NCBI RefSeq assembly: GCF_000963885.1
Contig: NZ_BALE01000019.1
Location: 1 to 64,000, forward strand
Origin: Tanticharoenia sakaeratensis NBRC 103193
GTDB lineage: Bacteria; Pseudomonadota; Alphaproteobacteria; Acetobacterales; Acetobacteraceae
Length of the DNA: 64,000 bases
Direction of reading: 5' to 3'
Below the pieces are notes generated by a model, which was not told the origin of the DNA, did not search any database, and saw nothing but the letters and a program-made list of their open reading frames with translations. The position numbers and the translations under genes are program-made. Shown in pieces: positions 1 to 64,000 of the stretch (within the stretch, counting starts at the first letter, position 1; each line of letters starts with the position of its first letter).

Positions 1-1490
1 AAGCAGCAGGATATGAACCGGATTAACGTGGAACGGCTCTAGGAGACACCAATTATTACCAGCTCAACTCCGAACAGCGCCATTCGCTGATCATCGGAGC
101 GCCCGTGTCGCTCAATCTCGGCCATGGCCTGACGCTTACGACCGAGCCCTACTGGATGCATTTTCACGGGGCCGGAAATGACGGCCAGGACCAGAACGAA
201 TATGGCTATAACGGCACGCAGCCGACCGGAAACCTGAATATTCCGGGCAACATGGACGGGCAGGCCGCCATCCTTGCCGTCGACAACTTCAACCAAACCG
301 TCACCGGGTTCAACAACACGCTCTCATGGAAGCGCGGCCACAATGAGCTGCAGGCAGGCTACTGGTACGAGTATTACAATCACACGGAGCAGGCTCCGTT
401 CGAACCGCTGGGCGCCAACGGGCTTGCCGCCAATTTCTGGGGCCAGTCGCCGATCCTGACCGACACCGGCACGCCGATCATGCAGTTCAATATCCATCTT
501 GTCGAGCAGACCAATGCCCTGTTCCTGTCCGACACCTACAAGATGCTGAACGATCGCCTGGTGCTGAATGCAGGCTTCAAATACGTGATGCTGACCTATC
601 ACTCGACGAACCTGATCCCGGGCGACGACTACAATTACGGCCGCAGCGACGCCGAGCCGCTGCCGCAGGTCTCCGTCAGCTACAAGCTCACGAAGCATGA
701 CCAGATCTATTTCGACGCTGCCACGGCCTTTCGCGAACCCAGCGGAATCCTCGTCTATGGCAACCTGTGGGACGCCAACAGCCCGACCGTCGATGAAGAA
801 CACGCGACCAATCTGAAGGCGGAATATTCGATCTCGGAGGAGCTCGGATGGCGCCATACCGGCCTCGTGAACGTCAGCGCCTCGGTCTTCAATTACAACA
901 TGAGCAATCGCCAGAGTTCGACCTCGCAGTATTTCGGAGGCCGGCTGATTTCAACCTACATCAATGCGGGCGGCCAGACCTCACGCGGTGTCCAGGTGGC
1001 GCTGGGCCTGCGGCCGTGGCACTATTTCAGCCCTTACGTCTCGTTCCAGTATCTGCACGCGACGCTGGACAACAATCTCGGCAACGGCACCGACTATATT
1101 CCAAGTGCCGGAAAAATCGCGATCTACAGCCCGAAATTCACCGTCAATACCGGCCTTTCCTATGACAATGGCCATATTTTCGGCAACGGCTACATGAGCT
1201 ATGTGAGCTCGCAATACTCGACCTTCATGGACAACGCGACGCTGCCGGCTTATGCGGTCGGCAATATCACGCTGGGATATCGCTTCCGCAATGTATGGCT
1301 TGCGAAATCGCCCCAGGTACAGCTCAATGTCCTGAACGTGACGGACAACAAATATCTCTCTTCCGGCGGCGGAAGCTTCACCGCGAAGACGATCAAGGGT
1401 GTCTACGGTCACACGATTACGGGAAGCCAGCCGCTCTATACGGTCGGCGGCGGTTTCGGCCTCGTGGTTTCGGTTTCAAGCGGGTTCTGA
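1..1490 (+). CDS. TonB-dependent receptor, C-terminal part (5' cut by window edge; possible frameshift near base 40)
   Basis: This is an outer-membrane beta-barrel receptor for TonB-driven uptake. The 487 codons from base 27 look like the strand-loop pattern of the barrel domain and end in the C-terminal aromatic residue (GF) expected for BAM insertion. The sequence resembles the receptor at 53745-56261; for example ATLDNNLG here matches ATTDNNLA there. The signal peptide and plug domain lie off the left edge. The frame has a stop at 24-26, whereas another frame over bases 1-39 reads QQDMNRINVERL, which also looks receptor-like, so a frameshift around 27-42 is possible. It is followed by two galactosidase genes with a TGATG overlap, so the substrate is probably a galactose-containing oligosaccharide (inference). 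Family certain, intactness unknown. Confidence 0.85.
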
Positions 1491-3484
1491 TGACAGCAAA
1501 ACGCCTTCTTCCTCTCGCTGCCCTTCTGTCAGGCACGGCCCTCGCCGCGCAGCCTCCGCTGACGACGGGCGCGCCGCGGACCACGCTTTCGGCGACAGGA
1601 GGTCAGTTCGGCAATGCCGCGATCGGCTTTACCTGGACCACGTCGAATAATCGCCTGACGGACGCCGCGATTATCGACCGTCTGCACGGCAATCGGAGCC
1701 TGCACCTCGTCGCACCGTTTTCGATCCGCCTTGCGACCGGCGAGACGATCACGAGCGCCATGCTGACGCTCGATCACGCGCCGGAACTGACACGGATCAC
1801 GGCCGATCCGGAAGCTGCCAGGGCTGCGGATCAGAAAGAGGGTCTTGCACTGCGTGCGACATTCCACGATCCGAAAAATCGTCTGACGGTCGCATGGCGT
1901 CTCGAGCAGCGGGATCAATCGCCCTACCTGCGCGAGCTGATCTCCGTCACGGCGAATGGCGCCCCCCTCCCGATCAAGGGCGTTGACCTGCTGGATGCCT
2001 GGGACGACGACGGCGAGGTCTCGGGCGATGTCGACGGCTCGCCCGTCGTGATCGGGGACATGTATTTCGGCATCGAAAATCCTCTGTCCAACAATCTCGC
2101 GTTCAATGGCCGGTCCCGCCTGACGTTGCCGCAGGCGCTGCCGCTGCAGCCCGGCCATACGCTCGATGTGTCGGCGGTGGCAGGCGTTGTCCGGCACGGG
2201 CAGATGCGACGGGATTTCCAGCTCTATCTGGAGGCGCAGCGCGCGCACCCCTACCGGCCGTTCCTGAACTATAATTCGTGGTACGATATCGGCTATTTCA
2301 CACCCTACACTCAGGCGCAGGCCGAGGATCGGATCCGCACGTTCGGCGACGAACTCGTGCGCAAGCGCGGCGTACAGCTCGACTCCTTCCTGTTTGATGA
2401 TGGTTGGGACGACTACAAGGGAAACTGGGATTTCAGCCGCGATTTTCCGAAAGGATTCGCACCCCTCGCCGATCTCGCCCGACAGTATGGCGCGCAGCCG
2501 GGGATCTGGCTGAGTCCGTGGGGCGGCTACGGCAAGCCGGTGCAGATGCGCGTCGAGGCAGGGCGCAAACTCGGCTACGAAACGGCGGGAGACGGGTTTG
2601 CGCTGTCCGGCCCGCATTATTATCAGCGCTTTCATGACGTGGTCATGCATCTGCTGGACCAGGGCGTGAACCAGTTCAAGTTCGACGGCACCGGCAATGC
2701 AGACAAGGTCGTTCCCGGCAGCCCGTTCATGAGCGATTTCGACGCGGCGATTCATCTGATCGGCGACATTCGGGCCGACAAGCCGCAGACCTATATCAAC
2801 CTGACGACGGGCACCTACCCTTCCCCGTTCTGGTTGTGTTACGCGGATTCGATCTGGCGTGGTGGCGAAGACGACATGCTGCTGGGCGTAGGCACGAAAC
2901 GCCAGCGATGGATCACCTATCGCGACAGCGACACGTATCATAACATTGTCGTCCGGGCGCCGCTTTTTCCGCTCAACTCCCTGATGCTGCACGGCATCAT
3001 CTTCGCGCAGAAGAACCAGCGGCTGAACACCGATCCGGGACATGATTTTGCCGACGAGGTTCATTCGTTCTTCGCGACCGGCACGCAGGAGCAGGAGCTG
3101 TACGTCACGCCATCCCTGCTGCATGCGCAGGATTGGGACCTGATCGCGCAGACGGCAAAATGGGCACGCACGAATGCCGATATCCTGCGGGACAGCCACT
3201 GGGTGGGCGGAGATCCCGGTCGTCTCGAAGTCTATGGGTGGGCCGCATGGACGCCGCAGAAAGCATTTCTGACATTGCGCAATCCTGACGACCGGCCGCA
3301 ACGTTTCCTGCTCGATCTGCGTCGGGCACTGGAACTGCCGGACGGCGAGACCACCCGTTTCGCCGCGCATGCGCTGTGGAGCCACGGCAATACGCCCGGC
3401 ACGCTGGATGCCGATACGCCTGTGGTCATCACCCTCGCACCTTTCGAATTGCGCACTCTTGAGCTGATACCAGCAAAGAACTGA
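1490..3484 (+). CDS. GH36-like alpha-galactosidase, secreted
   Basis: This is a predicted retaining alpha-galactosidase of clan GH-D (GH36/GH27-like), 664 aa. The start is the ATG that overlaps the receptor stop in TGATG. It gives a typical Sec signal peptide (MTAKRLLPLAALLSG, with a cleavage region around ALAAQ), so the enzyme should be periplasmic. An N-terminal beta-sandwich of about 240 residues is followed by a TIM barrel containing FDDGWDD near residue 302 and KFDGTGN, whose Asp399 is the likely nucleophile. A C-terminal beta domain follows. Translational coupling to the TonB receptor and the GH35 enzyme starting 6 nt downstream point to breakdown of imported galactosides. The exact linkage specificity cannot be read from sequence. 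Confidence 0.82.
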   Translation: MTAKRLLPLAALLSGTALAAQPPLTTGAPRTTLSATGGQFGNAAIGFTWTTSNNRLTDAAIIDRLHGNRSLHLVAPFSIRLATGETITSAMLTLDHAPELTRITADPEAARAADQKEGLALRATFHDPKNRLTVAWRLEQRDQSPYLRELISVTANGAPLPIKGVDLLDAWDDDGEVSGDVDGSPVVIGDMYFGIENPLSNNLAFNGRSRLTLPQALPLQPGHTLDVSAVAGVVRHGQMRRDFQLYLEAQRAHPYRPFLNYNSWYDIGYFTPYTQAQAEDRIRTFGDELVRKRGVQLDSFLFDDGWDDYKGNWDFSRDFPKGFAPLADLARQYGAQPGIWLSPWGGYGKPVQMRVEAGRKLGYETAGDGFALSGPHYYQRFHDVVMHLLDQGVNQFKFDGTGNADKVVPGSPFMSDFDAAIHLIGDIRADKPQTYINLTTGTYPSPFWLCYADSIWRGGEDDMLLGVGTKRQRWITYRDSDTYHNIVVRAPLFPLNSLMLHGIIFAQKNQRLNTDPGHDFADEVHSFFATGTQEQELYVTPSLLHAQDWDLIAQTAKWARTNADILRDSHWVGGDPGRLEVYGWAAWTPQKAFLTLRNPDDRPQRFLLDLRRALELPDGETTRFAAHALWSHGNTPGTLDADTPVVITLAPFELRTLELIPAKN

Positions 3485-3490
3485 CGTTTC

Positions 3491-5350
3491 ATGACCGGCG
3501 GGCCGACCAGACGGGATCTCCTGCGCATCGGCGTATTCGCAACGCTGTCCGCTCCGGCGGCGCGCGCAAGACCAGTACATGAGCCCGTTCCGGATGGGCG
3601 GCCGCATCATCTGACGTTCGTGCCCGACGGTTTTGCGCTCGATGGACAGCCGTTCCAGATCCGAGCCGGAGAACTTCATCCGGTGCGCATCCCGCGCTCC
3701 TGCTGGCGTCAGCGCATTCAGATGGTGCGTGCCATGGGGCTCAACACCGTGTCCGTCTACATCATGTGGAACGTCGTCGAGCCGCAACCCGGCCGCTTCG
3801 TATTCGACGATCGAGGCGATATTTCTGCGTTTCTCGAACTGTGCCGGGCGGAGGGCATGTGGGTCTATCTACGCCCCGGACCATATGTCTGCGCGGAATG
3901 GGATCTGGGCGGACTGCCGGCATGGCTTCTGTATGAAGGCGATGTGCGGCTGCGCACCACCGATCCCGCATTTTTGAGCCCGGCATCACGCTATATCGCC
4001 CTGATCGCATCCCTCGTGGCACCTTATATGGCATCGAACGGGGGCCCGATCCTGATGCTTCAGGTCGAGAACGAATATGCGTCCTTCGGGCATGATCGCA
4101 CCTATCTCGAGGCGATCGCGACGTGCTGGCGTTCGAACGGCATCGAGGGCCCGTTCTCCATCGCCGACGGATTGCCGCAGCTACGCGCGGCAGGCACGAC
4201 ATTGCACGATGTGGCTGTCGGACTGGACGGCGAGACGGCACCGCCCGGAACGCTTTCGCCCGGCGGCCCGGTCTGGATCAGCGAGGCCTATCCCGGCTGG
4301 CTGACGCATTGGGGCGACAAGTCGATGGCGCGCGTGGATTTCGAGTCCGATTTCCGCACGATCCTGAAGCGGAACCTGTCCTTCAGCCTGTATGTCGCGC
4401 ATGGCGGCACGAATTTCGGGTTTGGAGCCGGGGCCAATGCGGGACATGACGGCGGCCGGTTCCAGCCGGTCGTGACCAGCTATGACTATGATGCGCCAAT
4501 CACGGAAAATGGCCACCCGAGCGCGAAATATCAGTCCATGCGCGCGATGCTGGCCGGCGTTACCGGGCGTCCTTCCCGGCCGCTGCCGGAGTTGTCACGC
4601 GCTTCGGATTTCCAGCCGGTGATGGCCCGCCACGGCGGCGACCCGCGACTCGCATTTGGTCGGGCGGTCTCCAGTGACATTCCGCAGTCACTGGAGACGG
4701 CGCTTCATCAGCCTCATGGCATTGGTCGCTATACGTGCATGCTCCCGGCGGGTCCTGCCGCCACCTTGCATCTGGGTGCCGTCCACGATGTGGCGAGTGT
4801 CTTCCTCGACCAGACCGATATCGGCACGGTCTCCCGCGTCTGGCGGGAGGGGCAGCCGCCACATCCGGATACCTCGATCGCTATTCCGGCGCGCGCGCAT
4901 CCCGCCAGGCTTGAGGTGCTGATCGACAGCTTCGGCCATATCGGCTACGGGCCGGCGCTCGGCGACCGCAAGGGTCTGCTCGGTCCGGTGATGCTTGGCG
5001 ACATGCCTGTCACGGGCTGGAAAATTCAGGGCCTGTCTCTGGACGAGGCTGATGTCGCTCGTCTGCGGGCTCTCCCTGAAACCACACCGCGCGCGGGTCT
5101 GGTCCTGTTCCGGGCGGACGTCCATCTGGAGACCGTTGCCGACATCTACGTGGATCTCGGGACATGGCCACGTGGCTATGCGTGGGTCAACGGCCATCTG
5201 CTGGGACGGTACTGGTCGATGGGCCCGCAAAGACGCCTGTTCTGCCCTGCCGAATTTTGGCGGCAGGGCTCGAACGACATCATGCTGCTGGACTGGCATG
5301 CGACCGACCCACATTCGATCTCGGGATTTGCCGACGCCGGAGACGCCTAG
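3491..5350 (+). CDS. GH35 beta-galactosidase, Tat-exported
   Basis: This is a retaining beta-galactosidase of 619 aa, normal for bacterial GH35. The N-terminus carries a twin-arginine signal (TRRDLLRIG followed by an Ala-rich stretch), so folded export to the periplasm is likely. The GH35 hallmark GGPILMLQVENEY is present. Glu195 in the NE pair is the expected acid/base, and Glu265 in WISEAYPGW the expected nucleophile. The early strand RPGPYVCAEWDLGG is also family-typical. The C-terminal third holds the usual jelly-roll domains (WVNGHLLGRYW). It follows the GH36 gene by 6 nt. Its TAG stop sits within a CTAG shared with the stop of the convergent flavin reductase gene. Confidence 0.9.
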   Translation: MTGGPTRRDLLRIGVFATLSAPAARARPVHEPVPDGRPHHLTFVPDGFALDGQPFQIRAGELHPVRIPRSCWRQRIQMVRAMGLNTVSVYIMWNVVEPQPGRFVFDDRGDISAFLELCRAEGMWVYLRPGPYVCAEWDLGGLPAWLLYEGDVRLRTTDPAFLSPASRYIALIASLVAPYMASNGGPILMLQVENEYASFGHDRTYLEAIATCWRSNGIEGPFSIADGLPQLRAAGTTLHDVAVGLDGETAPPGTLSPGGPVWISEAYPGWLTHWGDKSMARVDFESDFRTILKRNLSFSLYVAHGGTNFGFGAGANAGHDGGRFQPVVTSYDYDAPITENGHPSAKYQSMRAMLAGVTGRPSRPLPELSRASDFQPVMARHGGDPRLAFGRAVSSDIPQSLETALHQPHGIGRYTCMLPAGPAATLHLGAVHDVASVFLDQTDIGTVSRVWREGQPPHPDTSIAIPARAHPARLEVLIDSFGHIGYGPALGDRKGLLGPVMLGDMPVTGWKIQGLSLDEADVARLRALPETTPRAGLVLFRADVHLETVADIYVDLGTWPRGYAWVNGHLLGRYWSMGPQRRLFCPAEFWRQGSNDIMLLDWHATDPHSISGFADAGDA

Positions 5351-5844
5351 ACGGAAACGTAACCGCGGCGGAACCACACGAGGCCGCGTGCATCATGGCC
5401 GGGCACCACGATCTGCTCGACCTCGGCGAAAATGACGGTGTGGCTGCCGACATCGGCCGTCTCCGTCACACGGCATTCCAGCGTCGCCAGGGCATCTTCC
5501 AAGATCGGCAGGCCCGTTTCACCGACCGTCCAGCGGCCCGAGGCAAAGCGTGTCTCCATGTCGAACTTGGAACTCGCGAACACGCCCGACAGCGCATCAT
5601 GCGCGGACGACAGGACATTGACCGCCAGTTTCCCATGCGCCAGCAGATGCGGATGGGAACTGGCGTTGCGGTTGACGCAGACGAGCAGCGTGGGCGGGCT
5701 GTCCGAGACACTGCTGACCGCCGACACGGTAAAGCCATGGCGGCCATTGGGGCCGTCGGTCGTCACGATGGTCACGGCGCTCGCCAGCAGCGACATCGCC
5801 TCGCGGAAGGCCAGCGCCTGCGATGGCACGATCGTTTCGGTCAT
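5347..5844 (-). CDS. rutF: RutF-like flavin reductase
   Basis: This is an NAD(P)H:flavin oxidoreductase of the flavin-reductase-like (split-barrel FMN-binding) family, 165 aa. The sequence follows E. coli RutF closely in composition and order: FREAMSLLASAVTIVTTDGP, then GFTVSAVSSVSDSPPTLLVC, and GLVWFRRGY near the C-terminus. I chose ATG 5844 because GGAG lies about 8 nt upstream and the homologous region begins immediately after. RutF supplies FMNH2 to the pyrimidine monooxygenase RutA. No RutA is in this window, so the partner is unknown; a role in supplying electrons to the Rieske systems nearby is only speculation. It is divergent from the AtzH-like gene. Confidence 0.85.
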   Translation of the reverse strand: MTETIVPSQALAFREAMSLLASAVTIVTTDGPNGRHGFTVSAVSSVSDSPPTLLVCVNRNASSHPHLLAHGKLAVNVLSSAHDALSGVFASSKFDMETRFASGRWTVGETGLPILEDALATLECRVTETADVGSHTVIFAEVEQIVVPGHDARGLVWFRRGYVSV

Positions 5845-5928
5845 TTCGGATGCTCCACATTCATTACGTCTGCCGTATGGGCGCAGGATGCGATAAGTTC
5901 GCCTTTCCAACAACCGCAGAGAGTGGCC

Positions 5929-6309
5929 ATGGACACGAGGCTCAACGAACCCGCCATCCTTCAGGAGTTGGAGATAGCGTCCGACGCTTACGAGCGCGCG
6001 CTGGCCGACAACGATATCGAAACGCTCGATCGCCTGTTCCATGACGGCCCGGAGGTCGTGCGCTACGGCGTCACCGAATGTCTTTACGGCGCGGAAGAAA
6101 TCGCGGCCTTCCGGCGCGCACGGACCGGCGGCTCCCCGCCGCGCGAGAATCTGAAACGCGTCATCACGACGATCGGCAGCGACGTCGGCTGCGTCAATAT
6201 CGAGTTCCAGCGGCTTGGCGGCAGCAAGCGGGGGCGGCAGAGCCAGACCTGGTGGCGCGGTCCCGATGGCTGGCGCGTGATTTCGGCACACGTGTCGCTG
6301 ATGGGGTGA
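5929..6309 (+). CDS. AtzH/HpxZ-like protein (DUF3225, SnoaL-like fold)
   Basis: This is a small 126-aa protein of the NTF2-like fold, matching the AtzH/HpxZ group (DUF3225). Recognisable parts are FHDGPEVVRYGVTE, the YGAEEIAAFRRAR stretch and the final GRQSQTWWRGPDGWRVISAHVS. The start ATG 5929 has GAGAG about 5 nt upstream. In s-triazine and oxalurate pathways AtzH/HpxZ proteins are paired with an AtzE/HpxY-type amidase and stabilise or assist it. No such amidase is adjacent here. It is divergent from the RutF-like gene across 84 bp and convergent with the ABC permease operon, with a 30-bp gap. Confidence 0.75.
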   Translation: MDTRLNEPAILQELEIASDAYERALADNDIETLDRLFHDGPEVVRYGVTECLYGAEEIAAFRRARTGGSPPRENLKRVITTIGSDVGCVNIEFQRLGGSKRGRQSQTWWRGPDGWRVISAHVSLMG

Positions 6310-6339
6310 GCCGCGCCTGACATCACCTGCCCGGCGGCT

Positions 6340-7224
6340 TCAGTCCCGCTGCTCGCGGCGCCACGGCACACCCAGCGCCGCAGGCTGCCGGGCACGGCCG
6401 AAAAGGCCTGATATGGCGAGCGCCGACACCAGATAAGGCAACGCCAGAAACAACTGTGGTGGCATGCGGGCCGCGTCGAGCTGGATGACGAACTGCAGCG
6501 CATCCAGACAGCCGAACAGAACCGCGCAGGCTGCAACGGCAATCGGTCGCCAGCGCCCGAAGATCACCATGGCCAGCGCTGCAAAGCCCTGCCCCGCCAC
6601 GACGGATTCCCGGAACAGCCCGATCTGGCACACCACGAGATAGGCGCCTCCAAGAGCGCCGGCGAGGCAGGACAGTCGCAAGCCCCACATCCGCAGACGT
6701 TCGACATCGAGACCGGCCGTCGCCGCTGCCTGAGGCGCTTCCCCGGCGGCGCGGAGGTTCAGGCCGACGCGGGACCGCCGCAGGGCGATCTCGGCGAGAG
6801 GAACCAGCAGGAGGAGCGCATAGAATGGCAGCGTGAGCCCCAGGGCGTCCGTCTTCGGAAGGGTCAGCGTCGCCAGCGTCACGCCTGGCGGGCAGTCCAG
6901 CCTGTAAAGGTACGCAGCCACGCCGGTCGCCAGTGCGTTGAACAATACGCCGACCACAAGCTGGCTTGCCCGCGCCCGGATGACGAACCATCCCAGCAGT
7001 TCCGCGCCCAGAAGACCCGTCGGAATCGCCGCAAGCAGGGCGACCACGACCGAATGCGTGTGCTCTGCCACGACGTAGCCCGCGAATGCGCCCAAGGTGA
7101 GCATGCCCTCGAGACCGATGTTGAGGACGCCTGCGCTTTCCGCGAATGTCTCGCCAAGTGCTGCGATCAGGATCGGCATGGCGAGCCGAAGCCCGGTCGC
7201 AAGCAGTGCCAGGATCGCACTCAT
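6340..7224 (-). CDS. BMP-type (nucleoside/purine) ABC transporter permease, second subunit
   Basis: This is an inner-membrane permease of the ABC subclass that works with BMP-family binding proteins (NupP/NupQ, YufP/YufQ group), 294 aa with about eight hydrophobic segments. The family motif ESAGVLNIGLEGMLTLGAFAGY is near the N-terminus and the cytoplasmic coupling region (LRAAGEAPQAAATAG) near residue 145. It overlaps the upstream permease by 4 nt and is the last gene of the long leftward operon. It pairs with the permease at 7221-8231, the ATPase at 8221-9711 and the BMP protein at 9713-10702. The substrate is predicted to be a nucleoside or nucleobase because of the linked deaminases. Confidence 0.88.
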   Translation of the reverse strand: MSAILALLATGLRLAMPILIAALGETFAESAGVLNIGLEGMLTLGAFAGYVVAEHTHSVVVALLAAIPTGLLGAELLGWFVIRARASQLVVGVLFNALATGVAAYLYRLDCPPGVTLATLTLPKTDALGLTLPFYALLLLVPLAEIALRRSRVGLNLRAAGEAPQAAATAGLDVERLRMWGLRLSCLAGALGGAYLVVCQIGLFRESVVAGQGFAALAMVIFGRWRPIAVAACAVLFGCLDALQFVIQLDAARMPPQLFLALPYLVSALAISGLFGRARQPAALGVPWRREQRD

Positions 7225-8231
7225 GCGCGCGTCAACCGTCCGCGCCTGAGCGCCGGCAACGCAAGAGCCGTGAGCACCAGCAGACTTTCGAAGATCGAGA
7301 CGATGGCGGACGGGATCTGGAAATCGCGCTGCATCGCACCGCCGCCTGCGATCAACGCGGCATAGATGAATGCCACCGGCACGGTGCGCAGGGGATGCAG
7401 TCCGGCGAGAATGGCAACGACGATGCCCTGAAAGCCGATGCCCTGTCCCATTCCGTCGATCAGCCGGTGCTGAAGCCCCAGCACGTCACACCAGCCGCCA
7501 AGGCCTGCGAGACCGCCGCCGCCGATCGCGGCCATGACCCACACGAGACCCGTGGCAATCCCGCCGTAGCGGGCAGCCTGAGGGCCCAGGCCCGTCATGC
7601 GCAGGACATAACCCGCCCGCGTCATGGACAGCAGCCCGGCCAGCAGGATTGCGGCCAGGACCGCCACGAGCACGCCGACATGCGCATGAAGGCCGGCAAG
7701 GCGCGGCATCCATTGCGCGCGTGCAAGGGCTGCCGTCTGCGGGAGATCGCTGCCGGCACGGATCGGGCCGCTCACCAGATACTGGACGATGAAGATCGCA
7801 ACGAAGTTCATCATGAGGGAGCCGAGGACTTCGTTCCCGCCGAAGCGGGCGCGTGCGATGCCCGTCAGGGACGCCCAGAATCCGCCCAGGGCGAATGCGA
7901 AGATCAGCGACAGCGGCAGGAAAGCCCACGGGCTCAGGCCCGGCCAGACGATGGCCGTCAGGATCGCGCCCAGCGCGCCGCCCAGGTAGCAGCCGTCAAA
8001 GCCGAGATAGAGCAGGCCCGAGCGCCAGCAGACGATCGTCGCAAGCGCACAGAACTCCAACGGCGCCATGGCAATCAACGCAGCCGAAAGCCCGTGACGC
8101 GAGCGCACGGCGTAGGTCGCGATGTCCCACCATGCACGCCAGGGTGCGACATGGAATGGCAGGAGAAGCCCTATGGTCAGGGCGACCAGACACGCGACAG
8201 CCAGCCCCTGGCGCCATCGTTCACGCAGCAT
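7221..8231 (-). CDS. BMP-type ABC transporter permease, first subunit
   Basis: This is a permease of 336 aa, with hydrophobic segments throughout and the family signature SGLLYLGFDGCYLGGALGA near residue 70. The coupling motif GLGPQAARYGGIATG is around residue 220. I chose ATG 8231, giving MLRERWRQGLAV and an 11-nt overlap with the ATPase stop. A longer frame to 8291 would overlap the ATPase by 71 nt and adds a non-family extension. It partners the permease that follows with a 4-nt overlap. It is predicted to import a nucleoside-like solute across the inner membrane. Confidence 0.87.
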   Translation of the reverse strand: MLRERWRQGLAVACLVALTIGLLLPFHVAPWRAWWDIATYAVRSRHGLSAALIAMAPLEFCALATIVCWRSGLLYLGFDGCYLGGALGAILTAIVWPGLSPWAFLPLSLIFAFALGGFWASLTGIARARFGGNEVLGSLMMNFVAIFIVQYLVSGPIRAGSDLPQTAALARAQWMPRLAGLHAHVGVLVAVLAAILLAGLLSMTRAGYVLRMTGLGPQAARYGGIATGLVWVMAAIGGGGLAGLGGWCDVLGLQHRLIDGMGQGIGFQGIVVAILAGLHPLRTVPVAFIYAALIAGGGAMQRDFQIPSAIVSIFESLLVLTALALPALRRGRLTRA

Positions 8232-9711
8232 TGCCGTGCACTCCCGCCATTGCATGCGCCAGTTCACCAAGATCCGCCTCATCACGTGCAACGGCCGGCG
8301 TCAGGCGGCCCGCACTGAGGACGGCGATCTGATCCGCGCGATCAAAAATCTCGTCGAGATCGGACGAAATCAGAACGACGGCCGCACCCTCCAGACGCAG
8401 GGCATCGATTTCGGACCAGATTGCCGCAGCCGCCGCAACATCCACGCCACGGGTCGGATAGACCGCGATCAGCACGGTCGGTCTGCCCGACACCTCGCGC
8501 GCGACGATCAGCTTCTGCCGGTTGCCACCCGACAAGGACGCCGTGCGCAATGCCGGGTCGGCCGGCACGACATGACCTGCTTCGAGGATAGCGCGCGCGC
8601 GCGCGCGCAACGCATCCGGCCAGAGCAGGAATCCCCGCGCGCGTCTCCCCAGCTCGGCCGTCTCCTCCAACGTGGCTGCACCGATACTCCCGACATGCCC
8701 ACGATCGGCGGGCACATACGCGACGCCCGCCGCGCGACGGTGCGCCACGCTCAGACCGGCAATGGAATGGCCGTCAAGCACGAGTGCGTCGCACGATGCG
8801 GGCATGAGACCCGCGATGGCATCGGCGAGTTCAGTCTGACCGTTCCCATCCACGCCGGCAATTCCGAAAATCTCGCCTGCCCTTACCGAAAACGTCACAC
8901 CGATCCTGTTTCCCGGAAGACGAAGTCCACGCACGAGAAGCCGTTCGGCAGCGGGCGCGATCCGGGATCGGATCGGAAGCGCCGGCGCGTCACCCATCAT
9001 GAGGCGCGACAACGCACCGAGATCGTAGGTTCCGCGTGCCCGGGTCTCGATGATCCGTCCGCGGCGCATCACGCTGACGCGGTCCGCCAGTTGCATGATT
9101 TCCGCGAGCTTGTGCGTGACGAGCAGCACGGCATGTCCTGCATCGCGCAGTTGCCGAAGCAAGGCGAACAGACCCGCGATCTCGTCGGGCGCCAGAACGG
9201 CGGTCGGCTCGTCGAGGATCAGGAGATCCGCTTTTCCGTAAAGCAGTTTCATGATCTCGACGCGCTGCCGCACGCCGATCGGCAGGGTTTCGATCCGTGC
9301 CGCGCAGTCGAGACGCAGCCCGTGCGCGGCCCCAAGAGCCTCGATCCTGCGTCGGGCCGCTGACCAGTCCGGAAACTGCCTGAAAGGACCGCGCCCTTCA
9401 TCACGACCGAGCAGGATGTTCTCGATCACGCTCAGGGTCGGCACGAGCATGAATTCCTGATGCACCATGCCGATGCCACAGGCCTGCGCATCGGCGCTGC
9501 TCTCGAAGGCATGTGCCACGCTGTCGATCCGGACGCAGCCGGCATCGGGCCGGTAGAGACCATACAGCACCTGCATGAGGCTGCTCTTGCCCGCCCCGTT
9601 CTCGCCCAGCAGCACGTGGATTTCGCCGGGACGCACTTCCAGAGAGACATCGTCGAGCGCGACCACCTCACCGAATGTCTTGCTGACATGATCGAGTGCA
9701 TAGACCGGCAT
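8221..9711 (-). CDS. BMP-type ABC transporter ATPase with two nucleotide-binding domains
   Basis: This is a duplicated ABC ATPase of 496 aa, as is standard for sugar and nucleoside importers of this class. Domain 1 has Walker A GENGAGKSS near residue 36 and Walker B LLILDEPTAVLAPDE. Domain 2 has a degenerate Walker A (GVDGNGQTE), an intact LSGGNRQKL signature and the YPTRGVDV D-loop region. The start ATG 9711 leaves a single base between it and the BMP gene stop. A (GC)8 tract at 8591-8606 encodes alternating Arg-Ala. It energises the two permeases downstream. Confidence 0.92.
   Translation of the reverse strand: MPVYALDHVSKTFGEVVALDDVSLEVRPGEIHVLLGENGAGKSSLMQVLYGLYRPDAGCVRIDSVAHAFESSADAQACGIGMVHQEFMLVPTLSVIENILLGRDEGRGPFRQFPDWSAARRRIEALGAAHGLRLDCAARIETLPIGVRQRVEIMKLLYGKADLLILDEPTAVLAPDEIAGLFALLRQLRDAGHAVLLVTHKLAEIMQLADRVSVMRRGRIIETRARGTYDLGALSRLMMGDAPALPIRSRIAPAAERLLVRGLRLPGNRIGVTFSVRAGEIFGIAGVDGNGQTELADAIAGLMPASCDALVLDGHSIAGLSVAHRRAAGVAYVPADRGHVGSIGAATLEETAELGRRARGFLLWPDALRARARAILEAGHVVPADPALRTASLSGGNRQKLIVAREVSGRPTVLIAVYPTRGVDVAAAAAIWSEIDALRLEGAAVVLISSDLDEIFDRADQIAVLSAGRLTPAVARDEADLGELAHAMAGVHGNAA
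8591..8606. repeat. (GC)8 dinucleotide tract inside the ATPase gene
   Basis: Sixteen bases of pure alternating GC lie in the second half of the ABC ATPase gene and are read as Arg-Ala repeats. Such tracts can form Z-DNA and can slip in replication. A change of one GC unit would shift the frame. No functional role is claimed. Confidence 0.9.
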
Positions 9712-9712
9712 G

Positions 9713-10702
9713 TCAGCCTCCCGTCGCCGGTTGCGGGTTGATCGTGCCGTTCGAAAGGCCGGACCAGATCTGCGCAAAACGATCAGCCGCCGCGGCTGTC
9801 ACGAGAGCAGGATTGACCGTGCCGCCACGCCATTTCATGGCCCAAAGCTGATCGAGACGCGGCGCCCATATGCCGCCGCCCGGAAAGGCGCGCGCCTGCG
9901 TCAGACGAACAATCTCTTCGACCATCCAGGGAATATTGATGACCGTACTGGAGGCGACGGCCTTCGGCGCCACCATCCACTGATCGGTGTAGCAGCCGAT
10001 GGCGCGCACGCCCGCTTCCTCAGCGCCACGAAGCGCACCCAGTCCCGTGACGTCCGCCGCATGCCAGATCACGCCGGCACCATGGCCGATCATGGTCGAC
10101 GCCGCTTCCCGCCCCAGGCTCGCATTGTTGAAATCCCCCGGAACGATGCCCATCGCGTTGATCCCCGGAACGGTCGCGCGCGCACCGTCCTCGAAACGAT
10201 ACATCATGCGTCTCTGGGACGGGTTATCCTGGCCGCCGACAAATCCGACGCCGCGCCCCGCAGGAGCAATCAGCGCGGCCAGCGCACCGGCGGCGTAGGA
10301 CAGGGCATAATAATTCATATCGACGAATGCGACATTTTTTGGAATCGTATCATCAGGCGCGAAAGCCGTCACGAAAAAGGACTGATCGGGATAATCCGGA
10401 CCGATTTCCTGAAATGTCGCGGTAAACTCGAAACCGTGGCCGATCACCAGATCATAGCCGTCCTCGGCATACCCCCGGGACATGGCCATGACATCGGCCT
10501 GCGCTACGTTTTCGGCATAACCGGTGACGCAGCCTGCGCGGCTCACCTGCTGCAATCCCATATAGGCAAGCTGGTTCCAGCCGCCGTCGCCGATCGTCCC
10601 GTTCATGATCAGCGCGACGCGAAACGGCCGTGTCGCCCGGGCGAAACCGGGGATGGCAGCGAGTGCCAGCGTCGCGAATGTCCGTCGGCCGATCAGGGGC
10701 AC
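9713..10702 (-). CDS. BMP-family substrate-binding lipoprotein-like protein of an ABC importer
   Basis: This is a periplasmic binding protein of the BMP/PnrA family, about 329 aa. The family start motif appears as VALIMNGTIGDGGWNQLAYMG, followed by YDLVIGHGFEF and GRGVGFVGGQDNPSQRRMMYRFEDGA. An N-terminal Tat-like signal (IGRRTFATLALAAIPGFARA) begins at GTG 10702. A TTG at 10720 is an alternative start overlapping the upstream amidohydrolase stop; neither has a strong ribosome binding site. No lipobox Cys is visible, unlike many Gram-positive homologues. BMP proteins bind nucleosides or purines, which agrees with the deaminases upstream in the same operon. Confidence 0.85.
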   Translation of the reverse strand: MPLIGRRTFATLALAAIPGFARATRPFRVALIMNGTIGDGGWNQLAYMGLQQVSRAGCVTGYAENVAQADVMAMSRGYAEDGYDLVIGHGFEFTATFQEIGPDYPDQSFFVTAFAPDDTIPKNVAFVDMNYYALSYAAGALAALIAPAGRGVGFVGGQDNPSQRRMMYRFEDGARATVPGINAMGIVPGDFNNASLGREAASTMIGHGAGVIWHAADVTGLGALRGAEEAGVRAIGCYTDQWMVAPKAVASSTVINIPWMVEEIVRLTQARAFPGGGIWAPRLDQLWAMKWRGGTVNPALVTAAAADRFAQIWSGLSNGTINPQPATGG

Positions 10703-10712
10703 GCGCGTAGGC

Positions 10713-12218
10713 TCATGCAAGCGGCGCTGTGCGACGGACGTCGAACGCATCGTCCAGCGTGTCCGTCTGCGCGCGCTGATACATCGCCTTGACCCACGGC
10801 GCGCTGACGGCGGCATGACGCGACAGCTCGGGGCAGATGACACGCTTGTACCATCTCGCCATATCGACGATTTCGGCGCGGATCGCGTCTTCATCGATCG
10901 TCGTCAGCCTGCGCTCTTCCATGACCACCCGGCCGCGAATGATCGAGGTGCGCACCACGTCTTCGCCCGCGCTGAACGCAAGGTGCCGGATCGGGTCGTA
11001 CATGGGGATCATTCCCCATTCGTTGCGATCGAGGAGGATGATATCGGCGGATTTTCCGACCTCAAGGGAGGCGACCTCGTCCTGCATCAGGCTCGAGCGC
11101 GCTGCGGCGTGGGTTGCCATGTGCAGCACTTCGTGCGCGCTGACCCATTGTTCGTAATCCGGCGTGCCGATCTTGTGAATCAATGAGGCCAGCCGGAATG
11201 CCTGCAGAAGATTCGCCGTATCGGCCGATGCCACCCCATCGCAGCCGAGCGCCACGTTGACACCCGCACGCAGAAGCTTGCGCACAGGCGAGACGCCCGA
11301 TCCCAGCTTGAGATTGGCCAACGGGTTGTGGGTAATCGAGCAGCGCGCCTGACCCATCATCGCGATATCGGCATCCGTCAGCCAGATCGCATGGTTCATC
11401 GTCAGCCGATGCGTCATGCATCCGGTCTCACGCAGCCAGGAGGGCAGGGTCATGCCGTATTTGCGCTGACCGGTGACGGCCTGCGTGCGCGTTTCCAGCA
11501 CATGGCAATGAATGGGCGTATCGTCTCGTTCCGAGATTTCGGCCACATGACGCAGGAGCTTTTCCGAACAGCGCTGCGGTCCGCTCGGTCCCAGGATGAT
11601 GCGGATCCCGTCGCGCCCGTGCCACATCGCGCGCAGTTCTTCATGCAGTTCGATCTGCGCTTCGGTGGCGGTGCCGTCCTGCGCGGCAATGCGCGCACGG
11701 ACCTCGGCCGGCAGGATCTCGTCCATGTAGGGCAGACTTGCAACGTAATCCTCGTCCCACATCGACGTCGTGATCCAGCCGCGCAGACCGAGGTCCCGAT
11801 AGGCCTGTGCCGCCTGATCGACCGCCGTCGGCTTGAAATGCAGGTCGATCAGGTCGTCCTGCAGGGACGTGACGCCGGATCGGATCGACACGATGCCGAC
11901 CAGCATCGCGCGCAGGTAATGCAGCCGGGGCGGCAGATCAGGCAGATAGAAAAGCGGGTAGACCTCATTCAGCCAGAGTTCGAGGGGCTGGTTATCGTAC
12001 CGCCCCATTTCGAACGCCTCGTTCGAATGCATGTGAGCATCGATCAGACCCGGCATGACGATGCGGTTCTGGGCATCAATCACCCGCGCGCCCGGCGGGA
12101 CGGGCAGATCGACACCCACATCCGCGATCCGGTCGCCGTCGATCAGGACGTCTCCCCGCTCCAGAACGCGTCCGGCGATATCATTGACGATGACATGACC
12201 GCCCTTGATCATGATCAT
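10713..12218 (-). CDS. TRZ/ATZ-type amidohydrolase (predicted nucleobase deaminase, SsnA/MtaD-like)
   Basis: This is a 501-aa metal-dependent hydrolase of the amidohydrolase superfamily. Visible metal-site elements are PGLIDAHMHSNEA (HxH), IHCHVLETR, a later MTHRLTMNHAIW and the ALGCDGVASADT Asp, in the order seen in 5'-methylthioadenosine/SAH deaminases and atrazine-type hydrolases. The C-terminal KSADIILLDRNEWGM strand completes the composite beta-sandwich. The start overlaps the upstream deaminase stop in ATGA. It acts in the cytoplasm and presumably deaminates or dechlorinates an aminated N-heterocycle brought in by the downstream BMP transporter. The exact substrate is not inferable. Confidence 0.83.
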   Translation of the reverse strand: MIMIKGGHVIVNDIAGRVLERGDVLIDGDRIADVGVDLPVPPGARVIDAQNRIVMPGLIDAHMHSNEAFEMGRYDNQPLELWLNEVYPLFYLPDLPPRLHYLRAMLVGIVSIRSGVTSLQDDLIDLHFKPTAVDQAAQAYRDLGLRGWITTSMWDEDYVASLPYMDEILPAEVRARIAAQDGTATEAQIELHEELRAMWHGRDGIRIILGPSGPQRCSEKLLRHVAEISERDDTPIHCHVLETRTQAVTGQRKYGMTLPSWLRETGCMTHRLTMNHAIWLTDADIAMMGQARCSITHNPLANLKLGSGVSPVRKLLRAGVNVALGCDGVASADTANLLQAFRLASLIHKIGTPDYEQWVSAHEVLHMATHAAARSSLMQDEVASLEVGKSADIILLDRNEWGMIPMYDPIRHLAFSAGEDVVRTSIIRGRVVMEERRLTTIDEDAIRAEIVDMARWYKRVICPELSRHAAVSAPWVKAMYQRAQTDTLDDAFDVRRTAPLA

Positions 12219-12703
12219 GACGCGTCGCCCCAGAATTCAGCCTGCAGCAGTGCCGCTTCGTCCGACAGCATCGGGCCGACGACCTCGACCATCTGCTGGC
12301 CCGCCGCGAACACGGTGCGGCAGGGAAGATCTAGCGTGGGATTTTCCGGATGCGCGCCGGTAGCGGCCTTCAGATCGGCTTCGGACTGCCCGTACACCAC
12401 CCGGCCGATTCCGGACCAGTAGATCGCGCCCGCACACATCGCACAGGGTTCGGCCGAGCTGTAGAGCGTCGTGTTCCGAAGACGCGCGCTGCCGTATGTC
12501 CGGCTGGCACGACTGGCCAGCAGACGTTCGGCATGGGCCGTCATGTCGTGGCCCTCGGCCGAAAAGCCGTTGCCCTGCTCCATCAGCACCGTCCCGTCCG
12601 CATCGACCAGGATCGAGCCGAACGGATGGTCTCCGCCTTCGCGCGCGCGACGGGCCACTGCAAAGGCCTGTCGCAGGAAGAAGGCATCATCGAGCCCGCT
12701 CAT
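12215..12703 (-). CDS. Cytidine-deaminase-fold nucleobase/nucleoside deaminase (GuaD/TadA-like)
   Basis: This is a zinc deaminase of 162 aa with the complete site: HAE (DMTAHAERLL, near residue 57) and PCxxC (SSAEPCAMCAGAIYWSGI, near residue 88). Length and motifs fit the bacterial guanine deaminase (GuaD) and TadA-like cluster rather than true cytidine deaminases, and GDHPFGSILVD is a typical early strand. It overlaps both neighbours by 4 nt (ATGA), so it is tightly coupled to the FAD oxidase and the amidohydrolase. A guanine-deaminase-type role would duplicate the amidohydrolase-type guanine deaminase at 14899-16245, so the true substrate is likely different. Confidence 0.85.
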   Translation of the reverse strand: MSGLDDAFFLRQAFAVARRAREGGDHPFGSILVDADGTVLMEQGNGFSAEGHDMTAHAERLLASRASRTYGSARLRNTTLYSSAEPCAMCAGAIYWSGIGRVVYGQSEADLKAATGAHPENPTLDLPCRTVFAAGQQMVEVVGPMLSDEAALLQAEFWGDAS

Positions 12704-14049
12704 GACAGAAGCCCCGCGCTGAGCATCTTGCCCGGATTCATCAGCCCCAACGGATCATAACGACGTTTTTCGGCCGCAAGGTCGGGCGAGGCAACGCGAT
12801 GCATGCCCCCCTCCTCGATTGTCCAGACATGCGGATTGGCGATGAGCACGCCACGCGATTCATGTTCCGCGATGATGTCGTTCAGGCGCGCCTCGTCGCT
12901 GAAGCGCACGACAGGCAGAGCGGCGCAGGAAATCCCTCCCGCCATGACCATGAATTCCAGATGCATCATCACCTCGTCGCCGAACAGCGTGGCAATTTCC
13001 GCGACCTTGTCCAGTGTCCCGTCCGGCGGATATCCGCTTTGAAGATAAGTGTATCCCCGGTCCTTTTTCAGAACCTGCAAGGTCGTGTGGTTCCAGGTCA
13101 GCTCGTAGAGCGGCGTCTGGCCGGGCGTGTTCTCAGCTTCGAGCGTATCGGCCTCGTGAAACACCACGCCGCCCGCAGCCGTTGCCAGCTCCCGCGTCGT
13201 CTCGACGCCCGATGGCGCGATCATGAGCAATACGAGGGCCGCCCCGGCCGGCCCCTTGTCACGAAGGCTGCCGAAAAACGGCAGGAGCTTCTCGTCCATG
13301 ACCGATACGAGCTTTTTCTGAACGCCCGCCTGCATCGCAATGTCGCGTCCGAATGCCGCTGCCTGCGCGAAATCGGGAAAGGCTACGGCCATGTCCTGCC
13401 ATGCGACGGCCGGCTCGACCGTGATCTCGACTTCGGACATGAGACCCGTCGTGCCGTACGTATGCAGGATCGAGCGCACGGCCGGCCCACGGACCTCGAC
13501 CGCTTCGGGCATGTCACCGGCACCAACGACGCGCCCCGCCAAGACATTGCCCGGCGTTGCAAGGCCGCCCCATCGCACCGACCCGATGCCGCCCGAGCCG
13601 CCGCAGAGAAAGCCGCCGATCGTCGCGGTGCGCTTGGTCGATGGATACATGCGCAGTTCCCATCCCTGCGCCCGCAATGCCCGGTCGAGTTCCAGCATGT
13701 TCATGCCGGCCTGCACCCGGGCGATCCCGTCCCGCACCCACAACAGATGCGATAGCCCCGTCATGTCGACGATGGCGCCACCTTCCAGCGGCACCGCCTG
13801 ACCATAATTGCCCGTCCCGCCACCCCGGGGGGTCAGACTGGTTCCGGTTGCGCGCGCCGCCTCGACGATTGCGATCAGATCCGCCTCGTCGCGCGGCAGG
13901 ACGACGATTTCACCGAACCGGTCGTCGAGCTGACGCTTCAGGACCGGGCTATACCAGTAGAAGTCACGGCTTTTCCGCTTCACGAGCGCGGGTTCGGTCT
14001 GGACGGGGATGTCGCCGAGCTGCGCTGCGAAGGCGTCCACGCCGCTCAC
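12700..14049 (-). CDS. FAD-linked oxidase (PCMH/GlcD-type)
   Basis: This is an FAD-binding oxidoreductase of 449 aa with a PCMH-type flavin domain. It has the early VVLPRDEADLIAIVEAAR strand, the diphosphate loop PRGGGTGNYGQAVPL near residue 83, and IGGFLCGGSGGIGSVRWGG. The substrate-domain C-terminus ends in DPLGLMNPGKM, as in glycolate/lactate-type oxidases. The start is GTG 14049, overlapping the creatininase stop in GTGA. No covalent-flavin His-Ser motif is seen at the usual loop, so it is unlike cytokinin oxidase. A paralogue sits at 39431-40846, also beside an amidohydrolase. Substrate unknown; oxidation of an N-heterocycle or its amine side chain is inferred from context. Confidence 0.8.
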   Translation of the reverse strand: MSGVDAFAAQLGDIPVQTEPALVKRKSRDFYWYSPVLKRQLDDRFGEIVVLPRDEADLIAIVEAARATGTSLTPRGGGTGNYGQAVPLEGGAIVDMTGLSHLLWVRDGIARVQAGMNMLELDRALRAQGWELRMYPSTKRTATIGGFLCGGSGGIGSVRWGGLATPGNVLAGRVVGAGDMPEAVEVRGPAVRSILHTYGTTGLMSEVEITVEPAVAWQDMAVAFPDFAQAAAFGRDIAMQAGVQKKLVSVMDEKLLPFFGSLRDKGPAGAALVLLMIAPSGVETTRELATAAGGVVFHEADTLEAENTPGQTPLYELTWNHTTLQVLKKDRGYTYLQSGYPPDGTLDKVAEIATLFGDEVMMHLEFMVMAGGISCAALPVVRFSDEARLNDIIAEHESRGVLIANPHVWTIEEGGMHRVASPDLAAEKRRYDPLGLMNPGKMLSAGLLS

Positions 14050-14882
14050 AGCCCGAGCGCTCCATGCGCCGGCACGATACGGTCCAGCGGATAGGCTGCG
14101 ATTTCCTCCAGCAGTTCGAGAAAGCCTGCAACCCACTGGTCCGCCACCGCGCGCCCTTTCTCGGCAGTGGCGATGCTGGCGTCGCCGGCTGCACCCGATG
14201 CGTGCAGATCCTGCGCGAGCCAGCCGAAACCCACCCGTCCCTCTGCTTCAAGCCAGCGCGCGCTTTGCGCAAGTTCCGCAGGCCACGGCGCGAAGTTTCC
14301 AGCGCGCTCCATCTCGACCAGATCGGGACGGAAATGCAGCATCAGCGACGTCTCGATATCGCCGCCATGGATACCGAAGCGCCGCTCCGCGTCGGTGAAC
14401 AGGCCGTCAGGCACGCCGAAACGCGACCAGCCGACGCAGACGACGAACATGTCGTGCGTGCGACGCAGTGTGCGCGCCACGATATCGAGAATCTGCGGCT
14501 GCCCGCCATGGGAATTGAGCAGGACGAGCCTGCGCACGCCCGCGCGTGCGACGCATTCGCCGATTTCGATCAGAACGCGCGTCAGGGTCTCGGCACTGAG
14601 CGTCAGGGTGCCGGGATAGGCGATATGTTCCTCGCTCTTGCCGACCGACTGAATCGGCAGGGCCGTGGCCGGAACGCTGTCGGGCAGCAGATCGAGCGCG
14701 CGATCCAGAAGATGCTCGTTCAGGCAGGCATCGACATAGACCGGCAGATGCGGCCCATGCTGCTCGATCGCGGCCACCGGCAGGATCGCGACCGTCTCGG
14801 ACGGAAGGGCACGGAACTGCCGCGAGATCATGTCGCACCAACGCTTCTTCGGCCAGAATACCTCTTTGCGCACGTCACTCAT
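14046..14882 (-). CDS. Creatininase-family metal-dependent amidohydrolase
   Basis: This is a 278-aa member of the creatininase superfamily, which opens lactam rings or removes formyl groups (creatininase, ArfB-type formamidopyrimidine deformylase, MftE). Metal ligands are recognisable in AIEQHGPHLPVYVD (Glu, His, Asp) near residue 40, LLNSHGGQPQ near residue 123 and the IHGGDIETS Glu near 170. Length is typical (about 250 aa plus). It follows guanine deaminase by 16 nt and overlaps the FAD oxidase by 4 nt. In a purine operon, a deformylase or ring-opening hydrolase is more plausible than true creatininase, but this is inference. Confidence 0.85.
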   Translation of the reverse strand: MSDVRKEVFWPKKRWCDMISRQFRALPSETVAILPVAAIEQHGPHLPVYVDACLNEHLLDRALDLLPDSVPATALPIQSVGKSEEHIAYPGTLTLSAETLTRVLIEIGECVARAGVRRLVLLNSHGGQPQILDIVARTLRRTHDMFVVCVGWSRFGVPDGLFTDAERRFGIHGGDIETSLMLHFRPDLVEMERAGNFAPWPAELAQSARWLEAEGRVGFGWLAQDLHASGAAGDASIATAEKGRAVADQWVAGFLELLEEIAAYPLDRIVPAHGALGL

Positions 14883-14898
14883 CGACAGATCACCTTTT

Positions 14899-16245
14899 TC
14901 ACTCGTCAGATTTCAGCTTGATGGCGCGGCCATCGACCCACACCCGGACGATCGTCTCGCGGCCGGCGTGACAGACGATTTTCTGAACCAGCGTCGCGGC
15001 CGTGTCATCGTCCTGCAATCGAAGATGTCCCCGGCGGCCCGCGATGGCCACGGCATCGAACATCATGCCGGGTCGCAAGGCACCGGCGGAGACGCCCAGC
15101 GCCTCCGCCCCGCCGCGCGTCGCCAGATAGAATGCCTCGAGAAAATCGACGCGCGCACCGGCGACACCCCCGCGCAGCGCAGGCGGCTTGCCGGCATCGA
15201 CGCCGCTTTCCCGCAGACGGCTGGACGTCACGGCCTGCCGGGCGTTCTCGAAAATCGACGGCGTGTAGCCACCCGCGATATCGGTGCCGAGGCCGCAGCG
15301 CACGCCTTCATCGAGGATCTCGCGGAGGGGCAGCACGGAATTTGCGAAATAGGCATTGGAAATTGGACAATGGGCGACGGCCGCGTCCCGTGCCCGGATC
15401 CGGTCGCGGTCGTCCCGATCGATGAAATTCGCATGCGCAAGGACCGTGTGCGGTCGCAGAAGGCCGAACCGGTCCAGTGCCTCGCTATCGGTGCAGCCAA
15501 GGCGCTCGATGACATGCTGATGCGCCCAGTCGCTTTCGGACGCATGCGTCTGCACCCGCACGCCTGTCTCGCGCGCCAGCGCGCCAAGGCCTTCCAGCAG
15601 CGCGTCCGAACAGGCAGGAATGAAGCGTGGCGTGATCACGGGCTGGACCAGGCCACGGTCGTTACCCGGCAAGGCCCGGACGGCAGCGATGAAGCGCCGC
15701 GTCGCATCGAGCGCTTCCCGGGCACTCGCGTGACGATAATCCGGAGGACAGAGGCCCGGATCGTCCATCGCGACCAGCCCGACAAAGCCCCGCTGTCCGT
15801 GCGCCAGACAGGCCCGCGCCAGCTCCAGACTGGCCTCTTCATGAATGGTCGAAAAATACAGAGCGCTCGTGGTGCCGCAGGCCAGCAGGGACAGCACGAG
15901 GTCAGCATATACCGCCTTTGCAAACGCAGGGTCGGCATAGCGCGCCTCGAGTGGAAAAGTGTAGGCGCCGAGCCAGTCTTCCAGCGGCCTGTCCAGCGCC
16001 TGACCGGCCTGTGGCCATTGCGGCGCATGAATGTGCAGGTCCGAAAGCCCTGCGATCAGCACATGATCGGGTGGAAGCACGATGGCATCGTCACGCAGGC
16101 GGAGCGCGTCGAACGCGTCCGTGCCGTCCGGCGCGCGTTCGACGATAACGCCTTCTGCATCGATCCGGAGTGCCGCGACCTCTGCCGTCGCCTCGCGGAG
16201 TGCGAGCGTGTCCAGCAACCGTCCGCAGACGACGAATTCGCTCAT
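14899..16245 (-). CDS. guaD: Guanine deaminase (amidohydrolase type)
   Basis: This enzyme converts guanine to xanthine and ammonia using one zinc ion. The 448-aa length is typical. Motifs in order: LSDLHIHAPQWPQ (HxH, with the PQ that follows in guanine deaminases), PLEDWLGAYTFPLE, YFSTIHEEAS, VQTHASESDWAHQHVIE, VLAHANFIDRDD, HCPISNAYFAN and GLGTDIAGGYTPS (metal Asp). The start ATG 16245 overlaps the stop of the Rieske-less oxygenase subunit in ATGA, so the two are co-translated. A longer frame from 16284 would run into that gene. This is the most firmly assigned enzyme of the leftward operon and anchors its purine theme. Confidence 0.92.
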   Translation of the reverse strand: MSEFVVCGRLLDTLALREATAEVAALRIDAEGVIVERAPDGTDAFDALRLRDDAIVLPPDHVLIAGLSDLHIHAPQWPQAGQALDRPLEDWLGAYTFPLEARYADPAFAKAVYADLVLSLLACGTTSALYFSTIHEEASLELARACLAHGQRGFVGLVAMDDPGLCPPDYRHASAREALDATRRFIAAVRALPGNDRGLVQPVITPRFIPACSDALLEGLGALARETGVRVQTHASESDWAHQHVIERLGCTDSEALDRFGLLRPHTVLAHANFIDRDDRDRIRARDAAVAHCPISNAYFANSVLPLREILDEGVRCGLGTDIAGGYTPSIFENARQAVTSSRLRESGVDAGKPPALRGGVAGARVDFLEAFYLATRGGAEALGVSAGALRPGMMFDAVAIAGRRGHLRLQDDDTAATLVQKIVCHAGRETIVRVWVDGRAIKLKSDE

Positions 16246-17096
16246 GCGGCGGCCCCGTATCGTACACCCCGTGCCTTGAGCCACCGGCGATAGGCGACGG
16301 ACGATCGGTCCGCGAGCGTTGGAATTTCCGTCGAGGCATCGAGTGGCATCAGACGGGGCCGCTGGTTTTCGAGAACGATCCGGTCCTGAAGGAAGATCAG
16401 TTGCTGGAACTGCACGAGCCCGTCCTGTGCCGACGCCGCATCGACCAGAAACATCACCGGATGCGCGCGACAGACGGTCTGTGTCATTGGCTGGACGAAC
16501 AGGGCAATCACATCCTGCCGGCCGGGTGCGGCGGGACAGGTCTTGTACAGGAGCGTCGAGAAGGGGTTCGCGACGCGATACGTGTAGTCGGTCATGATCC
16601 CGCCCGATGCGGAAAGCGCGGCCTGCGGCTGGAAGAAGGTGCAGTCGACTGCCCAGATCTCGGCGCCGTCGTCACGCGTTTCGATGCGGTATCGGGCCAC
16701 CTCCGTCTGCGGCTCCGCACCCAGAACATCGGTGTGGATGAATGGGAAATGCGCAAGATCGAGGAAGTTTTCGACGATCCGCAGGCCGGAGGTGCGAACG
16801 GCGATCGATCCGCAGCAGACAAGCCTGCGATCCGGCTCTTCCGCTTCGGGAATGACCGCGATATCGCGCACCGGGTCGGCAAGTGCTGTCCAGAGATACC
16901 CGTATTGCGCGCGAGCCGGTAGGACAGTGCCGTTCGTCCTGACGGACCAGCCGTCGCCGACCGCGGCATATGAGACGTCCCGACCGAGCAACATGGTCGT
17001 CTGCGGCAGCGTATCGACGTCCGCCAGGCAGGCGAGCGGATACCATTGCGCGAGCGTCTCGGTCTCGATCATTTCCTCTTGCGCGGCATTGCACAT
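16242..17096 (-). CDS. Rieske-type oxygenase catalytic subunit lacking the Rieske cluster segment (NdmC-like)
   Basis: This 284-aa protein has the mononuclear iron site of Rieske oxygenases: ENFLDLAHFPFIH, with Asp113, His116 and His121. Its first 75 residues keep the outer scaffold of a Rieske domain (QWYPLACLADVDTLP, LLGRDV, YGYLWTALADP). The roughly 70-residue insert carrying CxH and CxxH is absent, and no such motif exists anywhere in the chain. The start ATG 17096 has GGAGA 10 nt upstream; Met9 is an alternative. The gene heads the leftward operon and overlaps guanine deaminase by 4 nt. The missing Rieske module is encoded divergently at 17483-18103. NdmC of the caffeine pathway (an N7-demethylase needing NdmD and NdmE) is the closest known design. 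A purine N-demethylase or hydroxylase is inferred. Confidence 0.85.
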   Translation of the reverse strand: MCNAAQEEMIETETLAQWYPLACLADVDTLPQTTMLLGRDVSYAAVGDGWSVRTNGTVLPARAQYGYLWTALADPVRDIAVIPEAEEPDRRLVCCGSIAVRTSGLRIVENFLDLAHFPFIHTDVLGAEPQTEVARYRIETRDDGAEIWAVDCTFFQPQAALSASGGIMTDYTYRVANPFSTLLYKTCPAAPGRQDVIALFVQPMTQTVCRAHPVMFLVDAASAQDGLVQFQQLIFLQDRIVLENQRPRLMPLDASTEIPTLADRSSVAYRRWLKARGVRYGAAA

Positions 17097-17103
17097 CGGT
17101 CGA

Positions 17104-17117
17104 GGTTCTCCGGAACC
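17104..17117. promoter_or_regulatory. Inverted repeat GGTTC-tccg-GAACC in the divergent promoter region
   Basis: A 5-bp perfect inverted repeat with a 4-bp spacer lies just upstream of the oxygenase catalytic subunit and overlaps its ribosome binding site at 17107-17111. The divergent intergenic region of about 88 bp must contain promoters for both big operons, so this is a candidate operator or translational control hairpin. The regulator is unknown and the arms are short. Confidence 0.35.
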
Positions 17118-17184
17118 GTTTCCGCAGCGGCACTGCTGTGGGACCGAGACACTAAACCGCATGGCCGACGCGGCAAGAGGCAAA

Positions 17185-17469
17185 ATGTTCGCATCCGATA
17201 ACGACCCGTTCCCGGATGCGCATTCCCGCCGGTATCGCATTCGCGGGCGGTTCGATTGCGCGCTCTTCGCCGCGTTCACGCGCCAGCGTGCCGCACTGCT
17301 GGCGCTTCGGATCGTTTCGCTCCGGACCGCTCCCGGACTGGTGGAGGCGCTCGTCGCGGGCGAACCTGCGCTTCTCGGCATGTTCGAGATGGCGTGCGCA
17401 CTGGGACCGGGTAATTGTATCGTGGACGACATGACGAGCGAGGCTTGCGAATCCGACCGATGCCTGTGA
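17185..17469 (+). CDS. Degenerate acylphosphatase-like small protein
   Basis: This is a 94-aa protein from ATG 17185, which has AGAGG about 4 nt upstream; ATG 17161 would give 102 aa with no visible ribosome binding site. The pattern YRIRGRFDCALFAAFTRQRA, then TAPGLVEALVAGEP, FEMACALGPGNCIVDD matches the acylphosphatase fold in spacing (strand-helix-strand, GxVE...G, GP near the end). The catalytic Arg of the GVxFR loop is replaced by Ala, and the conserved Asn before GxVE by Arg, so acylphosphatase activity is unlikely. It opens the rightward operon, immediately before the free Rieske protein, and may be an assembly or interaction subunit of the split oxygenase. Fold assignment is by eye and tentative. 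Confidence 0.55.
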   Translation: MFASDNDPFPDAHSRRYRIRGRFDCALFAAFTRQRAALLALRIVSLRTAPGLVEALVAGEPALLGMFEMACALGPGNCIVDDMTSEACESDRCL

Positions 17470-17482
17470 CGCTGTGGCCGAC

Positions 17483-18103
17483 ATGACGATGTGGCATCCC
17501 GTGGCGCTGGGCGCCGACATCCCCGCCGGCACCGTGGCTCCCGTCCGGCTGCACGGCGACGAAGTCGTGCTCTGGCGCGACGAGGCAGGCATTCTCCATG
17601 CCTGGGAAGACCGCTGTCCGCATCGCGGCATGCGGCTGAGTTTCGGGTTCGTGCGGAAGGGGCGCCTCGCCTGCCTCTATCACGGCTGGCAGTTCGACGG
17701 CGAAGGGCGCTGCCGCCATATTCCAGCGCACCCCGATCTCTCGCCGCCCGGAACGATCCGCGCCCGGACATGGCGGGCGGACGAGGCACACGGTTTTGTC
17801 TGGCTCGCCCACGACGGGTCGGAATCCCTGCCTGCGATGAAGGATGGGGCGTTCACGGCCGCCCGGAGCATTGCAATCGAGAGCGCGCGAGGGACGGTCG
17901 CAGCGGCCCTGGGCATCGGTCAGGATCCGGTGCTGTCTCGAGATGGCCTGATCTGCGCGGTTCATGCAGCCGATGGCGAAACGACCATGCTGCATGTCGC
18001 CGTAGCCAACCCCGCCGATGCAGCGGATGCGGCTCTCTGGGCGCAACGTACGCGCGATTCGATCGAGCGTGGGGAAGCGGTGGCATGGGAGTTGCACCTT
18101 TGA
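17483..18103 (+). CDS. Free-standing Rieske [2Fe-2S] protein, partner of the split oxygenase
   Basis: This 206-aa protein has an intact Rieske site: Cys45-x-His47 in DRCPHRGM and Cys64-xx-His67 in CLYHGW. The rest of the domain (MWHPVALGADIPAG, VVLWRDEAGILHAW, GFVWLAHDG) is the oxygenase-type Rieske fold, not a high-potential cytochrome or ferredoxin-only type. After residue 115 there is a 90-residue tail with no NxxDxxH iron motif, so the catalytic domain is missing. It complements the Rieske-less subunit encoded divergently. I chose ATG 17483; GTG 17474 is possible, and the ribosome binding site is weak for both. No reductase domain is fused, unlike NdmD. It is followed after 11 nt by the GST-like gene. 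Confidence 0.85.
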   Translation: MTMWHPVALGADIPAGTVAPVRLHGDEVVLWRDEAGILHAWEDRCPHRGMRLSFGFVRKGRLACLYHGWQFDGEGRCRHIPAHPDLSPPGTIRARTWRADEAHGFVWLAHDGSESLPAMKDGAFTAARSIAIESARGTVAAALGIGQDPVLSRDGLICAVHAADGETTMLHVAVANPADAADAALWAQRTRDSIERGEAVAWELHL

Positions 18104-18114
18104 GCCATGCTGAC

Positions 18115-18660
18115 ATGATACTTCACGATTGGGCGCTGGACGATCGCTGCTACGCCGTGCGCCTCGGCGCGGCCCTGATGGGACGTCGGCTGACGATCCA
18201 TACAACCTCCGAGGCTGCGGTACAGGGCCCTGTTCTGACCGGGACAGACGGGACGCATCGCGGGCCTCTGGCAATCCTCGATTTCCTGGCACGGGACACG
18301 CCATGGCGTGTCCCGACCACATCGCCCTGGGTCACCCGCGCGGACGAGATGCTGGTGACGTTTTCCGATCTGCGCCGGAACGCGCTGCTGGCATCCATGC
18401 CGCAGACGCCCAATCCGCCGGCCTGTCGCCGTCTGCTGCGCATGATCGAGGACCAGTTGAGCGCACAGCGCCATGCGGGCAGCGACTGGATTGCAGGCCC
18501 GGACGCCTCTATCGTCGACATCGCCCTGTTCCCGGTCGCGGCACTGAGCCATGACCTGGAAGTTCCGCACGACCTGTTCCCCGAACTGCGTCGTTTCATC
18601 CGCAGCTTTCGCGCGCTGCCCGGCTTCATCACGATGCCCGGCATTCCGGAGTATCACTGA
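18115..18660 (+). CDS. GST-like protein (NdmE-like)
   Basis: This 181-aa protein resembles the glutathione S-transferase superfamily. The N-terminal strand-helix MILHDWALDDRCYAVRLGAALMG and GPLAILDFLARD correspond to the thioredoxin-like half. The C-terminal helical half includes SDWIAGPDASIVDIALFPVAAL and FRALPGFITMPGIPEY, the usual GST N-capping region and tail. The thioredoxin half is short, and a classical catalytic Ser/Cys/Tyr near residue 10 is not obvious. In the NdmCDE demethylase, NdmE is a GST homologue required structurally to bring NdmC and NdmD together; the same role is inferred here. It precedes the second BMP binding protein by 2 nt. Confidence 0.78.
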   Translation: MILHDWALDDRCYAVRLGAALMGRRLTIHTTSEAAVQGPVLTGTDGTHRGPLAILDFLARDTPWRVPTTSPWVTRADEMLVTFSDLRRNALLASMPQTPNPPACRRLLRMIEDQLSAQRHAGSDWIAGPDASIVDIALFPVAALSHDLEVPHDLFPELRRFIRSFRALPGFITMPGIPEYH

Positions 18661-18662
18661 GC

Positions 18663-19745
18663 GTGACCGCCCTTCTGACCCGACGCGCCACACTTCTTGG
18701 CGCTGGAGGCCTTGCTGCCCTGCGACCGGCGGCCGCATCCGCACTGCGACCGATCCGCGAGCAGGACGCACTGATCGCATTCGGCCATACCGGTCCGGTG
18801 ACCGATGGCGGCTGGACCCATCAGCATGACCTGGGCGTGGAGGCCGTGCGTGCGGCCTTTCCGCGGCTCAAGACCATCTTCGTCGAGAGCATTCCTTATT
18901 CGGCCGATGCGACCCGCATCTTCCGCCAGTTCGTGGCCGAAGGCGCGCAGATGGTGATGGCCACGTCGAATTATGGCGATTTCATCCGCGATGTCGCCGA
19001 CCGCGCGCCTGAGGTCGCCTTCATGGAATGCGACGGGCGCAACGTGAGCGGCAATCTCGGCTGGTATTACATCACTCACTGGTACGCGAGCTACATCATC
19101 GGCATCGCGGCAGGGCTCCTGAGCAAGAGCGGTCGGCTCGGCTATGTCGCATCCTTTCCGATCAGCTCGGTCTATGCGGGCGCGAATGCGACATTGCTCG
19201 GCGCGCAATCGGTCAACCCGAACGCCACCATGCAGGTCATTTCGATCAACGCATGGTTCGACCCGCAGGGCGCCAATCAAGCAGGAGCCGCGCTGGTCGA
19301 CAGCGGCTGCGACTTCCTGTGCGGCATCATGGACGAACCGGCCTATCTGCGCGTCGCTCAGGAGCGCCATGTCTGGGCCGCAATGTGGAACACCGACATG
19401 CGGCGTTTCGGACCCGATGCCTATGTCAGCTCGGTCACGCTCGATTTCGCACCGTATTACGTGCAGCAGATCGGCGACCGCCTGCGTGGAACATGGCGGC
19501 CCGATGCGCACTTCCTGACGCTGGGCCACGGCGTGGACCGCGACGCCTGGGGGCGGAACGTACCGGAGTCGGTCCGGATGCAGGCCGATGCCGCGCGCAC
19601 GAAGATGCTGGCAGGGTGGTCGCCCTTCGTCGGTCCGATCCACGATGCCTCCGGACGGATGCGGGTCGCCCCCGGCCAGACCATGGACGACATGGCGCTC
19701 TACAGCTGGGACTGGCCGTTGCGCGGAGTATCCGGTCTTGCTTGA
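18663..19745 (+). CDS. BMP-family substrate-binding protein (second transporter)
   Basis: This is a 360-aa periplasmic binding protein starting at GTG 18663, with a twin-arginine-like signal (LTRRATLLGAGGLAAL). The BMP motif appears as IAFGHTGPVTDGGWTHQHDLGVEAV, followed by GAQMVMATSNYGDF, the GRLGYVASFPISSVY strand and INAWFDPQGANQAG. It differs clearly from the BMP protein at 9713-10702, so the two importers probably have different ligands. The stop overlaps the TTG start proposed for the ATPase. It feeds the permeases at 21321-23320. Confidence 0.88.
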   Translation: MTALLTRRATLLGAGGLAALRPAAASALRPIREQDALIAFGHTGPVTDGGWTHQHDLGVEAVRAAFPRLKTIFVESIPYSADATRIFRQFVAEGAQMVMATSNYGDFIRDVADRAPEVAFMECDGRNVSGNLGWYYITHWYASYIIGIAAGLLSKSGRLGYVASFPISSVYAGANATLLGAQSVNPNATMQVISINAWFDPQGANQAGAALVDSGCDFLCGIMDEPAYLRVAQERHVWAAMWNTDMRRFGPDAYVSSVTLDFAPYYVQQIGDRLRGTWRPDAHFLTLGHGVDRDAWGRNVPESVRMQADAARTKMLAGWSPFVGPIHDASGRMRVAPGQTMDDMALYSWDWPLRGVSGLA

Positions 19746-21324
19746 GACACCGCCCGATCCCGCGACGCGTCCGGCAGGCCTCGCACCGGGTGTGCCCGCA
19801 CTCCTCGGCTTGCGCGGGATTGCGAAATACTTCCCGGGCGTCATCGCCAACGAAGACGTGTCGCTCGACGTCTATGCCGGCGAGATCCACGCGCTTCTCG
19901 GCGAGAACGGGGCCGGCAAGTCGACCTTGATGAACGTCGTGACCGGGCTATACCAGCCGGATGCGGGCGAACTGATCCTCGATGGCTACGGCGTGCAGTT
20001 CGCAGGCCCCGATGCGGCGATCGCGGCCGGGATCGGCATGGTGCACCAGCATTTCAAGCTCGTGTCGCGCTTCACGGTCGCCGAAAACCTGCATCTGGGC
20101 TGGGGCGAAACGCCGCGACGCCTGTCGCCGCGCGCGCTCGAAGCCCGGGCCGATGCCCTGTCCGCGCAGTTCGGCCTGCCGATCCGCAGCAATGCGACGG
20201 TCGAGACGCTTTCGGCGGGCGAGCAGCAGCGCGTCGAGATCCTGCGCGTGCTGTCGCGCGGCGCCAGGCTGCTGATCCTCGACGAGCCGACAGCGGTGCT
20301 GAGTCCGGTCGAGGTCGCCGAACTGTTCCGCGCACTCCGGCGTTTCCGCGACGAAGGCGGGGCCGTCATCATCATCAGTCACAAGCTCGACGAGATCATG
20401 TCGCTGTCGGACCGGATCTCCGTGCTGCGACATGGCCGTCTCGTCGGCACCCATCGCACGGCCGAGACCACGATCCCGGATCTCGTCACCGAAATGATCG
20501 GCCGCCCCGCAACGCTCGACGAATCCTATCCGCGCAGCGTTCCACGTGACATGGCCGCTGCAACACCCATGGTGCTGCACGGCGTTTCGGCCCGGGACGA
20601 CCGCGATGTCATTCGCCTGCATCCGCTCGATCTGGAGTTGCGCGCAGGCGAGGTGCTGGGCGTCGCGGGTGTCACCGGCAACGGCCAGCCGGAGCTCGGC
20701 GAGCTTCTGACCGGGCTGCGCGCGCCGTCCGGCGGCATGATCACGCTGAACGGGCGCGACGTGACCGGCGCATCCGCCCGCGTTTTTTCCCATAACGGCG
20801 TCGGCCATGTGCCGGAGGATCGCCTGCGCCATGCGCTCGCCCCATCGCTGTCCGTCGCGGACAACGCGGTGCTGCGCGAATACGATCGTCCGCCCGTTGG
20901 CGGTGGCGGCCGGTTCTCTGCCACACAGGCGGCGGATTTCGCCCGGACGCTTGCCGAACGCGCGCGTGTCATGCTGCCCGGCGTGCATGTCGCGATCCGG
21001 GCCCTGTCCGGCGGCAATCAACAGCGGCTTGTACTGGAGCGCGAAATCCGCATCGCATCTGCGGTTCTGGTGGCCAGCTATCCGAGCCGCGGGCTCGATA
21101 TCGGCGCGATCGCCGCCATGCGCGCGATGCTGGCGCAGGCACGGGACCGGGGCGTCGCCGTCGTGCTGATGTCGGAGGACCTCGATGAAATTTTCGCCCT
21201 GTCGGACCGAATCGCCGTGCTGTGCGCAGGCAGGCTCATGGCCGTGATCGACCGCAGCGAAGCTGACCGCGACCGGATCGGCGCCCTGATGAGCGGGCGC
21301 ACGGAAGGGAGTGTCGCGGCATGA
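19738..21324 (+). CDS. BMP-type ABC transporter ATPase with two nucleotide-binding domains (second transporter)
   Basis: This is a duplicated ABC ATPase of up to 528 aa. Domain 1 has Walker A GENGAGKSTLM, LSAGEQQRVEIL and LLILDEPTAVLSPVE. Domain 2 has the usual degenerate loop GVTGNGQPE, LSGGNQQRLVLERE and SYPSRGLDIGA. The N-terminal boundary is uncertain: TTG 19738 overlaps the BMP gene stop, and GTG 19792 would remove a Pro-rich tail preceding GLRGIAKYFPG. It overlaps the permease start by 4 nt (ATGA). Confidence 0.92.
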   Translation: MLETPPDPATRPAGLAPGVPALLGLRGIAKYFPGVIANEDVSLDVYAGEIHALLGENGAGKSTLMNVVTGLYQPDAGELILDGYGVQFAGPDAAIAAGIGMVHQHFKLVSRFTVAENLHLGWGETPRRLSPRALEARADALSAQFGLPIRSNATVETLSAGEQQRVEILRVLSRGARLLILDEPTAVLSPVEVAELFRALRRFRDEGGAVIIISHKLDEIMSLSDRISVLRHGRLVGTHRTAETTIPDLVTEMIGRPATLDESYPRSVPRDMAAATPMVLHGVSARDDRDVIRLHPLDLELRAGEVLGVAGVTGNGQPELGELLTGLRAPSGGMITLNGRDVTGASARVFSHNGVGHVPEDRLRHALAPSLSVADNAVLREYDRPPVGGGGRFSATQAADFARTLAERARVMLPGVHVAIRALSGGNQQRLVLEREIRIASAVLVASYPSRGLDIGAIAAMRAMLAQARDRGVAVVLMSEDLDEIFALSDRIAVLCAGRLMAVIDRSEADRDRIGALMSGRTEGSVAA

Positions 21325-22385
21325 GCGTGCACATGACCCGCCTGTCCATCGTGCCCGCGCGCCGTGTTGCGATCGGGCGGGCACTCGGCCTGCTGGTCGC
21401 GGTCATGATCGTCGGGATCACGCTGGCCGCGATGGGGCGACCGCCGCTCGAACTCCTGACGCTGATTCTGCGCTCGACGGTCGGCTCCCGCTTCGGGATC
21501 GAGGATCTGGCGCTGTTCATGACGCCGCTGATGCTGACCGGGGCTGCCGTCTGGGTGGGTGTGCGCGTGGGCTTGTGGAACATCGGCGCGGAAGGGCAGT
21601 TCTATGCTGGCGCAGTTGCGGCCTCCGCGATCGGGCTGTTCGGCACGATGCCTGCGATCGTCGAAATTCCCCTGATGGCCGTGGGCGGCATTCTGGCCGG
21701 GATGGTCTGGATCGCGCTTCCGGCGGCGGCGCGCGCCTGGCTCGGGGTCAGCGAGATCGTGACCACGCTGCTGCTGAACTTCGTGGCCAGCCTCATTGTG
21801 TTCTATCTGGCAACCGGGCCGTGGGCCGACCACGTCACCGGCGCCCTTGCCTCCACCGAGCGTCTGCGCGTGGGCCTGCCGGAAGTCTGGGGCGCCGTGC
21901 ATATCGGCTTCTTCCTGAGCCTGCTGGCCGTGATCGCACTGGCCGCGTTTCTCTCGCGCAGCCGGTTCGGATACGAATCGGCCGTCGTCGGTGCCAATCC
22001 TGAAGCCGCGCGCTATGCGGGCATGGCGGTCTCCCGCAACGTGCTGATCGTGCTCCTGCTGTCGGGTGGCCTGGCAGGCCTTGCCGGCATGATCGAGGTC
22101 AGCGGCACGGTGCATCGGCTTCAGGGTGGTCTTGCCAATAATTACGGCTATCTCGGCATCGTGGTCGCGATCCTTGCGCGCCGCAGCTGTCTGGCGCTGA
22201 TCCCGGCAGCCCTGCTGATGGGCTTCATCCTCGATACCGGGATCGTCCTGCAGACGGCGCAGATCAGCGCCTCCGCCGTGCTCGCGATTACCGGCCTCGT
22301 GATGATGGCCATCGCCGTGGGTGACGAACTGTCGGCCTATGCGCGGCCTGCGATCCAGCCCAAGACTTCGGGACAGACATCATGA
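21321..22385 (+). CDS. BMP-type ABC transporter permease, first subunit (second transporter)
   Basis: This is a 354-aa permease of the nucleoside/purine importer class, with the signature VGLWNIGAEGQFYAGAVAA near residue 93 and the coupling region VVGANPEAARYAGM around residue 225. About nine hydrophobic segments are present. The start is fixed by the ATGA overlap with the ATPase, and the stop overlaps the next permease in the same way. Confidence 0.9.
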   Translation: MSVHMTRLSIVPARRVAIGRALGLLVAVMIVGITLAAMGRPPLELLTLILRSTVGSRFGIEDLALFMTPLMLTGAAVWVGVRVGLWNIGAEGQFYAGAVAASAIGLFGTMPAIVEIPLMAVGGILAGMVWIALPAAARAWLGVSEIVTTLLLNFVASLIVFYLATGPWADHVTGALASTERLRVGLPEVWGAVHIGFFLSLLAVIALAAFLSRSRFGYESAVVGANPEAARYAGMAVSRNVLIVLLLSGGLAGLAGMIEVSGTVHRLQGGLANNYGYLGIVVAILARRSCLALIPAALLMGFILDTGIVLQTAQISASAVLAITGLVMMAIAVGDELSAYARPAIQPKTSGQTS

Positions 22386-23320
22386 TGGCGCTGCTGAGCG
22401 GGCTTCTGAGCCATGCCGTCCTCTCCGGCGGCGTGCTGGCGCTCGCGGCGCTGGGCGAGGTCATTGCCGAGCGCGCAGGCGTGGTCGACCTCGGCGTCGA
22501 GGGCCTGATGTCGGTCGGTGCGGTGATTGCCGTGCTGATGGTCAATGTCGTGCCCGATCCATGGGTCGGGCTGCTGGCGGCGATGGTGGCGGGTGGCTTT
22601 GGCGCATACCTCTTCTCGCTGGCGGCCGTCGTGCTGCGCGCCAACCAGGTGCTGTGCGGCGTTGCGACCACGTTTCTCGGCATCGGCCTCAGCGCCGTCA
22701 TGGGTCGCTCGGTCGCGGGCATGCCGGTGCCCGCGATCTTTCAGCCGATCGCGATCCCGGGATTGTCCCGCCTGCCTCTGATCGGCCCTGCCTTTTTCGC
22801 GCAGAACCTGCTGGTCTATCTGATCTTCGCGATACTCCCGGTGCTGGCACATGTCTGGCTGTTCCGCACGCGCATGGGCCTCGACCTGCGCGCGGTCGGC
22901 GAAAACCCGGCCGCGGCCGATGCGGTCGGCATCCGGGTCACGCGCCTGCGGGTTCTGGCGGTCGTGGCCGGTGGCGTTCTGGCGGGTGCCGCAGGTGCCG
23001 ACCTGACGCTGGCGGTCGTGCCGGTATGGTCGGACGGCATGGTTTCGGGTCGTGGATGGATCGCCGTCGCCCTCGTGATTTTCGCAGGCTACCGACCGGG
23101 CATTGCCGTGCTGTCGGGGCTTCTGTTCGGCCTTGTGACCGCTATCGGCTTCATGGGGCAGGCGCGCGGCTGGCCGGTAGCCCCCGCGATGCTCAACACG
23201 CTGCCCTATCTCGGCACGATCCTGTGCATCATCGTTCCGGTCGTGGCCTTGCCCCGCCTGCGCCGCGCCATGGCGGCCCCCGCTTCCCTCGGCATGCCCT
23301 ATCACCGCAGCGCCCGCTGA
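22382..23320 (+). CDS. BMP-type ABC transporter permease, second subunit (second transporter)
   Basis: This is a 312-aa permease with ERAGVVDLGVEGLMSVGAVIA near residue 30, corresponding to the family EGxM motif, and the coupling region RAVGENPAAADAVGIRV. It forms the membrane pair with the preceding gene. The nucleoside hydrolase begins 30 nt later, so imported ligands probably come from the same periplasmic pool that enzyme acts on. Confidence 0.9.
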   Translation: MMALLSGLLSHAVLSGGVLALAALGEVIAERAGVVDLGVEGLMSVGAVIAVLMVNVVPDPWVGLLAAMVAGGFGAYLFSLAAVVLRANQVLCGVATTFLGIGLSAVMGRSVAGMPVPAIFQPIAIPGLSRLPLIGPAFFAQNLLVYLIFAILPVLAHVWLFRTRMGLDLRAVGENPAAADAVGIRVTRLRVLAVVAGGVLAGAAGADLTLAVVPVWSDGMVSGRGWIAVALVIFAGYRPGIAVLSGLLFGLVTAIGFMGQARGWPVAPAMLNTLPYLGTILCIIVPVVALPRLRRAMAAPASLGMPYHRSAR

Positions 23321-23350
23321 CCCGCTTTTCAGGAAAGATCAGACATCCTC

Positions 23351-24460
23351 ATGGCCCTTCCCGCCTTCTCCCGCCTGCAGCGCTCAGTTCTCGGACTGGC
23401 GGCGGCCCTCGCTTTCGGCGCCTCCGCCCACGCGGCCGAGCCCCGTCTGGTCATCCTCGACGATGACGGTTTCGCGCTGGCCCAGTGGATGGTGCTCAAG
23501 GCGCCGGGCGTGAAGGTGCTGGGCGTTGCGACCGTCAGCGGCGATCTGTGGCAGAAGGAGGCGACAGCCCATGCGCTGCGCGGCGTCGAGATCGCAAATC
23601 GCACGGATGTGCCGGTTCTGGCGGGCGCGACCTATCCCCTGCTCAACTCCGAGAAGCTGACCGACCGCTGGGAAGGTCTGTACGGGAAGCTGACCTGGCG
23701 CGGCGCGTGGATGCGCCAGTGGGTGGAGCCGACGACGCAGCCGCTGCCACCCTATCACGGTCCGGACGTCGTGCCCGACCTGCCGGAGGGCAATCCGCAC
23801 ATCAGGCCGTCGTCCGAGCGGGCTGCGGACTTCATGATCCGCATGGTGCATCAGTATCCGGGCCAGGTCAGCATCATCGAGACCGGCCCCATGACCAACC
23901 TCGCCCTGGCCCAGCGGCTCGACCCGGAGTTTGCGGGCCTTGCGAAGGAGCTGGTCTACATGGGCGGCAGCCTCGGCCCGCGCCGCAAGCTGACCAGCGA
24001 GGCCTCGGCGCAGTTCGCACGCGAATTCGTCAATTCGCCGCGTCGCGAGTTCAACATCCGTTTCGATCCCGAAGCGGCGAGCATCGTGATGCGGGCACCG
24101 TGGCGCAGGATCGTCATGGTACCGGCCGATCCGGCAACGGAAACCGAAATGAATGCCGATCTTGTCCACCGCCTGAGCACTGCCGATACACCGATCGCGC
24201 ACAATCTGCGCGGCAAGGCAACGAATTTCCCGCTCTGGGACGAGATGACGGCGGCGATCTGGCTCGATCCGAGCCTGATCAAGACGAGCGCCAGTCTCTA
24301 TATCGACGTGAACACGCAGTTCAGCGCGGGTTATGGCGACATCCTGTCCTGGACGCCCGGCTATCAGCCCGATCTGGACGAGCAGCGCGAACAGGTCGTC
24401 ATGACGGTGGACGTGCCGCGACTGGAAGCGCTCATGGTCAAGCTGGTCGCAACCAAGTGA
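23351..24460 (+). CDS. Secreted nucleoside hydrolase-like protein with altered active-site motif
   Basis: This is a 369-aa member of the inosine-uridine nucleoside hydrolase family, which cleaves the N-glycosidic bond of nucleosides. An N-terminal Sec signal peptide (LGLAAALAFGASAHAAEP) implies a periplasmic location. Family elements are VKVLGVATVSGD, VPVLAGATYPL, GQVSIIETGPMTNLALAQRL, LVYMGGSLG and NIRFDPEAASIVMRAPW. The calcium-binding motif DxDxxxDD is shortened to LDDDGFALA, and the usual TVxGN is TVSGD. Activity or specificity may therefore differ from the textbook enzyme. It is the eighth gene of the rightward operon and overlaps the GH32 gene by GTGA. Confidence 0.82.
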   Translation: MALPAFSRLQRSVLGLAAALAFGASAHAAEPRLVILDDDGFALAQWMVLKAPGVKVLGVATVSGDLWQKEATAHALRGVEIANRTDVPVLAGATYPLLNSEKLTDRWEGLYGKLTWRGAWMRQWVEPTTQPLPPYHGPDVVPDLPEGNPHIRPSSERAADFMIRMVHQYPGQVSIIETGPMTNLALAQRLDPEFAGLAKELVYMGGSLGPRRKLTSEASAQFAREFVNSPRREFNIRFDPEAASIVMRAPWRRIVMVPADPATETEMNADLVHRLSTADTPIAHNLRGKATNFPLWDEMTAAIWLDPSLIKTSASLYIDVNTQFSAGYGDILSWTPGYQPDLDEQREQVVMTVDVPRLEALMVKLVATK

Positions 24461-25887
24461 GCATCCCACGCCGCTGGTTCCTCGCGGGCGGCACGGCCGC
24501 CCTCGCCACGGGTGTGCGCGCGGATCCGCTCCCGCTGGCCGCGCGCCTCGCTGCCGACCCGTTGCGACCGCAATATCACTTCATCGCACCCCATGGCTGG
24601 ATGAACGACCCATGCGGCCCGATCTATGTGGGCGGCCGATACCATATGTTCTACCAGTGGAACCCGGACCGGGCGGCCTTCGGCGACGAGCACTGGGGCC
24701 ATGCAACAAGCCCCGATCTCGTACACTGGCATCATGAAGCCGCGGCCATGGCGCCGACACCCGGTGGCGCGGACGCAAAAGGCGTGTTCAGCGGCAGCGT
24801 TGTGATCGACGGGGATCGCGCGGTCGCGCTCTATACCGGCATCGAACCGGCCGTTCAGTGCATGGCGGTCTCCGATCTCGGCCTCATGCACTGGACGCGG
24901 CAGAAGAACGCCATCCTCGAGCAGCATCCGCCGGGGATCAAGGCGTTTCGCGATCCGCAGGTGTGGCGTGACGGTTCGGGCTGGTCGATGGTGCTGGGCG
25001 GCCTGTCGGACGGGTCGGTCTATGGGATCGGCGGCGTTGTTCTCCATTATCGCAGCGCGGATCTGCAGCACTGGACGTTCCAGAGCGTCATCTACGGCCC
25101 GAGCCACCTGCATTCCTCTTTCGATGACACGCTGGAATGCCCTGACTTCTTCCAGCTCGGCGACCGATGGGTGCTGCTCTATTCGATCAGCCGGATCGTC
25201 TGGGCGGCCATTGGCACATGGGATGGCAGACGTTTTACGCCGGAACGGGTGACGCAGATCGGCCACGGATTGTTCTATGCCGCGCGCTCCATGACGGACA
25301 AGAATGGCCAACGGGTGCTATGGGGCTGGATCAGCGAAACCATGGCGCACAGACCGGCAGCGCTGGTTGCAGGCTGGGCCGGTGCGATGTCGCTGCCGCG
25401 CATCCTGACGCTGGGCGCCGATAGCCAGGTCCGGATGCAACCCCACCCGGCGATCGCGTCGCTCGAAGGCGCCCTTCTGCATGACGGCACGCCCGGGGGC
25501 ACGATCACGCTTGATACGACAGCCGCCCGGATCAGTCTGGAGTTTTCGGGCCGCGCGGCCGGAACGTTCTCTCTCCAGCACAGCGGGACGTTTCTGTCGG
25601 TGGATTTCAATCCGACGCGCGCGGGATCGGAACTGATTGCCAACGAGGTCACGGCTCCCTTGCCGCTCGCGGATCGGCTGACCCTCGATATCCTGCTCGA
25701 TGCCTCTGTCGTCGAAATCTTCGCATCCACCGGAATGGCGCTGGTCGCGCGCGCCTATGGCGATCCCGCGACGCCTCTGCGGATCGTATGCAACGGGACT
25801 TTTGCAGAGGCTCACCTGCGGTGTCGGAAAATGACGCCGATCTGTACCGATCGGCTGACGTCCGGCGGATCGTCCACGCCGATCTGA
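24457..25887 (+). CDS. GH32 beta-fructosidase (levanase/invertase-like), Tat-exported
   Basis: This is a 476-aa glycoside hydrolase of family 32 that hydrolyses beta-fructosides. The start is GTG 24457, overlapping the nucleoside hydrolase stop in GTGA. A Tat signal (IPRRWFLAGGTAAL) follows. Catalytic motifs are HGWMNDPCG (nucleophile Asp; the usual NDPNG has Cys in place of the second Asn), FRDP near residue 167 and LECPDFFQLG (acid/base Glu). The C-terminal beta-sandwich with VEIFAS is present. A fructosidase at the end of a nucleoside operon is unexpected. Either sugar use is co-regulated or the true substrate is a furanoside of another kind; only the family is certain. Confidence 0.88.
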   Translation: MSIPRRWFLAGGTAALATGVRADPLPLAARLAADPLRPQYHFIAPHGWMNDPCGPIYVGGRYHMFYQWNPDRAAFGDEHWGHATSPDLVHWHHEAAAMAPTPGGADAKGVFSGSVVIDGDRAVALYTGIEPAVQCMAVSDLGLMHWTRQKNAILEQHPPGIKAFRDPQVWRDGSGWSMVLGGLSDGSVYGIGGVVLHYRSADLQHWTFQSVIYGPSHLHSSFDDTLECPDFFQLGDRWVLLYSISRIVWAAIGTWDGRRFTPERVTQIGHGLFYAARSMTDKNGQRVLWGWISETMAHRPAALVAGWAGAMSLPRILTLGADSQVRMQPHPAIASLEGALLHDGTPGGTITLDTTAARISLEFSGRAAGTFSLQHSGTFLSVDFNPTRAGSELIANEVTAPLPLADRLTLDILLDASVVEIFASTGMALVARAYGDPATPLRIVCNGTFAEAHLRCRKMTPICTDRLTSGGSSTPI

Positions 25888-25983
25888 TGCATCGTCACAG
25901 GGTTTGGCGGGATGCTTCGGGCCGCCCGGACTGGTCCTTCTGACCGACGCTTATGTCAGAGGCGACTGCGCTTGATCCGGGGC

Positions 25984-26003
25984 CCGGGGCGGATCCGCCC
26001 CGG
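25984..26003. terminator. Perfect 20-bp GC palindrome between convergent genes
   Basis: A perfect palindrome (CCGGGGCGGA and its complement) lies between the GH32 stop and the stop of the convergent periplasmic amidohydrolase. It would form a very stable hairpin on both strands. There is no following T-tract, so if it terminates it is not a classical intrinsic terminator. Confidence 0.5.
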
Positions 26004-26009
26004 CTTCGG

Positions 26010-27434
26010 TTACTTCGCAGCCGTTGCCGGCTTTTTCAGCGATGCGGCGACCCGGCGATCCACCTCCGTTTCGACGCGCTGCATGTCCTGATGCAGCAGG
26101 CGGCCATGGTCCGTCATCTGCACGCCGCCGACATAGACGCGCGCCAGATCCTGCTCTGATGCGACGAACACGAGCGTCGCGTACGGATCGAAGACATGCG
26201 CGAAATGCGTCGGGTCGATCACGAGAAAGTCGGCAAACTTGCCGCGTTCGAGACTGCCGAGACGCGCCTTTTCGCCGATGACATCGGCACTGCCGAGCGT
26301 ATGCAGCCGCATCACGTCATACGGGCTCATGATCGCGGCGTTCTGGTATTTGTCGCGGATCGCATAAAGCCCCGTGCGCATGTTTTCGAACGGGTCGACG
26401 AGATCAGCACTTGCTTGCCCGTCCTCGCCCATGCCGACCCGGATGCCGGCCTTCAGATAGGCCGGGATATCCGCAACACCTGAAGCGAGGCGACCGTTGG
26501 ACAACGGGTTCCACGCCATTGCGCCGTGTGCCGCCGCGGTCTTCGCAATGATCTCCGGCGTCGTATGGATGAAATGGCCGAAGATCAGGCTCGGGCCCAG
26601 CAGGCCTGCCTTTTCGAACCAGGGAAACTTGTCCTGCTCTTCGCGGATGAGATCGGGCGGCTCCAGATAGTGAGACTGGTTGCCAACGTGAAACTCCCGC
26701 ATCAGGGTCGCCTCGATCGTGGCTTCATCCGGCGTGTCCACGAAGGCCGTCGAACCGTTGATCATGACCGACAGGAAGTGCGGATCGCGCGGGCGGCGCG
26801 CCGTCCAGTCGAGGAAGCTCTTCAGGTGCTGACGGGCCACGTCGAGTGATGGTTTCGGCTGGTGCGGCATGTCGATGCCGTGGACGAAGCGGATGCCCGA
26901 TGCGAGCTCTCCGTCGAATTCCGCGCGGTTGATGTCGGGACTGCCGGGCGGATCGTATGGCGAGTTGCCGCGGTTGAAATCGTAGGCCGCCGTCACGCCG
27001 TGCTCGAGATGATCGAGCGCACCGTCGAGCGTGAACCAGTAGAAATCCCCGTCATCCGCGCGGGACGCCACCTGTCCATACAACACGCCAAGCCAGCCGG
27101 TCAGCGTCTGGTCGGGAGCCAGCCCTCGATAGGCGGCCTGCCAGAGATGGGAGTGCGCCGAAATGAAGCCCGGCATGATCCATGCGCCATGGGCGTCGAA
27201 TGTCTGGGCTGCGTGGAGGGAAGCCGGCGGGTCGCCCTGCCCGACATCTGCGATTTTTCCGTCCCGATCGACCGTCATGTAGCCATGAAACGGCGTTTTC
27301 TGATCCGGCGCCATGGTGAAGAACGTTGCGTTCCGCACGAGCAGTGCCGGATCCGCACGCTCCGCGCCCCCTGCGGCAAACGGTGCCGCGAGGCACGCGA
27401 TCATCCCGAGCGTATGACGGAGCAGAGACGGCAT
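26010..27434 (-). CDS. Periplasmic TRZ/ATZ-type amidohydrolase
   Basis: This is a 474-aa amidohydrolase-superfamily enzyme with a clear Sec signal peptide (LLRHTLGMIACLAAPFAAGG), which is unusual for deaminases of this group. Metal-site elements are GFISAHSHLWQAAYRG (HxH), REFHVGNQSHYLE, LIFGHFIHTTPE and RVGMGEDGQASADL (Asp). The terminal GKFADFLVIDP strand returns to the composite domain. The start ATG 27434 was chosen because it begins the signal peptide and leaves 5 nt to the upstream Rieske gene stop. It presumably hydrolyses an amino- or halo-substituted N-heterocycle outside the cytoplasm, before uptake. Substrate unknown. Confidence 0.8.
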   Translation of the reverse strand: MPSLLRHTLGMIACLAAPFAAGGAERADPALLVRNATFFTMAPDQKTPFHGYMTVDRDGKIADVGQGDPPASLHAAQTFDAHGAWIMPGFISAHSHLWQAAYRGLAPDQTLTGWLGVLYGQVASRADDGDFYWFTLDGALDHLEHGVTAAYDFNRGNSPYDPPGSPDINRAEFDGELASGIRFVHGIDMPHQPKPSLDVARQHLKSFLDWTARRPRDPHFLSVMINGSTAFVDTPDEATIEATLMREFHVGNQSHYLEPPDLIREEQDKFPWFEKAGLLGPSLIFGHFIHTTPEIIAKTAAAHGAMAWNPLSNGRLASGVADIPAYLKAGIRVGMGEDGQASADLVDPFENMRTGLYAIRDKYQNAAIMSPYDVMRLHTLGSADVIGEKARLGSLERGKFADFLVIDPTHFAHVFDPYATLVFVASEQDLARVYVGGVQMTDHGRLLHQDMQRVETEVDRRVAASLKKPATAAK

Positions 27435-27439
27435 GATGG

Positions 27440-28486
27440 TCAGATTCCCGGCAGAGGTGGCTTGCTGGCAGGCTGATAAGACGTTTCTTCCTCGCCGTGG
27501 TCGCGCAGCAGTTGCAGCAGGCGGCGACGCATGATGAGACCGGGCCGGTCCGACTGCATGTGAACCTCGATGCGCCGCGAGATGTCGACGATGGCGTCGC
27601 AATCGGTCGCTTCCAGGATGTCGCGGTCTTCCTCGACGATGGCGCGATCCCAGGCGATCAGCTTCTCCGTGCTGCAATCCTCCTCGCGATCGTTGCGATA
27701 CAGCAGCTGGATGAGCTGGATCCTGCCGTCTTCGATCGGGGTCGCGCAATTGATGATGATGTGCCGGATGCCCGATGGATAGAGCATGTCCATCCGGCGC
27801 GAGAACGGCAGGTACCAGTGATTGCGCATGGTACGCGTGGTGGTCGGCGATGTATCCCCGGTGATCTCATGAGCATTGGGCGGATTCATCACGTCGACGA
27901 TGGTCGTCGCCTCGAAACCGTAATCGGTTTCCTCGACCCTGTAGACTTTCGGCACCGGCTGGGTCGCGTCGCCGAACGTCGCGCGGTGGACGAACGAGAA
28001 ATGCGCGTTGTCGAACGAATTTTCCATCAGGCGCAGCGGGGCCGTGTTCCACTGGTCGTAGAACTGGAAGATCCGCCGGAAGCCCGGGTCACGGTCTTCG
28101 GGAATGTCGAACAGGTCGGCCAACGGCTCGTCGAGCGCTACCCAGGCGTAACCGTAGCGACCCTGGCAATGATACGCTTCCGTCTTGTGCGAGGGCAGCG
28201 CCGCGTCCGGCTTCGACTGCGGGATGGCGACCACGGCGCCTGTCCCGTCATACCGCCAGCCGTGATAGCCGCAGACCAGAGTGTCGCCATCGCACCAGCC
28301 CTTGGACAGCTTCGCCGTGCGATGGCAGCAGCGGTCACGCAACGCATGCGGCGCGCCCGTGCTGTCCACGAACAGGACGATGTCCTGCCCCATCAGACGG
28401 AACGGCTTCGGCCCGTCCTTGAGGTCATGCAGCGGGATCGTTGCGTACCAGAAGCGGCGCAGGACGGGCTGTTGCGTCGTCAGCAT
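27440..28486 (-). CDS. Rieske non-heme iron oxygenase (complete alpha subunit)
   Basis: This is a 348-aa single-chain Rieske oxygenase of the demethylase/hydroxylase type (vanillate demethylase, NdmA/B, HpxD neighbourhood). The Rieske cluster ligands are Cys53-x-His55 (DRCCHRTAK) and Cys72-xx-His75 (CGYHGWRYDG). The catalytic iron ligands are Asp159, His162 and His167 in MENSFDNAHFSFVH. Thus it is intact, in contrast to the split system at 16.2-18.1 kb. It lies between the periplasmic amidohydrolase (5 nt) and the 8-oxoguanine-deaminase-like gene (12 nt). A ring or N-methyl oxidation step on a nucleobase is inferred; the reductase is not nearby. Confidence 0.88.
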   Translation of the reverse strand: MLTTQQPVLRRFWYATIPLHDLKDGPKPFRLMGQDIVLFVDSTGAPHALRDRCCHRTAKLSKGWCDGDTLVCGYHGWRYDGTGAVVAIPQSKPDAALPSHKTEAYHCQGRYGYAWVALDEPLADLFDIPEDRDPGFRRIFQFYDQWNTAPLRLMENSFDNAHFSFVHRATFGDATQPVPKVYRVEETDYGFEATTIVDVMNPPNAHEITGDTSPTTTRTMRNHWYLPFSRRMDMLYPSGIRHIIINCATPIEDGRIQLIQLLYRNDREEDCSTEKLIAWDRAIVEEDRDILEATDCDAIVDISRRIEVHMQSDRPGLIMRRRLLQLLRDHGEEETSYQPASKPPLPGI

Positions 28487-28498
28487 GGCGTGATTTTC

Positions 28499-29887
28499 CT
28501 ATGTCTCGTTCAGGCGGGCGACGGTTTCGGCAGCGCGCGCGATCAGTGCCGGCATGTCGAAGCCCGGAATGGCGCCGTCCACCACGACCCGGCGCCCGGC
28601 GCTCAGCACCTGGCGCACGGAACTTGCGCCCGATACGACGGGCGCGATCAGCGGATCGTGCAGTCCGGCATGGCGCGGCGCATCAAGCGCATGAATGGCG
28701 ATGTCTGCGATCTGGCCGACCGCGATGCGCCCCAGTTCGGAAAAGCCGAGGACATTTGCGCAATCGGCCGTGGACCAGCGCAACACGTCTTCGGCCCGCA
28801 CGGCGTCCGCCCCGCCGATCGCGCGATGCACCATCCAGGCCGTATGCATCTCGGCCGCCATGTCGCACGCCTCGTTCGACGCAGCACCATCGACGGCGAG
28901 TGCTACGCGGCCGCCGGCGCGATCCAGAGCCGGCGCGGGTGCGATCCCCGAGCCCAGACGGCAATTGCTTTGCGGGCAGTGCGCCATGCCGGTGCCGGTT
29001 TCGGCCAGGATCGCGATCTCGCGCAGGTCGACATGCACGAGATGGGCGAAAAACACGTCCTCGCCCACCCATCCGCAGGACGCGGCGAAGTCGACCGGAC
29101 GGCAGTCGTGCACGTCGCGGCAGAACGTCACGTAGTTGTCCGTCTCCGACAGATGCGAATGCAACCGGATGCCCAATGCGCGCGCGGACTTCGCCATTTC
29201 GCGCAGTTCGTCCGGCGTCGCGCCCCAGGTCGGCGTGTTGGGGGCGAGGATGATGCGCCGGCGGCTGTCGGACGACGGGTCGTGATACCGGCGCACGAGG
29301 GATTCCGTATGCGCAAGCATGCTCTCGAGCGGCTCGACGGGCATCGGCACGAGCTCGGGCGTATCGAAGTTGCGCTGCCGCGTCGTGCCGCCACGCGACA
29401 GGACGAGCCGCATGCCGAACCGCTCCGCCGTCTCGAACAGGATATCGGCCGGATCGTAATCGTAGCGATCGGAGAACAGGTAGTGATGGTCGTTCAGCGT
29501 GGTGCAGCCGGACAGCAGCAGCTCGGCCATGCCGATTTCCGCAGCCGTGCGCAGCGCATCCGAATCCAGACGGTGCCAGTACTGCGCGGGCACAAGGCGC
29601 AGCCATGTCTCCAGCCGGGCGTCGATCGCGGACGGGACCGCCTTCAGCACGCTCTGGAACAGATGATGATGCGCACAGACAAGCCCCGGCGTGACCACGC
29701 AGCCCGCAGCGTCGATCACGTCATCACCCGGCTCGGGTGCGATCCGGCCGATGGCCGCGATACGACCGTCGCGGATGCGAATGTCGCCGCTCGCGCGCTC
29801 ATCCGAACCGCGCAGCCCGGTCAGGATTCCGCGTGCGTTTCGGATGACGATCGAAGGCGCCTGGTCGGACGTCACATCGGCCATCAT
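28499..29887 (-). CDS. 8-oxoguanine deaminase/AtzB-like amidohydrolase
   Basis: This is a 462-aa metal-dependent deaminase. The HxH motif is TPGLVCAHHHLFQSVLKAVP, the arrangement (HHHLFQ) seen in 8-oxoguanine deaminases and hydroxyatrazine ethylaminohydrolase. It is followed by GIRLHSHLSETDNY, VFFAHLVHVD, GMAHCPQSNCRLGSG and VALAVDGAASNEACDM with the metal Asp. The start ATG 29887 overlaps the binding-protein stop in ATGA. Its place beside a Rieske oxygenase would fit deamination of an oxidised purine, but the assignment between 8-oxoguanine and related substrates is not decidable by eye. Confidence 0.82.
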   Translation of the reverse strand: MMADVTSDQAPSIVIRNARGILTGLRGSDERASGDIRIRDGRIAAIGRIAPEPGDDVIDAAGCVVTPGLVCAHHHLFQSVLKAVPSAIDARLETWLRLVPAQYWHRLDSDALRTAAEIGMAELLLSGCTTLNDHHYLFSDRYDYDPADILFETAERFGMRLVLSRGGTTRQRNFDTPELVPMPVEPLESMLAHTESLVRRYHDPSSDSRRRIILAPNTPTWGATPDELREMAKSARALGIRLHSHLSETDNYVTFCRDVHDCRPVDFAASCGWVGEDVFFAHLVHVDLREIAILAETGTGMAHCPQSNCRLGSGIAPAPALDRAGGRVALAVDGAASNEACDMAAEMHTAWMVHRAIGGADAVRAEDVLRWSTADCANVLGFSELGRIAVGQIADIAIHALDAPRHAGLHDPLIAPVVSGASSVRQVLSAGRRVVVDGAIPGFDMPALIARAAETVARLNET

Positions 29888-30885
29888 GCGGCCGACACCG
29901 CTGCCTCGTCCGCAAAGCGGGTCGAGAACGCATCCTGCCACGGCACATCAGCCGCCAGCAGACCGTTGGCCACCATGAAATCGCGCGTCGCCTGCCAGCG
30001 CGCCGCCGTCATGGTGCCGAGTTTCGCAACCGGGTCCGTCTTGCCGGTCAGCACCTGAGCCGTGCGCAGCGCGTCTATGCCGAATGCGATCCGCTCGGGG
30101 CTTTCCTTCGACGAGGCCTGGCGGATCAAGGCATTGCCGGGTCCGGGATCGCCATGCAGGTAATCGCGCCAGCCGAGCATCGTTGCGCGGATGAAGGCGG
30201 TGACCACCGAAGAATTGGCCCCGGCGAACGGCTTCGTCGTGACGATGGTGGTGCCGTAAGGTGGGTAGCCTGCGTCCGAGAACTGAAAGAAGGCAGCCGG
30301 AATACCCGCCTTGTGCACGTCGAACATTTCCGAGCTGGCATAGCCCTGGAAGGCGACGTCGGGCGATGTGAAGAAGGGCTGGAGATTGAACGTGTAGGGT
30401 GCGAGCTGCGTGTCGCTCAGGCCGTAGCGCTTGCTGAGCCACGGCCAGAAGGTCTGGTGCGAGGAACTGGCAATCAGGATCCGCTTGCCCTTCAGATCTG
30501 CCAGGGACGCCGCCGGCTGATGCAGGATCATGCCCTGTACGTCATGCTGGAAGGAGGCGCCGACCGTCAGCAGCGGCATGCCGCGCGCAACCCCATTGAG
30601 CGTCTGAAAATCATAGCCCGTGATGAAATCGCAGCGCCCGGCCAGCATGAGCTGCACGGCATTCACCTGAGGCCCGCCCATGGCGATCGTAACGTCCAGA
30701 CCGGCATCGCGATAGAAGCCGCGCGCCAGTGCCTGATAGAAACCGCCGACCGGCGCCTGCGCATACCAGGCGAGGTTGATCGTGAGAGGCCGCAGGCCTG
30801 AGGCGCGCGCGGCGCGAGAGAGGCCAAAGGCCGCGATGGCCCCGGCCTGACCTGCGAGCAGCGTGCGTCGGGTAATCGGCAGCAT
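29884..30885 (-). CDS. NMT1/THI5-type ABC substrate-binding protein without adjacent transporter (orphan)
   Basis: This is a 333-aa periplasmic binding protein of the NMT1/THI5-like family, whose members bind pyrimidine-type ligands such as formylaminopyrimidine (ThiY) or flavin precursors. A Tat signal (LPITRRTLLAGQAGAIA) begins at ATG 30885. Family features are INLAWYAQAPVGGFYQALARGFYRDAGLDVTI (in short pieces), GGPQVNAVQLMLAGRCDF and the WPWLSKRYGL segment. It resembles the binding protein at 31580-32635 encoded on the other strand, next to the only ATPase and permease of this type, which it probably shares. It heads the minus operon 30885-26010. Confidence 0.85.
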   Translation of the reverse strand: MLPITRRTLLAGQAGAIAAFGLSRAARASGLRPLTINLAWYAQAPVGGFYQALARGFYRDAGLDVTIAMGGPQVNAVQLMLAGRCDFITGYDFQTLNGVARGMPLLTVGASFQHDVQGMILHQPAASLADLKGKRILIASSSHQTFWPWLSKRYGLSDTQLAPYTFNLQPFFTSPDVAFQGYASSEMFDVHKAGIPAAFFQFSDAGYPPYGTTIVTTKPFAGANSSVVTAFIRATMLGWRDYLHGDPGPGNALIRQASSKESPERIAFGIDALRTAQVLTGKTDPVAKLGTMTAARWQATRDFMVANGLLAADVPWQDAFSTRFADEAAVSAA

Positions 30886-30983
30886 GGGACGAAAGCTCCG
30901 GTGGTGATGCGGGAGACGCAACACTACGCCTGACACCGCACGAAAGCCGAGGGTCCCGATCCGCACAAAGCATCAAATTGCGC

Positions 30984-31014
30984 CCGGACCGATGCCTATA
31001 TCCGCACGGTCCGG
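30984..31014. promoter_or_regulatory. 31-bp inverted repeat CCGGACCG-N15-CGGTCCGG in a divergent promoter region
   Basis: Two perfect 8-bp arms at 30984-30991 and 31007-31014 are separated by 15 bp, the centre being relatively AT-rich (CTATAT). They lie in the roughly 197-bp region from which the orphan binding-protein operon (leftward) and the eight-gene transporter operon (rightward) diverge. This is a good candidate operator for a dimeric regulator controlling both. The rest of 30886-31082 shows nothing recognisable. Confidence 0.5.
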
Positions 31015-31082
31015 ACGCTCGACGGACGCCCAAACTACAGGCAAGGTCCATGATCGTTGTCGGATCGTATGGATGGGATGTC

Positions 31083-31583
31083 ATGACGGATACACCAGCG
31101 TTGCGGGCCCGCGCGGCCAAGACCGCGATGGTGGCGTCCCTGGGCATCTTTGGCCTTCTGGTCGCATTCAACAACGTCACCGACTACGGTTCGAACTTCG
31201 CCTTCGTGCGGCATGTCCTGCTGATGGACACGACCTTTGCCGGCAATGCCCTGCGGTGGCGCGCCATCAATGCCCCCCTGCTGTGGCATCTGTTCTATGC
31301 GCTCATCATCGCCTGTGAATTCGCAACCGGCGTGCTGTTCTGTCTGGCGGCATGGTCGATGGCGCGGGCGATCAGGGGAGATGCAGGCACTTTCCGGCGC
31401 GCGCGGTCGCTGGTTCCGGTCGCCACGGCCCTTGGGTTCCTGTTGTGGTTCTTCGGGTTTTCCGTCGTGGGCGGAGAATGGTTCGTGATGTGGCAATCCC
31501 ACGACTGGAACGGCCAGCAGCCGGCCTTTCGCTTCTACATGACGATGCTGGCCGTGTGCATTTTCGTGCAGGCTCCCGAATGA
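31083..31583 (+). CDS. DUF2165 family small integral membrane protein
   Basis: This is a 166-aa predicted inner-membrane protein with about four transmembrane helices (TAMVASLGIFGLLVAFNN, LLWHLFYALIIACEF, PVATALGFLLWFFGF, FYMTMLAVCIFVQ). The DUF2165 pattern is visible in NNVTDYGSNFAFVRHVLLMDTTF and VGGEWFVMWQSHDWNGQQ. Function is not known. The start at 31083 is preferred for homology; ATG 31050 would add 11 residues. It is the first gene of the ATGA-coupled operon, so it may assist uptake or be a membrane partner of the transporter. Confidence 0.8.
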   Translation: MTDTPALRARAAKTAMVASLGIFGLLVAFNNVTDYGSNFAFVRHVLLMDTTFAGNALRWRAINAPLLWHLFYALIIACEFATGVLFCLAAWSMARAIRGDAGTFRRARSLVPVATALGFLLWFFGFSVVGGEWFVMWQSHDWNGQQPAFRFYMTMLAVCIFVQAPE

Positions 31584-32635
31584 CGCGCCTTCACAACGTG
31601 GCCTGCACCCCGTTACGCTCCGTTGGCATGAGGCGAGGCGATGAACGCATGACGATGGCACCCGGACGACGCGAGGTTCTCGGCGGACTGGCGGCAGCCT
31701 TCGTGGGAGGCGGCACGGCACGCGCGGCAGGCGCGCCGCTCACGCTGCTGACGAACTGGTGTGCGCAGGCCGAACACGGCGGGTTCTATCAGGCGCAGGC
31801 ATCCGGCCTGTATGCCAAAGCGGGGCTGAACGTGAACCTGCGCATGGGCGGGCCGCAGGTGAACGCCATGCAGCTTCTCCTGGCGGGACAGTGCGACTTG
31901 GCCCTGCTTCAGCCGGAAGAGGCGATCCGTGCCGGCATGCGCGGACTTCCGGCCGTCGCTGTCGCGACCACGTTCCAGAAAGGTCTTGCCGGGATCATGA
32001 CGCATCCCGACATCCATGATCCGGGGCAGCTTCGCGGACACCCGATCTTCATCAGCGCGGAAGGGCGCAGCAGCTTCTGGCCATGGCTGAAAGCGCGCTA
32101 TGGTTTCACCGACGATCAGGCGCACCCCTACACCTTCAACCTGCAACCTTTCATGTTCAATCCGCAGGCTGCGATGCAGGCGTTCGTCTCGTCCGAGACC
32201 TATGCCGCGCGCAAACAGAACGTTCCGTTCAATTTCTATCTGCTCTCCGACCTGGGCTATCCGACGTACGGCAACGTACTCCTCGCCTCGCGCTCAGCAC
32301 TGCAGACCCGAAAGGACGAGATCGCCGCGTTTCTCGCAGCCAGCAGCGAGGGCTGGCTGCAGTATATCTACGGCAACGGTCAGGACGGAGACCGTGCCAT
32401 TCTCGCGGCCAATGCGCACATGACATCGGATCAACTTGCGTTTTCGCGTGCGACGCTCAAGCGCATCGCAGCACTCGGCACGAATGGTGCATCAATCCTG
32501 TCCATGACGGACGCTCACTGGATGGATATCCACAAGACGTTGCTCCAGTCAGGCCTCATCACGGACGATCCACGCTGGCGGGACGGCTATACGCTGTCGT
32601 TCAACGGCGCACTGACGGCGCGCGTGCCGTCATGA
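31580..32635 (+). CDS. NMT1/THI5-type ABC substrate-binding protein
   Basis: This is a periplasmic binding protein of up to 351 aa, with a Tat signal (APGRREVLGGLAAAFVGGG). Features are LTLLTNWCAQAEHGGFYQA, GGPQVNAMQLLLAGQCDLAL, FWPWLKARYGFTDDQ and PYTFNLQPFMFNP. ATG 31580 overlaps the DUF2165 stop as ATGA, like every other junction in this operon. ATG 31649 gives a shorter Tat leader and has GAGG 10 nt upstream, so it is a serious alternative. It delivers a pyrimidine-like ligand (inferred from the family and the cytosine-deaminase-like enzyme downstream) to the following ATPase and permease. Confidence 0.87.
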   Translation: MTRLHNVACTPLRSVGMRRGDERMTMAPGRREVLGGLAAAFVGGGTARAAGAPLTLLTNWCAQAEHGGFYQAQASGLYAKAGLNVNLRMGGPQVNAMQLLLAGQCDLALLQPEEAIRAGMRGLPAVAVATTFQKGLAGIMTHPDIHDPGQLRGHPIFISAEGRSSFWPWLKARYGFTDDQAHPYTFNLQPFMFNPQAAMQAFVSSETYAARKQNVPFNFYLLSDLGYPTYGNVLLASRSALQTRKDEIAAFLAASSEGWLQYIYGNGQDGDRAILAANAHMTSDQLAFSRATLKRIAALGTNGASILSMTDAHWMDIHKTLLQSGLITDDPRWRDGYTLSFNGALTARVPS

Positions 32636-33429
32636 GCGATACGGTCCTGTCTCTCGATGCGGTGGAAAAGGTTTTTCCAAATGGCGTGCGCGGCCTTGCA
32701 CCGGTCGATCTCACCGTGCGGGCCGGCGAATTCGTCAGCCTGATCGGACCTTCGGGGTGTGGCAAAAGTACGCTGCTCAAGCTGATCGCCAATCTGCACG
32801 GGCCAAGCGCCGGCAGCCTGCGCTGGTGGGGCAGCGATTTTCGCGGCGTCGGCCAGAAGGGCCGGCGTCTTGCCTTCGTGTTCCAGGATGCGACCCTGAT
32901 GCCGTGGGCCAATGTCGGACGTAACGTGCGGCTGCCGCTCGATCTGATGGGGGTTGATCGGGCCAGTGGTGACGCGCGCGCACGGACCGCGCTGGCACGT
33001 GTGGGACTGGGCCATGCGGCCGAGCGCTATCCGGCGCAACTCTCGGGCGGGATGCGCATGCGCGTCTCCATCGCCCGTGCGCTGGTGACCGAGCCGGACC
33101 TGTTGCTGATGGACGAGCCGTTCGGGGCACTCGACGAATTCACCCGCAATCGCCTTGACGAGGAAATGGCCCGCCTGTGCTATCAGGACGGCCTGACGAC
33201 CCTGTTCGTCACGCACGCGCTGCATGAGGCTGCTTTTCTTTCCAGCAACGTCATGGTCATGGCGGCTCACCCGGGTCGGATCCATGCGCGCTATGCCATC
33301 GACCGCACCATCGTGCGCGACGAGGCGTTCCGCCTGTCCGAACGGTTTGCCGAGATCAGCCGGGAACTGGCCGTGCTGCTGGAGGCAGCCAGTCATGAAA
33401 GCCATCTGGCAGCGGAGATGCAGACATGA
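32632..33429 (+). CDS. ABC transporter ATPase (SsuB/ThiZ-like)
   Basis: This is a single-domain ABC ATPase of 265 aa. It has Walker A GPSGCGKSTLL near residue 40, the Q-loop FVFQDATLMPWANV, signature LSGGMRMRVSIARAL, Walker B LLLMDEPFGALDEFTR and the H-loop FVTHALHEA. It is typical of nitrate/sulfonate/pyrimidine-precursor importers. It is joined to the binding protein and the permease by 4-nt overlaps and is the only ATPase of this class in the window, so it probably also serves the orphan binding protein at 29884-30885. Confidence 0.93.
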   Translation: MSDTVLSLDAVEKVFPNGVRGLAPVDLTVRAGEFVSLIGPSGCGKSTLLKLIANLHGPSAGSLRWWGSDFRGVGQKGRRLAFVFQDATLMPWANVGRNVRLPLDLMGVDRASGDARARTALARVGLGHAAERYPAQLSGGMRMRVSIARALVTEPDLLLMDEPFGALDEFTRNRLDEEMARLCYQDGLTTLFVTHALHEAAFLSSNVMVMAAHPGRIHARYAIDRTIVRDEAFRLSERFAEISRELAVLLEAASHESHLAAEMQT

Positions 33430-34190
33430 GATCCGCGCAGGCCATTTCCATTCTCGCCCCTGTTCTTCTGGGCATCGTCGTGCTGGCGCTCTGGCAGGGC
33501 GCGTGCCGTCTTTGGCATATTCCGCCCTATCTGATGCCGAGCCCGTCCGACATTGCCGCAGCCCTGTGGCATGACGGACCCGCGCTCCTGCATGCGCTGC
33601 TCAGCACGCTGGAAGTCACGTTCGCCGCACTGGCAGCCGCGGTGATCGGCGGCGTGCTGGTGGCATTCCTGCTGGTGCAGAGCCCGCTGATCGAGCGCTG
33701 CCTGATGCCCTATGTCGTCATCATGCAGGTCACGCCCATCGTGGCCATTGCGCCGCTCATCATCATTCTGGTGAAGACGACCCCCGTCGCGCTGACGCTC
33801 TGCGCCGCGCTGATTGCAATCTTCCCTGTCATCTCCAACACATTGCAGGGACTGCGCAGCGTCGATCCTGACCTCGCGGCCTATTTCCGGATGTACAAGG
33901 CCAGCCGCCTGCAGACATTGTTCCGGCTGCGCGTGCCGAGTGCCTTGCCGATGTTCATGGCCGGCTTGCGCATTGCGACCGGGCTTTCCCTTGTCGGCGC
34001 GGTGGTCGCCGAGTTCGTGGCCGGCACCGGCGGCAACAGCGCGGGTCTCGCTTATGAAATTCTCCAGTCAGGCTTTCAGATGGACATCCCGCGCATGTTC
34101 GCAGCCCTGTTCCTGATCACGGTCGCGGGCCTCGCACTGTATGGCGCAACCGCGGGACTGCAGCGGGCCGTACTGAGGCATCGGGCATGA
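33426..34190 (+). CDS. ABC transporter permease (SsuC/ThiX-like)
   Basis: This is a 254-aa permease with about six transmembrane helices. It has the EAA-type cytoplasmic loop around YFRMYKASRLQTLFRLRVPSA and the family's VVAEFVAGTGGNSAGLAYEI near the C-terminus. It is coupled by ATGA overlaps on both sides. It forms the membrane channel for the NMT1/THI5-type importer. Confidence 0.93.
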   Translation: MRSAQAISILAPVLLGIVVLALWQGACRLWHIPPYLMPSPSDIAAALWHDGPALLHALLSTLEVTFAALAAAVIGGVLVAFLLVQSPLIERCLMPYVVIMQVTPIVAIAPLIIILVKTTPVALTLCAALIAIFPVISNTLQGLRSVDPDLAAYFRMYKASRLQTLFRLRVPSALPMFMAGLRIATGLSLVGAVVAEFVAGTGGNSAGLAYEILQSGFQMDIPRMFAALFLITVAGLALYGATAGLQRAVLRHRA

Positions 34191-35461
34191 CCGCGCCTGC
34201 CGCCCTGCGCCATGCGCGCGTGCCATCCTGCCTTCTCGACCCGGCATCGAGGCCAGAGTCCGACGGGCTCGTCTCGTGCGACATCGTTCTGTCGTCAGGC
34301 CAGATCGCGGACGTCCTGCCTGCCGGGACGTTACCCGCGGCAGGGGCGGAAGACATGGAAGGGCGGATCGTCTGGCCGTGCTTCACGGACATCCATACGC
34401 ATCTCGACAAGGCCCTGATCTGGGATCGTGCCCCTAATCCGGACGGCACGTTCATGGGCGCGATCACGGCGACCAACGCCGATCGGGAGGCCAACTGGAC
34501 CGTCGAGGACGTCTCGGCCCGGATCGAGTTTTCCCTGGGTTGCGCCTATGCACACGGCACGCGCGCCCTGCGCACGCATTTCGATACGCTGGGCGCCCAT
34601 GGCGCGCGCATCTGGCCACTGTTCCGCGAAATTCAGGCGCGCTGGGCGGCAAAGATTGCTCTGCAGGCCACCGCTCTCACGATCCCCGAACGCTATCTCG
34701 CCCCTGATGGCGAGACCATCGCGCGCGCGGTCGCGGATACGCCGGGCGGTCATCTCGGCTGCGTGCTGATGCGCGACAATACGACGCCCGAAGCGCTCGA
34801 CGCCCTGTTCGGCATGGCGATCCGCTTCGGCCTCGATCTCGATCTGCATGTGGACGAAAACGGCGATCCGGACGGCACCGCGCTGGAAGCGATCGCCGAC
34901 GCAGCGCGGCGACACCGCTTCGCGGGCCGGATCCTGTGCGGGCATTGCTGCAGTCTCGCGGTGCAGCCCGAAGAGGCACAGGCGCGGATCATCTCCAAGC
35001 TGCGCGACACGGGGATCGGCATCGTCAGTCTGCCGCTGTGCAATCTCTATCTTCAGGATCGCACGGCCGGGCGAACGCCCCGCCGGCGGGGCGTGACGCT
35101 GTTGCACGAGCTGGATGCGGCCGGCGTGCCCGTCATGTTCGCGAGCGACAATGTCCGCGATCCCTTCTATGCCTATGGCGATTTCGACATGATGGAAGTC
35201 TATCGGGAATCCTGTCGGATCGGCCAGCTCGACCATGGCCACGCCCTGTGGCCGGCAGCCGTGACGACACGAGCGGCGGACTGGATGGGGGCATCGCATC
35301 GTCTCGCTCGGGGATGCGCGGCCGATCTGGTGGTCTTTCAGGCGCGCTCGGAGAATGCTCTCCTGAGCCGCACGCAGATGGACCGCCGGGTCATGCGGCA
35401 GGGCGTTTTCATCGACGCCATTCCGCCCGCCTATGAAGAGCTGAGGGCCAGTCTCGCATGA
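34187..35461 (+). CDS. Cytosine deaminase-like amidohydrolase (CodA family), copy 1
   Basis: This is a 424-aa amidohydrolase of the cytosine/isoguanine/creatinine deaminase family. The full CodA-type site is visible: FTDIHTHLDKALIWDRAPNPDG (HxH), LHVDENGDPDG, CGHCCSLAVQ (zinc His) and FASDNVRDPFYAYGDFDM (metal Asp). The substrate-side loop GTRALRTHFDT also matches. It acts in the cytoplasm on an amino-pyrimidine-like compound imported by the upstream ABC transporter. A close paralogue is at 40853-42169. Cytosine itself, isoguanine or creatinine are all possible. Confidence 0.86.
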   Translation: MTAPAALRHARVPSCLLDPASRPESDGLVSCDIVLSSGQIADVLPAGTLPAAGAEDMEGRIVWPCFTDIHTHLDKALIWDRAPNPDGTFMGAITATNADREANWTVEDVSARIEFSLGCAYAHGTRALRTHFDTLGAHGARIWPLFREIQARWAAKIALQATALTIPERYLAPDGETIARAVADTPGGHLGCVLMRDNTTPEALDALFGMAIRFGLDLDLHVDENGDPDGTALEAIADAARRHRFAGRILCGHCCSLAVQPEEAQARIISKLRDTGIGIVSLPLCNLYLQDRTAGRTPRRRGVTLLHELDAAGVPVMFASDNVRDPFYAYGDFDMMEVYRESCRIGQLDHGHALWPAAVTTRAADWMGASHRLARGCAADLVVFQARSENALLSRTQMDRRVMRQGVFIDAIPPAYEELRASLA

Positions 35462-37092
35462 GCGCGATCACCGTCCGCACTGAAACCATGATCGCGCGCG
35501 ACGGAACGCCGCTTGTGGCCGATATCTGGCAGCCCGAGAGCGGCGGCCCCTACCCCGTTCTGCTGATGCGTCAGGCCTACGGGCGCAGGATCGGCACATC
35601 CCTGTGTTACGCGCCGCCGGAATGGTACGCGCGGCACGGCTATATCGTGGTCATTCAGGATGCACGCGGGCGCGGCGGTTCAGGCGGCGCTTTCGAACTG
35701 TTCGAGCATGAGGCCGCCGACGGGTCCGATACCATCGCCTGGGCCGCCGGACTGCCCAACAGCACCGGCGAGGTCGGCATGTTCGGCTTCTCGTTCCAAG
35801 GCAGCAATCAGCTTCTGGCAGCCGGCATGGCACCGGCCGCCCTGCGGGCGATCGCCCCCGCGATGATCGGCTGGGATCTCCGGCAGGACTGGGCCTATGA
35901 AAACGGCGCCTTCGCCCTGCGGGCCAATATCGGCTGGGCCACGCAACTCGCGGCCGAGACCGCGCGTCTGGCCGGTGATGAGGCCGCCCACGCCACCCTG
36001 TATGCCGCAAGCCGGGGGAGCGCGCCGGGCGGCGCGCGTCCCGCCTATCCGCCGCATGAGACACTGCTTGCACGCTACTCGCACTATGTGAGGTGGCGCG
36101 AGACGCCGGATGCCGGATCTTATTGGGATCGGATTTCGCCCGCGGCCCATCTGGAGGCGATCACGGAGCTCAAACCGGCCGTCCTGCTGATCGGCGGCTG
36201 GTATGACAGCCATCTTCCCGGCACGCTGGCTGCCTTTCGTGCCCTGTCGCCCGTTCTCGATGCCCGGCTCATTGTCGGACCATGGGCGCATTTTCCGTGG
36301 GATCGCTATGTCGGGGAACGCGATTTCGGGCCGGAGGCCATCACCGACATCGATCAGCGTCAGATCGCTTTTTTCGATGCCGCGCTGAAAGGGCGCACAT
36401 GGGATGCACCGCGTGTTCGCCTGTTCGACATGGGTGCGGACTGCTGGCGCAACCTGTCGGACCTGCCCACGCCCACGACGACGTTCTCGCTGTCCGGAAG
36501 CGGACGCGCGGCCATCGACACGCGCGATGGCAGGCTCACTGAAACAGCAGACCACATATCGACCGAGCGACTGACGCTCGACCCCTGGCGCCCGGCGGGG
36601 CCATGTGGCGGCAGTTTCGGCCTGCCGCCGGGACCTGTAGACCGGGCGAAGACCGATGCGCGCTCCGATGTCCTGACGTTCACGACAACGCCTTTCACGC
36701 AGGCGCGTCTGCTGGCAGGAACGGTTTCGGCGACCCTGGCGGTCGAGAGCGAGCATCCGTCCTTCGATCTGCATGCCACGCTTTCGCGTATCGACATGGC
36801 AGGGCATGTATGGCCGTTGGCGGAAGGATTTACCGTCGCAGCCGAGGGACGGATCACCGTGCCGATGCGCGGCACCTGCGCCACGATCGGTGCGGGCGAA
36901 CGCCTGCGCGTTTCGATTTCGCTCGCCTGCTTCCCGGCTTTTCCGCTCAATCCCGGAGATGGAACGCCCGCGCCCGAAGCCTCCATCGGGCAGTCTCTTG
37001 TGACCATTGTTCACCTGCGGTGCGGCGCCGGTGAATCCGAACTTGCACTGCCCTGGCACGACGAACTTCCAGCCTCCGGAGATCCGCTATGA
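35458..37092 (+). CDS. CocE/NonD-type serine hydrolase (X-Pro dipeptidyl-peptidase-like)
   Basis: This is a 544-aa hydrolase of the CocE/NonD family (alpha/beta-hydrolase with C-terminal jelly roll), cleaving esters or amides. The N-terminus AIDGTP-like MIARDGTPLVADIW is typical. The nucleophile elbow is MFGFSFQGSNQ (Ser near residue 108), and the His is likely in VGPWAHFPWD. The C-terminal domain includes TTPFTQARLLAGTVSATLAVES. No signal peptide is evident, so it is cytoplasmic. It sits between the cytosine-deaminase-like enzyme and the cupin, so it may cleave an acyl or ester conjugate of the same compound. Confidence 0.87.
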   Translation: MSAITVRTETMIARDGTPLVADIWQPESGGPYPVLLMRQAYGRRIGTSLCYAPPEWYARHGYIVVIQDARGRGGSGGAFELFEHEAADGSDTIAWAAGLPNSTGEVGMFGFSFQGSNQLLAAGMAPAALRAIAPAMIGWDLRQDWAYENGAFALRANIGWATQLAAETARLAGDEAAHATLYAASRGSAPGGARPAYPPHETLLARYSHYVRWRETPDAGSYWDRISPAAHLEAITELKPAVLLIGGWYDSHLPGTLAAFRALSPVLDARLIVGPWAHFPWDRYVGERDFGPEAITDIDQRQIAFFDAALKGRTWDAPRVRLFDMGADCWRNLSDLPTPTTTFSLSGSGRAAIDTRDGRLTETADHISTERLTLDPWRPAGPCGGSFGLPPGPVDRAKTDARSDVLTFTTTPFTQARLLAGTVSATLAVESEHPSFDLHATLSRIDMAGHVWPLAEGFTVAAEGRITVPMRGTCATIGAGERLRVSISLACFPAFPLNPGDGTPAPEASIGQSLVTIVHLRCGAGESELALPWHDELPASGDPL

Positions 37093-37514
37093 ACTTCATG
37101 AAATGCTCGCCTTCGGACATCAAGGCGTTTCGCATCACGCCGGAATCCACGAATTATTTCGCGCTCCTGTTCGACCGCGAGAGCGGCGGCACATCGTCGG
37201 TGGCCGTCATCGAGATTTTCGAAAAAGGCGGCGCGACGCCGCCGAACACGCACAGTGCGGCGGACGAGATGTTCTTCGTCCTGTCCGGCGAAGGGCGCGC
37301 CTGGTGCGACGGCGCCAGCACGGAGCTGCGCCGCGGCGATTCGCTCCTGGTGCGGCCAGGGTCTGAACATGTCGTGGAGAATACCGGCGAAAAGAAGCTC
37401 TACACGCTGACGGTCATGACGCCGGACGAGGAATTCGGTGCACTGATCCGCTCGGGCGTTCCGGTCGAACTCGATGCGGAAGACATGGCCGTCCTGTGCG
37501 GCGGTGCGGCATGA
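37089..37514 (+). CDS. Cupin-domain protein
   Basis: This is a 141-aa single-domain cupin. Motif 1 is PPNTHSAADEMFFVLSGEGRAW with a metal-type His/Glu set, and motif 2 is GDSLLVRPGSEHVVENTG. It could be a small metal-dependent isomerase or dioxygenase, or a sensory protein. No clear enzyme family can be named. It is coupled by ATGA overlaps to the CocE-type hydrolase and the isochorismatase-type hydrolase. Confidence 0.8.
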   Translation: MNFMKCSPSDIKAFRITPESTNYFALLFDRESGGTSSVAVIEIFEKGGATPPNTHSAADEMFFVLSGEGRAWCDGASTELRRGDSLLVRPGSEHVVENTGEKKLYTLTVMTPDEEFGALIRSGVPVELDAEDMAVLCGGAA

Positions 37515-38269
37515 CGCGGCTCGGCAGCGTTGCCGCCAACAGCTGGGGCGTCAGTCACACCGCGGTCGATCTGGTGCGCCCCATCGTAACGCCCCGGCCG
37601 GTTTCCCTCCCGGCGACACCGCAGACGCTCACTTTCGATCTGGCACGCAGCGCGATCATCGTGATCGACATGCAGAACGATTTCTGTCACCCGGACGGCT
37701 GGCTCGCCTCGATCGGCGTGGACATCGCGCCTGCCCGGGCACCGATCGAGCCTCTGGCCGCGCTCTTGCCCGCGCTGCGCCGGAACGGCGTCCCGGTGAT
37801 CTGGCTCAACTGGGGCAATCGCTCCGATCGCCTCAACCTTCCGCCGTCGCTTCTGCATGTCTACGATCCGGCAGGACAGGGTAACGGCTTGGGCGCGGCG
37901 TTAGGCGGAGAAGATCGCCACGTTCTGGAACACGGCTCCTGGAATGCTGCGATCGTGGACGAACTGAGCCCGGAACCGTCCGACATCCATGTCGCGAAAT
38001 ACCGGATGAGCGGATTCTGGGACACGCCACTGGAGAGCATCCTGCGCAATCTCCGCTGCGACACATTGCTGTTTGCCGGCGTGAACTCCGATCAATGCGT
38101 GCTCAGCACACTGACCGACGCTGCATGCATCGGTTATGACTGCATCATGCTGGACGATTGCGCGGCCACCACATCGCCGGGTTTCTGCGCGGACGCCACA
38201 CGCTACAATGTGCGGCAATGCTACGGTGCGGTGGCAACGGGCGCGGATCTGATCACTGCCCTGACTTGA
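37511..38269 (+). CDS. Isochorismatase-family cysteine hydrolase (RutB/N-carbamoylsarcosine amidase-like)
   Basis: This is a 252-aa amide hydrolase with the family triad: Asp in IVIDMQNDFCHP, Lys in VAKYRMSGFWDTPL and Cys in FAGVNSDQCVLSTL. The NxDQC and NDFCHP context resembles RutB (ureidoacrylate amidohydrolase), biuret hydrolase and N-carbamoylsarcosine amidohydrolase, all of which release carbamoyl nitrogen in N-heterocycle catabolism. The start ATG 37511 overlaps the cupin stop. It is the last gene of the operon, followed by a hairpin at 38385-38416. Confidence 0.86.
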   Translation: MTRLGSVAANSWGVSHTAVDLVRPIVTPRPVSLPATPQTLTFDLARSAIIVIDMQNDFCHPDGWLASIGVDIAPARAPIEPLAALLPALRRNGVPVIWLNWGNRSDRLNLPPSLLHVYDPAGQGNGLGAALGGEDRHVLEHGSWNAAIVDELSPEPSDIHVAKYRMSGFWDTPLESILRNLRCDTLLFAGVNSDQCVLSTLTDAACIGYDCIMLDDCAATTSPGFCADATRYNVRQCYGAVATGADLITALT

Positions 38270-38384
38270 GAGACGATTTTCGGCAGCCTCTGGGGAATTT
38301 CACCGCGAACCTGCACAGGAGCCCATCGTCGGTCTGCCTTCATGACGATGTGACACGACCTCGCTTCGGCTGGAAGCCTGGCCC

Positions 38385-38416
38385 GGGAAAACTGCAAGGA
38401 CATGCAAAGTTTTCCC
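38385..38416 (+). terminator. Hairpin GGGAAAACT-N14-AGTTTTCCC between convergent operon and lysR
   Basis: Perfect 9-bp arms (38385-38393 and 38408-38416) separated by 14 bp lie in the 155-bp gap between the eight-gene operon and the convergent lysR gene. An additional weaker inverted repeat, CATCGTC and GACGATG, lies at 38324-38350. It probably terminates transcription from the left; no long T-tract follows. Confidence 0.5.
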
Positions 38417-38424
38417 AAACGGGA

Positions 38425-39321
38425 TCAGGCCCGCAACACCTCGCCCAATGTGTCCGCAAAGATCCCCGGCAATGGCGCTTCCGCACGGGCTCGGTGGGCG
38501 AACAGCCGGAGGGTCTGGGTGGGGGCGGCGCCGTGGATTGGACGAAAGACCAGTTCACCGCGCGTCAGTTCGGTTTCAATATTCAGACGGTTCAGGATCG
38601 CGACGCCTTCGCCTGCCACCGCCAGACGTTTCATGATCTCGACTTCGTTGGTCGTGACGATCGGCAGGATATTGTCCGCGTGTTCTCCGAACAGTTCCGT
38701 TATCTGCGCATGCAGCGACATGCCGACGCTCGGCAGGATCAGAGGCTGGGCCAGCAGATCGCTGGCCCGCACGCCGGGACGCGATGCGAGGGGGTGATCG
38801 GGTGCCATGACCGCGCCCAGCGGGCACTCGATCGCGAGCAATGCGCGCAGGTCTGACTGGCCTTCCGTCCCGAACCCCAGACCCAGCTCCGCACGGCCGT
38901 CCCTGACAGCCTCGATCAGGTGCTCGCGCGAGAAACGCTCGAACTGGAGCATGACTTGTGGCCGTCTCAGATGAAATGCCCGCGTCGCCCGCGCCAGCAG
39001 GTCGGCCCCCAGGCCACCCATGATACCGACATGAACCGTGCCGCGTTGCGTGCCACGCAACGCCTCGAGATGCGCACGTGTCCGCTCGAAATCCGTCATC
39101 GTGCGGCGGATATGGGCAATCAATGCCTCGCCCGCTGCCGTCAGGCGCATCTTGTGCGGCAGGCGCTCGAACAGCGGCGCTCCGATATCGGCCTCGAGGC
39201 CCAGTATTTGTCTGTTGATCGATGAAGCCGCCACGTTGAGCTGCTGGGCCGCCCGTCGGATCGAACCGAGCCGGACGACAGCATCAAGATAAAGCAGCAG
39301 GCGGGAGTGCAGCGTGCGCAT
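38425..39321 (-). CDS. LysR-family transcriptional regulator
   Basis: This is a 298-aa LysR-type regulator. The N-terminal winged helix reads YLDAVVRLGSIRRAAQQLNVAASSINRQILGLE in family order, with the FERLPHKMRLTAAGEAL wing, and an inducer-binding domain from about residue 90. The start ATG 39321 sets the usual short N-terminus. It is divergent from the FAD oxidase at 39431 across 109 bp with a palindrome, so it most likely controls the FAD oxidase/deaminase pair and itself. Confidence 0.92.
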   Translation of the reverse strand: MRTLHSRLLLYLDAVVRLGSIRRAAQQLNVAASSINRQILGLEADIGAPLFERLPHKMRLTAAGEALIAHIRRTMTDFERTRAHLEALRGTQRGTVHVGIMGGLGADLLARATRAFHLRRPQVMLQFERFSREHLIEAVRDGRAELGLGFGTEGQSDLRALLAIECPLGAVMAPDHPLASRPGVRASDLLAQPLILPSVGMSLHAQITELFGEHADNILPIVTTNEVEIMKRLAVAGEGVAILNRLNIETELTRGELVFRPIHGAAPTQTLRLFAHRARAEAPLPGIFADTLGEVLRA

Positions 39322-39364
39322 GCAGACCAGAATGAGCGTCGCGATGCCTTTCGCGCAATGGCTC

Positions 39365-39382
39365 GTGCGGAAAAAACCGCAC
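39365..39382. promoter_or_regulatory. Inverted repeat GTGCGG-AAAAAA-CCGCAC, candidate LysR operator
   Basis: A perfect 6-bp inverted repeat with an A6 spacer lies midway between the divergent lysR and FAD oxidase starts, 44 bp from the lysR ATG and 49 bp from the oxidase ATG. Symmetry and position fit a LysR recognition site, although the strict T-N11-A spacing is not met. Confidence 0.5.
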
Positions 39383-39430
39383 ACCGCATCGCTGCGTGAT
39401 GGCCTAGCGTTGCATGATCGGAGACCCGCC

Positions 39431-40846
39431 ATGCCTCATCCTGCTCTCGCCGCCTTCCTCGAAACGATCGGCGACGTGCCGGTGCTGACCGACCCTGCGA
39501 CGATCCGCCGCATGAGCCGCGACATGAGTGCGGCTTTCAGCCCCGTGCTGAAACGCGAGGCGGAAGGACGCGTGGCTGACGTGATCGTGATCCCGCGCGA
39601 TCGCACGGATCTGCATCGGATCGCGGCCGCAGCAGCGCGATCGCGCCTCCCCGTGATGCCAAGGGGAGCCGGGAGCTGCAATTTCGGCCAGAGTATTCCG
39701 CTTCAGGGCGGCGCGGTCGTCGATCTGACCGGGTTCGACAGGCTTCTGTGGCAACGCGGCCCGGTCGTGCGGGCCGAATGCGGCATTCGCCTGGGCGCTC
39801 TGGATGAAGCGTTGCGCTCTTCGGGCTGGGAACTGCGCATGCACCCGTCTACGCGCAGGATCGGCACGCTGGGCGGCTATCTTGGCGGCGGCCATGCGGG
39901 CGTCGGAAGCTGTCAGTATGGAATTCTGCGCGACACCGGCAACATTCTCGGCCTTCGCATGCTCAGCATGGAGGAGACACCGCGCGAGATCGAACTGCGA
40001 GGCTCGGACGTCAACCTCGTGCATCACGCCTATGGCGCGAACGGCCTGATCCTGGAGGCGGAAATGCCGCTGGCGCCCGCCTGGGCATGGGAGGAGGCGA
40101 TCGTCTGTTTCGAAGACATGATGCAGGCCGTGCGCTTTTCGCACGCGCTCATGGCGGCCAACAGTCTGGTCAAGAAGCTGATTTCCATCCAGCAATGGCC
40201 TTTGCCTGCCATGATGAAGCCGCTTGCACCCTTCGGACGTCCGGGCGAACACATGGTGCTGTGCATGGTGGCACGCGATTTCTTCGGAAGTTTCGAGATT
40301 CTGGTTTTAGAATTTGGCGGGCGCCTGTCATGCCGCGCGGCTGAGGGTGATGGCCCTTATGGTGCGCCCCTGTATGAGTTCTCGTTCGGCCATACCCGCC
40401 TGCAGATCAACAAGCACGACCGCTCACAGGTCAGTCTCGTCGGGCTGTATCGCGATCCGGACGCGGTAGCGGCCATCGCGCGATCGGTGCAACGGTTCAG
40501 GGACGTGGGACCGATGCATCTGGAGGCGAAACGAATGGGCGGTCATGTCGCGTTTCAGGGCGCGCCTGTCTTTCCCTATGTGGATGACGCCCAACTGGCG
40601 CGAATTTCGGCCGAGATGGAAGAAGACGGCGCACAGGCAGCCAACAACCATACGTTTCTCGTGCGCGAGAACGGCATGAAACCCGTCGATGACATCGAGA
40701 TCGCATTCAAACATGCCATGGACCCGTATAACCTGCTCAATCCCGGCAAGTTGACGATCGATCCCGAGATGGTCGATGCAAGCGCCGGTGCCCGGTTCGG
40801 CAACACGGGCTGGTGGCCGGATCGTGCGGTCGTGAACAAGGACTGA
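39431..40846 (+). CDS. FAD-linked oxidase (PCMH-type), paralogue of 12700-14049
   Basis: This is a 471-aa FAD-binding oxidoreductase. The flavin loop is MPRGAGSCNFGQSIPLQGGAV, followed by LGGYLGGGHAGVGSCQYG. The C-terminal DPYNLLNPGKLTID matches the terminal motif of its paralogue. The start ATG 39431 has GGAG about 8 nt upstream. It is divergent from LysR and followed after 6 nt by a cytosine-deaminase-like gene. Thus an oxidase/deaminase pairing occurs here as in the leftward operon. Substrate unknown. Confidence 0.82.
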   Translation: MPHPALAAFLETIGDVPVLTDPATIRRMSRDMSAAFSPVLKREAEGRVADVIVIPRDRTDLHRIAAAAARSRLPVMPRGAGSCNFGQSIPLQGGAVVDLTGFDRLLWQRGPVVRAECGIRLGALDEALRSSGWELRMHPSTRRIGTLGGYLGGGHAGVGSCQYGILRDTGNILGLRMLSMEETPREIELRGSDVNLVHHAYGANGLILEAEMPLAPAWAWEEAIVCFEDMMQAVRFSHALMAANSLVKKLISIQQWPLPAMMKPLAPFGRPGEHMVLCMVARDFFGSFEILVLEFGGRLSCRAAEGDGPYGAPLYEFSFGHTRLQINKHDRSQVSLVGLYRDPDAVAAIARSVQRFRDVGPMHLEAKRMGGHVAFQGAPVFPYVDDAQLARISAEMEEDGAQAANNHTFLVRENGMKPVDDIEIAFKHAMDPYNLLNPGKLTIDPEMVDASAGARFGNTGWWPDRAVVNKD

Positions 40847-40852
40847 TCTGAC

Positions 40853-42169
40853 ATGCCACTTCCAGATTTCACCACGTCGCTGCCGACCCCCTATACGCTC
40901 GGCGACGCCCGCGTGCCCGCGTGTCTGCTTCCGGCGGAAGTCGCGCGTGATGCAGCGGTGGAACAGGGATGGGCACGTGTCGATCTCGGGATCGCAGACG
41001 GCGTGATCGCCTCGGTCGCGCCGAGCGGACGCGCACCGGCCATGTTGCCGGTTCTCGATATGTCGGGCCGCATCACCCTGCCGACATTCGTCGATCTGCA
41101 CACGCATCTCGACAAGGGCCATATCTGGGACCGCGCACCCAATCCTGACGGCACACATGCGGGCGCTGCCATGACCGTCGCGCGTGACCGGCAGGCGAAC
41201 TGGTCGGCGCAGGATGTATCGCGCCGGTTCGGCTTTGGACTCGCCTGCGCCTATGCCCATGGGACATCGGCCATTCGCACGCATCTCGATTCCTACGAGA
41301 TCGAACAGGCGCGGATTTCATGGGGCGTTTTCGCGGACATGCGTGCGACGTGGGCAGATCGGATCGCGCTGCAGGCCGTGTGCATGGCCCGCATCGACGC
41401 CTACGGCGGCCCCGACGGACGCGAACTGGTATCGCTCGTCGCACGTCACGACGGGCTGCTGGGCGGCATCCTGCGTCTTCCGCCGGGACAGGAGGCAGCA
41501 CTCGATGCGCATCTCGATACGCTGTTTCGACTGGCCGCCGAACACGGGCTCGACATCGACCTGCATGTCGACGAGACCGGCGACCCCGCAGCGGACGGAC
41601 TGGATCGCGTGGCGCGCGCGGCATTGCGCAACCGCTTCACGGGGCAGATCAGTTGCGGGCACTGCTGTGCCCTGTCCGTACAGCCGGACCACGCGATGCA
41701 CGAGACGATGGCCCGCGTGCGCGATGCCGGGATCACGATCATCACGCTGCCGATGGTGAATCTCTATCTGCAGGACCGCATCGCCGGTCGCACGCCCCGC
41801 TGGCGCGGCATCACGCCAGTGCAGGAACTGAGTGCAGCGGGGATCGACGTGATTGCGGCCAGCGACAATTGTCGTGATCCGTTCTTCATGTTCGGCGACC
41901 ATGACATGATGGAGACATTTCGCGAATTCGTCCGCATCGGTCATCTCGATGCCGACATCGCGGATCGGATCGCGCACGTCTCGCACATGCCGGCACGGTC
42001 CATGGGCCACACCGCCCATATCGCGCCCGGCGCATCGGCCGATCTCGTCCTGTGCAATGCCGCATCGTCCGACCAGTTGCTCGCCCGTCCGCAGAGCGAT
42101 CGCAAGGTCCTGCGCGCAGGGCGCCCGATCGTCACGACACCGCCCGACTACGATCTGCTTTCGGCATGA
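40853..42169 (+). CDS. Cytosine deaminase-like amidohydrolase (CodA family), copy 2
   Basis: This is a 438-aa paralogue of 34187-35461 with the same metal-site order: FVDLHTHLDKGHIWDRAPNPDG, LHVDETGDPA, CGHCCALSVQ and AASDNCRDPFFMFGDHDM. It starts 6 nt after the FAD oxidase stop, so the two are almost certainly co-transcribed under LysR control. It probably deaminates the oxidised product or a related amino-heterocycle. Family certain, substrate not. Confidence 0.86.
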   Translation: MPLPDFTTSLPTPYTLGDARVPACLLPAEVARDAAVEQGWARVDLGIADGVIASVAPSGRAPAMLPVLDMSGRITLPTFVDLHTHLDKGHIWDRAPNPDGTHAGAAMTVARDRQANWSAQDVSRRFGFGLACAYAHGTSAIRTHLDSYEIEQARISWGVFADMRATWADRIALQAVCMARIDAYGGPDGRELVSLVARHDGLLGGILRLPPGQEAALDAHLDTLFRLAAEHGLDIDLHVDETGDPAADGLDRVARAALRNRFTGQISCGHCCALSVQPDHAMHETMARVRDAGITIITLPMVNLYLQDRIAGRTPRWRGITPVQELSAAGIDVIAASDNCRDPFFMFGDHDMMETFREFVRIGHLDADIADRIAHVSHMPARSMGHTAHIAPGASADLVLCNAASSDQLLARPQSDRKVLRAGRPIVTTPPDYDLLSA

Positions 42170-42202
42170 TACCGACGCCTGGCGATTGACGGCGTCATGT
42201 TG

Positions 42203-42218
42203 TCTGACCTAAGTCAGA
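42203..42218. promoter_or_regulatory. Palindrome TCTGAC-ctaa-GTCAGA immediately upstream of the MarR-GNAT gene
   Basis: This is a perfect 6-bp inverted repeat ending 4 bp before the ATG at 42223, where a ribosome binding site would be. No Shine-Dalgarno sequence is visible there. This size and position fit an autoregulatory MarR operator. A TTGAC at 42186-42190 may be part of the promoter. Confidence 0.6.
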
Positions 42219-42222
42219 TAAT

Positions 42223-43116
42223 ATGACGAACGATCCTGTCGCCCGCCTTCGCCGTTTCAACCGCGCCGTCACGCGTGAGACCGGCGCGCTCGATACGTCC
42301 TTTCTGGGACGCGGCCGCCCTCTGGGCGCGGCACGCGTGCTGAATGCGATCGGCCATGGGCGGTCCGAGGTGGGCACGCTGCGCAGCTACCTTGGTCTAG
42401 ATTCCGGTCTCCTGAGCCGTCTTTTGCGTGGGCTGGAGGACGAAGGCCTGATCGTAACCGAACCACATGCCGATGATGCGCGGCGCCGCGTCGCCCGCCT
42501 GACGACTGCAGGCGCTCGCGAATTCGCGGCTTACGAAACGCTGTCGGACACGCAGGGCCGTGAGTTGCTGGGCCGCCATCCGAATCCGGATGCACTCCTG
42601 GCAGCCATGGACCTGATCGCCACGGCGTTTGGTCGGGACCGGATCACCATCGTCGAGACGGACCCGCAAGGGCCGGATGCACGCGTCTGCCTGGATGCCT
42701 ATTTCGCCGAATTGTCCCGCCGCTTCGAGACGGGTTTCGACCCCGCGCAGGCGGCCATGCCGGACCCGGCTGCGCTGATGCGTCCGCGCGGCGCATTCTT
42801 CGTCGCGCATTCGGATGGCCTGCCGATCGGGTGTGTCGGATTGAAAGGCGAAGGCAATGGCACTGCCGAGATCAAGCGTCTGTTCGTGGCGCCACCGGCC
42901 CGCGGCCTCGGGTTGGCCCAGCGGCTCATGGACGAAGCCGAGGCCACGGCGAAGGACCTGTCCATTACCGTGTTGCGCCTCGACACCAATCGCGCCCTGC
43001 CGGAAGCCGCGCGATTCTATCGCAGGGCAGGCTGGGCCGAGATCGCGCGCTACAATGATAATCCCTATGCGGATTTCTTCTTCGAAAAGCGGCTGGCAGC
43101 CCCATTCACCCGGTAA
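42223..43116 (+). CDS. MarR-GNAT fusion: HTH regulator with C-terminal acetyltransferase
   Basis: This 297-aa protein combines an N-terminal MarR winged helix (RFNRAVTRETGALD, LRSYLGLDSGLLSRLLRGLEDEGLI, DARRRVARLTTAG) with a GNAT domain from about residue 145. The acetyl-CoA loop appears as LFVAPPARGLGLAQRLMDEAEA, followed by FYRRAGW. Such fusions occur in many Proteobacteria, and their acetylation targets are mostly unknown. The palindrome overlapping the start region suggests autoregulation. It is followed by the cytochrome gene with a TAATG overlap. Confidence 0.88.
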   Translation: MTNDPVARLRRFNRAVTRETGALDTSFLGRGRPLGAARVLNAIGHGRSEVGTLRSYLGLDSGLLSRLLRGLEDEGLIVTEPHADDARRRVARLTTAGAREFAAYETLSDTQGRELLGRHPNPDALLAAMDLIATAFGRDRITIVETDPQGPDARVCLDAYFAELSRRFETGFDPAQAAMPDPAALMRPRGAFFVAHSDGLPIGCVGLKGEGNGTAEIKRLFVAPPARGLGLAQRLMDEAEATAKDLSITVLRLDTNRALPEAARFYRRAGWAEIARYNDNPYADFFFEKRLAAPFTR

Positions 43117-43952
43117 TGGCGCTGTCACCCCTTGCAGTTCGCCAGCGTCTCTGTTTCGCTATCGCCATGATTGCACGATCGTTTTTCACAGTGGCGCTGT
43201 TTGCATGTACAGTGCATGTTGCACAGGCTGCACCGCTTTCGATCGTTCGCGACGGGCAGGACACACCCAGGACCGCCGATGCGCTGGCAGGGCTGCCCGG
43301 CCATGCAACGCTGGACCTTTCCGCCACAACCGAGCCGCTTGGCCACGCGGTCATGGCTCTCCCGCTCGATGCGCTGCTTTCTCTCGACAAGCCCCTGAAG
43401 TTCACGGCATCGGACGGGTTTTCCGTCAATCTGACACCTGCCCTGTTCCAGGACGCTGCGCGTCGTGGCGCACGGCCCTGGATTGCGATCGAACAGTCAC
43501 CGCATTCATGGCAGACCAGAGACGGGCAGGATCTGGGGCCCTATGCCCTCGTCTGGAGCGGGCCGGGCGCGTCCGCGATTCCGCGTGAGCGCTGGGTCGA
43601 CCGGCTCGTGGCCGTTGTGTCCCAGCCGGATGCGGCCGATCCCGCGATGCTTTTGCCCAAGGCCGGTGCGCATCACGCAGGCGCCGTTGCCTTCGTGACG
43701 AACTGCCTGCCGTGCCATCGGCTCAAAGGTCAGGGCGACGGAGACAAGGGCCCGGACCTGGGAAAACCCGTCAACGTCACACGTTACATCACACGCGCGG
43801 GTTTCACGGCAATCGTCCGAAACCCGGGCAGCGTCCGAAGCTGGCCGGCGCAACGCATGGAGGGCTTCCCGGAAGAAGCGCTGAGCCGGAAAGATCTCGA
43901 TGCGATCTGGGCCTATCTCAAGGCGCTGGGCAGCAGCACGCCCCTTCACTGA
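43116..43952 (+). CDS. Periplasmic c-type cytochrome with an N-terminal domain of unknown type
   Basis: This is a 278-aa protein starting at the TAATG overlap with the regulator gene; ATG 43167 is an alternative that places the signal peptide (FFTVALFACTVHVAQA) directly at the N-terminus. The mature protein has about 150 residues without cysteine, vaguely like the small sulfite-oxidase-type domain but without the molybdenum Cys. A mono-heme cytochrome c domain follows, with heme motif NCLPCHRLKG near residue 200 and an axial Met in AQRMEGFPEE. It may carry electrons for a periplasmic oxidation. The 3' end overlaps the convergent phosphoribosyltransferase by 35 nt. Confidence 0.75.
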   Translation: MALSPLAVRQRLCFAIAMIARSFFTVALFACTVHVAQAAPLSIVRDGQDTPRTADALAGLPGHATLDLSATTEPLGHAVMALPLDALLSLDKPLKFTASDGFSVNLTPALFQDAARRGARPWIAIEQSPHSWQTRDGQDLGPYALVWSGPGASAIPRERWVDRLVAVVSQPDAADPAMLLPKAGAHHAGAVAFVTNCLPCHRLKGQGDGDKGPDLGKPVNVTRYITRAGFTAIVRNPGSVRSWPAQRMEGFPEEALSRKDLDAIWAYLKALGSSTPLH

Positions 43953-44634
43953 CAACCGGCGGCAGCGTTTCCGCCATCGGACGCCAGCCGGCCCCATCGC
44001 GCACGAAACGCGGGGTTGCGAACACCGCGCGCACCGGCACGCGCACCCGATCCATCCATGCCCGGGTCTGCGTCATTGCACAGACGGCACCCGCGGGGGT
44101 GATATCGGCACGCGTCATCAGCGACACGGCGGCGGCAAGCGAGACGCCCGAACTCGTCACGTCGTCGACGAGAACGACACGCCGTCCTTCGAGAAGAGGC
44201 AAAAGGTTCGGATCCAGCCCCAGAGTTTTGGACTGATCCGGCGTAGTGATGGAGGAAATCGGCACCGATAGCGCAGGATCGTACCAGAACTTGCGTGACG
44301 TCGAGAGGGGGACATAGCGGTCATGGCCCAGCGCGTGTGCGATCGCGGGCGCCAATGTCAGACCCAGCGTCGGCACTCCCACGATCACGTCTGGCGCAAA
44401 TGCCCGCGCGGCATCGGTCATTTCGGCCACGATCGCGTCCAGCACATCGAAGGACGCATGATTGACCAGAAGGGACGCGACCGCGTGCGTGCCATCCGGC
44501 AGCGGGCGGATCGGCAGATCCAGCATGCGCTTGCCGACCTGGACCGGAAAGCGGTCGTCGTAAGGCGCCTGTGCCGACGGGCCTGTGCGAAATTCCTGCC
44601 AGAATTCGAGGGTTTTGGCGTGCTCCACGCTCAT
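43918..44634 (-). CDS. Purine-type phosphoribosyltransferase
   Basis: This is a 238-aa type I PRTase with the PRPP loop GRRVVLVDDVTSSG near residue 150 and the upstream VIVGVPTLGLTLAPAIAHALGHDRYVPL, which corresponds to the diphosphate loop and flexible-loop region. These enzymes convert a free base and PRPP to a nucleotide. Base specificity (adenine, guanine, xanthine, orotate) cannot be decided by eye. It is the last gene of the operon adenine deaminase, M20 hydrolase, PRTase, each joined by ATGA overlaps, so salvage of a purine base is favoured. Confidence 0.8.
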   Translation of the reverse strand: MSVEHAKTLEFWQEFRTGPSAQAPYDDRFPVQVGKRMLDLPIRPLPDGTHAVASLLVNHASFDVLDAIVAEMTDAARAFAPDVIVGVPTLGLTLAPAIAHALGHDRYVPLSTSRKFWYDPALSVPISSITTPDQSKTLGLDPNLLPLLEGRRVVLVDDVTSSGVSLAAAVSLMTRADITPAGAVCAMTQTRAWMDRVRVPVRAVFATPRFVRDGAGWRPMAETLPPVVSEGACCCPAP

Positions 44635-45896
44635 CGGTTCTCCACGAAGGCCTGCATGACCGAAACTGCGACCGGCAAGGCGGCCTCGTCGAAATCGAAC
44701 GCGCTGGCATGATGCGCATCGGCCAAATCAGCGCCGATCAGGCAGTAACCGGCCCTGCCACCGTGTTCCTGCACCCGACGCATCAGATAGGTCGCATCGT
44801 CACCACCACCGATCGGAGCCGCCTCGACGATGTCCAGTCCGCCAACCGCCAGCGCCGCCCGGCGCAGCCGCTCCCGGATCTCGCGATCGGATTCGATGCT
44901 GATGGACTCGCTACGCACGCGCGTCGCAACCGAACACCCTTGGGTCAGGGCCGCGCCCTCCAGCACGCGGTCGGACGCCGCCGCGAGACGGGCAAGTGCC
45001 GCCTCCGTGCCCGCGCGCAGTTCCATTTCCATTTCGGCGTGGTCCGCAATCACGTTGCGCGCCGTGCCCGCCACCAGGCGCCCGACATTGACACGTGTCA
45101 TCGTCTGCCCATCGCGCGGCAATGCGTGCAATCCGAGCGTTGCCATGGCGGCGGCCAGCAACGCATTGCGCCCTTCCTCAGGCGCCATGGCGGCATGGCT
45201 GCCACGACCGGAAAACGTGACGTCCCGCTTCGTGGCCCACAGGAAACCATCTGCCATCAACGCGATTTTTCCGCTCGGCAACTGGCATCCAAGGTGGGCT
45301 GCCAGGAAAACGTCCACATCGTCCATCAGCCCCGAAGCCACGATCGGCAGCGCGCCGCGCCCACCCTCCTCCGCCGGCTGGAACAGCAGCCGCAGCGTCC
45401 CGGACCAGCGCGCATCAGGCCGGGCGAGCGCCTCCGCGACCGCAAGCCCGATCGCTACATGTCCGTCATGGCCGCAGGCATGCATCAGGCCGAGACGGAT
45501 GGACGCATAACCACCGGAAGTGGGTCGATGCGTGCGATCGGATGTTTCCGTGACGGGCAAGGCGTCCATATCGAAACGCAGCACGGTTACCGGACCGTTC
45601 CCGCGCCGCAATTCACCACACACAGCCGTCTGGCCACCCGGCATCCGGTCGATCAGTGCCGGATCGGCGCCTGCGCGTCGCGCCTCGTCCTGAGCCCGCG
45701 CAATGTCGGCGGCACTCGGCAGAATGGCGGGATCATCGATCCGCATGATGTCCGGACCGATCCGCAGGCCATAGCCGAGTTCAGCCAGACGCTCCGCCAC
45801 GATCGCGGCCGTGCGGTATTCGCGAAAAGCCAGCTCCGGATAACGATGCAGCGCACGCCGCATTGCCGCCGGATCGCGTGGAAACGCTTCGTTCAT
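44631..45896 (-). CDS. M20 family metallo-amidohydrolase (HipO/AbgB-like)
   Basis: This is a 421-aa zinc amidohydrolase. It has MRRALHRYPELAFREYRTA, FDMDALPVTE, MHACGHDGHVAIGLAVAEAL and LLFQPAEEGGRGALPIV, the metal and catalytic Glu motifs of aminoacylase/hippurate-type M20D enzymes, and ends normally. It removes an acyl or amide group from small molecules. Sitting between adenine deaminase and a phosphoribosyltransferase, it may process N-acylated or formylated purine derivatives (inference). Confidence 0.87.
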   Translation of the reverse strand: MNEAFPRDPAAMRRALHRYPELAFREYRTAAIVAERLAELGYGLRIGPDIMRIDDPAILPSAADIARAQDEARRAGADPALIDRMPGGQTAVCGELRRGNGPVTVLRFDMDALPVTETSDRTHRPTSGGYASIRLGLMHACGHDGHVAIGLAVAEALARPDARWSGTLRLLFQPAEEGGRGALPIVASGLMDDVDVFLAAHLGCQLPSGKIALMADGFLWATKRDVTFSGRGSHAAMAPEEGRNALLAAAMATLGLHALPRDGQTMTRVNVGRLVAGTARNVIADHAEMEMELRAGTEAALARLAAASDRVLEGAALTQGCSVATRVRSESISIESDREIRERLRRAALAVGGLDIVEAAPIGGGDDATYLMRRVQEHGGRAGYCLIGADLADAHHASAFDFDEAALPVAVSVMQAFVENR

Positions 45897-47668
45897 TCCG
45901 CCGGCACCAGCATGTCGGTCACGATCCGCCCGGTCATGCCATCGGTAATTCCGAGATCCGTCACATGTGGTCCCGGATTGCAGGCAAGGCTCGCGCCGAT
46001 TACGAGCTTGACGATCGGAACCGCCAGTTTTTCCGGAACGATCGCATCCGACGCCGCACGCAACTGCGCGAAACGTGTGGCCACGACCTCAGGCGCCTCC
46101 TCGGACAGAAGACCGCAGACCGGGAGGGCAAGTTCGCTGATTACCTCGCCGTCTTTGGCAACCGCCATGCCGCCGCCGCATGCGATCAGCGCATTTGCCG
46201 CTGCCGCCATGTCAGCCGGATCGCGGCCGAACACCGCCAGATTGTGACTGTCATGCAGGATCGTGGTCGCAAACGCGCCCTCCCAGCGCCCCCAGCCCTC
46301 GAGCACACCCAGGCCCGGTGTCGAACTTGCGCCGTAGCGATTGAACACGGCCATCAGCAAAGTGTCTTCAGGCAAGACGACATGGCCTTCTTCGACCGCA
46401 ACCTCCCGTTCGCCCCATCGGGTAAAGCGCGGGGTATGAACCGTCTGGATCGTCGCGCGCGTGCCCTTGGCGCGAATACGAAAAGCGTCGGGCGCGACAG
46501 GATCGAGGTGCATCGTCTCCGTCGGTGCGCGCATGCTGTCCGGACGCGGCGGGGCGCCCACAAGACGCCCTTCCGCCGCGACCTCCCGCCCGGAAGCGAA
46601 GACACGACGCACGGCAAAATCGTGCAGGTCCGCGAACACCACGAGATCGGCGCGCCGCCCGGGCGCGACGGCCCCGAGATCGCGCCGCTCCAGACGCATG
46701 GCCGCGTTCAGGGTGGCACAGCGCAGCGCGTCGAGGGGCTCCATGCCGTTGGCCGTCATCAGGCGCAGCAGATGGACAATGCCGCCATCACGCACGAGAT
46801 CGTCCGGAAAGATGTCATCGGTGCAGAAGGTGACGGTCTGCGGCACACGGCCGATCTCACGGAATGCGGCAACTGCTTCCGGCAGCACACTCGTATGCGA
46901 GACGCGCAGTTCGAGCGTCAGCCCCGCTCGCAGCTTGTCCAGAATGTCCTGCCGTCCGGTCAACTCGTGATCGGATTCGATCCCGGCTGCGACAAATGCC
47001 TGAAGCGGCGCGCCGGTCAGATCGCGGGCATGACCGCAGATCAGCTTGCCGCTGTCGATCCCCGCCTGAACGATGCCGCGCATATGGGCCGAGCGTTCGA
47101 TGACGCCGCGCATGTCCATGATTTCGGCAACACCGATCACCTCCGGCCAGGACAGCATCTCGGCCATTGCATCCGCATCGAAGACGGCACCGGCCCGCTC
47201 CAGCCCCGGTGCCGACGGCACGCAGGACGGCGCTTCGACCAGAATGCGCAACGACAGGTCGCGTGCCGCGGCGACAGCCCAGCGCACGGCATCCAGCCCC
47301 CCGACATTGCCGACCTCATGCGGATCCCAGGCAATGGTGGTCGTCCCCTGCGGCACGACGGTTTCCGCGTAGGTGCGCGGCGTCATCATCGAGCTTTCGA
47401 TATGCAGATGCGTGTCGATCAACCCGGGTGCCACGACCGCACCATCCAGCGCCATGGATGTCTGTGCATCCGTGCGCGTGCCGCGCGGGTGAACACTGGC
47501 GATCAGCGGGCCCACGATTCCAATATCGGCCTCACGCAGTTCGCCCGTCACGACGTCGGCCACGACGCCGCCGCACAGCAGGACATCGAATGGCTCCCGG
47601 CCCGCCGCAGCCCGCACGGCACGATCGCGCAAAGCCGGAGCGTCCAGGTCGGTCCAGGCGCGGGTCAT
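45893..47668 (-). CDS. ade: Adenine deaminase
   Basis: This is a 591-aa adenine deaminase (adenine to hypoxanthine and ammonia), normal length. The family motifs are VAPGLIDTHLHIESSMMTP (HxH), IAWDPHEVGNVGG, CGHARDLTGAPLQAF and the C-terminal IACGGGMAVAKDGEVISELALP. The start ATG 47668 has AGGAA about 7 nt upstream. It heads a three-gene minus operon with the M20 hydrolase and PRTase. A second, divergent homologue is at 57115-58986. Confidence 0.92.
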   Translation of the reverse strand: MTRAWTDLDAPALRDRAVRAAAGREPFDVLLCGGVVADVVTGELREADIGIVGPLIASVHPRGTRTDAQTSMALDGAVVAPGLIDTHLHIESSMMTPRTYAETVVPQGTTTIAWDPHEVGNVGGLDAVRWAVAAARDLSLRILVEAPSCVPSAPGLERAGAVFDADAMAEMLSWPEVIGVAEIMDMRGVIERSAHMRGIVQAGIDSGKLICGHARDLTGAPLQAFVAAGIESDHELTGRQDILDKLRAGLTLELRVSHTSVLPEAVAAFREIGRVPQTVTFCTDDIFPDDLVRDGGIVHLLRLMTANGMEPLDALRCATLNAAMRLERRDLGAVAPGRRADLVVFADLHDFAVRRVFASGREVAAEGRLVGAPPRPDSMRAPTETMHLDPVAPDAFRIRAKGTRATIQTVHTPRFTRWGEREVAVEEGHVVLPEDTLLMAVFNRYGASSTPGLGVLEGWGRWEGAFATTILHDSHNLAVFGRDPADMAAAANALIACGGGMAVAKDGEVISELALPVCGLLSEEAPEVVATRFAQLRAASDAIVPEKLAVPIVKLVIGASLACNPGPHVTDLGITDGMTGRIVTDMLVPAE

Positions 47669-47843
47669 GGCAGAAATTCCTTGCTAGATGGCGGAAGGGC
47701 GCGAGGATAAGACGAGCCATTCCGGCTGCGCAATTGCAATCGACCGCCCGAAACTACGGTTCCGGGCACACCAGTTTGACAAGCCGCCTCCCCGGCTCCT
47801 ACCTGTGGTCAACGACCGGGTAGCGAGGCATCCGCCAGCAATC

Positions 47844-48302
47844 ATGGCTCACGCCAATCACCTTGCGAAACAGCCCGCTCTCAACCGCTGGCTGCTCGTC
47901 ACACTTACGCTGCTGGGTTTTCTCGGCCAGCTGCTGATCGGCAATCAGGCGCGCCCCGATGAAACGCCGCGCGCCACGATCCAGCGGCTGACCGGGATCG
48001 ATATTGCAGCGGCGGACCATGCGCCCGTCTCCGATACGGCGCCGCATGTCATGCACATGCCGGGGATGACGTCCAAGGCCGGACCAGCCCGATCTCATGC
48101 GCCCGGCCATCATCATGATGGGTCGTGCCCCCTCTGTCCCCTGCTCCATCTTCCCGTCATCGTCCTGACGGGTCTGATCATCCTGCCGCGCCTCCCCCTG
48201 TGCTGGGCGCCGTCGGCGCACCATCTCGCGCAGCCGCGCGCCCCGCCGTCATCGGCGCGTCGCATCCTGCCGCCGTCGCGCGGGCCTCCTTCGTCCTTCT
48301 GA
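47844..48302 (+). CDS. DUF2946-like small membrane protein with His/Met/Cys motifs
   Basis: This is a 152-aa protein with an N-terminal hydrophobic helix (NRWLLVTLTLLGFLGQLLIG), a His/Met-rich middle (VMHMPGMTS, PGHHHDGSCPLCPLL) and a second hydrophobic stretch (LPVIVLTGLIILPRL). This layout matches DUF2946 proteins, which are often found beside TonB-dependent receptors linked to copper or other metals. The CPLCP motif and histidines could bind metal. It precedes the TonB receptor at 48523 by 220 bp, with a strong hairpin between. The 175 bp upstream shows no other feature. Confidence 0.65.
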   Translation: MAHANHLAKQPALNRWLLVTLTLLGFLGQLLIGNQARPDETPRATIQRLTGIDIAAADHAPVSDTAPHVMHMPGMTSKAGPARSHAPGHHHDGSCPLCPLLHLPVIVLTGLIILPRLPLCWAPSAHHLAQPRAPPSSARRILPPSRGPPSSF

Positions 48303-48320
48303 GCTTTTCGAGCGCCGTTT

Positions 48321-48348
48321 CCGGCCGATGCGAAACGCATCCGGCCGG
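48321..48348 (+). terminator. Strong hairpin after the DUF2946 gene
   Basis: CCGGCCGATGCG and CGCATC-C-GGCCGG form a 12-bp stem with one bulged base and an AAA loop, starting 18 nt after the stop codon. There is no T-tract. It may end or attenuate transcription before the TonB receptor gene. The rest of 48349-48522 shows only the receptor ribosome binding site AGGA near 48511. Confidence 0.45.
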
Positions 48349-48522
48349 ACGCGACCGCTCCGCCGCCAGAAGATCCGATGCGTCCGCCTGTCGCTCGCGA
48401 CCATCCGTATGCCTCTCACGCGTTGCCCCGAAGGGTGCGATGCCGGGAGGCACACCGATAGTCATTGAACCGGGCCATTCGAATCCACTGGCATTTTTCC
48501 AAGGCCAGCTCAGGACACGATC

Positions 48523-50883
48523 ATGCCCGGCCCAACCGCGCCCTGCTTCCGAAGAACCGGCATGCACCCAGGGGTGCTCGCCATTCTCATCATGTGCGCG
48601 CATCCCGTAGCCGTCCCTGTCCGCGCGGCGGAGACCGTCCCGCCGCCGCAGAGAAAGACGTCGGCCCATCCGCCACCCGCGCGGACGCCATCAGCAACCG
48701 TGCCCGCGTACAGAACAGAGACGATCGTGGTCCGGGGCCGCGCCGCGGCACCCGAGATCCGGCGATTTGCGTTGCCGCAGACAACGGCAGGCATCAACCG
48801 GCGGCAGATCGATGCAACGCTCAACATCATCGATACCGAAGACGCGCTCAGATACATGCCAAGCCTCATGCTGCGGAAGCGCTACAACGGCGATACGCAG
48901 GCGACGCTCCAGACGCGCACATGGGGCATTGCCTCCAGCGCGCGCAGTCTCGTCTATGTCGATGACGCGCTGATCTCGGCCCTGATCTCCAACAACACGA
49001 CGACGGGTGCGCCGCGCTGGGGCATGGTGGCGCCCGAGCAGATCGAACGGATCGACATGCTCTATGGCCCGTTCGCGGCCGAATATCCCGGAAATTCCAT
49101 GGGAGGCGTCGTTCTCATCACCACGCGCATGCCGGATCATTTCACTGCGACGATCAAGCAGACCGGCAGCGTGCAGACCTACGGCGACTACAGGACGCAC
49201 GGCAGTTACGGCACCTCGAACAGTGCCGTCACCCTTGGCAACAGGATCGGCCGGCTGTCCTGGCTGTTCAGCGCCAACCGGGAGGAGACGCTCTCCGAGC
49301 CGCTCTATTACGTGCTCGATTCCACGTTCCCGACCGCAACGACGGGTGGCATCCGGGCGCTGAGCAAGACGGGCACGGCCGCCAATGTCATGGGCGCCGG
49401 CGCCCTGCTGCACAGCACGATGAACAACGTGACGCTCAGGATGGCCTACGATGTCACACGCTGGCTGGGCCTGAACTACACGATCGGCTTCTGGGACAAC
49501 CAGACACGGGCGCGGTCGCAAACCTATCTGACCACCGCATCGGGCACCCCCACGTTCGGCGGCGTCGCCGGTTTCGCCAACGACACCTACAGCTTCAACG
49601 AAGATCATCTGATGAATGCGGTCTCGCTGAAGACCAATACACAGGGCCATTGGGACGGTGAGGCCGTCTTCACGGATTATGATTATCTGAAGGACATCCA
49701 GCGCAATCCCGCAGGCGTTCTCGGCGGGACCACGTTCACCCGCAACGGCTATATCGCGCGAATGGACGGATCAGGCTGGCGCACGGGCGACCTGAAAGGC
49801 ATCTGGCGTCCCGCCGGCCCGACAGGCGCTCATGAACTGAGCTTCGGCGGCCATCTGGATCGATATCACCTCGAAAATCCGACGTATAACACCGGCAACT
49901 GGGCCGCCTCCTCCGATGCCGGCAACGGCACGCTGCACAGCGCCGGTCGCGGCACGACGACGACCTATGCGCTCTGGGCACAGGATGTCTGGAAATTTCT
50001 GCCGGGCTGGACACTGACGCTGGGCGGACGCGTGGAATTCTGGGGCGCGTCGAACGGTTTCAACAGCGCAGGCAGCGTGGCGACGAGCCAGCCGACCGCC
50101 CATTCCACTAATGGATCGCCCAAGGCGACCCTGGCCTGGCGTATCAATCCGGGCTGGACCACCAAGCTCTCGTTCGGCGAGGCATGGCGTTATCCAACAG
50201 TGTCCGAACTCTATCAGATCGTCTCGACAGGCGGCACGTACGCCGTTCCGAACGCCAATCTGAAACCCGAGCGCGTCTTTTCGGGAGAAGCGATGATCGA
50301 GCGTCGCCTGACAAACGGCAGCCTGCGGCTGTCGCTGTTCCAGGAAAACACGCGCGATGCGCTGATCTCGCAGAGCACGCTGCTGAACTCGATCTATACG
50401 ACGACATTCCAGAACGTGAACGCGGTGCGCAATCGCGGCGTTGAGTTCGTGGCCGAACGGCACGATCTGCTGATCCGGGGCCTCGATCTCTCCAACAGCG
50501 TCACCTACGTCGATTCGCGCATTCTCTCCGACCCCGGCTTCAGGAGCAGTGCCGGGACAAGTGCAAACGGCAAGCATGTGCCCTATGTGCCGAAATGGCG
50601 CGATACCCTGCAGGCCACTTGGCATGCGACACAGCGCCTCGATCTCTCGGCCGCGCTCCGTTATCAGGGCAAGATGTATTCGACGCTGGACAATACCGAC
50701 AGCGTCAGTCACGTCTTCGGCGCATTCGACACATTCCTCGTCGTGGACGTGCATGTTCACTGGCACGTCGCAGGCCCGCTCACGCTGGATGCAGGCATCG
50801 ACAACATCAATAACGCCCGATATTTCGAGTATCACCCGTTCCCGATGCGGACCTATGTCGGGGATCTGAAGGCCGCGTTCTGA
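48523..50883 (+). CDS. TonB-dependent receptor
   Basis: This is an outer-membrane receptor of 786 aa with a signal region (VLAILIMCAHPVAVPVRA), a plug domain (IIDTEDALRYMPSLMLRKR, VYVDDALIS, PEQIERIDMLYGPFAAEYPGNSMGGVV) and a 22-strand-type barrel ending in AAF. ATG 48523 has AGGA about 8 nt upstream; ATG 48562 is an alternative. The barrel ends with LDAGIDNINNARYFEYHPFPMRTY, as in siderophore/metal-type receptors. The preceding DUF2946 protein suggests a metal or metal-chelate ligand. A nested hairpin follows at 50890-50936. Confidence 0.92.
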   Translation: MPGPTAPCFRRTGMHPGVLAILIMCAHPVAVPVRAAETVPPPQRKTSAHPPPARTPSATVPAYRTETIVVRGRAAAPEIRRFALPQTTAGINRRQIDATLNIIDTEDALRYMPSLMLRKRYNGDTQATLQTRTWGIASSARSLVYVDDALISALISNNTTTGAPRWGMVAPEQIERIDMLYGPFAAEYPGNSMGGVVLITTRMPDHFTATIKQTGSVQTYGDYRTHGSYGTSNSAVTLGNRIGRLSWLFSANREETLSEPLYYVLDSTFPTATTGGIRALSKTGTAANVMGAGALLHSTMNNVTLRMAYDVTRWLGLNYTIGFWDNQTRARSQTYLTTASGTPTFGGVAGFANDTYSFNEDHLMNAVSLKTNTQGHWDGEAVFTDYDYLKDIQRNPAGVLGGTTFTRNGYIARMDGSGWRTGDLKGIWRPAGPTGAHELSFGGHLDRYHLENPTYNTGNWAASSDAGNGTLHSAGRGTTTTYALWAQDVWKFLPGWTLTLGGRVEFWGASNGFNSAGSVATSQPTAHSTNGSPKATLAWRINPGWTTKLSFGEAWRYPTVSELYQIVSTGGTYAVPNANLKPERVFSGEAMIERRLTNGSLRLSLFQENTRDALISQSTLLNSIYTTTFQNVNAVRNRGVEFVAERHDLLIRGLDLSNSVTYVDSRILSDPGFRSSAGTSANGKHVPYVPKWRDTLQATWHATQRLDLSAALRYQGKMYSTLDNTDSVSHVFGAFDTFLVVDVHVHWHVAGPLTLDAGIDNINNARYFEYHPFPMRTYVGDLKAAF

Positions 50884-50889
50884 GCAGGG

Positions 50890-50936
50890 CCGCCTGCGCG
50901 ACAGAACAGGACCCTGACCGCATCAGGGCGAGGCGG
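50890..50936. terminator. Nested hairpin between convergent receptor and permease genes
   Basis: An inner perfect stem CCCTGA-ccgca-TCAGGG (50912-50928) sits within outer arms CCGCCT (50890) and AGGCGG (50931), in the 75-bp gap between the plus-strand receptor and the minus-strand AzgA permease. It is a likely bidirectional terminator. Confidence 0.55.
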
Positions 50937-50958
50937 GGTCCGACGTTCCCGGAAACGC

Positions 50959-52326
50959 TCAGTGTCCGTGCGGATGCAGACCGGCGGATACGAGAAAGAA
51001 CAGCCCGAAGATCACGCCCAAGGCCCAGATGACGGGCGACATCTCCCGCGCTCTGCCGTGCGCCGACATCAGGGCGATATGGGCGAACACACCGAATGCC
51101 ATGCCATTGATCAGATTTGCGGTCATGGCCGCGATCACGATGGTCAGAAGGGCCGGGCCGCATTCGGCAAGATCGCTCAGGTCCAGCGCGCGCAGCCCTT
51201 GGAGCATCATCAGCCCGACCACGAGCAGCGCAGGTGCCGTTGCCTGCGCCGGGATGATCATGAAGACGGGCCAGAAGAACAGGGCGAGGCAAAAGCCGCC
51301 CGCGATCACCAGGGCCGCAAGCCCGGTCCGCGCACCGGCCTGCACACCGGTCACGGATTCCGAATAGACAGTCACGACGGACGTACCAAGCAGGGGCCCT
51401 GCCATCGATCCGATCGCATCGGTTGCGAACGTGCGCCGCGCATGGGGGATATGACCGTTCTCCGCGACCAGCCCCGCCGCGCTCATCGCACTCAGCACGT
51501 TGGCCAGTGACCCGAACAGTTCGGTGCAGAGGAAAAAGAACATCATCGGCATGATCGACACGACATGCTGTGCAAGCCATGGCCAGTCTTGATGAAAGGC
51601 CGTTGCCCGCGGCCAGACCGGCAGCGCCACGATGCGCGTGGGCCAACGGGTGATCGTCCCGCCATGCCCGTCCGGCAGGAACAGCCCTGCGATCGTCAGC
51701 ACGGCGATCGACAGGATCAACGCGCCCGGGACCCGTCGCGCGACGAGCACAGGTGTCGCGATAAAGCCTGCGAGCGTCAGGAGCACGCGCGGATCGCCGA
51801 TCGGCCCCATGGCAACGAAGGTCGAGCGGTTCGGCACCACGAAGCCCGCGTGACGCATGCCGATGAACAGGATGACGAACCCGACGGCGCCCTGAATGCC
51901 GACGCGCAGCGACAACGGGATCGCCTGCGCGATGCGCTCGCGCAGGCCCGTCATCGTCATGACCAGAAAGATGCCGCCTGTCAGGCTGACCAGAGCCAGC
52001 GCCGCGGGCCAGGGCATGCTCATCTGGCGCACCAGGACGACGGCGAACACCACGTTCGATCCCATAGCGGGCGCCAGACCGAGCGGCAGGTTGGCCCAGA
52101 GCCCCATGATGGTCGTGCAGATGATGGCGATCAGGCAGGTCGCCGAGAGAACGCTCGCGCGATCCATCCCTGCGTCCTGCATGACCATGGGATTGACCGC
52201 AACGCAATACGCCATGGCGGCAAACGTCGTCAGCCCGCCGATCACCTCGCGCGGGATGGTGCTTCCACGCGCCCGAACCGAGAAACGGCGGTCGAGAAAT
52301 CCACGATCAGGCAATGCTCGTGGCAC
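50959..52326 (-). CDS. AzgA-type NCS2 purine permease, copy 1
   Basis: This is a 455-aa membrane permease of the AzgA (adenine/guanine/hypoxanthine) branch of NCS2 transporters, with about 12 to 14 transmembrane segments. The N-terminal STIPREVIGGLTTFAAMAYCVAVNP, the GLAPAMGSNVVF substrate motif, the FFLCTELFGSLANVLS segment and SVVTVYSESVTGVQAGARTGLAA are all family-typical. It imports purine bases by proton symport. It overlaps the upstream paralogue by 20 nt and ends the permease pair. Confidence 0.9.
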   Translation of the reverse strand: MPRALPDRGFLDRRFSVRARGSTIPREVIGGLTTFAAMAYCVAVNPMVMQDAGMDRASVLSATCLIAIICTTIMGLWANLPLGLAPAMGSNVVFAVVLVRQMSMPWPAALALVSLTGGIFLVMTMTGLRERIAQAIPLSLRVGIQGAVGFVILFIGMRHAGFVVPNRSTFVAMGPIGDPRVLLTLAGFIATPVLVARRVPGALILSIAVLTIAGLFLPDGHGGTITRWPTRIVALPVWPRATAFHQDWPWLAQHVVSIMPMMFFFLCTELFGSLANVLSAMSAAGLVAENGHIPHARRTFATDAIGSMAGPLLGTSVVTVYSESVTGVQAGARTGLAALVIAGGFCLALFFWPVFMIIPAQATAPALLVVGLMMLQGLRALDLSDLAECGPALLTIVIAAMTANLINGMAFGVFAHIALMSAHGRAREMSPVIWALGVIFGLFFLVSAGLHPHGH

Positions 52327-53671
52327 TCAGATACAGATACAGCACCAGCATCGCGTCGATGAGCAACAGGACCGGCGTCAGCCGCCGCCATTCACGCAAG
52401 CCCACCATCATCAGCGTGTAGGCGAAGCAGCCGGTGCAAAGGCCGACCATGAGATTGCCGGTCGTGACCGTGAGCAGCAGGATCAGCACCGCGCTGACCG
52501 GATTTTCGAACCGGCTGTGATCGATATGGCGGATCCCGTCCATCATCAGGATTCCGACCATGACCAGCGCGGGACACGTCGCCTGCGCGGGGATGGCAGC
52601 GATCAGCGGCCAGAAGAACACGCTGAGCCCGAACAGCGCCGCAACCACCAGCGCTGTTAGTCCCGTCCGGCCGCCGCTCTCGACACCGGTCGCGGATTCG
52701 ACGTAGGCGGCAACGGTCGGACTGCCGATGCAGGCGCCGATCAGCGATGCGATCCCGTCCGCAAGATAGGCGCGCCGGGCATTGGGAAACTGCCCGTCCG
52801 GCGTCATCAGCCCGGCGCGACGCGTGACGCCGATCAGCGTCGCCGTCGCGGAGAAGAAATCCCCCAGGAAGAAATAGAGCGCCACTGGCAGCGCGAGGAA
52901 GAAATGGTCCGCGAACTGTCGGAAATCGAAGCCGAACACGAACTGGCGCGGCAGTGACGGCCATTGGACCGGGCGGCTCGGCAGAACGGTCAGCATGCCG
53001 CCATGCGGTCCCGGCACCACCAGCCCGCACAGCGTGATGGCCACGATCGAGAGGAGGAGCGCGCCTCGAACCCGCATCAGCATCAGGACAGGCGTGATGA
53101 GCAGCCCTGCGAACGTCAGCAGGGTTGCAGGCATCGTCAGGTCGCCGAAGGCCGGCGCACCGGATGGCGCATGTCGCACCAACCCGCCCCCGACGAGGCC
53201 CAGATAGGCGATGAACAGGCCGATACCACATTGAAGGCCGACACGGATGGATTCAGGAAACCCGCGAACGACAGCGGATCGCAGGTTGCTGACCGACAGG
53301 AGCGTGAACAGGACGCCACCCAGCAGCACCATCACCAGCGCCGTTCCGTAGGACAATCCCATCCGGACGACGACGACCTGGGAGAAGACGATGTTCGATC
53401 CCATGGCCGGGGCCAGCGCCACCGGCAGGCGCGAGAAGATCGCCATGACGATGGTGCCGAACATGGCAGCAAGTGCTGTAATGACGATCAGGACATGTCG
53501 GTCCGCACCGGTCGCCGACAGGATCTGCGGGTTGACGATGACGATGTAGCCCATCGCCCCGAACGTCGTCAGGCCCGCAACGATCTCTCGCGAAAGACTC
53601 GTCTCGCGGGCCTGCGGCATGTCGGAAACAAGGAAGCCGAGCGCGCTCGGCAGACCGGGCAATCGGGCCAC
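52307..53671 (-). CDS. AzgA-type NCS2 purine permease, copy 2
   Basis: This is a 454-aa paralogue of the preceding permease with the same signatures: SREIVAGLTTFGAMGYIVIVNP, ALAPAMGSNIVFSQ, YFFLGDFFSATATLIGV and PTVAAYVESATGVESGGRTGLTA. The divergence in the core segments suggests a different preferred base. It starts 73 bp downstream of the TonB receptor gene on the same strand, separated by the hairpin at 53707-53726. Confidence 0.9.
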   Translation of the reverse strand: MARLPGLPSALGFLVSDMPQARETSLSREIVAGLTTFGAMGYIVIVNPQILSATGADRHVLIVITALAAMFGTIVMAIFSRLPVALAPAMGSNIVFSQVVVVRMGLSYGTALVMVLLGGVLFTLLSVSNLRSAVVRGFPESIRVGLQCGIGLFIAYLGLVGGGLVRHAPSGAPAFGDLTMPATLLTFAGLLITPVLMLMRVRGALLLSIVAITLCGLVVPGPHGGMLTVLPSRPVQWPSLPRQFVFGFDFRQFADHFFLALPVALYFFLGDFFSATATLIGVTRRAGLMTPDGQFPNARRAYLADGIASLIGACIGSPTVAAYVESATGVESGGRTGLTALVVAALFGLSVFFWPLIAAIPAQATCPALVMVGILMMDGIRHIDHSRFENPVSAVLILLLTVTTGNLMVGLCTGCFAYTLMMVGLREWRRLTPVLLLIDAMLVLYLYLSATSIA

Positions 53672-53706
53672 GAGCGGCGAACCTTTCGTTTCAAGCCGAA
53701 AATCGC

Positions 53707-53726
53707 CGGCCTCGGAGCGGAGGCCG
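53707..53726 (-). terminator. Hairpin CGGCCTC-N6-GAGGCCG after the TonB receptor gene
   Basis: This is a perfect 7-bp stem with a 6-nt loop, followed on the minus strand by TTTT within about 5 nt, between the TonB receptor (53745-56261) and AzgA copy 2. It is likely an intrinsic terminator or attenuator of the receptor transcript. Confidence 0.6.
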
Positions 53727-53744
53727 ACGTCGGGAAAAGCAGGA

Positions 53745-56261
53745 TCAGAAACCGGTGGTGAATGTGCCCATCACGGCGAAGTTCGTGTTGATGTAGTATT
53801 CCGGCTGCGTGCTTGCGATCGTGCTGCCAAAAATACCGGTCGTGTTGTTCGAGTTCGTGCTGATGGATTCAACACCCGAGCGATAATGCCAGTTGGCCAG
53901 GTTGATGAAATTGACCTGGAACAGGGGGTGCTTGAGGCGCCAGACATTCGGCAGACGCCGTCCCAGGCTCAGGTTGATCTCGCCATGCGATGGCAGGGCC
54001 TGCTGGTCCATGAAGTCGGCGTACTGCTTGGCGACCCAACGATAGGTGAATGTACCGAAATTCTTGGAATCATCGTAGGTCAGGGCACCGGTCACGCTGA
54101 ATTTCGGTGCAAGAACCGCCGTCTTCCCCTTCGTCGGCAGATAGTCGTCGATATAGGCGCCCGAGGCGGTCGTACCACCTGCAGCCAGATTGTTATCCGT
54201 CGTGGCGTGCAGATACTCGCCCGAGAAATAGGGGCTGAAATGATGCCACGGGCGCGTACCGAACTCGGCGTCAATACCGCGAAGCGTCGCGCCGCCGCCA
54301 TTCAGCGTCGTGGAGTAGTTATATCCATTCTGGTAAAGAGACGACTGGATATTACGGTTGGTGATGTTCGTGTTGAAGAACGTCACCGCTGCCGTGATCA
54401 GGCCGTAATGTCGGAAGCCAAGCTCCTCGGTAATGGCATATTCGTTTTTCAGGCTCGAAGACGGCGGAGATGCCGAGCCACCCGAGTAGGTATCAAAATA
54501 GGTATTCGCCGTTGGCATGTGGAAATTGGTTGAGCCCGACACGAAGACCTGATCCGCGCGATCGATCTGATAGCTGGCCGAGAACCGCGGCAACGGCTCC
54601 GCCGTGTTGGTCCCGACATTGTATTGAGGACCCGGCAGGTTGTTCGTGCCGTACCGATTGACCATCACTTCCTTGAAGCCGACGTTGATCTTCAGCTTGT
54701 CGTGCAGGTAGGACGCGGAATCACCGATGAACAGACCGTTGGTCTGGGTAATCAGGTGATAGTCCTGTCCAAAAAGCGTCTGCCCGTCAGCATACTTCAG
54801 CGCGGACGATCCCCAGTATGACGCGGGCGTACCATCACTCCCCAACTGCGTGTAGATCTGAGACTGACGATCATCGAGATAATCGTAATACCAGCCGAAG
54901 ACGATCTTATTGTGTGAATCCGGCTCGTAATCGATGGACGAGCTCAATCCTGGATGAAATTCCTCAGCAATATAGTATGCCTGAGTATTTGTCGTCGGGA
55001 CCCCGTTATCGTTATATACAAGACTCTGATTAGGAACGACCACCGAGTCCGCCCTGTATTGCGTCCCGAGATAGTTCCCGGCCAAAGCCAGGGTCGTGCC
55101 ATAACCACCGCCGCCGCTACCCCAGTAGTAATAGGGCTGAACGTGCAGATGAAGGTCGTGGCGCAACGTGAACGTGGATGGCATCGAAAGGATCAGGTCG
55201 CGCCAGCCACCTTCGTGGACCGGCCAGTAGTCCAGGCTTCCCGGGTTGCTCGAGAAGTTGTTGCCGCCATCATCCACGTTGCCCTTGGAGCCGTGGGCGT
55301 ACCACTGCGCCTGGGTGACGTTGTTGTAGCTCTGCGTATTGTTCTCGTTATAGGCCTGAACGAAGCGGACCTCGTTTCCGTCTCCCCACCGCTTCAGGAA
55401 GCTCGAATCGACGTGACGGCGCTGGCTCATGCCCGGACCGCGCCACTGGCCATATGTCGCGTTCGAGTAGGAGACATAGCCGGTGATGCCGGTATGCCCG
55501 ATTTCGCCGGTATCGATCCGGAGGAACTCACGATTGGTCTTGTGTGAGCCGTAGGAATAGTCGATCAGCCCACCGAACTCGCGCGACGGGTCGCGGGTCT
55601 GGATGTTCATCGTGCCGGCCGTGGCATTCGCAAGCGGCGCTTCCAGATCGGACTGGCCGGGCGTCAGCTTCACTTCCTGGTAGTTTTCGGTGTCACCCCA
55701 TTCCGAGGTGTACGGCGAATAGGAGTCGACGTCCGCGATCGGCGCGCCGTCATAGAGATATCCGATTTCGGACTGCTGCATGCCGCGGATATTGATCATG
55801 ACGGCATCGGAAAATCCGAACGGGTCGGAGGAGCCGACATCCGCACCCGGCGCATACTGCATCATCTGTGCGGCCGACGTGGACGGCGCGAGCTTTGCGA
55901 TGAAGTCCCGGGAAATCGTCGTCTGGCTGTGCGCGCCGGTCTCGACCGCCATGAGGCCGCCGCCGGGGGACCGGCCAGTGACGCCGTTCGGGCTCTGCAC
56001 CGGATTATGGCTGACCACCATGATGGACTCGGCCTTGCTCGGGGCGCTGACCGGTACGGGACGCGCCGGCGCGCGAGCGGCCGTGGATGCAGGCTGCGGC
56101 GGCGCTGCGGCATGCGACGCGGCGGCGGCACGCGTATGGGTCGTCTTGCGATGATGAGGCACGCTCTGCGCCGAGGCCGCATCGACCGCCACTGCCGAAA
56201 TCGACAGCGCAGTTCCGGCGACAAGCAGCCGGCGGGCGGACGACAAACCTATCCTCATCAT
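53745..56261 (-). CDS. TonB-dependent receptor, paralogue of the one at window start
   Basis: This is an 838-aa outer-membrane receptor with a signal peptide (LLVAGTALSISAVAVDAASA), a long Ala/Pro/His-rich linker (residues 35-75), a plug domain (MINIRGMQQSEIGYLYDGAPIAD, TPGQSDLEAPLANATAGTMNI) and a barrel ending in GTFTTGF. ATG 56261 or the adjacent ATG 56258 is the start; AAGGGA lies just upstream. Its position beside two purine permeases and adenine deaminase suggests an N-heterocycle or nucleoside ligand (inference). Two inverted repeats lie 119-165 bp upstream. Confidence 0.92.
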   Translation of the reverse strand: MMRIGLSSARRLLVAGTALSISAVAVDAASAQSVPHHRKTTHTRAAAASHAAAPPQPASTAARAPARPVPVSAPSKAESIMVVSHNPVQSPNGVTGRSPGGGLMAVETGAHSQTTISRDFIAKLAPSTSAAQMMQYAPGADVGSSDPFGFSDAVMINIRGMQQSEIGYLYDGAPIADVDSYSPYTSEWGDTENYQEVKLTPGQSDLEAPLANATAGTMNIQTRDPSREFGGLIDYSYGSHKTNREFLRIDTGEIGHTGITGYVSYSNATYGQWRGPGMSQRRHVDSSFLKRWGDGNEVRFVQAYNENNTQSYNNVTQAQWYAHGSKGNVDDGGNNFSSNPGSLDYWPVHEGGWRDLILSMPSTFTLRHDLHLHVQPYYYWGSGGGGYGTTLALAGNYLGTQYRADSVVVPNQSLVYNDNGVPTTNTQAYYIAEEFHPGLSSSIDYEPDSHNKIVFGWYYDYLDDRQSQIYTQLGSDGTPASYWGSSALKYADGQTLFGQDYHLITQTNGLFIGDSASYLHDKLKINVGFKEVMVNRYGTNNLPGPQYNVGTNTAEPLPRFSASYQIDRADQVFVSGSTNFHMPTANTYFDTYSGGSASPPSSSLKNEYAITEELGFRHYGLITAAVTFFNTNITNRNIQSSLYQNGYNYSTTLNGGGATLRGIDAEFGTRPWHHFSPYFSGEYLHATTDNNLAAGGTTASGAYIDDYLPTKGKTAVLAPKFSVTGALTYDDSKNFGTFTYRWVAKQYADFMDQQALPSHGEINLSLGRRLPNVWRLKHPLFQVNFINLANWHYRSGVESISTNSNNTTGIFGSTIASTQPEYYINTNFAVMGTFTTGF

Positions 56262-56379
56262 GGATCCCTTACGTATGACGGCGTATCGGCCGATAATCAC
56301 TCGGGTTCGATACCAACGCAATTCGTTTCGCTTTGCGTCGTCGGTTTTTTGGGTCGACCTCATGTTTTTCAGCCTGAAG

Positions 56380-56395
56380 TGGCGGTTTTCCGCCA
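56380..56395. promoter_or_regulatory. Inverted repeat TGGCGG-tttt-CCGCCA upstream of the TonB receptor
   Basis: This is a perfect 6-bp inverted repeat about 120 bp upstream of the receptor start. A second copy of its TGGCG/CGCCA core lies 31 bp away (centre to centre) at 56411-56426. The repetition at about three helical turns suggests paired binding sites for one regulator. Confidence 0.5.
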
Positions 56396-56410
56396 GCCCT
56401 GAGCATTTTC

Positions 56411-56426
56411 GTGGCGGATTCGCCAC
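56411..56426. promoter_or_regulatory. Inverted repeat GTGGCG-gatt-CGCCAC, second copy
   Basis: This is a perfect 6-bp inverted repeat sharing the TGGCG/CGCCA core with the repeat at 56380-56395. It is a candidate operator half of a tandem site controlling the TonB receptor. Confidence 0.5.
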
Positions 56427-57114
56427 ATATTTCACAATTTTTCTCAAGCCCGAAGACCGCCGTCTGCCGCTTCTCGCGGCGTCGGAAAAACTGTTGACAC
56501 GTCTTCCAAACTGGCTACGTAGCCCGCGTTTCGTCATCTGGCTTGCGAGGCATCAGGCCAGTGCGAAAACGAGACCGGGGCATTGCGAAAATGAGCGCAG
56601 TCTGATGCGCCGTTGACTAAGCCATGTTCGGCCGGATCGAAAAGACTCGCACCATCGGTTTTTGGCTGAAAGGAACGTTATTTTAACGATTTCCAGATTG
56701 CGCGTCGATGCGTGGAAGTCCGCTTCCATGCGGACATAGCACGCGCGATCCGATCTCCCGGAAGCCTGCCGCTCCGTCCGGATCTGTGTACCGAGGACGG
56801 CTCTCCCTCACAGCTCTCGCTTTCCATAGAAGAGCTTGTGTCTTCGAAGTCTTTCCGGTGGCGACTTCTTTGCCCGTCCCGACGGACCGATACACAGTCG
56901 CCATCATATCCTGGCAATGATCGCACAGTTATCGTGCAGGTCTTTAAGTGTTCGCGGCGAAATGCCGCTGGCAGTGCGATCTGGGCGGCCTACGCGGTTC
57001 ATGAGCCAGACGATCAGGAGCCTGGTACAAAGTCTTTCATGCCGCCGTCCATCCAGATCGATGACGACGGCAGTGCATATCGATATTCGTCAGACCCGAT
57101 CGCCCCTTTACGGT

Positions 57115-58986
57115 TTACCAGACGATCGGATGCGTCTTCCCGGTCTGCACGTTGACGAATCCCTCGGGCGCACGTTCCGGATGAGGTGCGACAAGCACCC
57201 AGCGCCACGGGGCACAGGTCAGCGTGGCGAAAATCAGACGCTCCGGAAACCCTTCCGGCCAGCCGTCGACATAGGTCGGCTCGTGCATCCAGTCGACCTC
57301 TTCCGCCGCTGCATAAAGATCCTGCATCTCCGCATCGAGTTCCTCGGCCGTGCGCGCGGACATCAGACCACCGATTTCGTAGCGCACGGTGGCTGCGACT
57401 TCGCCTTCGCGAACCAGGGCCCATCCGCCCTGCTGGGCCGCGATCGCATTGACGGCCTGGGCCATGGCGGCATCCGATGAGCCGACCACCCAGATATTGT
57501 GCTGGTCATGGGCCACGGAACAGGCCAGCGCCGTATCAGGCGTGCGTGGGCCACAGCCGCGCCAGAACATGCGCGCGACCTGCGCCTTGCCGGAATAGCG
57601 GTCCACGATAGCGAATTTCGTGATGCAGCGATCACTGTCCCGCTGCACGAGACCATCTTCGACGGCAAGCGTCTCGGTCAGGAAATCGTCCGTCCAGTGA
57701 AAGGGCCGCAGGACGGCGGCATTCATGGTCGCGCGGCCGGATGCGGCGGGAATTTCAAAATCCTGCGCGGTCAGATCGCGCCCGACATTGATCGTGCGCC
57801 GTGCCCAGTCCGGCCAGTCGATCTTCGGCAACGGGCCGGTATAGGTCGTCCCCTGCGAAACCTGCTTTCCATCAGCCCAGACTTCGGCGATCTGAAGCGT
57901 CGCGACATCCGACAGCAGCACGAAATCGGCAAATCGGCCGGGGCTGATGCTGCCAACCCATGGTGTCAGGCGCATGTGACGGGCCGGATTGATGGTCACG
58001 CACTGGATCGCGACTTCCGGCGCAACGCCGGCCTCGATAGCCAGGCGCACATTGTAGTCGCTGGCACCCAGCCTGAGCGTATCGCTGGCGGAGCGGTCGT
58101 CGGTCGTCAACGCGATCTGGGAGAAATCCGCAAGCCCCGCCTCCAGCAGCGCCGGGACGAGTGTCGGGATCGAGACAGGACGGATTTCGACGAAGACGCC
58201 GGCCGCAAGCTTACGGAACATCTCTTCCGGCGTGCGGACTTCGTGATCAGAGGCCAGGCCTGCCGCGGCAAACGCGTTCACGACTGAAGGCTCACGCAGG
58301 CCCGCACCATGCCCTTCGACGACGCCGCGCTGCTCGAACGTCGCCTGGATCATGCCCCACAGACGGTCATAAGACGGCGAGGCCGGGTCCGACACGCTGG
58401 GCCAGTCCATGACCTCGTCGAGGCCTGCGACCATCAGATTGGTCTTCAGAAAGGCCCGCTGTTCATCAAGGCCGAAATAGCCGCCGCCTCTCTCGTATCC
58501 CGTGGGCGGCACGGCCGAGCCCGGCAGCGGAAAGATCTTGAGCGGAGAGCCATTCTGCCGGGCGGCGAGCCAGAAGGCGAGATTGTTCGGCCCGTCCACG
58601 TTGGACATTTCGTGGCTCGCCTCGCACGTCCACGTATTGCCGCGCGGCAGGACCAGCGCCGCTTCGTATTCCGGCGTCAGATGCGAACTCTCGATATGTT
58701 TGTGCACCTCGCCGAAGCCGGGAACAGCCGCAAGATGCGGCCGCGCCTCGCGCATGCGCACCTCCCCGGGATAAGTCCCGGCCGCACCGACCCAGGCAAT
58801 CCGCCGATTGGAGATGACGATTTCCTGGTCGTCCAGCCAGCGGCGCGTATGGACGTCAAGCAGCCGCCCCACCCTGATTGCGATGTCCGCGGGCTTTCGT
58901 CCGAGTGCCACCTGCACGAGCGCCTGACGGATCGCAACCTCGTCGGGAGCCGTCGTGATCAGGTCGGCGGGGAGAACATCCGTCAT
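57115..58986 (-). CDS. Adenine deaminase homologue, divergent
   Basis: This is a 623-aa amidohydrolase of the adenine deaminase family. The HxH region is PGFGEVHKHIESSHLTPEYE, where the canonical DxHxHIESS has Glu for Asp and Lys between the histidines. The following DPHE element is replaced by CEASHEMSNVDG. Later elements include LASDHEVRTPEE, the ACSVAHDQHNIWVVGSSD segment and REGEVAATVRYEIGGLMS, which match the family C-terminal domain. It is longer than and clearly different from the enzyme at 45893-47668, so it may act on another 6-aminopurine or an analogue. It is separated by 11 nt from tatD upstream. Confidence 0.82.
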   Translation of the reverse strand: MTDVLPADLITTAPDEVAIRQALVQVALGRKPADIAIRVGRLLDVHTRRWLDDQEIVISNRRIAWVGAAGTYPGEVRMREARPHLAAVPGFGEVHKHIESSHLTPEYEAALVLPRGNTWTCEASHEMSNVDGPNNLAFWLAARQNGSPLKIFPLPGSAVPPTGYERGGGYFGLDEQRAFLKTNLMVAGLDEVMDWPSVSDPASPSYDRLWGMIQATFEQRGVVEGHGAGLREPSVVNAFAAAGLASDHEVRTPEEMFRKLAAGVFVEIRPVSIPTLVPALLEAGLADFSQIALTTDDRSASDTLRLGASDYNVRLAIEAGVAPEVAIQCVTINPARHMRLTPWVGSISPGRFADFVLLSDVATLQIAEVWADGKQVSQGTTYTGPLPKIDWPDWARRTINVGRDLTAQDFEIPAASGRATMNAAVLRPFHWTDDFLTETLAVEDGLVQRDSDRCITKFAIVDRYSGKAQVARMFWRGCGPRTPDTALACSVAHDQHNIWVVGSSDAAMAQAVNAIAAQQGGWALVREGEVAATVRYEIGGLMSARTAEELDAEMQDLYAAAEEVDWMHEPTYVDGWPEGFPERLIFATLTCAPWRWVLVAPHPERAPEGFVNVQTGKTHPIVW

Positions 58987-58997
58987 GAGAACTTCCT

Positions 58998-59792
58998 TCA
59001 GGAGAGCTGTTCGAGAGGGGGAATTTTTTCAAAGGCTGCAAAAAAATTCCGGGTCGTCTGCTCCGCAATCGTCTCCGCCGACGTGCCGCGCAATCTCGCC
59101 AGACAGGCCACGACATGCGTGAGATAGGCCGGCTCGTTTCTCTGATCGAGATAAGGCACAGGGGCGAGTGACGGCGCATCGGTCTCGACGAGAATACGAT
59201 CCGCTGGAAGATCGCGTGCGATCTCGCGCAGATAATCCCGCTCGGGAAATGTCAGCATCCCCGAAAACGACAGGTAAGCACCCAGATCGAGGCATGTCCG
59301 TGCGAGCGCCGGACCACCCGAGAAACAATGCATGACGATCGGGAAGGCGCCGGACGCGCTTTCCTCGCGGAGCACCTGCGCCATCGCCTCGTCCTGCCGG
59401 ACCGAATGAATGACCAGCGGAAGCCGGGTTTCGCGCGCGGCCACGATATGGGCGCGCAGGTTGCGCATCTGCGCATCCCACGGTGCATTGGCCAGAAACG
59501 TATCGAGCCCGACCTCTCCAATGCCCACGACTTTCGGGTGGTGCGCATGGGCGATCAGATCGTCGGCCGAGATGTCGGTCTCTTCATCCGCATAATGAGG
59601 GTGGGTCCCGACCGTGCAGAACACGTCGTCATGCGCCTCCGCCTTGGCCAGTACGCGCGCATGCTGCCGGACGCGGACGCCGATCGTCACGAACCGTCGG
59701 ATGCCGACCGCACGGGCACGCGCCATGACCGTATCGAAATCCGGTGCAAGCTCGTCGAAATCGAGATGACAATGGCTGTCGGCAAGAATCAC
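58998..59792 (-). CDS. tatD: TatD-family metal-dependent DNase
   Basis: This is a 264-aa TIM-barrel hydrolase of the TatD/YcfH family. Metal-binding motifs are ILADSHCHLDFDE, VGIGEVGLDT, LVIHSVRQ, IVMHCFSGG and RILVETDAPSLAPVPY, with the typical RNEPAYLTHVV ending. The start is GTG 59792, with GGGAG about 7 nt upstream; the longer in-frame extension lacks homology. It is a housekeeping-type nuclease that precedes the divergent adenine deaminase homologue by 11 nt. Confidence 0.9.
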   Translation of the reverse strand: MILADSHCHLDFDELAPDFDTVMARARAVGIRRFVTIGVRVRQHARVLAKAEAHDDVFCTVGTHPHYADEETDISADDLIAHAHHPKVVGIGEVGLDTFLANAPWDAQMRNLRAHIVAARETRLPLVIHSVRQDEAMAQVLREESASGAFPIVMHCFSGGPALARTCLDLGAYLSFSGMLTFPERDYLREIARDLPADRILVETDAPSLAPVPYLDQRNEPAYLTHVVACLARLRGTSAETIAEQTTRNFFAAFEKIPPLEQLS

Positions 59793-60190
59793 GGCGCATC
59801 TCCCTGAGGGCGCATGATGACGGCGGCAAACGGTTGCCACGTCAAGAGCCATGCACCCGGGAATCGCGCGTAAAACTGTAATCCAGACGCCCGGTCGGTC
59901 CGGCGCCGTAATGTCACTGCCGCAATGTTACGGCAGATTCCCCCCGATCGGCGGGATGTCATCTTTACCCGGCCGCACCGATCCCGGCCGCCGCGCACGG
60001 GCTTTGACCTGTCCGGAGTTCAGCAGGTTCACGATACATCGCTGCCCGCGCGACCCGGCCAACATGATCCGCGGAGGAAGAGACGCTCCATGTCGGCATG
60101 GACCCGTTCGTCAGGCTGGCCGCAAAGATGCGCCCTGTGGTAGTCGGAGGCCCGAAATAACCGCCGATATCGGACCTAGCGCGTGATGTT
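59793..60190. other. 398-bp intergenic region with short hairpin and candidate leader peptide
   Basis: The region between tatD and the CNNM-type gene holds no gene of normal size. A short hairpin CTGCCG-N8-CGGCAG lies at 59917-59936. A well-supported tiny reading frame is at 60090-60143. No known riboswitch motif was recognised by eye. Confidence 0.6.
60090..60143 (+). CDS. Candidate 17-aa leader peptide (uORF) upstream of the CNNM/CBS gene
   Basis: An ATG at 60090 follows a strong Shine-Dalgarno GGAGGAA (60073-60079) with 10-nt spacing. The frame encodes 17 residues, including three Trp and two Cys/Arg-rich spots, then TAG. It ends 47 bp before the CNNM gene, whose own GTG start has a weak ribosome binding site. 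A translated leader controlling the downstream gene is possible. There is no conservation evidence available here. Confidence 0.35.
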   Translation: MSAWTRSSGWPQRCALW

Positions 60191-61504
60191 GTGATCCTTT
60201 TTCTTGCCAGCGCCTTCGCCATGACCGTGGCGATCCTCGTCTCGATCCTGATTTCCCTGTCCGAAATCTCGTTCGCGGCAGCCCGTGATGCGCGATTGCG
60301 CGCCCTGGCCGAAGCCGGCGACGTGCGGGCATCGGCTTTTCTCAAACTGCGTCGCAACAGCGGGCAGGTCATCACGGTCCTGCAGATCTGTCTCAATGCC
60401 GTGGGGGTTGCCGGCGGCATCATCAGCAGCGACCTGCTGGGTCCGGCTTTCGGCACGCTGTTCGTCTCGGCCGGGATGTCTCCCGCCACGGCGCTCCATC
60501 TCGCCGCCGTCCTGTCCTTCGTGCTCGTCACGGGGCTGTTCGTCCTGTTCGCGGACCTGCTTCCGAAGCGAATCGCCCTTCATGCACCCGAGCGCGTGGC
60601 AATCCTCGTCGGCTGGTTTCCGGGGCTGGCGCTCAGGGTCCTTTATCCTGCTGTCTGGGTCTTTTCGCGGATTTCCGACTGGCTTCTGAATGCACTGCAT
60701 ATTCCCGCAGCCTCCGCCGTCGAACCGGTGACGCCGGAGGATCTCAGCGCGATCCTGGCCGCAGGCACCGCATCGGGCGTCCTGCTCGAGCAGGAGCATC
60801 AGGTCATCCAGAACGTCCTGGGGCTGCAGGACCGGTCGGTCACATCCGCCATGACGCCGCGTGACGAGATCGTGTTCCTCGACGTCCAGGAAAGCCCGGA
60901 CGTTCAGCGCGACAAGGTCCGTGTGCGCCCCTATTCGCGCTATCCGTTGTGCGACGGCGGCCTGGACCATGTCATAGGCTCGATCCGCGCCGAGGACGTG
61001 CTGGTGACCGTGGTCGGCGATCCGGATGCGCGCCCGACCACGCCGACCCGCAGCCCGCTGCTGAGCCGCAGGCGCGATGTCCTGTCGCTGCCCGAGACCC
61101 TGAACCTGTGGGACACGCTGGCGCAGTTCGATGCGCACAGCGCAGGCTTCGCGCTGATCGTCAACGAATATGGCCTCGTCGTCGGCCTGATCACCTTCAA
61201 GGACATAATGGGTGCCCTGATGGATGGGCTCGCCAATCCCTTCGAGGAGCAGGCGATCGTGCGTCGCGACGAGAACTCGTGGCTGATCGACGGGGCCGCC
61301 CCGATTGGCGACGTCCTGCGCGAGCTGCAGATCGATCTCGGGCCGGAACGGGATCAGTTCGACACGATCGGCGGCTTCGTGATGCATCGCCTGCGCCGGA
61401 TGGCCCGCAAGGCGGACCGGATCGATCTCGCCGATTACCGCTTCGAAGTCGTCGACGTGGAAGGCTTCCGCATCAACCAGCTTCTGGTCTCCCGCCTGTC
61501 CTGA
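60191..61504 (+). CDS. CNNM/CorC-type membrane transporter with CBS domains (hemolysin-family protein)
   Basis: This is a 437-aa protein of the CNNM/YtfL/TlyC family. It has an N-terminal DUF21 membrane domain with about four helices (LVSILISLSEISFAAARDARLRA, VITVLQICLNAVGVAGGI), a CBS pair (TSAMTPRDEIVFLD, GFALIVNEYGLVVGLITFKDIM) and a C-terminal CorC_HlyC domain (DSWLIDGAAPI-like ENSWLIDGAAP, DTIGGFVMHRL). It probably moves Mg2+ or related ions. GTG 60191 is taken as the start; ATG 60221 is an alternative. Confidence 0.9.
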   Translation: MILFLASAFAMTVAILVSILISLSEISFAAARDARLRALAEAGDVRASAFLKLRRNSGQVITVLQICLNAVGVAGGIISSDLLGPAFGTLFVSAGMSPATALHLAAVLSFVLVTGLFVLFADLLPKRIALHAPERVAILVGWFPGLALRVLYPAVWVFSRISDWLLNALHIPAASAVEPVTPEDLSAILAAGTASGVLLEQEHQVIQNVLGLQDRSVTSAMTPRDEIVFLDVQESPDVQRDKVRVRPYSRYPLCDGGLDHVIGSIRAEDVLVTVVGDPDARPTTPTRSPLLSRRRDVLSLPETLNLWDTLAQFDAHSAGFALIVNEYGLVVGLITFKDIMGALMDGLANPFEEQAIVRRDENSWLIDGAAPIGDVLRELQIDLGPERDQFDTIGGFVMHRLRRMARKADRIDLADYRFEVVDVEGFRINQLLVSRLS

Positions 61505-61693
61505 GCCACGGCCTGCGTACGGCGATGACAGAAATGTCTGCCCCCGCCGCGTATCGCAGAACGCGGACAGTGTGCCGCGGCATGAGGTGAAGCTGGCCTC
61601 GCGCCGGGCCGGACATTGCACGCCGGGTGCACCATTGTTTGGCCGCCCCTGCTCCCACCTGCTATTCGTGTAGGCAAAGGGAGACGGCAATCC

Positions 61694-62044
61694 ATGGCGA
61701 CAGGACCATCGGCGACCCAGGAGGCCGTCGGCTGCGCGCAGTGTGACCGCCAGGATGCGGATCACGAGATCCGACGTGTGGAACAGCCGCAAAAGAAGGC
61801 GCTGCTCAACCGCGTGCGCCGGATCGAGGGCCAGGTCGGCGGCGTGCTGAACATGATCGAGCAGGACCGCTACTGCGTCGACATCATCACGCAGATTTCC
61901 GCCATCAAATCCGCCCTTGACGGGGTCGCGGTCCAGATCCTCTCGACGCATGCCAACGGCTGCGTACGCAAGGCCGTGCTCGAAGACGGCGGCGAAGAGG
62001 CGATCGACGAACTGCTGGGGGTCGTGCGCAGATTGATGCGCTGA
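61694..62044 (+). CDS. csoR: CsoR/RcnR/FrmR-family metal-sensing repressor
   Basis: This is a 116-aa all-helical repressor. The DUF156 core LLNRVRRIEGQVGGVLNMIEQDRYC is followed by the metal set Cys (YCVDII), His (STHANGC) and Cys, spaced as in Cu(I)-sensing CsoR proteins. The N-terminal extension GCAQCDRQD adds two cysteines. The start ATG 61694 has GGGAG upstream. It neighbours CopA/CopB, so copper control of that convergent locus is the simple reading. The 189 bp before it shows no recognisable operator. Confidence 0.85.
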   Translation: MATGPSATQEAVGCAQCDRQDADHEIRRVEQPQKKALLNRVRRIEGQVGGVLNMIEQDRYCVDIITQISAIKSALDGVAVQILSTHANGCVRKAVLEDGGEEAIDELLGVVRRLMR

Positions 62045-62076
62045 CAGACTTCTGCCCGCGATGCCTCCCGCCCGTC

Positions 62077-62379
62077 CTACCGGTCCAGTGTCGCCGCCGG
62101 CGCGGGCATGGAGGTCGGCGCCATGCTCATCCGGTCGCAGGCCTCGGCCTGTCCTGCCATGACGGGCGAGAGAGGCTGACCCTGTCGACGCCTGTCGGCC
62201 AGGCGTGCGCAGACCGCCATCTGCTGGTCCATCGTCATGCCGGCCAGGGGATCTTGTGCGGCCTTCTCCTTGGATAATGCGACAGAGCTGCCTTGAGGCT
62301 GATCTGTCCGCGGGCGGGATGTGGCACGCGCGGACGGCGCCAGCATCAGGACGATCATGAACAGTGCGACGTGCCGCAT
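62077..62379 (-). CDS. Small secreted Met-rich protein in the copper locus
   Basis: This is a 100-aa protein with a signal peptide (MRHVALFMIVLMLAPSARA). Its mature part includes MTMDQQMAVCARLADRR and MSMAPTSMPAPA, with two cysteines and several methionines. No family is recognised. It lies 38 nt downstream of the CopB gene on the same strand, so it probably belongs to the copA-copB operon as a periplasmic copper-binding accessory (inference). An in-frame ATG at 62418 would extend it into the CopB stop. Confidence 0.6.
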   Translation of the reverse strand: MRHVALFMIVLMLAPSARATSRPRTDQPQGSSVALSKEKAAQDPLAGMTMDQQMAVCARLADRRRQGQPLSPVMAGQAEACDRMSMAPTSMPAPAATLDR

Positions 62380-62417
62380 GGTGGCATTCCTGTATTCGAA
62401 GGTCTTGCGGACACACA

Positions 62418-63389
62418 TCAGAACCAGCTCCGGATGCCGAACGTGAACCGCACGGCTCCGGTCTGTTCGTCCTGCGCACGGACGATGTGCCGGGCCTGTG
62501 TCAGATACCCGGCATAGGTGACGGCAACGTAAGGCGCGAATTTCCGCCAGACCTCGTAGCGCAGGCGCAGGCCTGCATCGACGTCGGAGAGCCCGGCGCC
62601 GACCTGCCGCGCCGGATCGGCCTTCGTGTAGAGATTGAATTCCGCCTGAGGCTGAAGGATCAGGCGATTGGTCAGCAGGAGATCGTATGACCCCTCGATC
62701 CGGCTGGCGAAACGTCCGCGATCGCTGACATAGCCGGTGGCCTGGATTTCGAACTGGTAGAGCGCCAGCCCCTGGACGCCGAACGCCCCCCAGGTGCGGG
62801 TCGGACCGCTGTCCAGATCGACGCGCACGCCGCCCTGCAGGTTGAAATAGGTCGAGATCGCCCGGCTGTAGAGCGCCTCCTGATCGCCGTCACTCAGCCG
62901 GCCACGCTGCAATGTTCCTTCGGACTTGAGCCACAGACGATTGTAGTCACCGCCGTACCAGGCTTCGCCATCCCAGCGGAAATCCGAGCCGCCCGGGGCG
63001 TAACGCCCTTCGAACTCGTCCAGGATTCCGTGGAACCAGTTCATCTGGTCCATGACAGGTGGAATCCCGCCCAGAGAGACGATACCGTCCGGCGCCTGCG
63101 CATCGGCTGCGTGGTACACGGGACGCGAAGCGGGCCGTACCGCATGCGACGCTGTTTGCGCAGGGGACTTCGCGACCGGCGCCGCCGTGGACTTCCGGGT
63201 TTTTGTCTGCGCTTTGACAGGCTGCGCGGCGGGCGCTGACGGCGGGCCATCCATCGCCATGCCCGGCATCGTCCCGTTCGGCATCGCCCCATCCGACATC
63301 GCACTTTCGGACATGCCGGCCATCGCGCCCGGTTGCGCCAGAACGGATCCCGGTGCCAGCAGCGCAAGGCAGAGAATGCGCGCCCTCAC
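62418..63389 (-). CDS. copB: Copper resistance protein B (CopB/PcoB)
   Basis: This is a 323-aa outer-membrane copper resistance protein. The start is GTG 63389, overlapping the CopA stop in GTGA and giving a signal peptide (ILCLALLAPGSVLA). A Met-rich segment (MAGMSESAMSDGAMPNG, TMPGMAMDG) is followed by a Lys/Ala-rich linker and the CopB barrel: MDQMNWFHGILDEFEGRY, DGEAWYGGDYNRLWLKSEG and RLRYEVWRKFAPYVAV, ending in SWF. The family acts with CopA in periplasmic copper tolerance. Confidence 0.93.
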   Translation of the reverse strand: MRARILCLALLAPGSVLAQPGAMAGMSESAMSDGAMPNGTMPGMAMDGPPSAPAAQPVKAQTKTRKSTAAPVAKSPAQTASHAVRPASRPVYHAADAQAPDGIVSLGGIPPVMDQMNWFHGILDEFEGRYAPGGSDFRWDGEAWYGGDYNRLWLKSEGTLQRGRLSDGDQEALYSRAISTYFNLQGGVRVDLDSGPTRTWGAFGVQGLALYQFEIQATGYVSDRGRFASRIEGSYDLLLTNRLILQPQAEFNLYTKADPARQVGAGLSDVDAGLRLRYEVWRKFAPYVAVTYAGYLTQARHIVRAQDEQTGAVRFTFGIRSWF

Positions 63390-64000
63390 GACACGGCCAC
63401 CGTGCGGAACATGCCCAGATCCATGTGGTACAGCAGGTGGCAGTGATAGGCCCACAGACCCGGCGAATCCGCGGTCACGAGGTAGCTCAGCTTCGAGCCC
63501 GGCTGGGAAATGATCGTGTGCTTGTAGGGGCGGAAATCGCCCTGCCCGTTCTCCAGTTCGCTCCATAACCCGTGCAGATGGATCGGGTGTTCCATCATGG
63601 TGTCGTTGATGAGCGTGAAGCGCACGCGTTCGCCGCGCTTCAGGCGGATCGGACCGGATTCCGAGAATTTGCGGCCGTTGAACCCCCAGATATAGCGCTC
63701 CATGTTGCCGGTCAGGTGCAGGATGATCTCGCGCGACGGCGGACGCGGATCGGCACCGGGGCGGGTTGCCCGGAGTTGCCGGTAATTCAGGACGCGCCGG
63801 CCATTCCTCTCCAGCCCGTCGCCGGGGCTTCCGAGACGGTCCACCGGCATCATCGCGACATTCTGGTTTTCGACATTGACCGGGGGCGGCCCTGGATCGT
63901 CCACTTCCATGGGTGACGTGGCCATGCCGGGCATCGCACCCGACGACATGTCCATACTCCCCATGTCCGACCCGGCATTGTGGCCGCCGTCTTTCGGCAT
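63386..64000 (-). CDS. copA: Copper resistance multicopper oxidase CopA, C-terminal part (cut by window edge)
   Basis: This is the C-terminal 204 residues of a CopA/PcoA-type multicopper oxidase. The last cupredoxin domain has the copper ligands HPIHLHGLW and HCHLLYHMDLGM. A Met/His/Asp-rich segment precedes it (GSMDMSSGAMPGMATSPM). The family oxidises Cu(I) in the periplasm. The N-terminus and Tat signal are beyond the right edge. It is translationally coupled to CopB. Confidence 0.93.
   Translation of the reverse strand: MPKDGGHNAGSDMGSMDMSSGAMPGMATSPMEVDDPGPPPVNVENQNVAMMPVDRLGSPGDGLERNGRRVLNYRQLRATRPGADPRPPSREIILHLTGNMERYIWGFNGRKFSESGPIRLKRGERVRFTLINDTMMEHPIHLHGLWSELENGQGDFRPYKHTIISQPGSKLSYLVTADSPGLWAYHCHLLYHMDLGMFRTVAVS

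What the first reader, a model, noticed from the sequence alone, without database searches (positions are those of the whole stretch)
16242..18660. Split Rieske oxygenase: catalytic subunit and Rieske subunit encoded divergently with a GST-like protein
Seen: the 284-aa minus-strand protein has the mononuclear iron motif (D113, H116, H121) but no CxH/CxxH. The 206-aa plus-strand protein has the Rieske ligands (C45, H47, C64, H67) but no catalytic iron motif. The GST-like gene follows. The catalytic subunit still carries the outer strands of a Rieske scaffold, so the cluster segment was lost rather than never present. Known: NdmC (Rieske-less), NdmD (reductase with an extra Rieske) and NdmE (GST homologue) form an N7-demethylase for methylxanthine. 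Here the Rieske module is free, not fused to a reductase, and the halves head two operons carrying guanine deaminase and purine-type ABC importers. Inference: a complementing two-component oxygenase acting on a purine.
Basis: partly seen in the sequence, partly recalled or inferred. Interest (0 to 1): 0.92.

Follow-up and report, generated by a model that had tools for sequence, protein, structure and literature searches.

The report
Oxygenase split into two complementary halves
An iron enzyme that normally carries both of its metal centres in one protein is here split into two proteins that have each lost the opposite centre, travel with a third helper protein, and probably work together on purines; it resembles one known caffeine-degrading system but is cut differently.

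Summary
The halves are inherited together: the same 17 of 249 family genomes carry both, as do the same 8 of 385 class and 13 of 339 phylum genomes. GST follows RSK on the same strand in 71 of 71 loci holding both. Models show reciprocal degeneration: CAT keeps a Rieske scaffold without its cluster-binding segment; RSK keeps a shrunken catalytic domain without the iron motif. RSK aligns end to end with the N-terminal 242 residues of an NdmD-like Rieske-reductase fusion, so the kind is known (NdmCDE). What differs is a free Rieske subunit with no reductase at the locus. New here: intact single-chain relatives sit in similar purine-transport loci, and in 16 of 16 genomes (a selected set) one RSK accompanies two catalytic subunits, suggesting a shared electron-transfer module. 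The substrate is unproven; deaminases, BMP-type importers and a nucleoside hydrolase point to a guanine-class or methylated purine. New variant of a known kind.

The parts
16242..17096 (-). CAT: catalytic subunit, Rieske-less oxygenase; iron motif E109-H121 at 16734-16772, D238 at 16383-16385 (start 17096 or the inner ATG at 17072)
   Evidence: PF19112 70.9 bits, no PF00355; model pLDDT 89.9, SxtT Z 31.2 over 271 residues; invariant residues
17474..18103 (+). RSK: free Rieske subunit (C48, H50, C67, H70) with a shrunken catalytic domain lacking the iron motif (residues about 115-202)
   Evidence: PF00355 85.5 bits; model pLDDT 94.4; residues 1-201 align to GxtA 3-288, Z 20.4; aligns to residues 6-242 of an NdmD-like fusion, E 6.6e-39
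18115..18660 (+). GST-like subunit (NdmE-like), with a deletion in the N-terminal half that removes the NPxGxxP segment
   Evidence: GST_C_2 27.1 bits; alignment A3; GST follows RSK in 71 of 71 loci with both
17097..17473 (.). Divergent intergenic region between CAT and RSK; no sigma-70-like, terminator-like or Rfam match
14899..16284 (-). guanine deaminase-like amidohydrolase, next to and possibly overlapping the end of CAT
   Evidence: TIGR02967 346.1 bits, below its cut-off of 375.4
14046..14882 (-). creatininase-family protein
   Evidence: PF02633 234 bits
12700..14136 (-). FAD-binding (GlcD-like) oxidase; true start uncertain
   Evidence: PF01565 89 bits
12215..12703 (-). CDA-fold deaminase
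   Evidence: PF00383 77.7 bits
10713..12218 (-). amidohydrolase of the nucleobase-deaminase type
   Evidence: PF01979 164.6 bits
6340..10894 (-). second ABC importer by appearance: permeases 6340-7224 and 7221-8291, ATPase 8221-9777, substrate-binding protein 9713-10894 (starts uncertain)
   Evidence: open reading frames and their sequences; not scanned against a family library
18663..23320 (+). BMP-type ABC importer: substrate-binding protein 18663-19745, ATPase 19588-21324 (start uncertain), permeases 21321-22385 and 22382-23320
   Evidence: PF02608 92.6 bits, PF00005 165.4 bits; permeases from their open frames
23351..24460 (+). nucleoside hydrolase, probably exported (leader-like N-terminus, by eye)
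   Evidence: PF01156 174.5 bits

Best explanation
CAT, RSK and the GST-like protein form one oxygenase. In ordinary Rieske oxygenases (trimers) the electron passes from the Rieske cluster of one subunit to the iron of the neighbouring subunit, so one chain needs only one of the two centres. Here two related chains have each lost the opposite centre: RSK carries the cluster and a shrunken, inert catalytic domain; CAT carries the iron and substrate pocket and a Rieske scaffold without cluster. A VanB-type reductase encoded elsewhere reduces RSK, RSK reduces the CAT iron across the subunit interface, and the GST-like subunit holds the assembly together. The substrate is probably a guanine-class or N-methylated purine taken up by the BMP-type importer and linked to the deaminases of the two operons. 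Shown here: the anatomy, reciprocal loss, co-inheritance and homology to NdmC/NdmD/NdmE-type proteins. Inferred: physical complex, electron path, identity of the reductase, substrate and reaction (N-demethylation favoured by homology to NdmC; C8 hydroxylation possible).
For: Anatomy. The same 17 of 249 family genomes hold CAT (at least 244 bits) and RSK; the same 8 of 385 class genomes; the same 13 of 339 phylum genomes, complete oxygenases set aside. RSK lies in 16 of 16 family loci of 11.7-20 kb around CAT. GST follows RSK on the same strand in 71 of 71 loci with both, 51 directly and 20 after CAT. Some loci carry RSK-GST facing CAT with no purine gene found, so the trio is a unit of its own. 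CAT and RSK models each align along nearly their whole length with complete oxygenases. RSK corresponds to residues 6-242 of the S. meliloti Rieske-reductase fusion. In Paracoccus and in G944 a VanB-type reductase follows RSK-CAT-GST. NdmCDE is reported as a 3:3:3 complex, and NdmA as having 12.1 A between neighbours against 44.7 A within a chain (PMC10380055, passages).
Against: No complex could be modelled, so interface and distance are untested. No reductase lies at this locus; a VanB query found one full-length relative (37% identity) and one partial match elsewhere in the genome, and none in loci L039-L139. Deaminase neighbours are frequent, not universal (7 of 16 and 63 of 80), and so are BMP importers (14 of 16 and 56 of 80). 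No formaldehyde-handling gene was seen among the ten neighbour proteins scanned, but none was searched for by name. Two plasmid loci (L039, L041) show CAT with no RSK in the fetched stretch; their whole genomes were not searched. The genome searches score only a capped number of candidates per genome (12, 6-8), so absences are not strict.
Confidence: 0.82

Rival explanations
1. Same split enzyme, but the reaction is hydroxylation of the purine ring at C8 (guanine or xanthine), as for HpxD, not N-demethylation.
For: Of two trio-associated amidohydrolases scanned against NCBIfam, the Paracoccus one passes the 8-oxoguanine deaminase cut-off (669 against 532 bits) and the Rhizobium one has that as best match but stays below (367). 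Amidohydrolases whose best window reference is y1 (28499-29941), the group of the Rhizobium one, occur in 32 of 80 and 6 of 16 loci. HpxD, annotated as a molybdenum-independent xanthine hydroxylase, is a distant relative (28-30%).
Against: NdmC, the nearest characterised relative in architecture, is an N7-demethylase (PMC4408171, passages). The genome holds a strong molybdenum-hydroxylase match of the xanthine-dehydrogenase type (PF20256, 336 bits), so xanthine oxidation may need no second enzyme.
Confidence: 0.25
2. CAT and RSK are unrelated remnants of broken complete oxygenases.
For: Both are homologous to complete oxygenases and each lacks a half.
Against: Ligands are invariant across 56 and 62 aligned rows; the two are found in the same genomes in three samples.
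Confidence: 0.02
3. RSK serves mainly another oxygenase, and CAT gets electrons from a different Rieske protein.
For: The genome has seven other Rieske-domain matches.
Against: Full-length RSK was found only in genomes with CAT in the three samples; CAT starts within 30 bases of the RSK stop on the plus strand in 17 of 71 loci that hold RSK and GST (minus-strand cases not counted).
Confidence: 0.06
4. The CAT2 type (19 of the 80 loci) attacks a side chain of an adenine-type compound such as a cytokinin, and the window's CAT may do likewise.
For: CAT2 loci carry a GMC oxidase, two TPP-decarboxylase subunits, a deaminase, mostly a xanthine-dehydrogenase-like enzyme and an aldehyde dehydrogenase, and some an adenine deaminase.
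Against: A guess from gene content only; the window's CAT is of the other type and none of these oxidases was seen beside it. Two paper searches for a Rieske-cytokinin link listed nothing of the kind.
Confidence: 0.1

Closest known systems
NdmCDE, N7-demethylase of 7-methylxanthine (Pseudomonas putida CBB5)
   Different: Rieske subunit is free, not fused to the reductase; no reductase at the locus; substrate unknown
NdmCDE-like clusters of Sinorhizobium and Klebsiella plasmids
   Same: S. meliloti pSymA: two catalytic subunits, one Rieske donor, one GST; Klebsiella plasmid: one of each; RSK aligns to residues 6-242 of the S. meliloti donor
   Different: Rieske part is a 585-588-aa fusion with the reductase
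Complete Rieske oxygenases of unnamed family f190 (same phylum, other class; L158-L163)
   Same: Best complete-oxygenase matches of the CAT profile in the phylum sample, and five of the six also of the RSK profile; BMP-type importers beside 6 of 6 and an amidohydrolase matching the GuaD query beside 5 of 6
   Different: Both centres in one chain; GST-like gene found in 0 of 6 stretches of 16 kb
SxtT/GxtA, NdmA and NdmB structures
   Same: Fold of both halves
   Different: Single-chain enzymes with both centres

Membership tests
Rieske oxygenase alpha subunit (single chain) | Rieske domain and iron site in one chain | tested here: not met
   CAT lacks PF00355, RSK lacks any catalytic match; motif counts
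NdmCDE-type system | catalytic subunit without Rieske cluster | tested here: met
NdmCDE-type system | GST-like partner gene | tested here: met
NdmCDE-type system | Rieske domain fused to an FNR-type reductase (NdmD) | tested here: not met
   RSK is 209 aa and ends after its shrunken domain; the only full-length VanB-like match in the genome is on another contig
NdmCDE-type system | N7-demethylation of 7-methylxanthine; 3:3:3 complex | not testable with these tools
   needs assay and purified complex
Three-component oxygenase with Rieske ferredoxin | small ferredoxin (about 100 aa) serving an alpha subunit that has its own Rieske cluster | tested here: not met
   RSK carries about 90 further residues that align with the catalytic domain; CAT has no cluster motif
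HpxDE xanthine hydroxylase | complete Rieske oxygenase HpxD with reductase HpxE | tested here: not met
   CAT lacks the Rieske domain; 28-30% to HpxD over its catalytic part

The most novel reading that the evidence does not exclude
A single-chain, purine-linked Rieske oxygenase split into two reciprocally degenerate subunits (plus a recruited GST), freeing the Rieske subunit to become a shared electron-transfer module: one RSK-GST pair serves two catalytic subunits of different specificity, each in its own purine pathway. Fusion of that module to a reductase gave, or was undone to give, the NdmD form.
Probability: 0.5. Interest if true: 0.75.

Novelty: new variant of a known kind. Interest (0 to 1): 0.62.

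Why it matters
It makes the between-subunit electron transfer of Rieske oxygenases testable by genetics and reconstitution, because each centre can be varied in its own chain. A Rieske subunit that serves several catalytic subunits would be a natural plug-in system for biocatalysis. It also places NdmCDE, known from caffeine breakdown, within a wider family often tied to purine uptake, and offers intact, split and fused forms in which to study how an enzyme of identical subunits divides its labour.

Tried and rejected
Considered and rejected: chance or decayed remnants (conservation and co-inheritance); plain Rieske ferredoxin (RSK is too long and shaped like an oxygenase subunit). Looked for a riboswitch to name the ligand: none in the window; among 23 other loci scanned one xanthine riboswitch in L121, about 6 kb from its CAT2, plus a group II intron and a tRNA. 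Looked for a reductase in loci L039-L139 and a 38-kb excerpt of the window: no VanB match. Looked for a promoter or terminator between CAT and RSK: none by consensus. Polarity of free against fused is left open: the tree (quick method, long branches flagged by the program) needs 5 changes and its base is unresolved; an earlier tree with far outgroups had a worthless root. Paper searches for a split Rieske oxygenase, a GST link, 7-methylguanine, cytokinin or guanine-deaminase link brought, on NdmCDE, four reviews and one genome survey; passages of three reviews were read and passages of the xanthine-riboswitch paper PMC7373994; the rest I saw as listings only. The primary NdmCDE paper is not held, so I cannot say whether its authors saw free forms.

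Rows set aside before counts: RSK-profile hits that cover only the Rieske domain of long frames (class: G595, G561, G472 and G000 C79; phylum: G850, G950, G713, G816, G925, G659, G788 and G000 C79) and, for CAT in the phylum sample, six complete oxygenases (G659, G713, G816, G850, G865, G950). For the family RSK count I kept the 18 best rows (17 genomes); the next row (94.0 bits, G173, 446-aa frame, residues 10-112) differs from the last kept (94.2 bits) by frame and coverage, not by score. G944's CAT frame is short (230 aa). G685 is called fused by its frame length alone (596 aa); the four other fused genomes of the phylum sample were looked at. The NPxGxxP count of GSTs includes some rows with uncertain starts or cut ends.
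Full report
WHAT IS THERE. The minus-strand gene at 16242-17096 (CAT) encodes 284 residues matching the VanA-type catalytic domain (70.9 bits) and no Rieske domain. The plus-strand gene at 17474-18103 (RSK) encodes 209 residues with a Rieske domain at residues 7-88 (85.5 bits) and no other match. A 181-residue GST-like protein follows at 18115-18660 (weak GST C-terminal matches). CAT's D113, H116, H121 and D238 are invariant in 56 aligned rows, and RSK's C48, H50, C67 and H70 in 62. By motif, 0 of 102 CAT rows have Rieske ligands and 102 of 102 have the iron motif; 84 of 84 RSK rows have Rieske ligands (one, L058 at 341 aa, is a complete oxygenase).

SURROUNDINGS. CAT leads a minus-strand run: guanine deaminase-like protein (346 bits, under the curated cut-off of 375), creatininase-family protein, FAD oxidase, CDA-fold deaminase, another amidohydrolase and what looks like an ABC importer. 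RSK and GST lead a plus-strand run with a BMP-type ABC importer and a nucleoside hydrolase. The genome also holds a strong molybdenum-hydroxylase match of the xanthine-dehydrogenase type and an OHCU decarboxylase, so purine breakdown beyond xanthine is plausible.

THE TRIO IS INHERITED AS A UNIT. Family sample: CAT in 17 of 249 genomes (at least 244 bits; next match 92 bits) and RSK in the same 17. In all 16 family loci fetched from the other genomes (15 of 20 kb, one of 11.7 kb) RSK is near CAT, and GST in 15; in the sixteenth, L059, RSK lies within 870 bases of the contig end. Class sample: both in the same 8 of 385 genomes. Phylum sample: both in the same 13 of 339, complete oxygenases set aside. 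The searches score a capped number of candidates per genome, the samples share the window's genome, and related genomes are not independent, so I give no probability. Where both are present (71 of these 96 loci) GST follows RSK on the same strand in 71 of 71: 51 directly, 20 after CAT. Some loci hold RSK-GST facing CAT with no purine gene found in the fetched stretch (ten neighbour frames of L065 and L085 scanned).

ONE RSK, TWO CATALYTIC SUBUNITS. The 16 loci without RSK in their flanks were followed into their genomes. This set was chosen for that lack and is not random. Each of the 16 genomes has exactly one RSK (E at most 1e-22) and exactly two CAT-type genes (E at most 1e-40). In 14 both CAT genes lie on the RSK contig; in two (G255, G260) one CAT is on another contig. 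The second type, CAT2 (19 of the 80 loci), forms its own clade in both trees (14 and 10 of the 19 included) and sits with a LysR regulator, two TPP-decarboxylase subunits, a GMC oxidase and a deaminase, mostly also a xanthine-dehydrogenase-like enzyme and an aldehyde dehydrogenase, and sometimes an adenine deaminase. S. meliloti pSymA shows the same ratio in fused form: two CAT, one Rieske-reductase, one GST. The ratio is not general: in the class sample only G587 has two CAT and one RSK, G548 has two of each, and the others one of each. A shared Rieske subunit is the simplest reading but is inferred.

STRUCTURE. The CAT model (mean pLDDT 89.9) aligns over 271 residues to the complete oxygenase SxtT (Z 31.2, rmsd 2.1, model 7-283 on chain 1-334): the Rieske scaffold is there without its cluster-binding part. 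The RSK model (pLDDT 94.4) aligns along residues 1-201 to GxtA residues 3-288 (Z 20.4, rmsd 2.5): after the Rieske domain it keeps a shrunken catalytic domain without the iron motif. Profile comparison of the two families (E 2.3e-6, probability 89) aligns their N-terminal parts with a gap over about RSK residues 43-95, which hold the four cluster ligands. So the two subunits look like reciprocal degenerations of the same kind of chain.

RELATION TO KNOWN SYSTEMS. RSK aligns with residues 6-242 of the 588-residue S. meliloti NdmD-like protein (E 6.6e-39), whose remainder is a reductase. NdmC, NdmD and NdmE are described as a Rieske-less oxygenase, a reductase carrying the extra Rieske domain, and a GST-like structural subunit, with 18 further organisms holding homologous clusters (PMC4408171, passages); the complex is given as 3:3:3 and 360 kDa (PMC10380055, passages). 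The window's system has the same parts cut differently. In Paracoccus alcaliphilus and in G944 the order RSK-CAT-GST-VanB reductase shows the likely electron donor; in this genome the only full-length VanB match is on another contig. In the class sample 7 of 8 genomes have the free form and 1 the fused; in the phylum sample 7 of 13 are free, 5 fused (G685 by frame length only) and 1 (G935) ambiguous.

ORIGIN. Six genomes of another class hold a complete oxygenase, with both centres in one chain, as the best complete match to the CAT profile; five of the six are also among the complete matches to the RSK profile. All six lie beside BMP-type importers and five beside an amidohydrolase that matches the GuaD query; no GST-like gene was matched in any of the six 16-kb stretches. 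Within the window's own genome one complete oxygenase (L004) is the best match of both CAT and RSK among seven Rieske loci compared. A quick tree rooted on the six puts all Rieske-less CATs on one side (support 100) and the window in a free-only clade of 59 rows (support 90); the program flags long branches at the root, free and fused need five changes, and the base is unresolved, so which came first is open.

MECHANISM AND CONFIDENCE. In NdmA the cluster-to-iron distance is reported as 12.1 A between neighbouring subunits and 44.7 A within one (PMC10380055). A chain without a cluster next to one without iron can therefore work. I hold the complementing oxygenase at 0.82. Within it I favour N-demethylation of a guanine-class purine such as 7-methylguanine or 7-methylxanthine (about 0.4), then C8 hydroxylation (about 0.25), with the rest open. 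In the window's clade the GST-like protein lacks the segment with the NPxGxxP motif, as do 30 of 85 GST rows in all, which suits a structural rather than a glutathione-using role.

VERDICT. Real, well supported, and a new variant of a known kind. What lowers it is that NdmCDE already showed a Rieske-less oxygenase with GST and a detached Rieske domain, and that substrate and complex remain untested.

Noticed in passing
window 27440-28486 (minus), with 26010-27749 and 28499-29941: A second, complete Rieske oxygenase flanked by two nucleobase-deaminase-type amidohydrolases and an NMT1-type substrate-binding protein (29884-30966). PMC7373994 (passages) describes such gene sets behind xanthine riboswitches; none was found in the window.
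   Followed up: partly
L121 14811-14860: A xanthine riboswitch (RF03054, 39.5 bits, cut-off 36) about 6 kb from CAT2 in Roseibium marinum; the window and the 22 other loci scanned had none at the gathering score.
   Followed up: no
L121 2814-14065 and relatives (L100, L101, L104, L109, L112, L123, L130, L134): Conserved cluster around CAT2: LysR, sulfopyruvate-decarboxylase-like TPP subunits, GMC oxidase, deaminase, xanthine-dehydrogenase-like fusion, aldehyde dehydrogenase, sometimes an adenine deaminase. Looks like a catabolic pathway for an adenine-type compound; I found no description in two paper searches.
   Followed up: partly
L042 6912-7190, L043 6969-7220, L143 16153-16458: Short genes annotated acylphosphatase near the trio in three genera; the Rhizobium one has no NCBIfam match at E 1e-8.
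   Followed up: no
window 24463-25887: A GH32 (invertase/levanase-like) gene directly after the nucleoside hydrolase, out of keeping with the purine theme.
   Followed up: no
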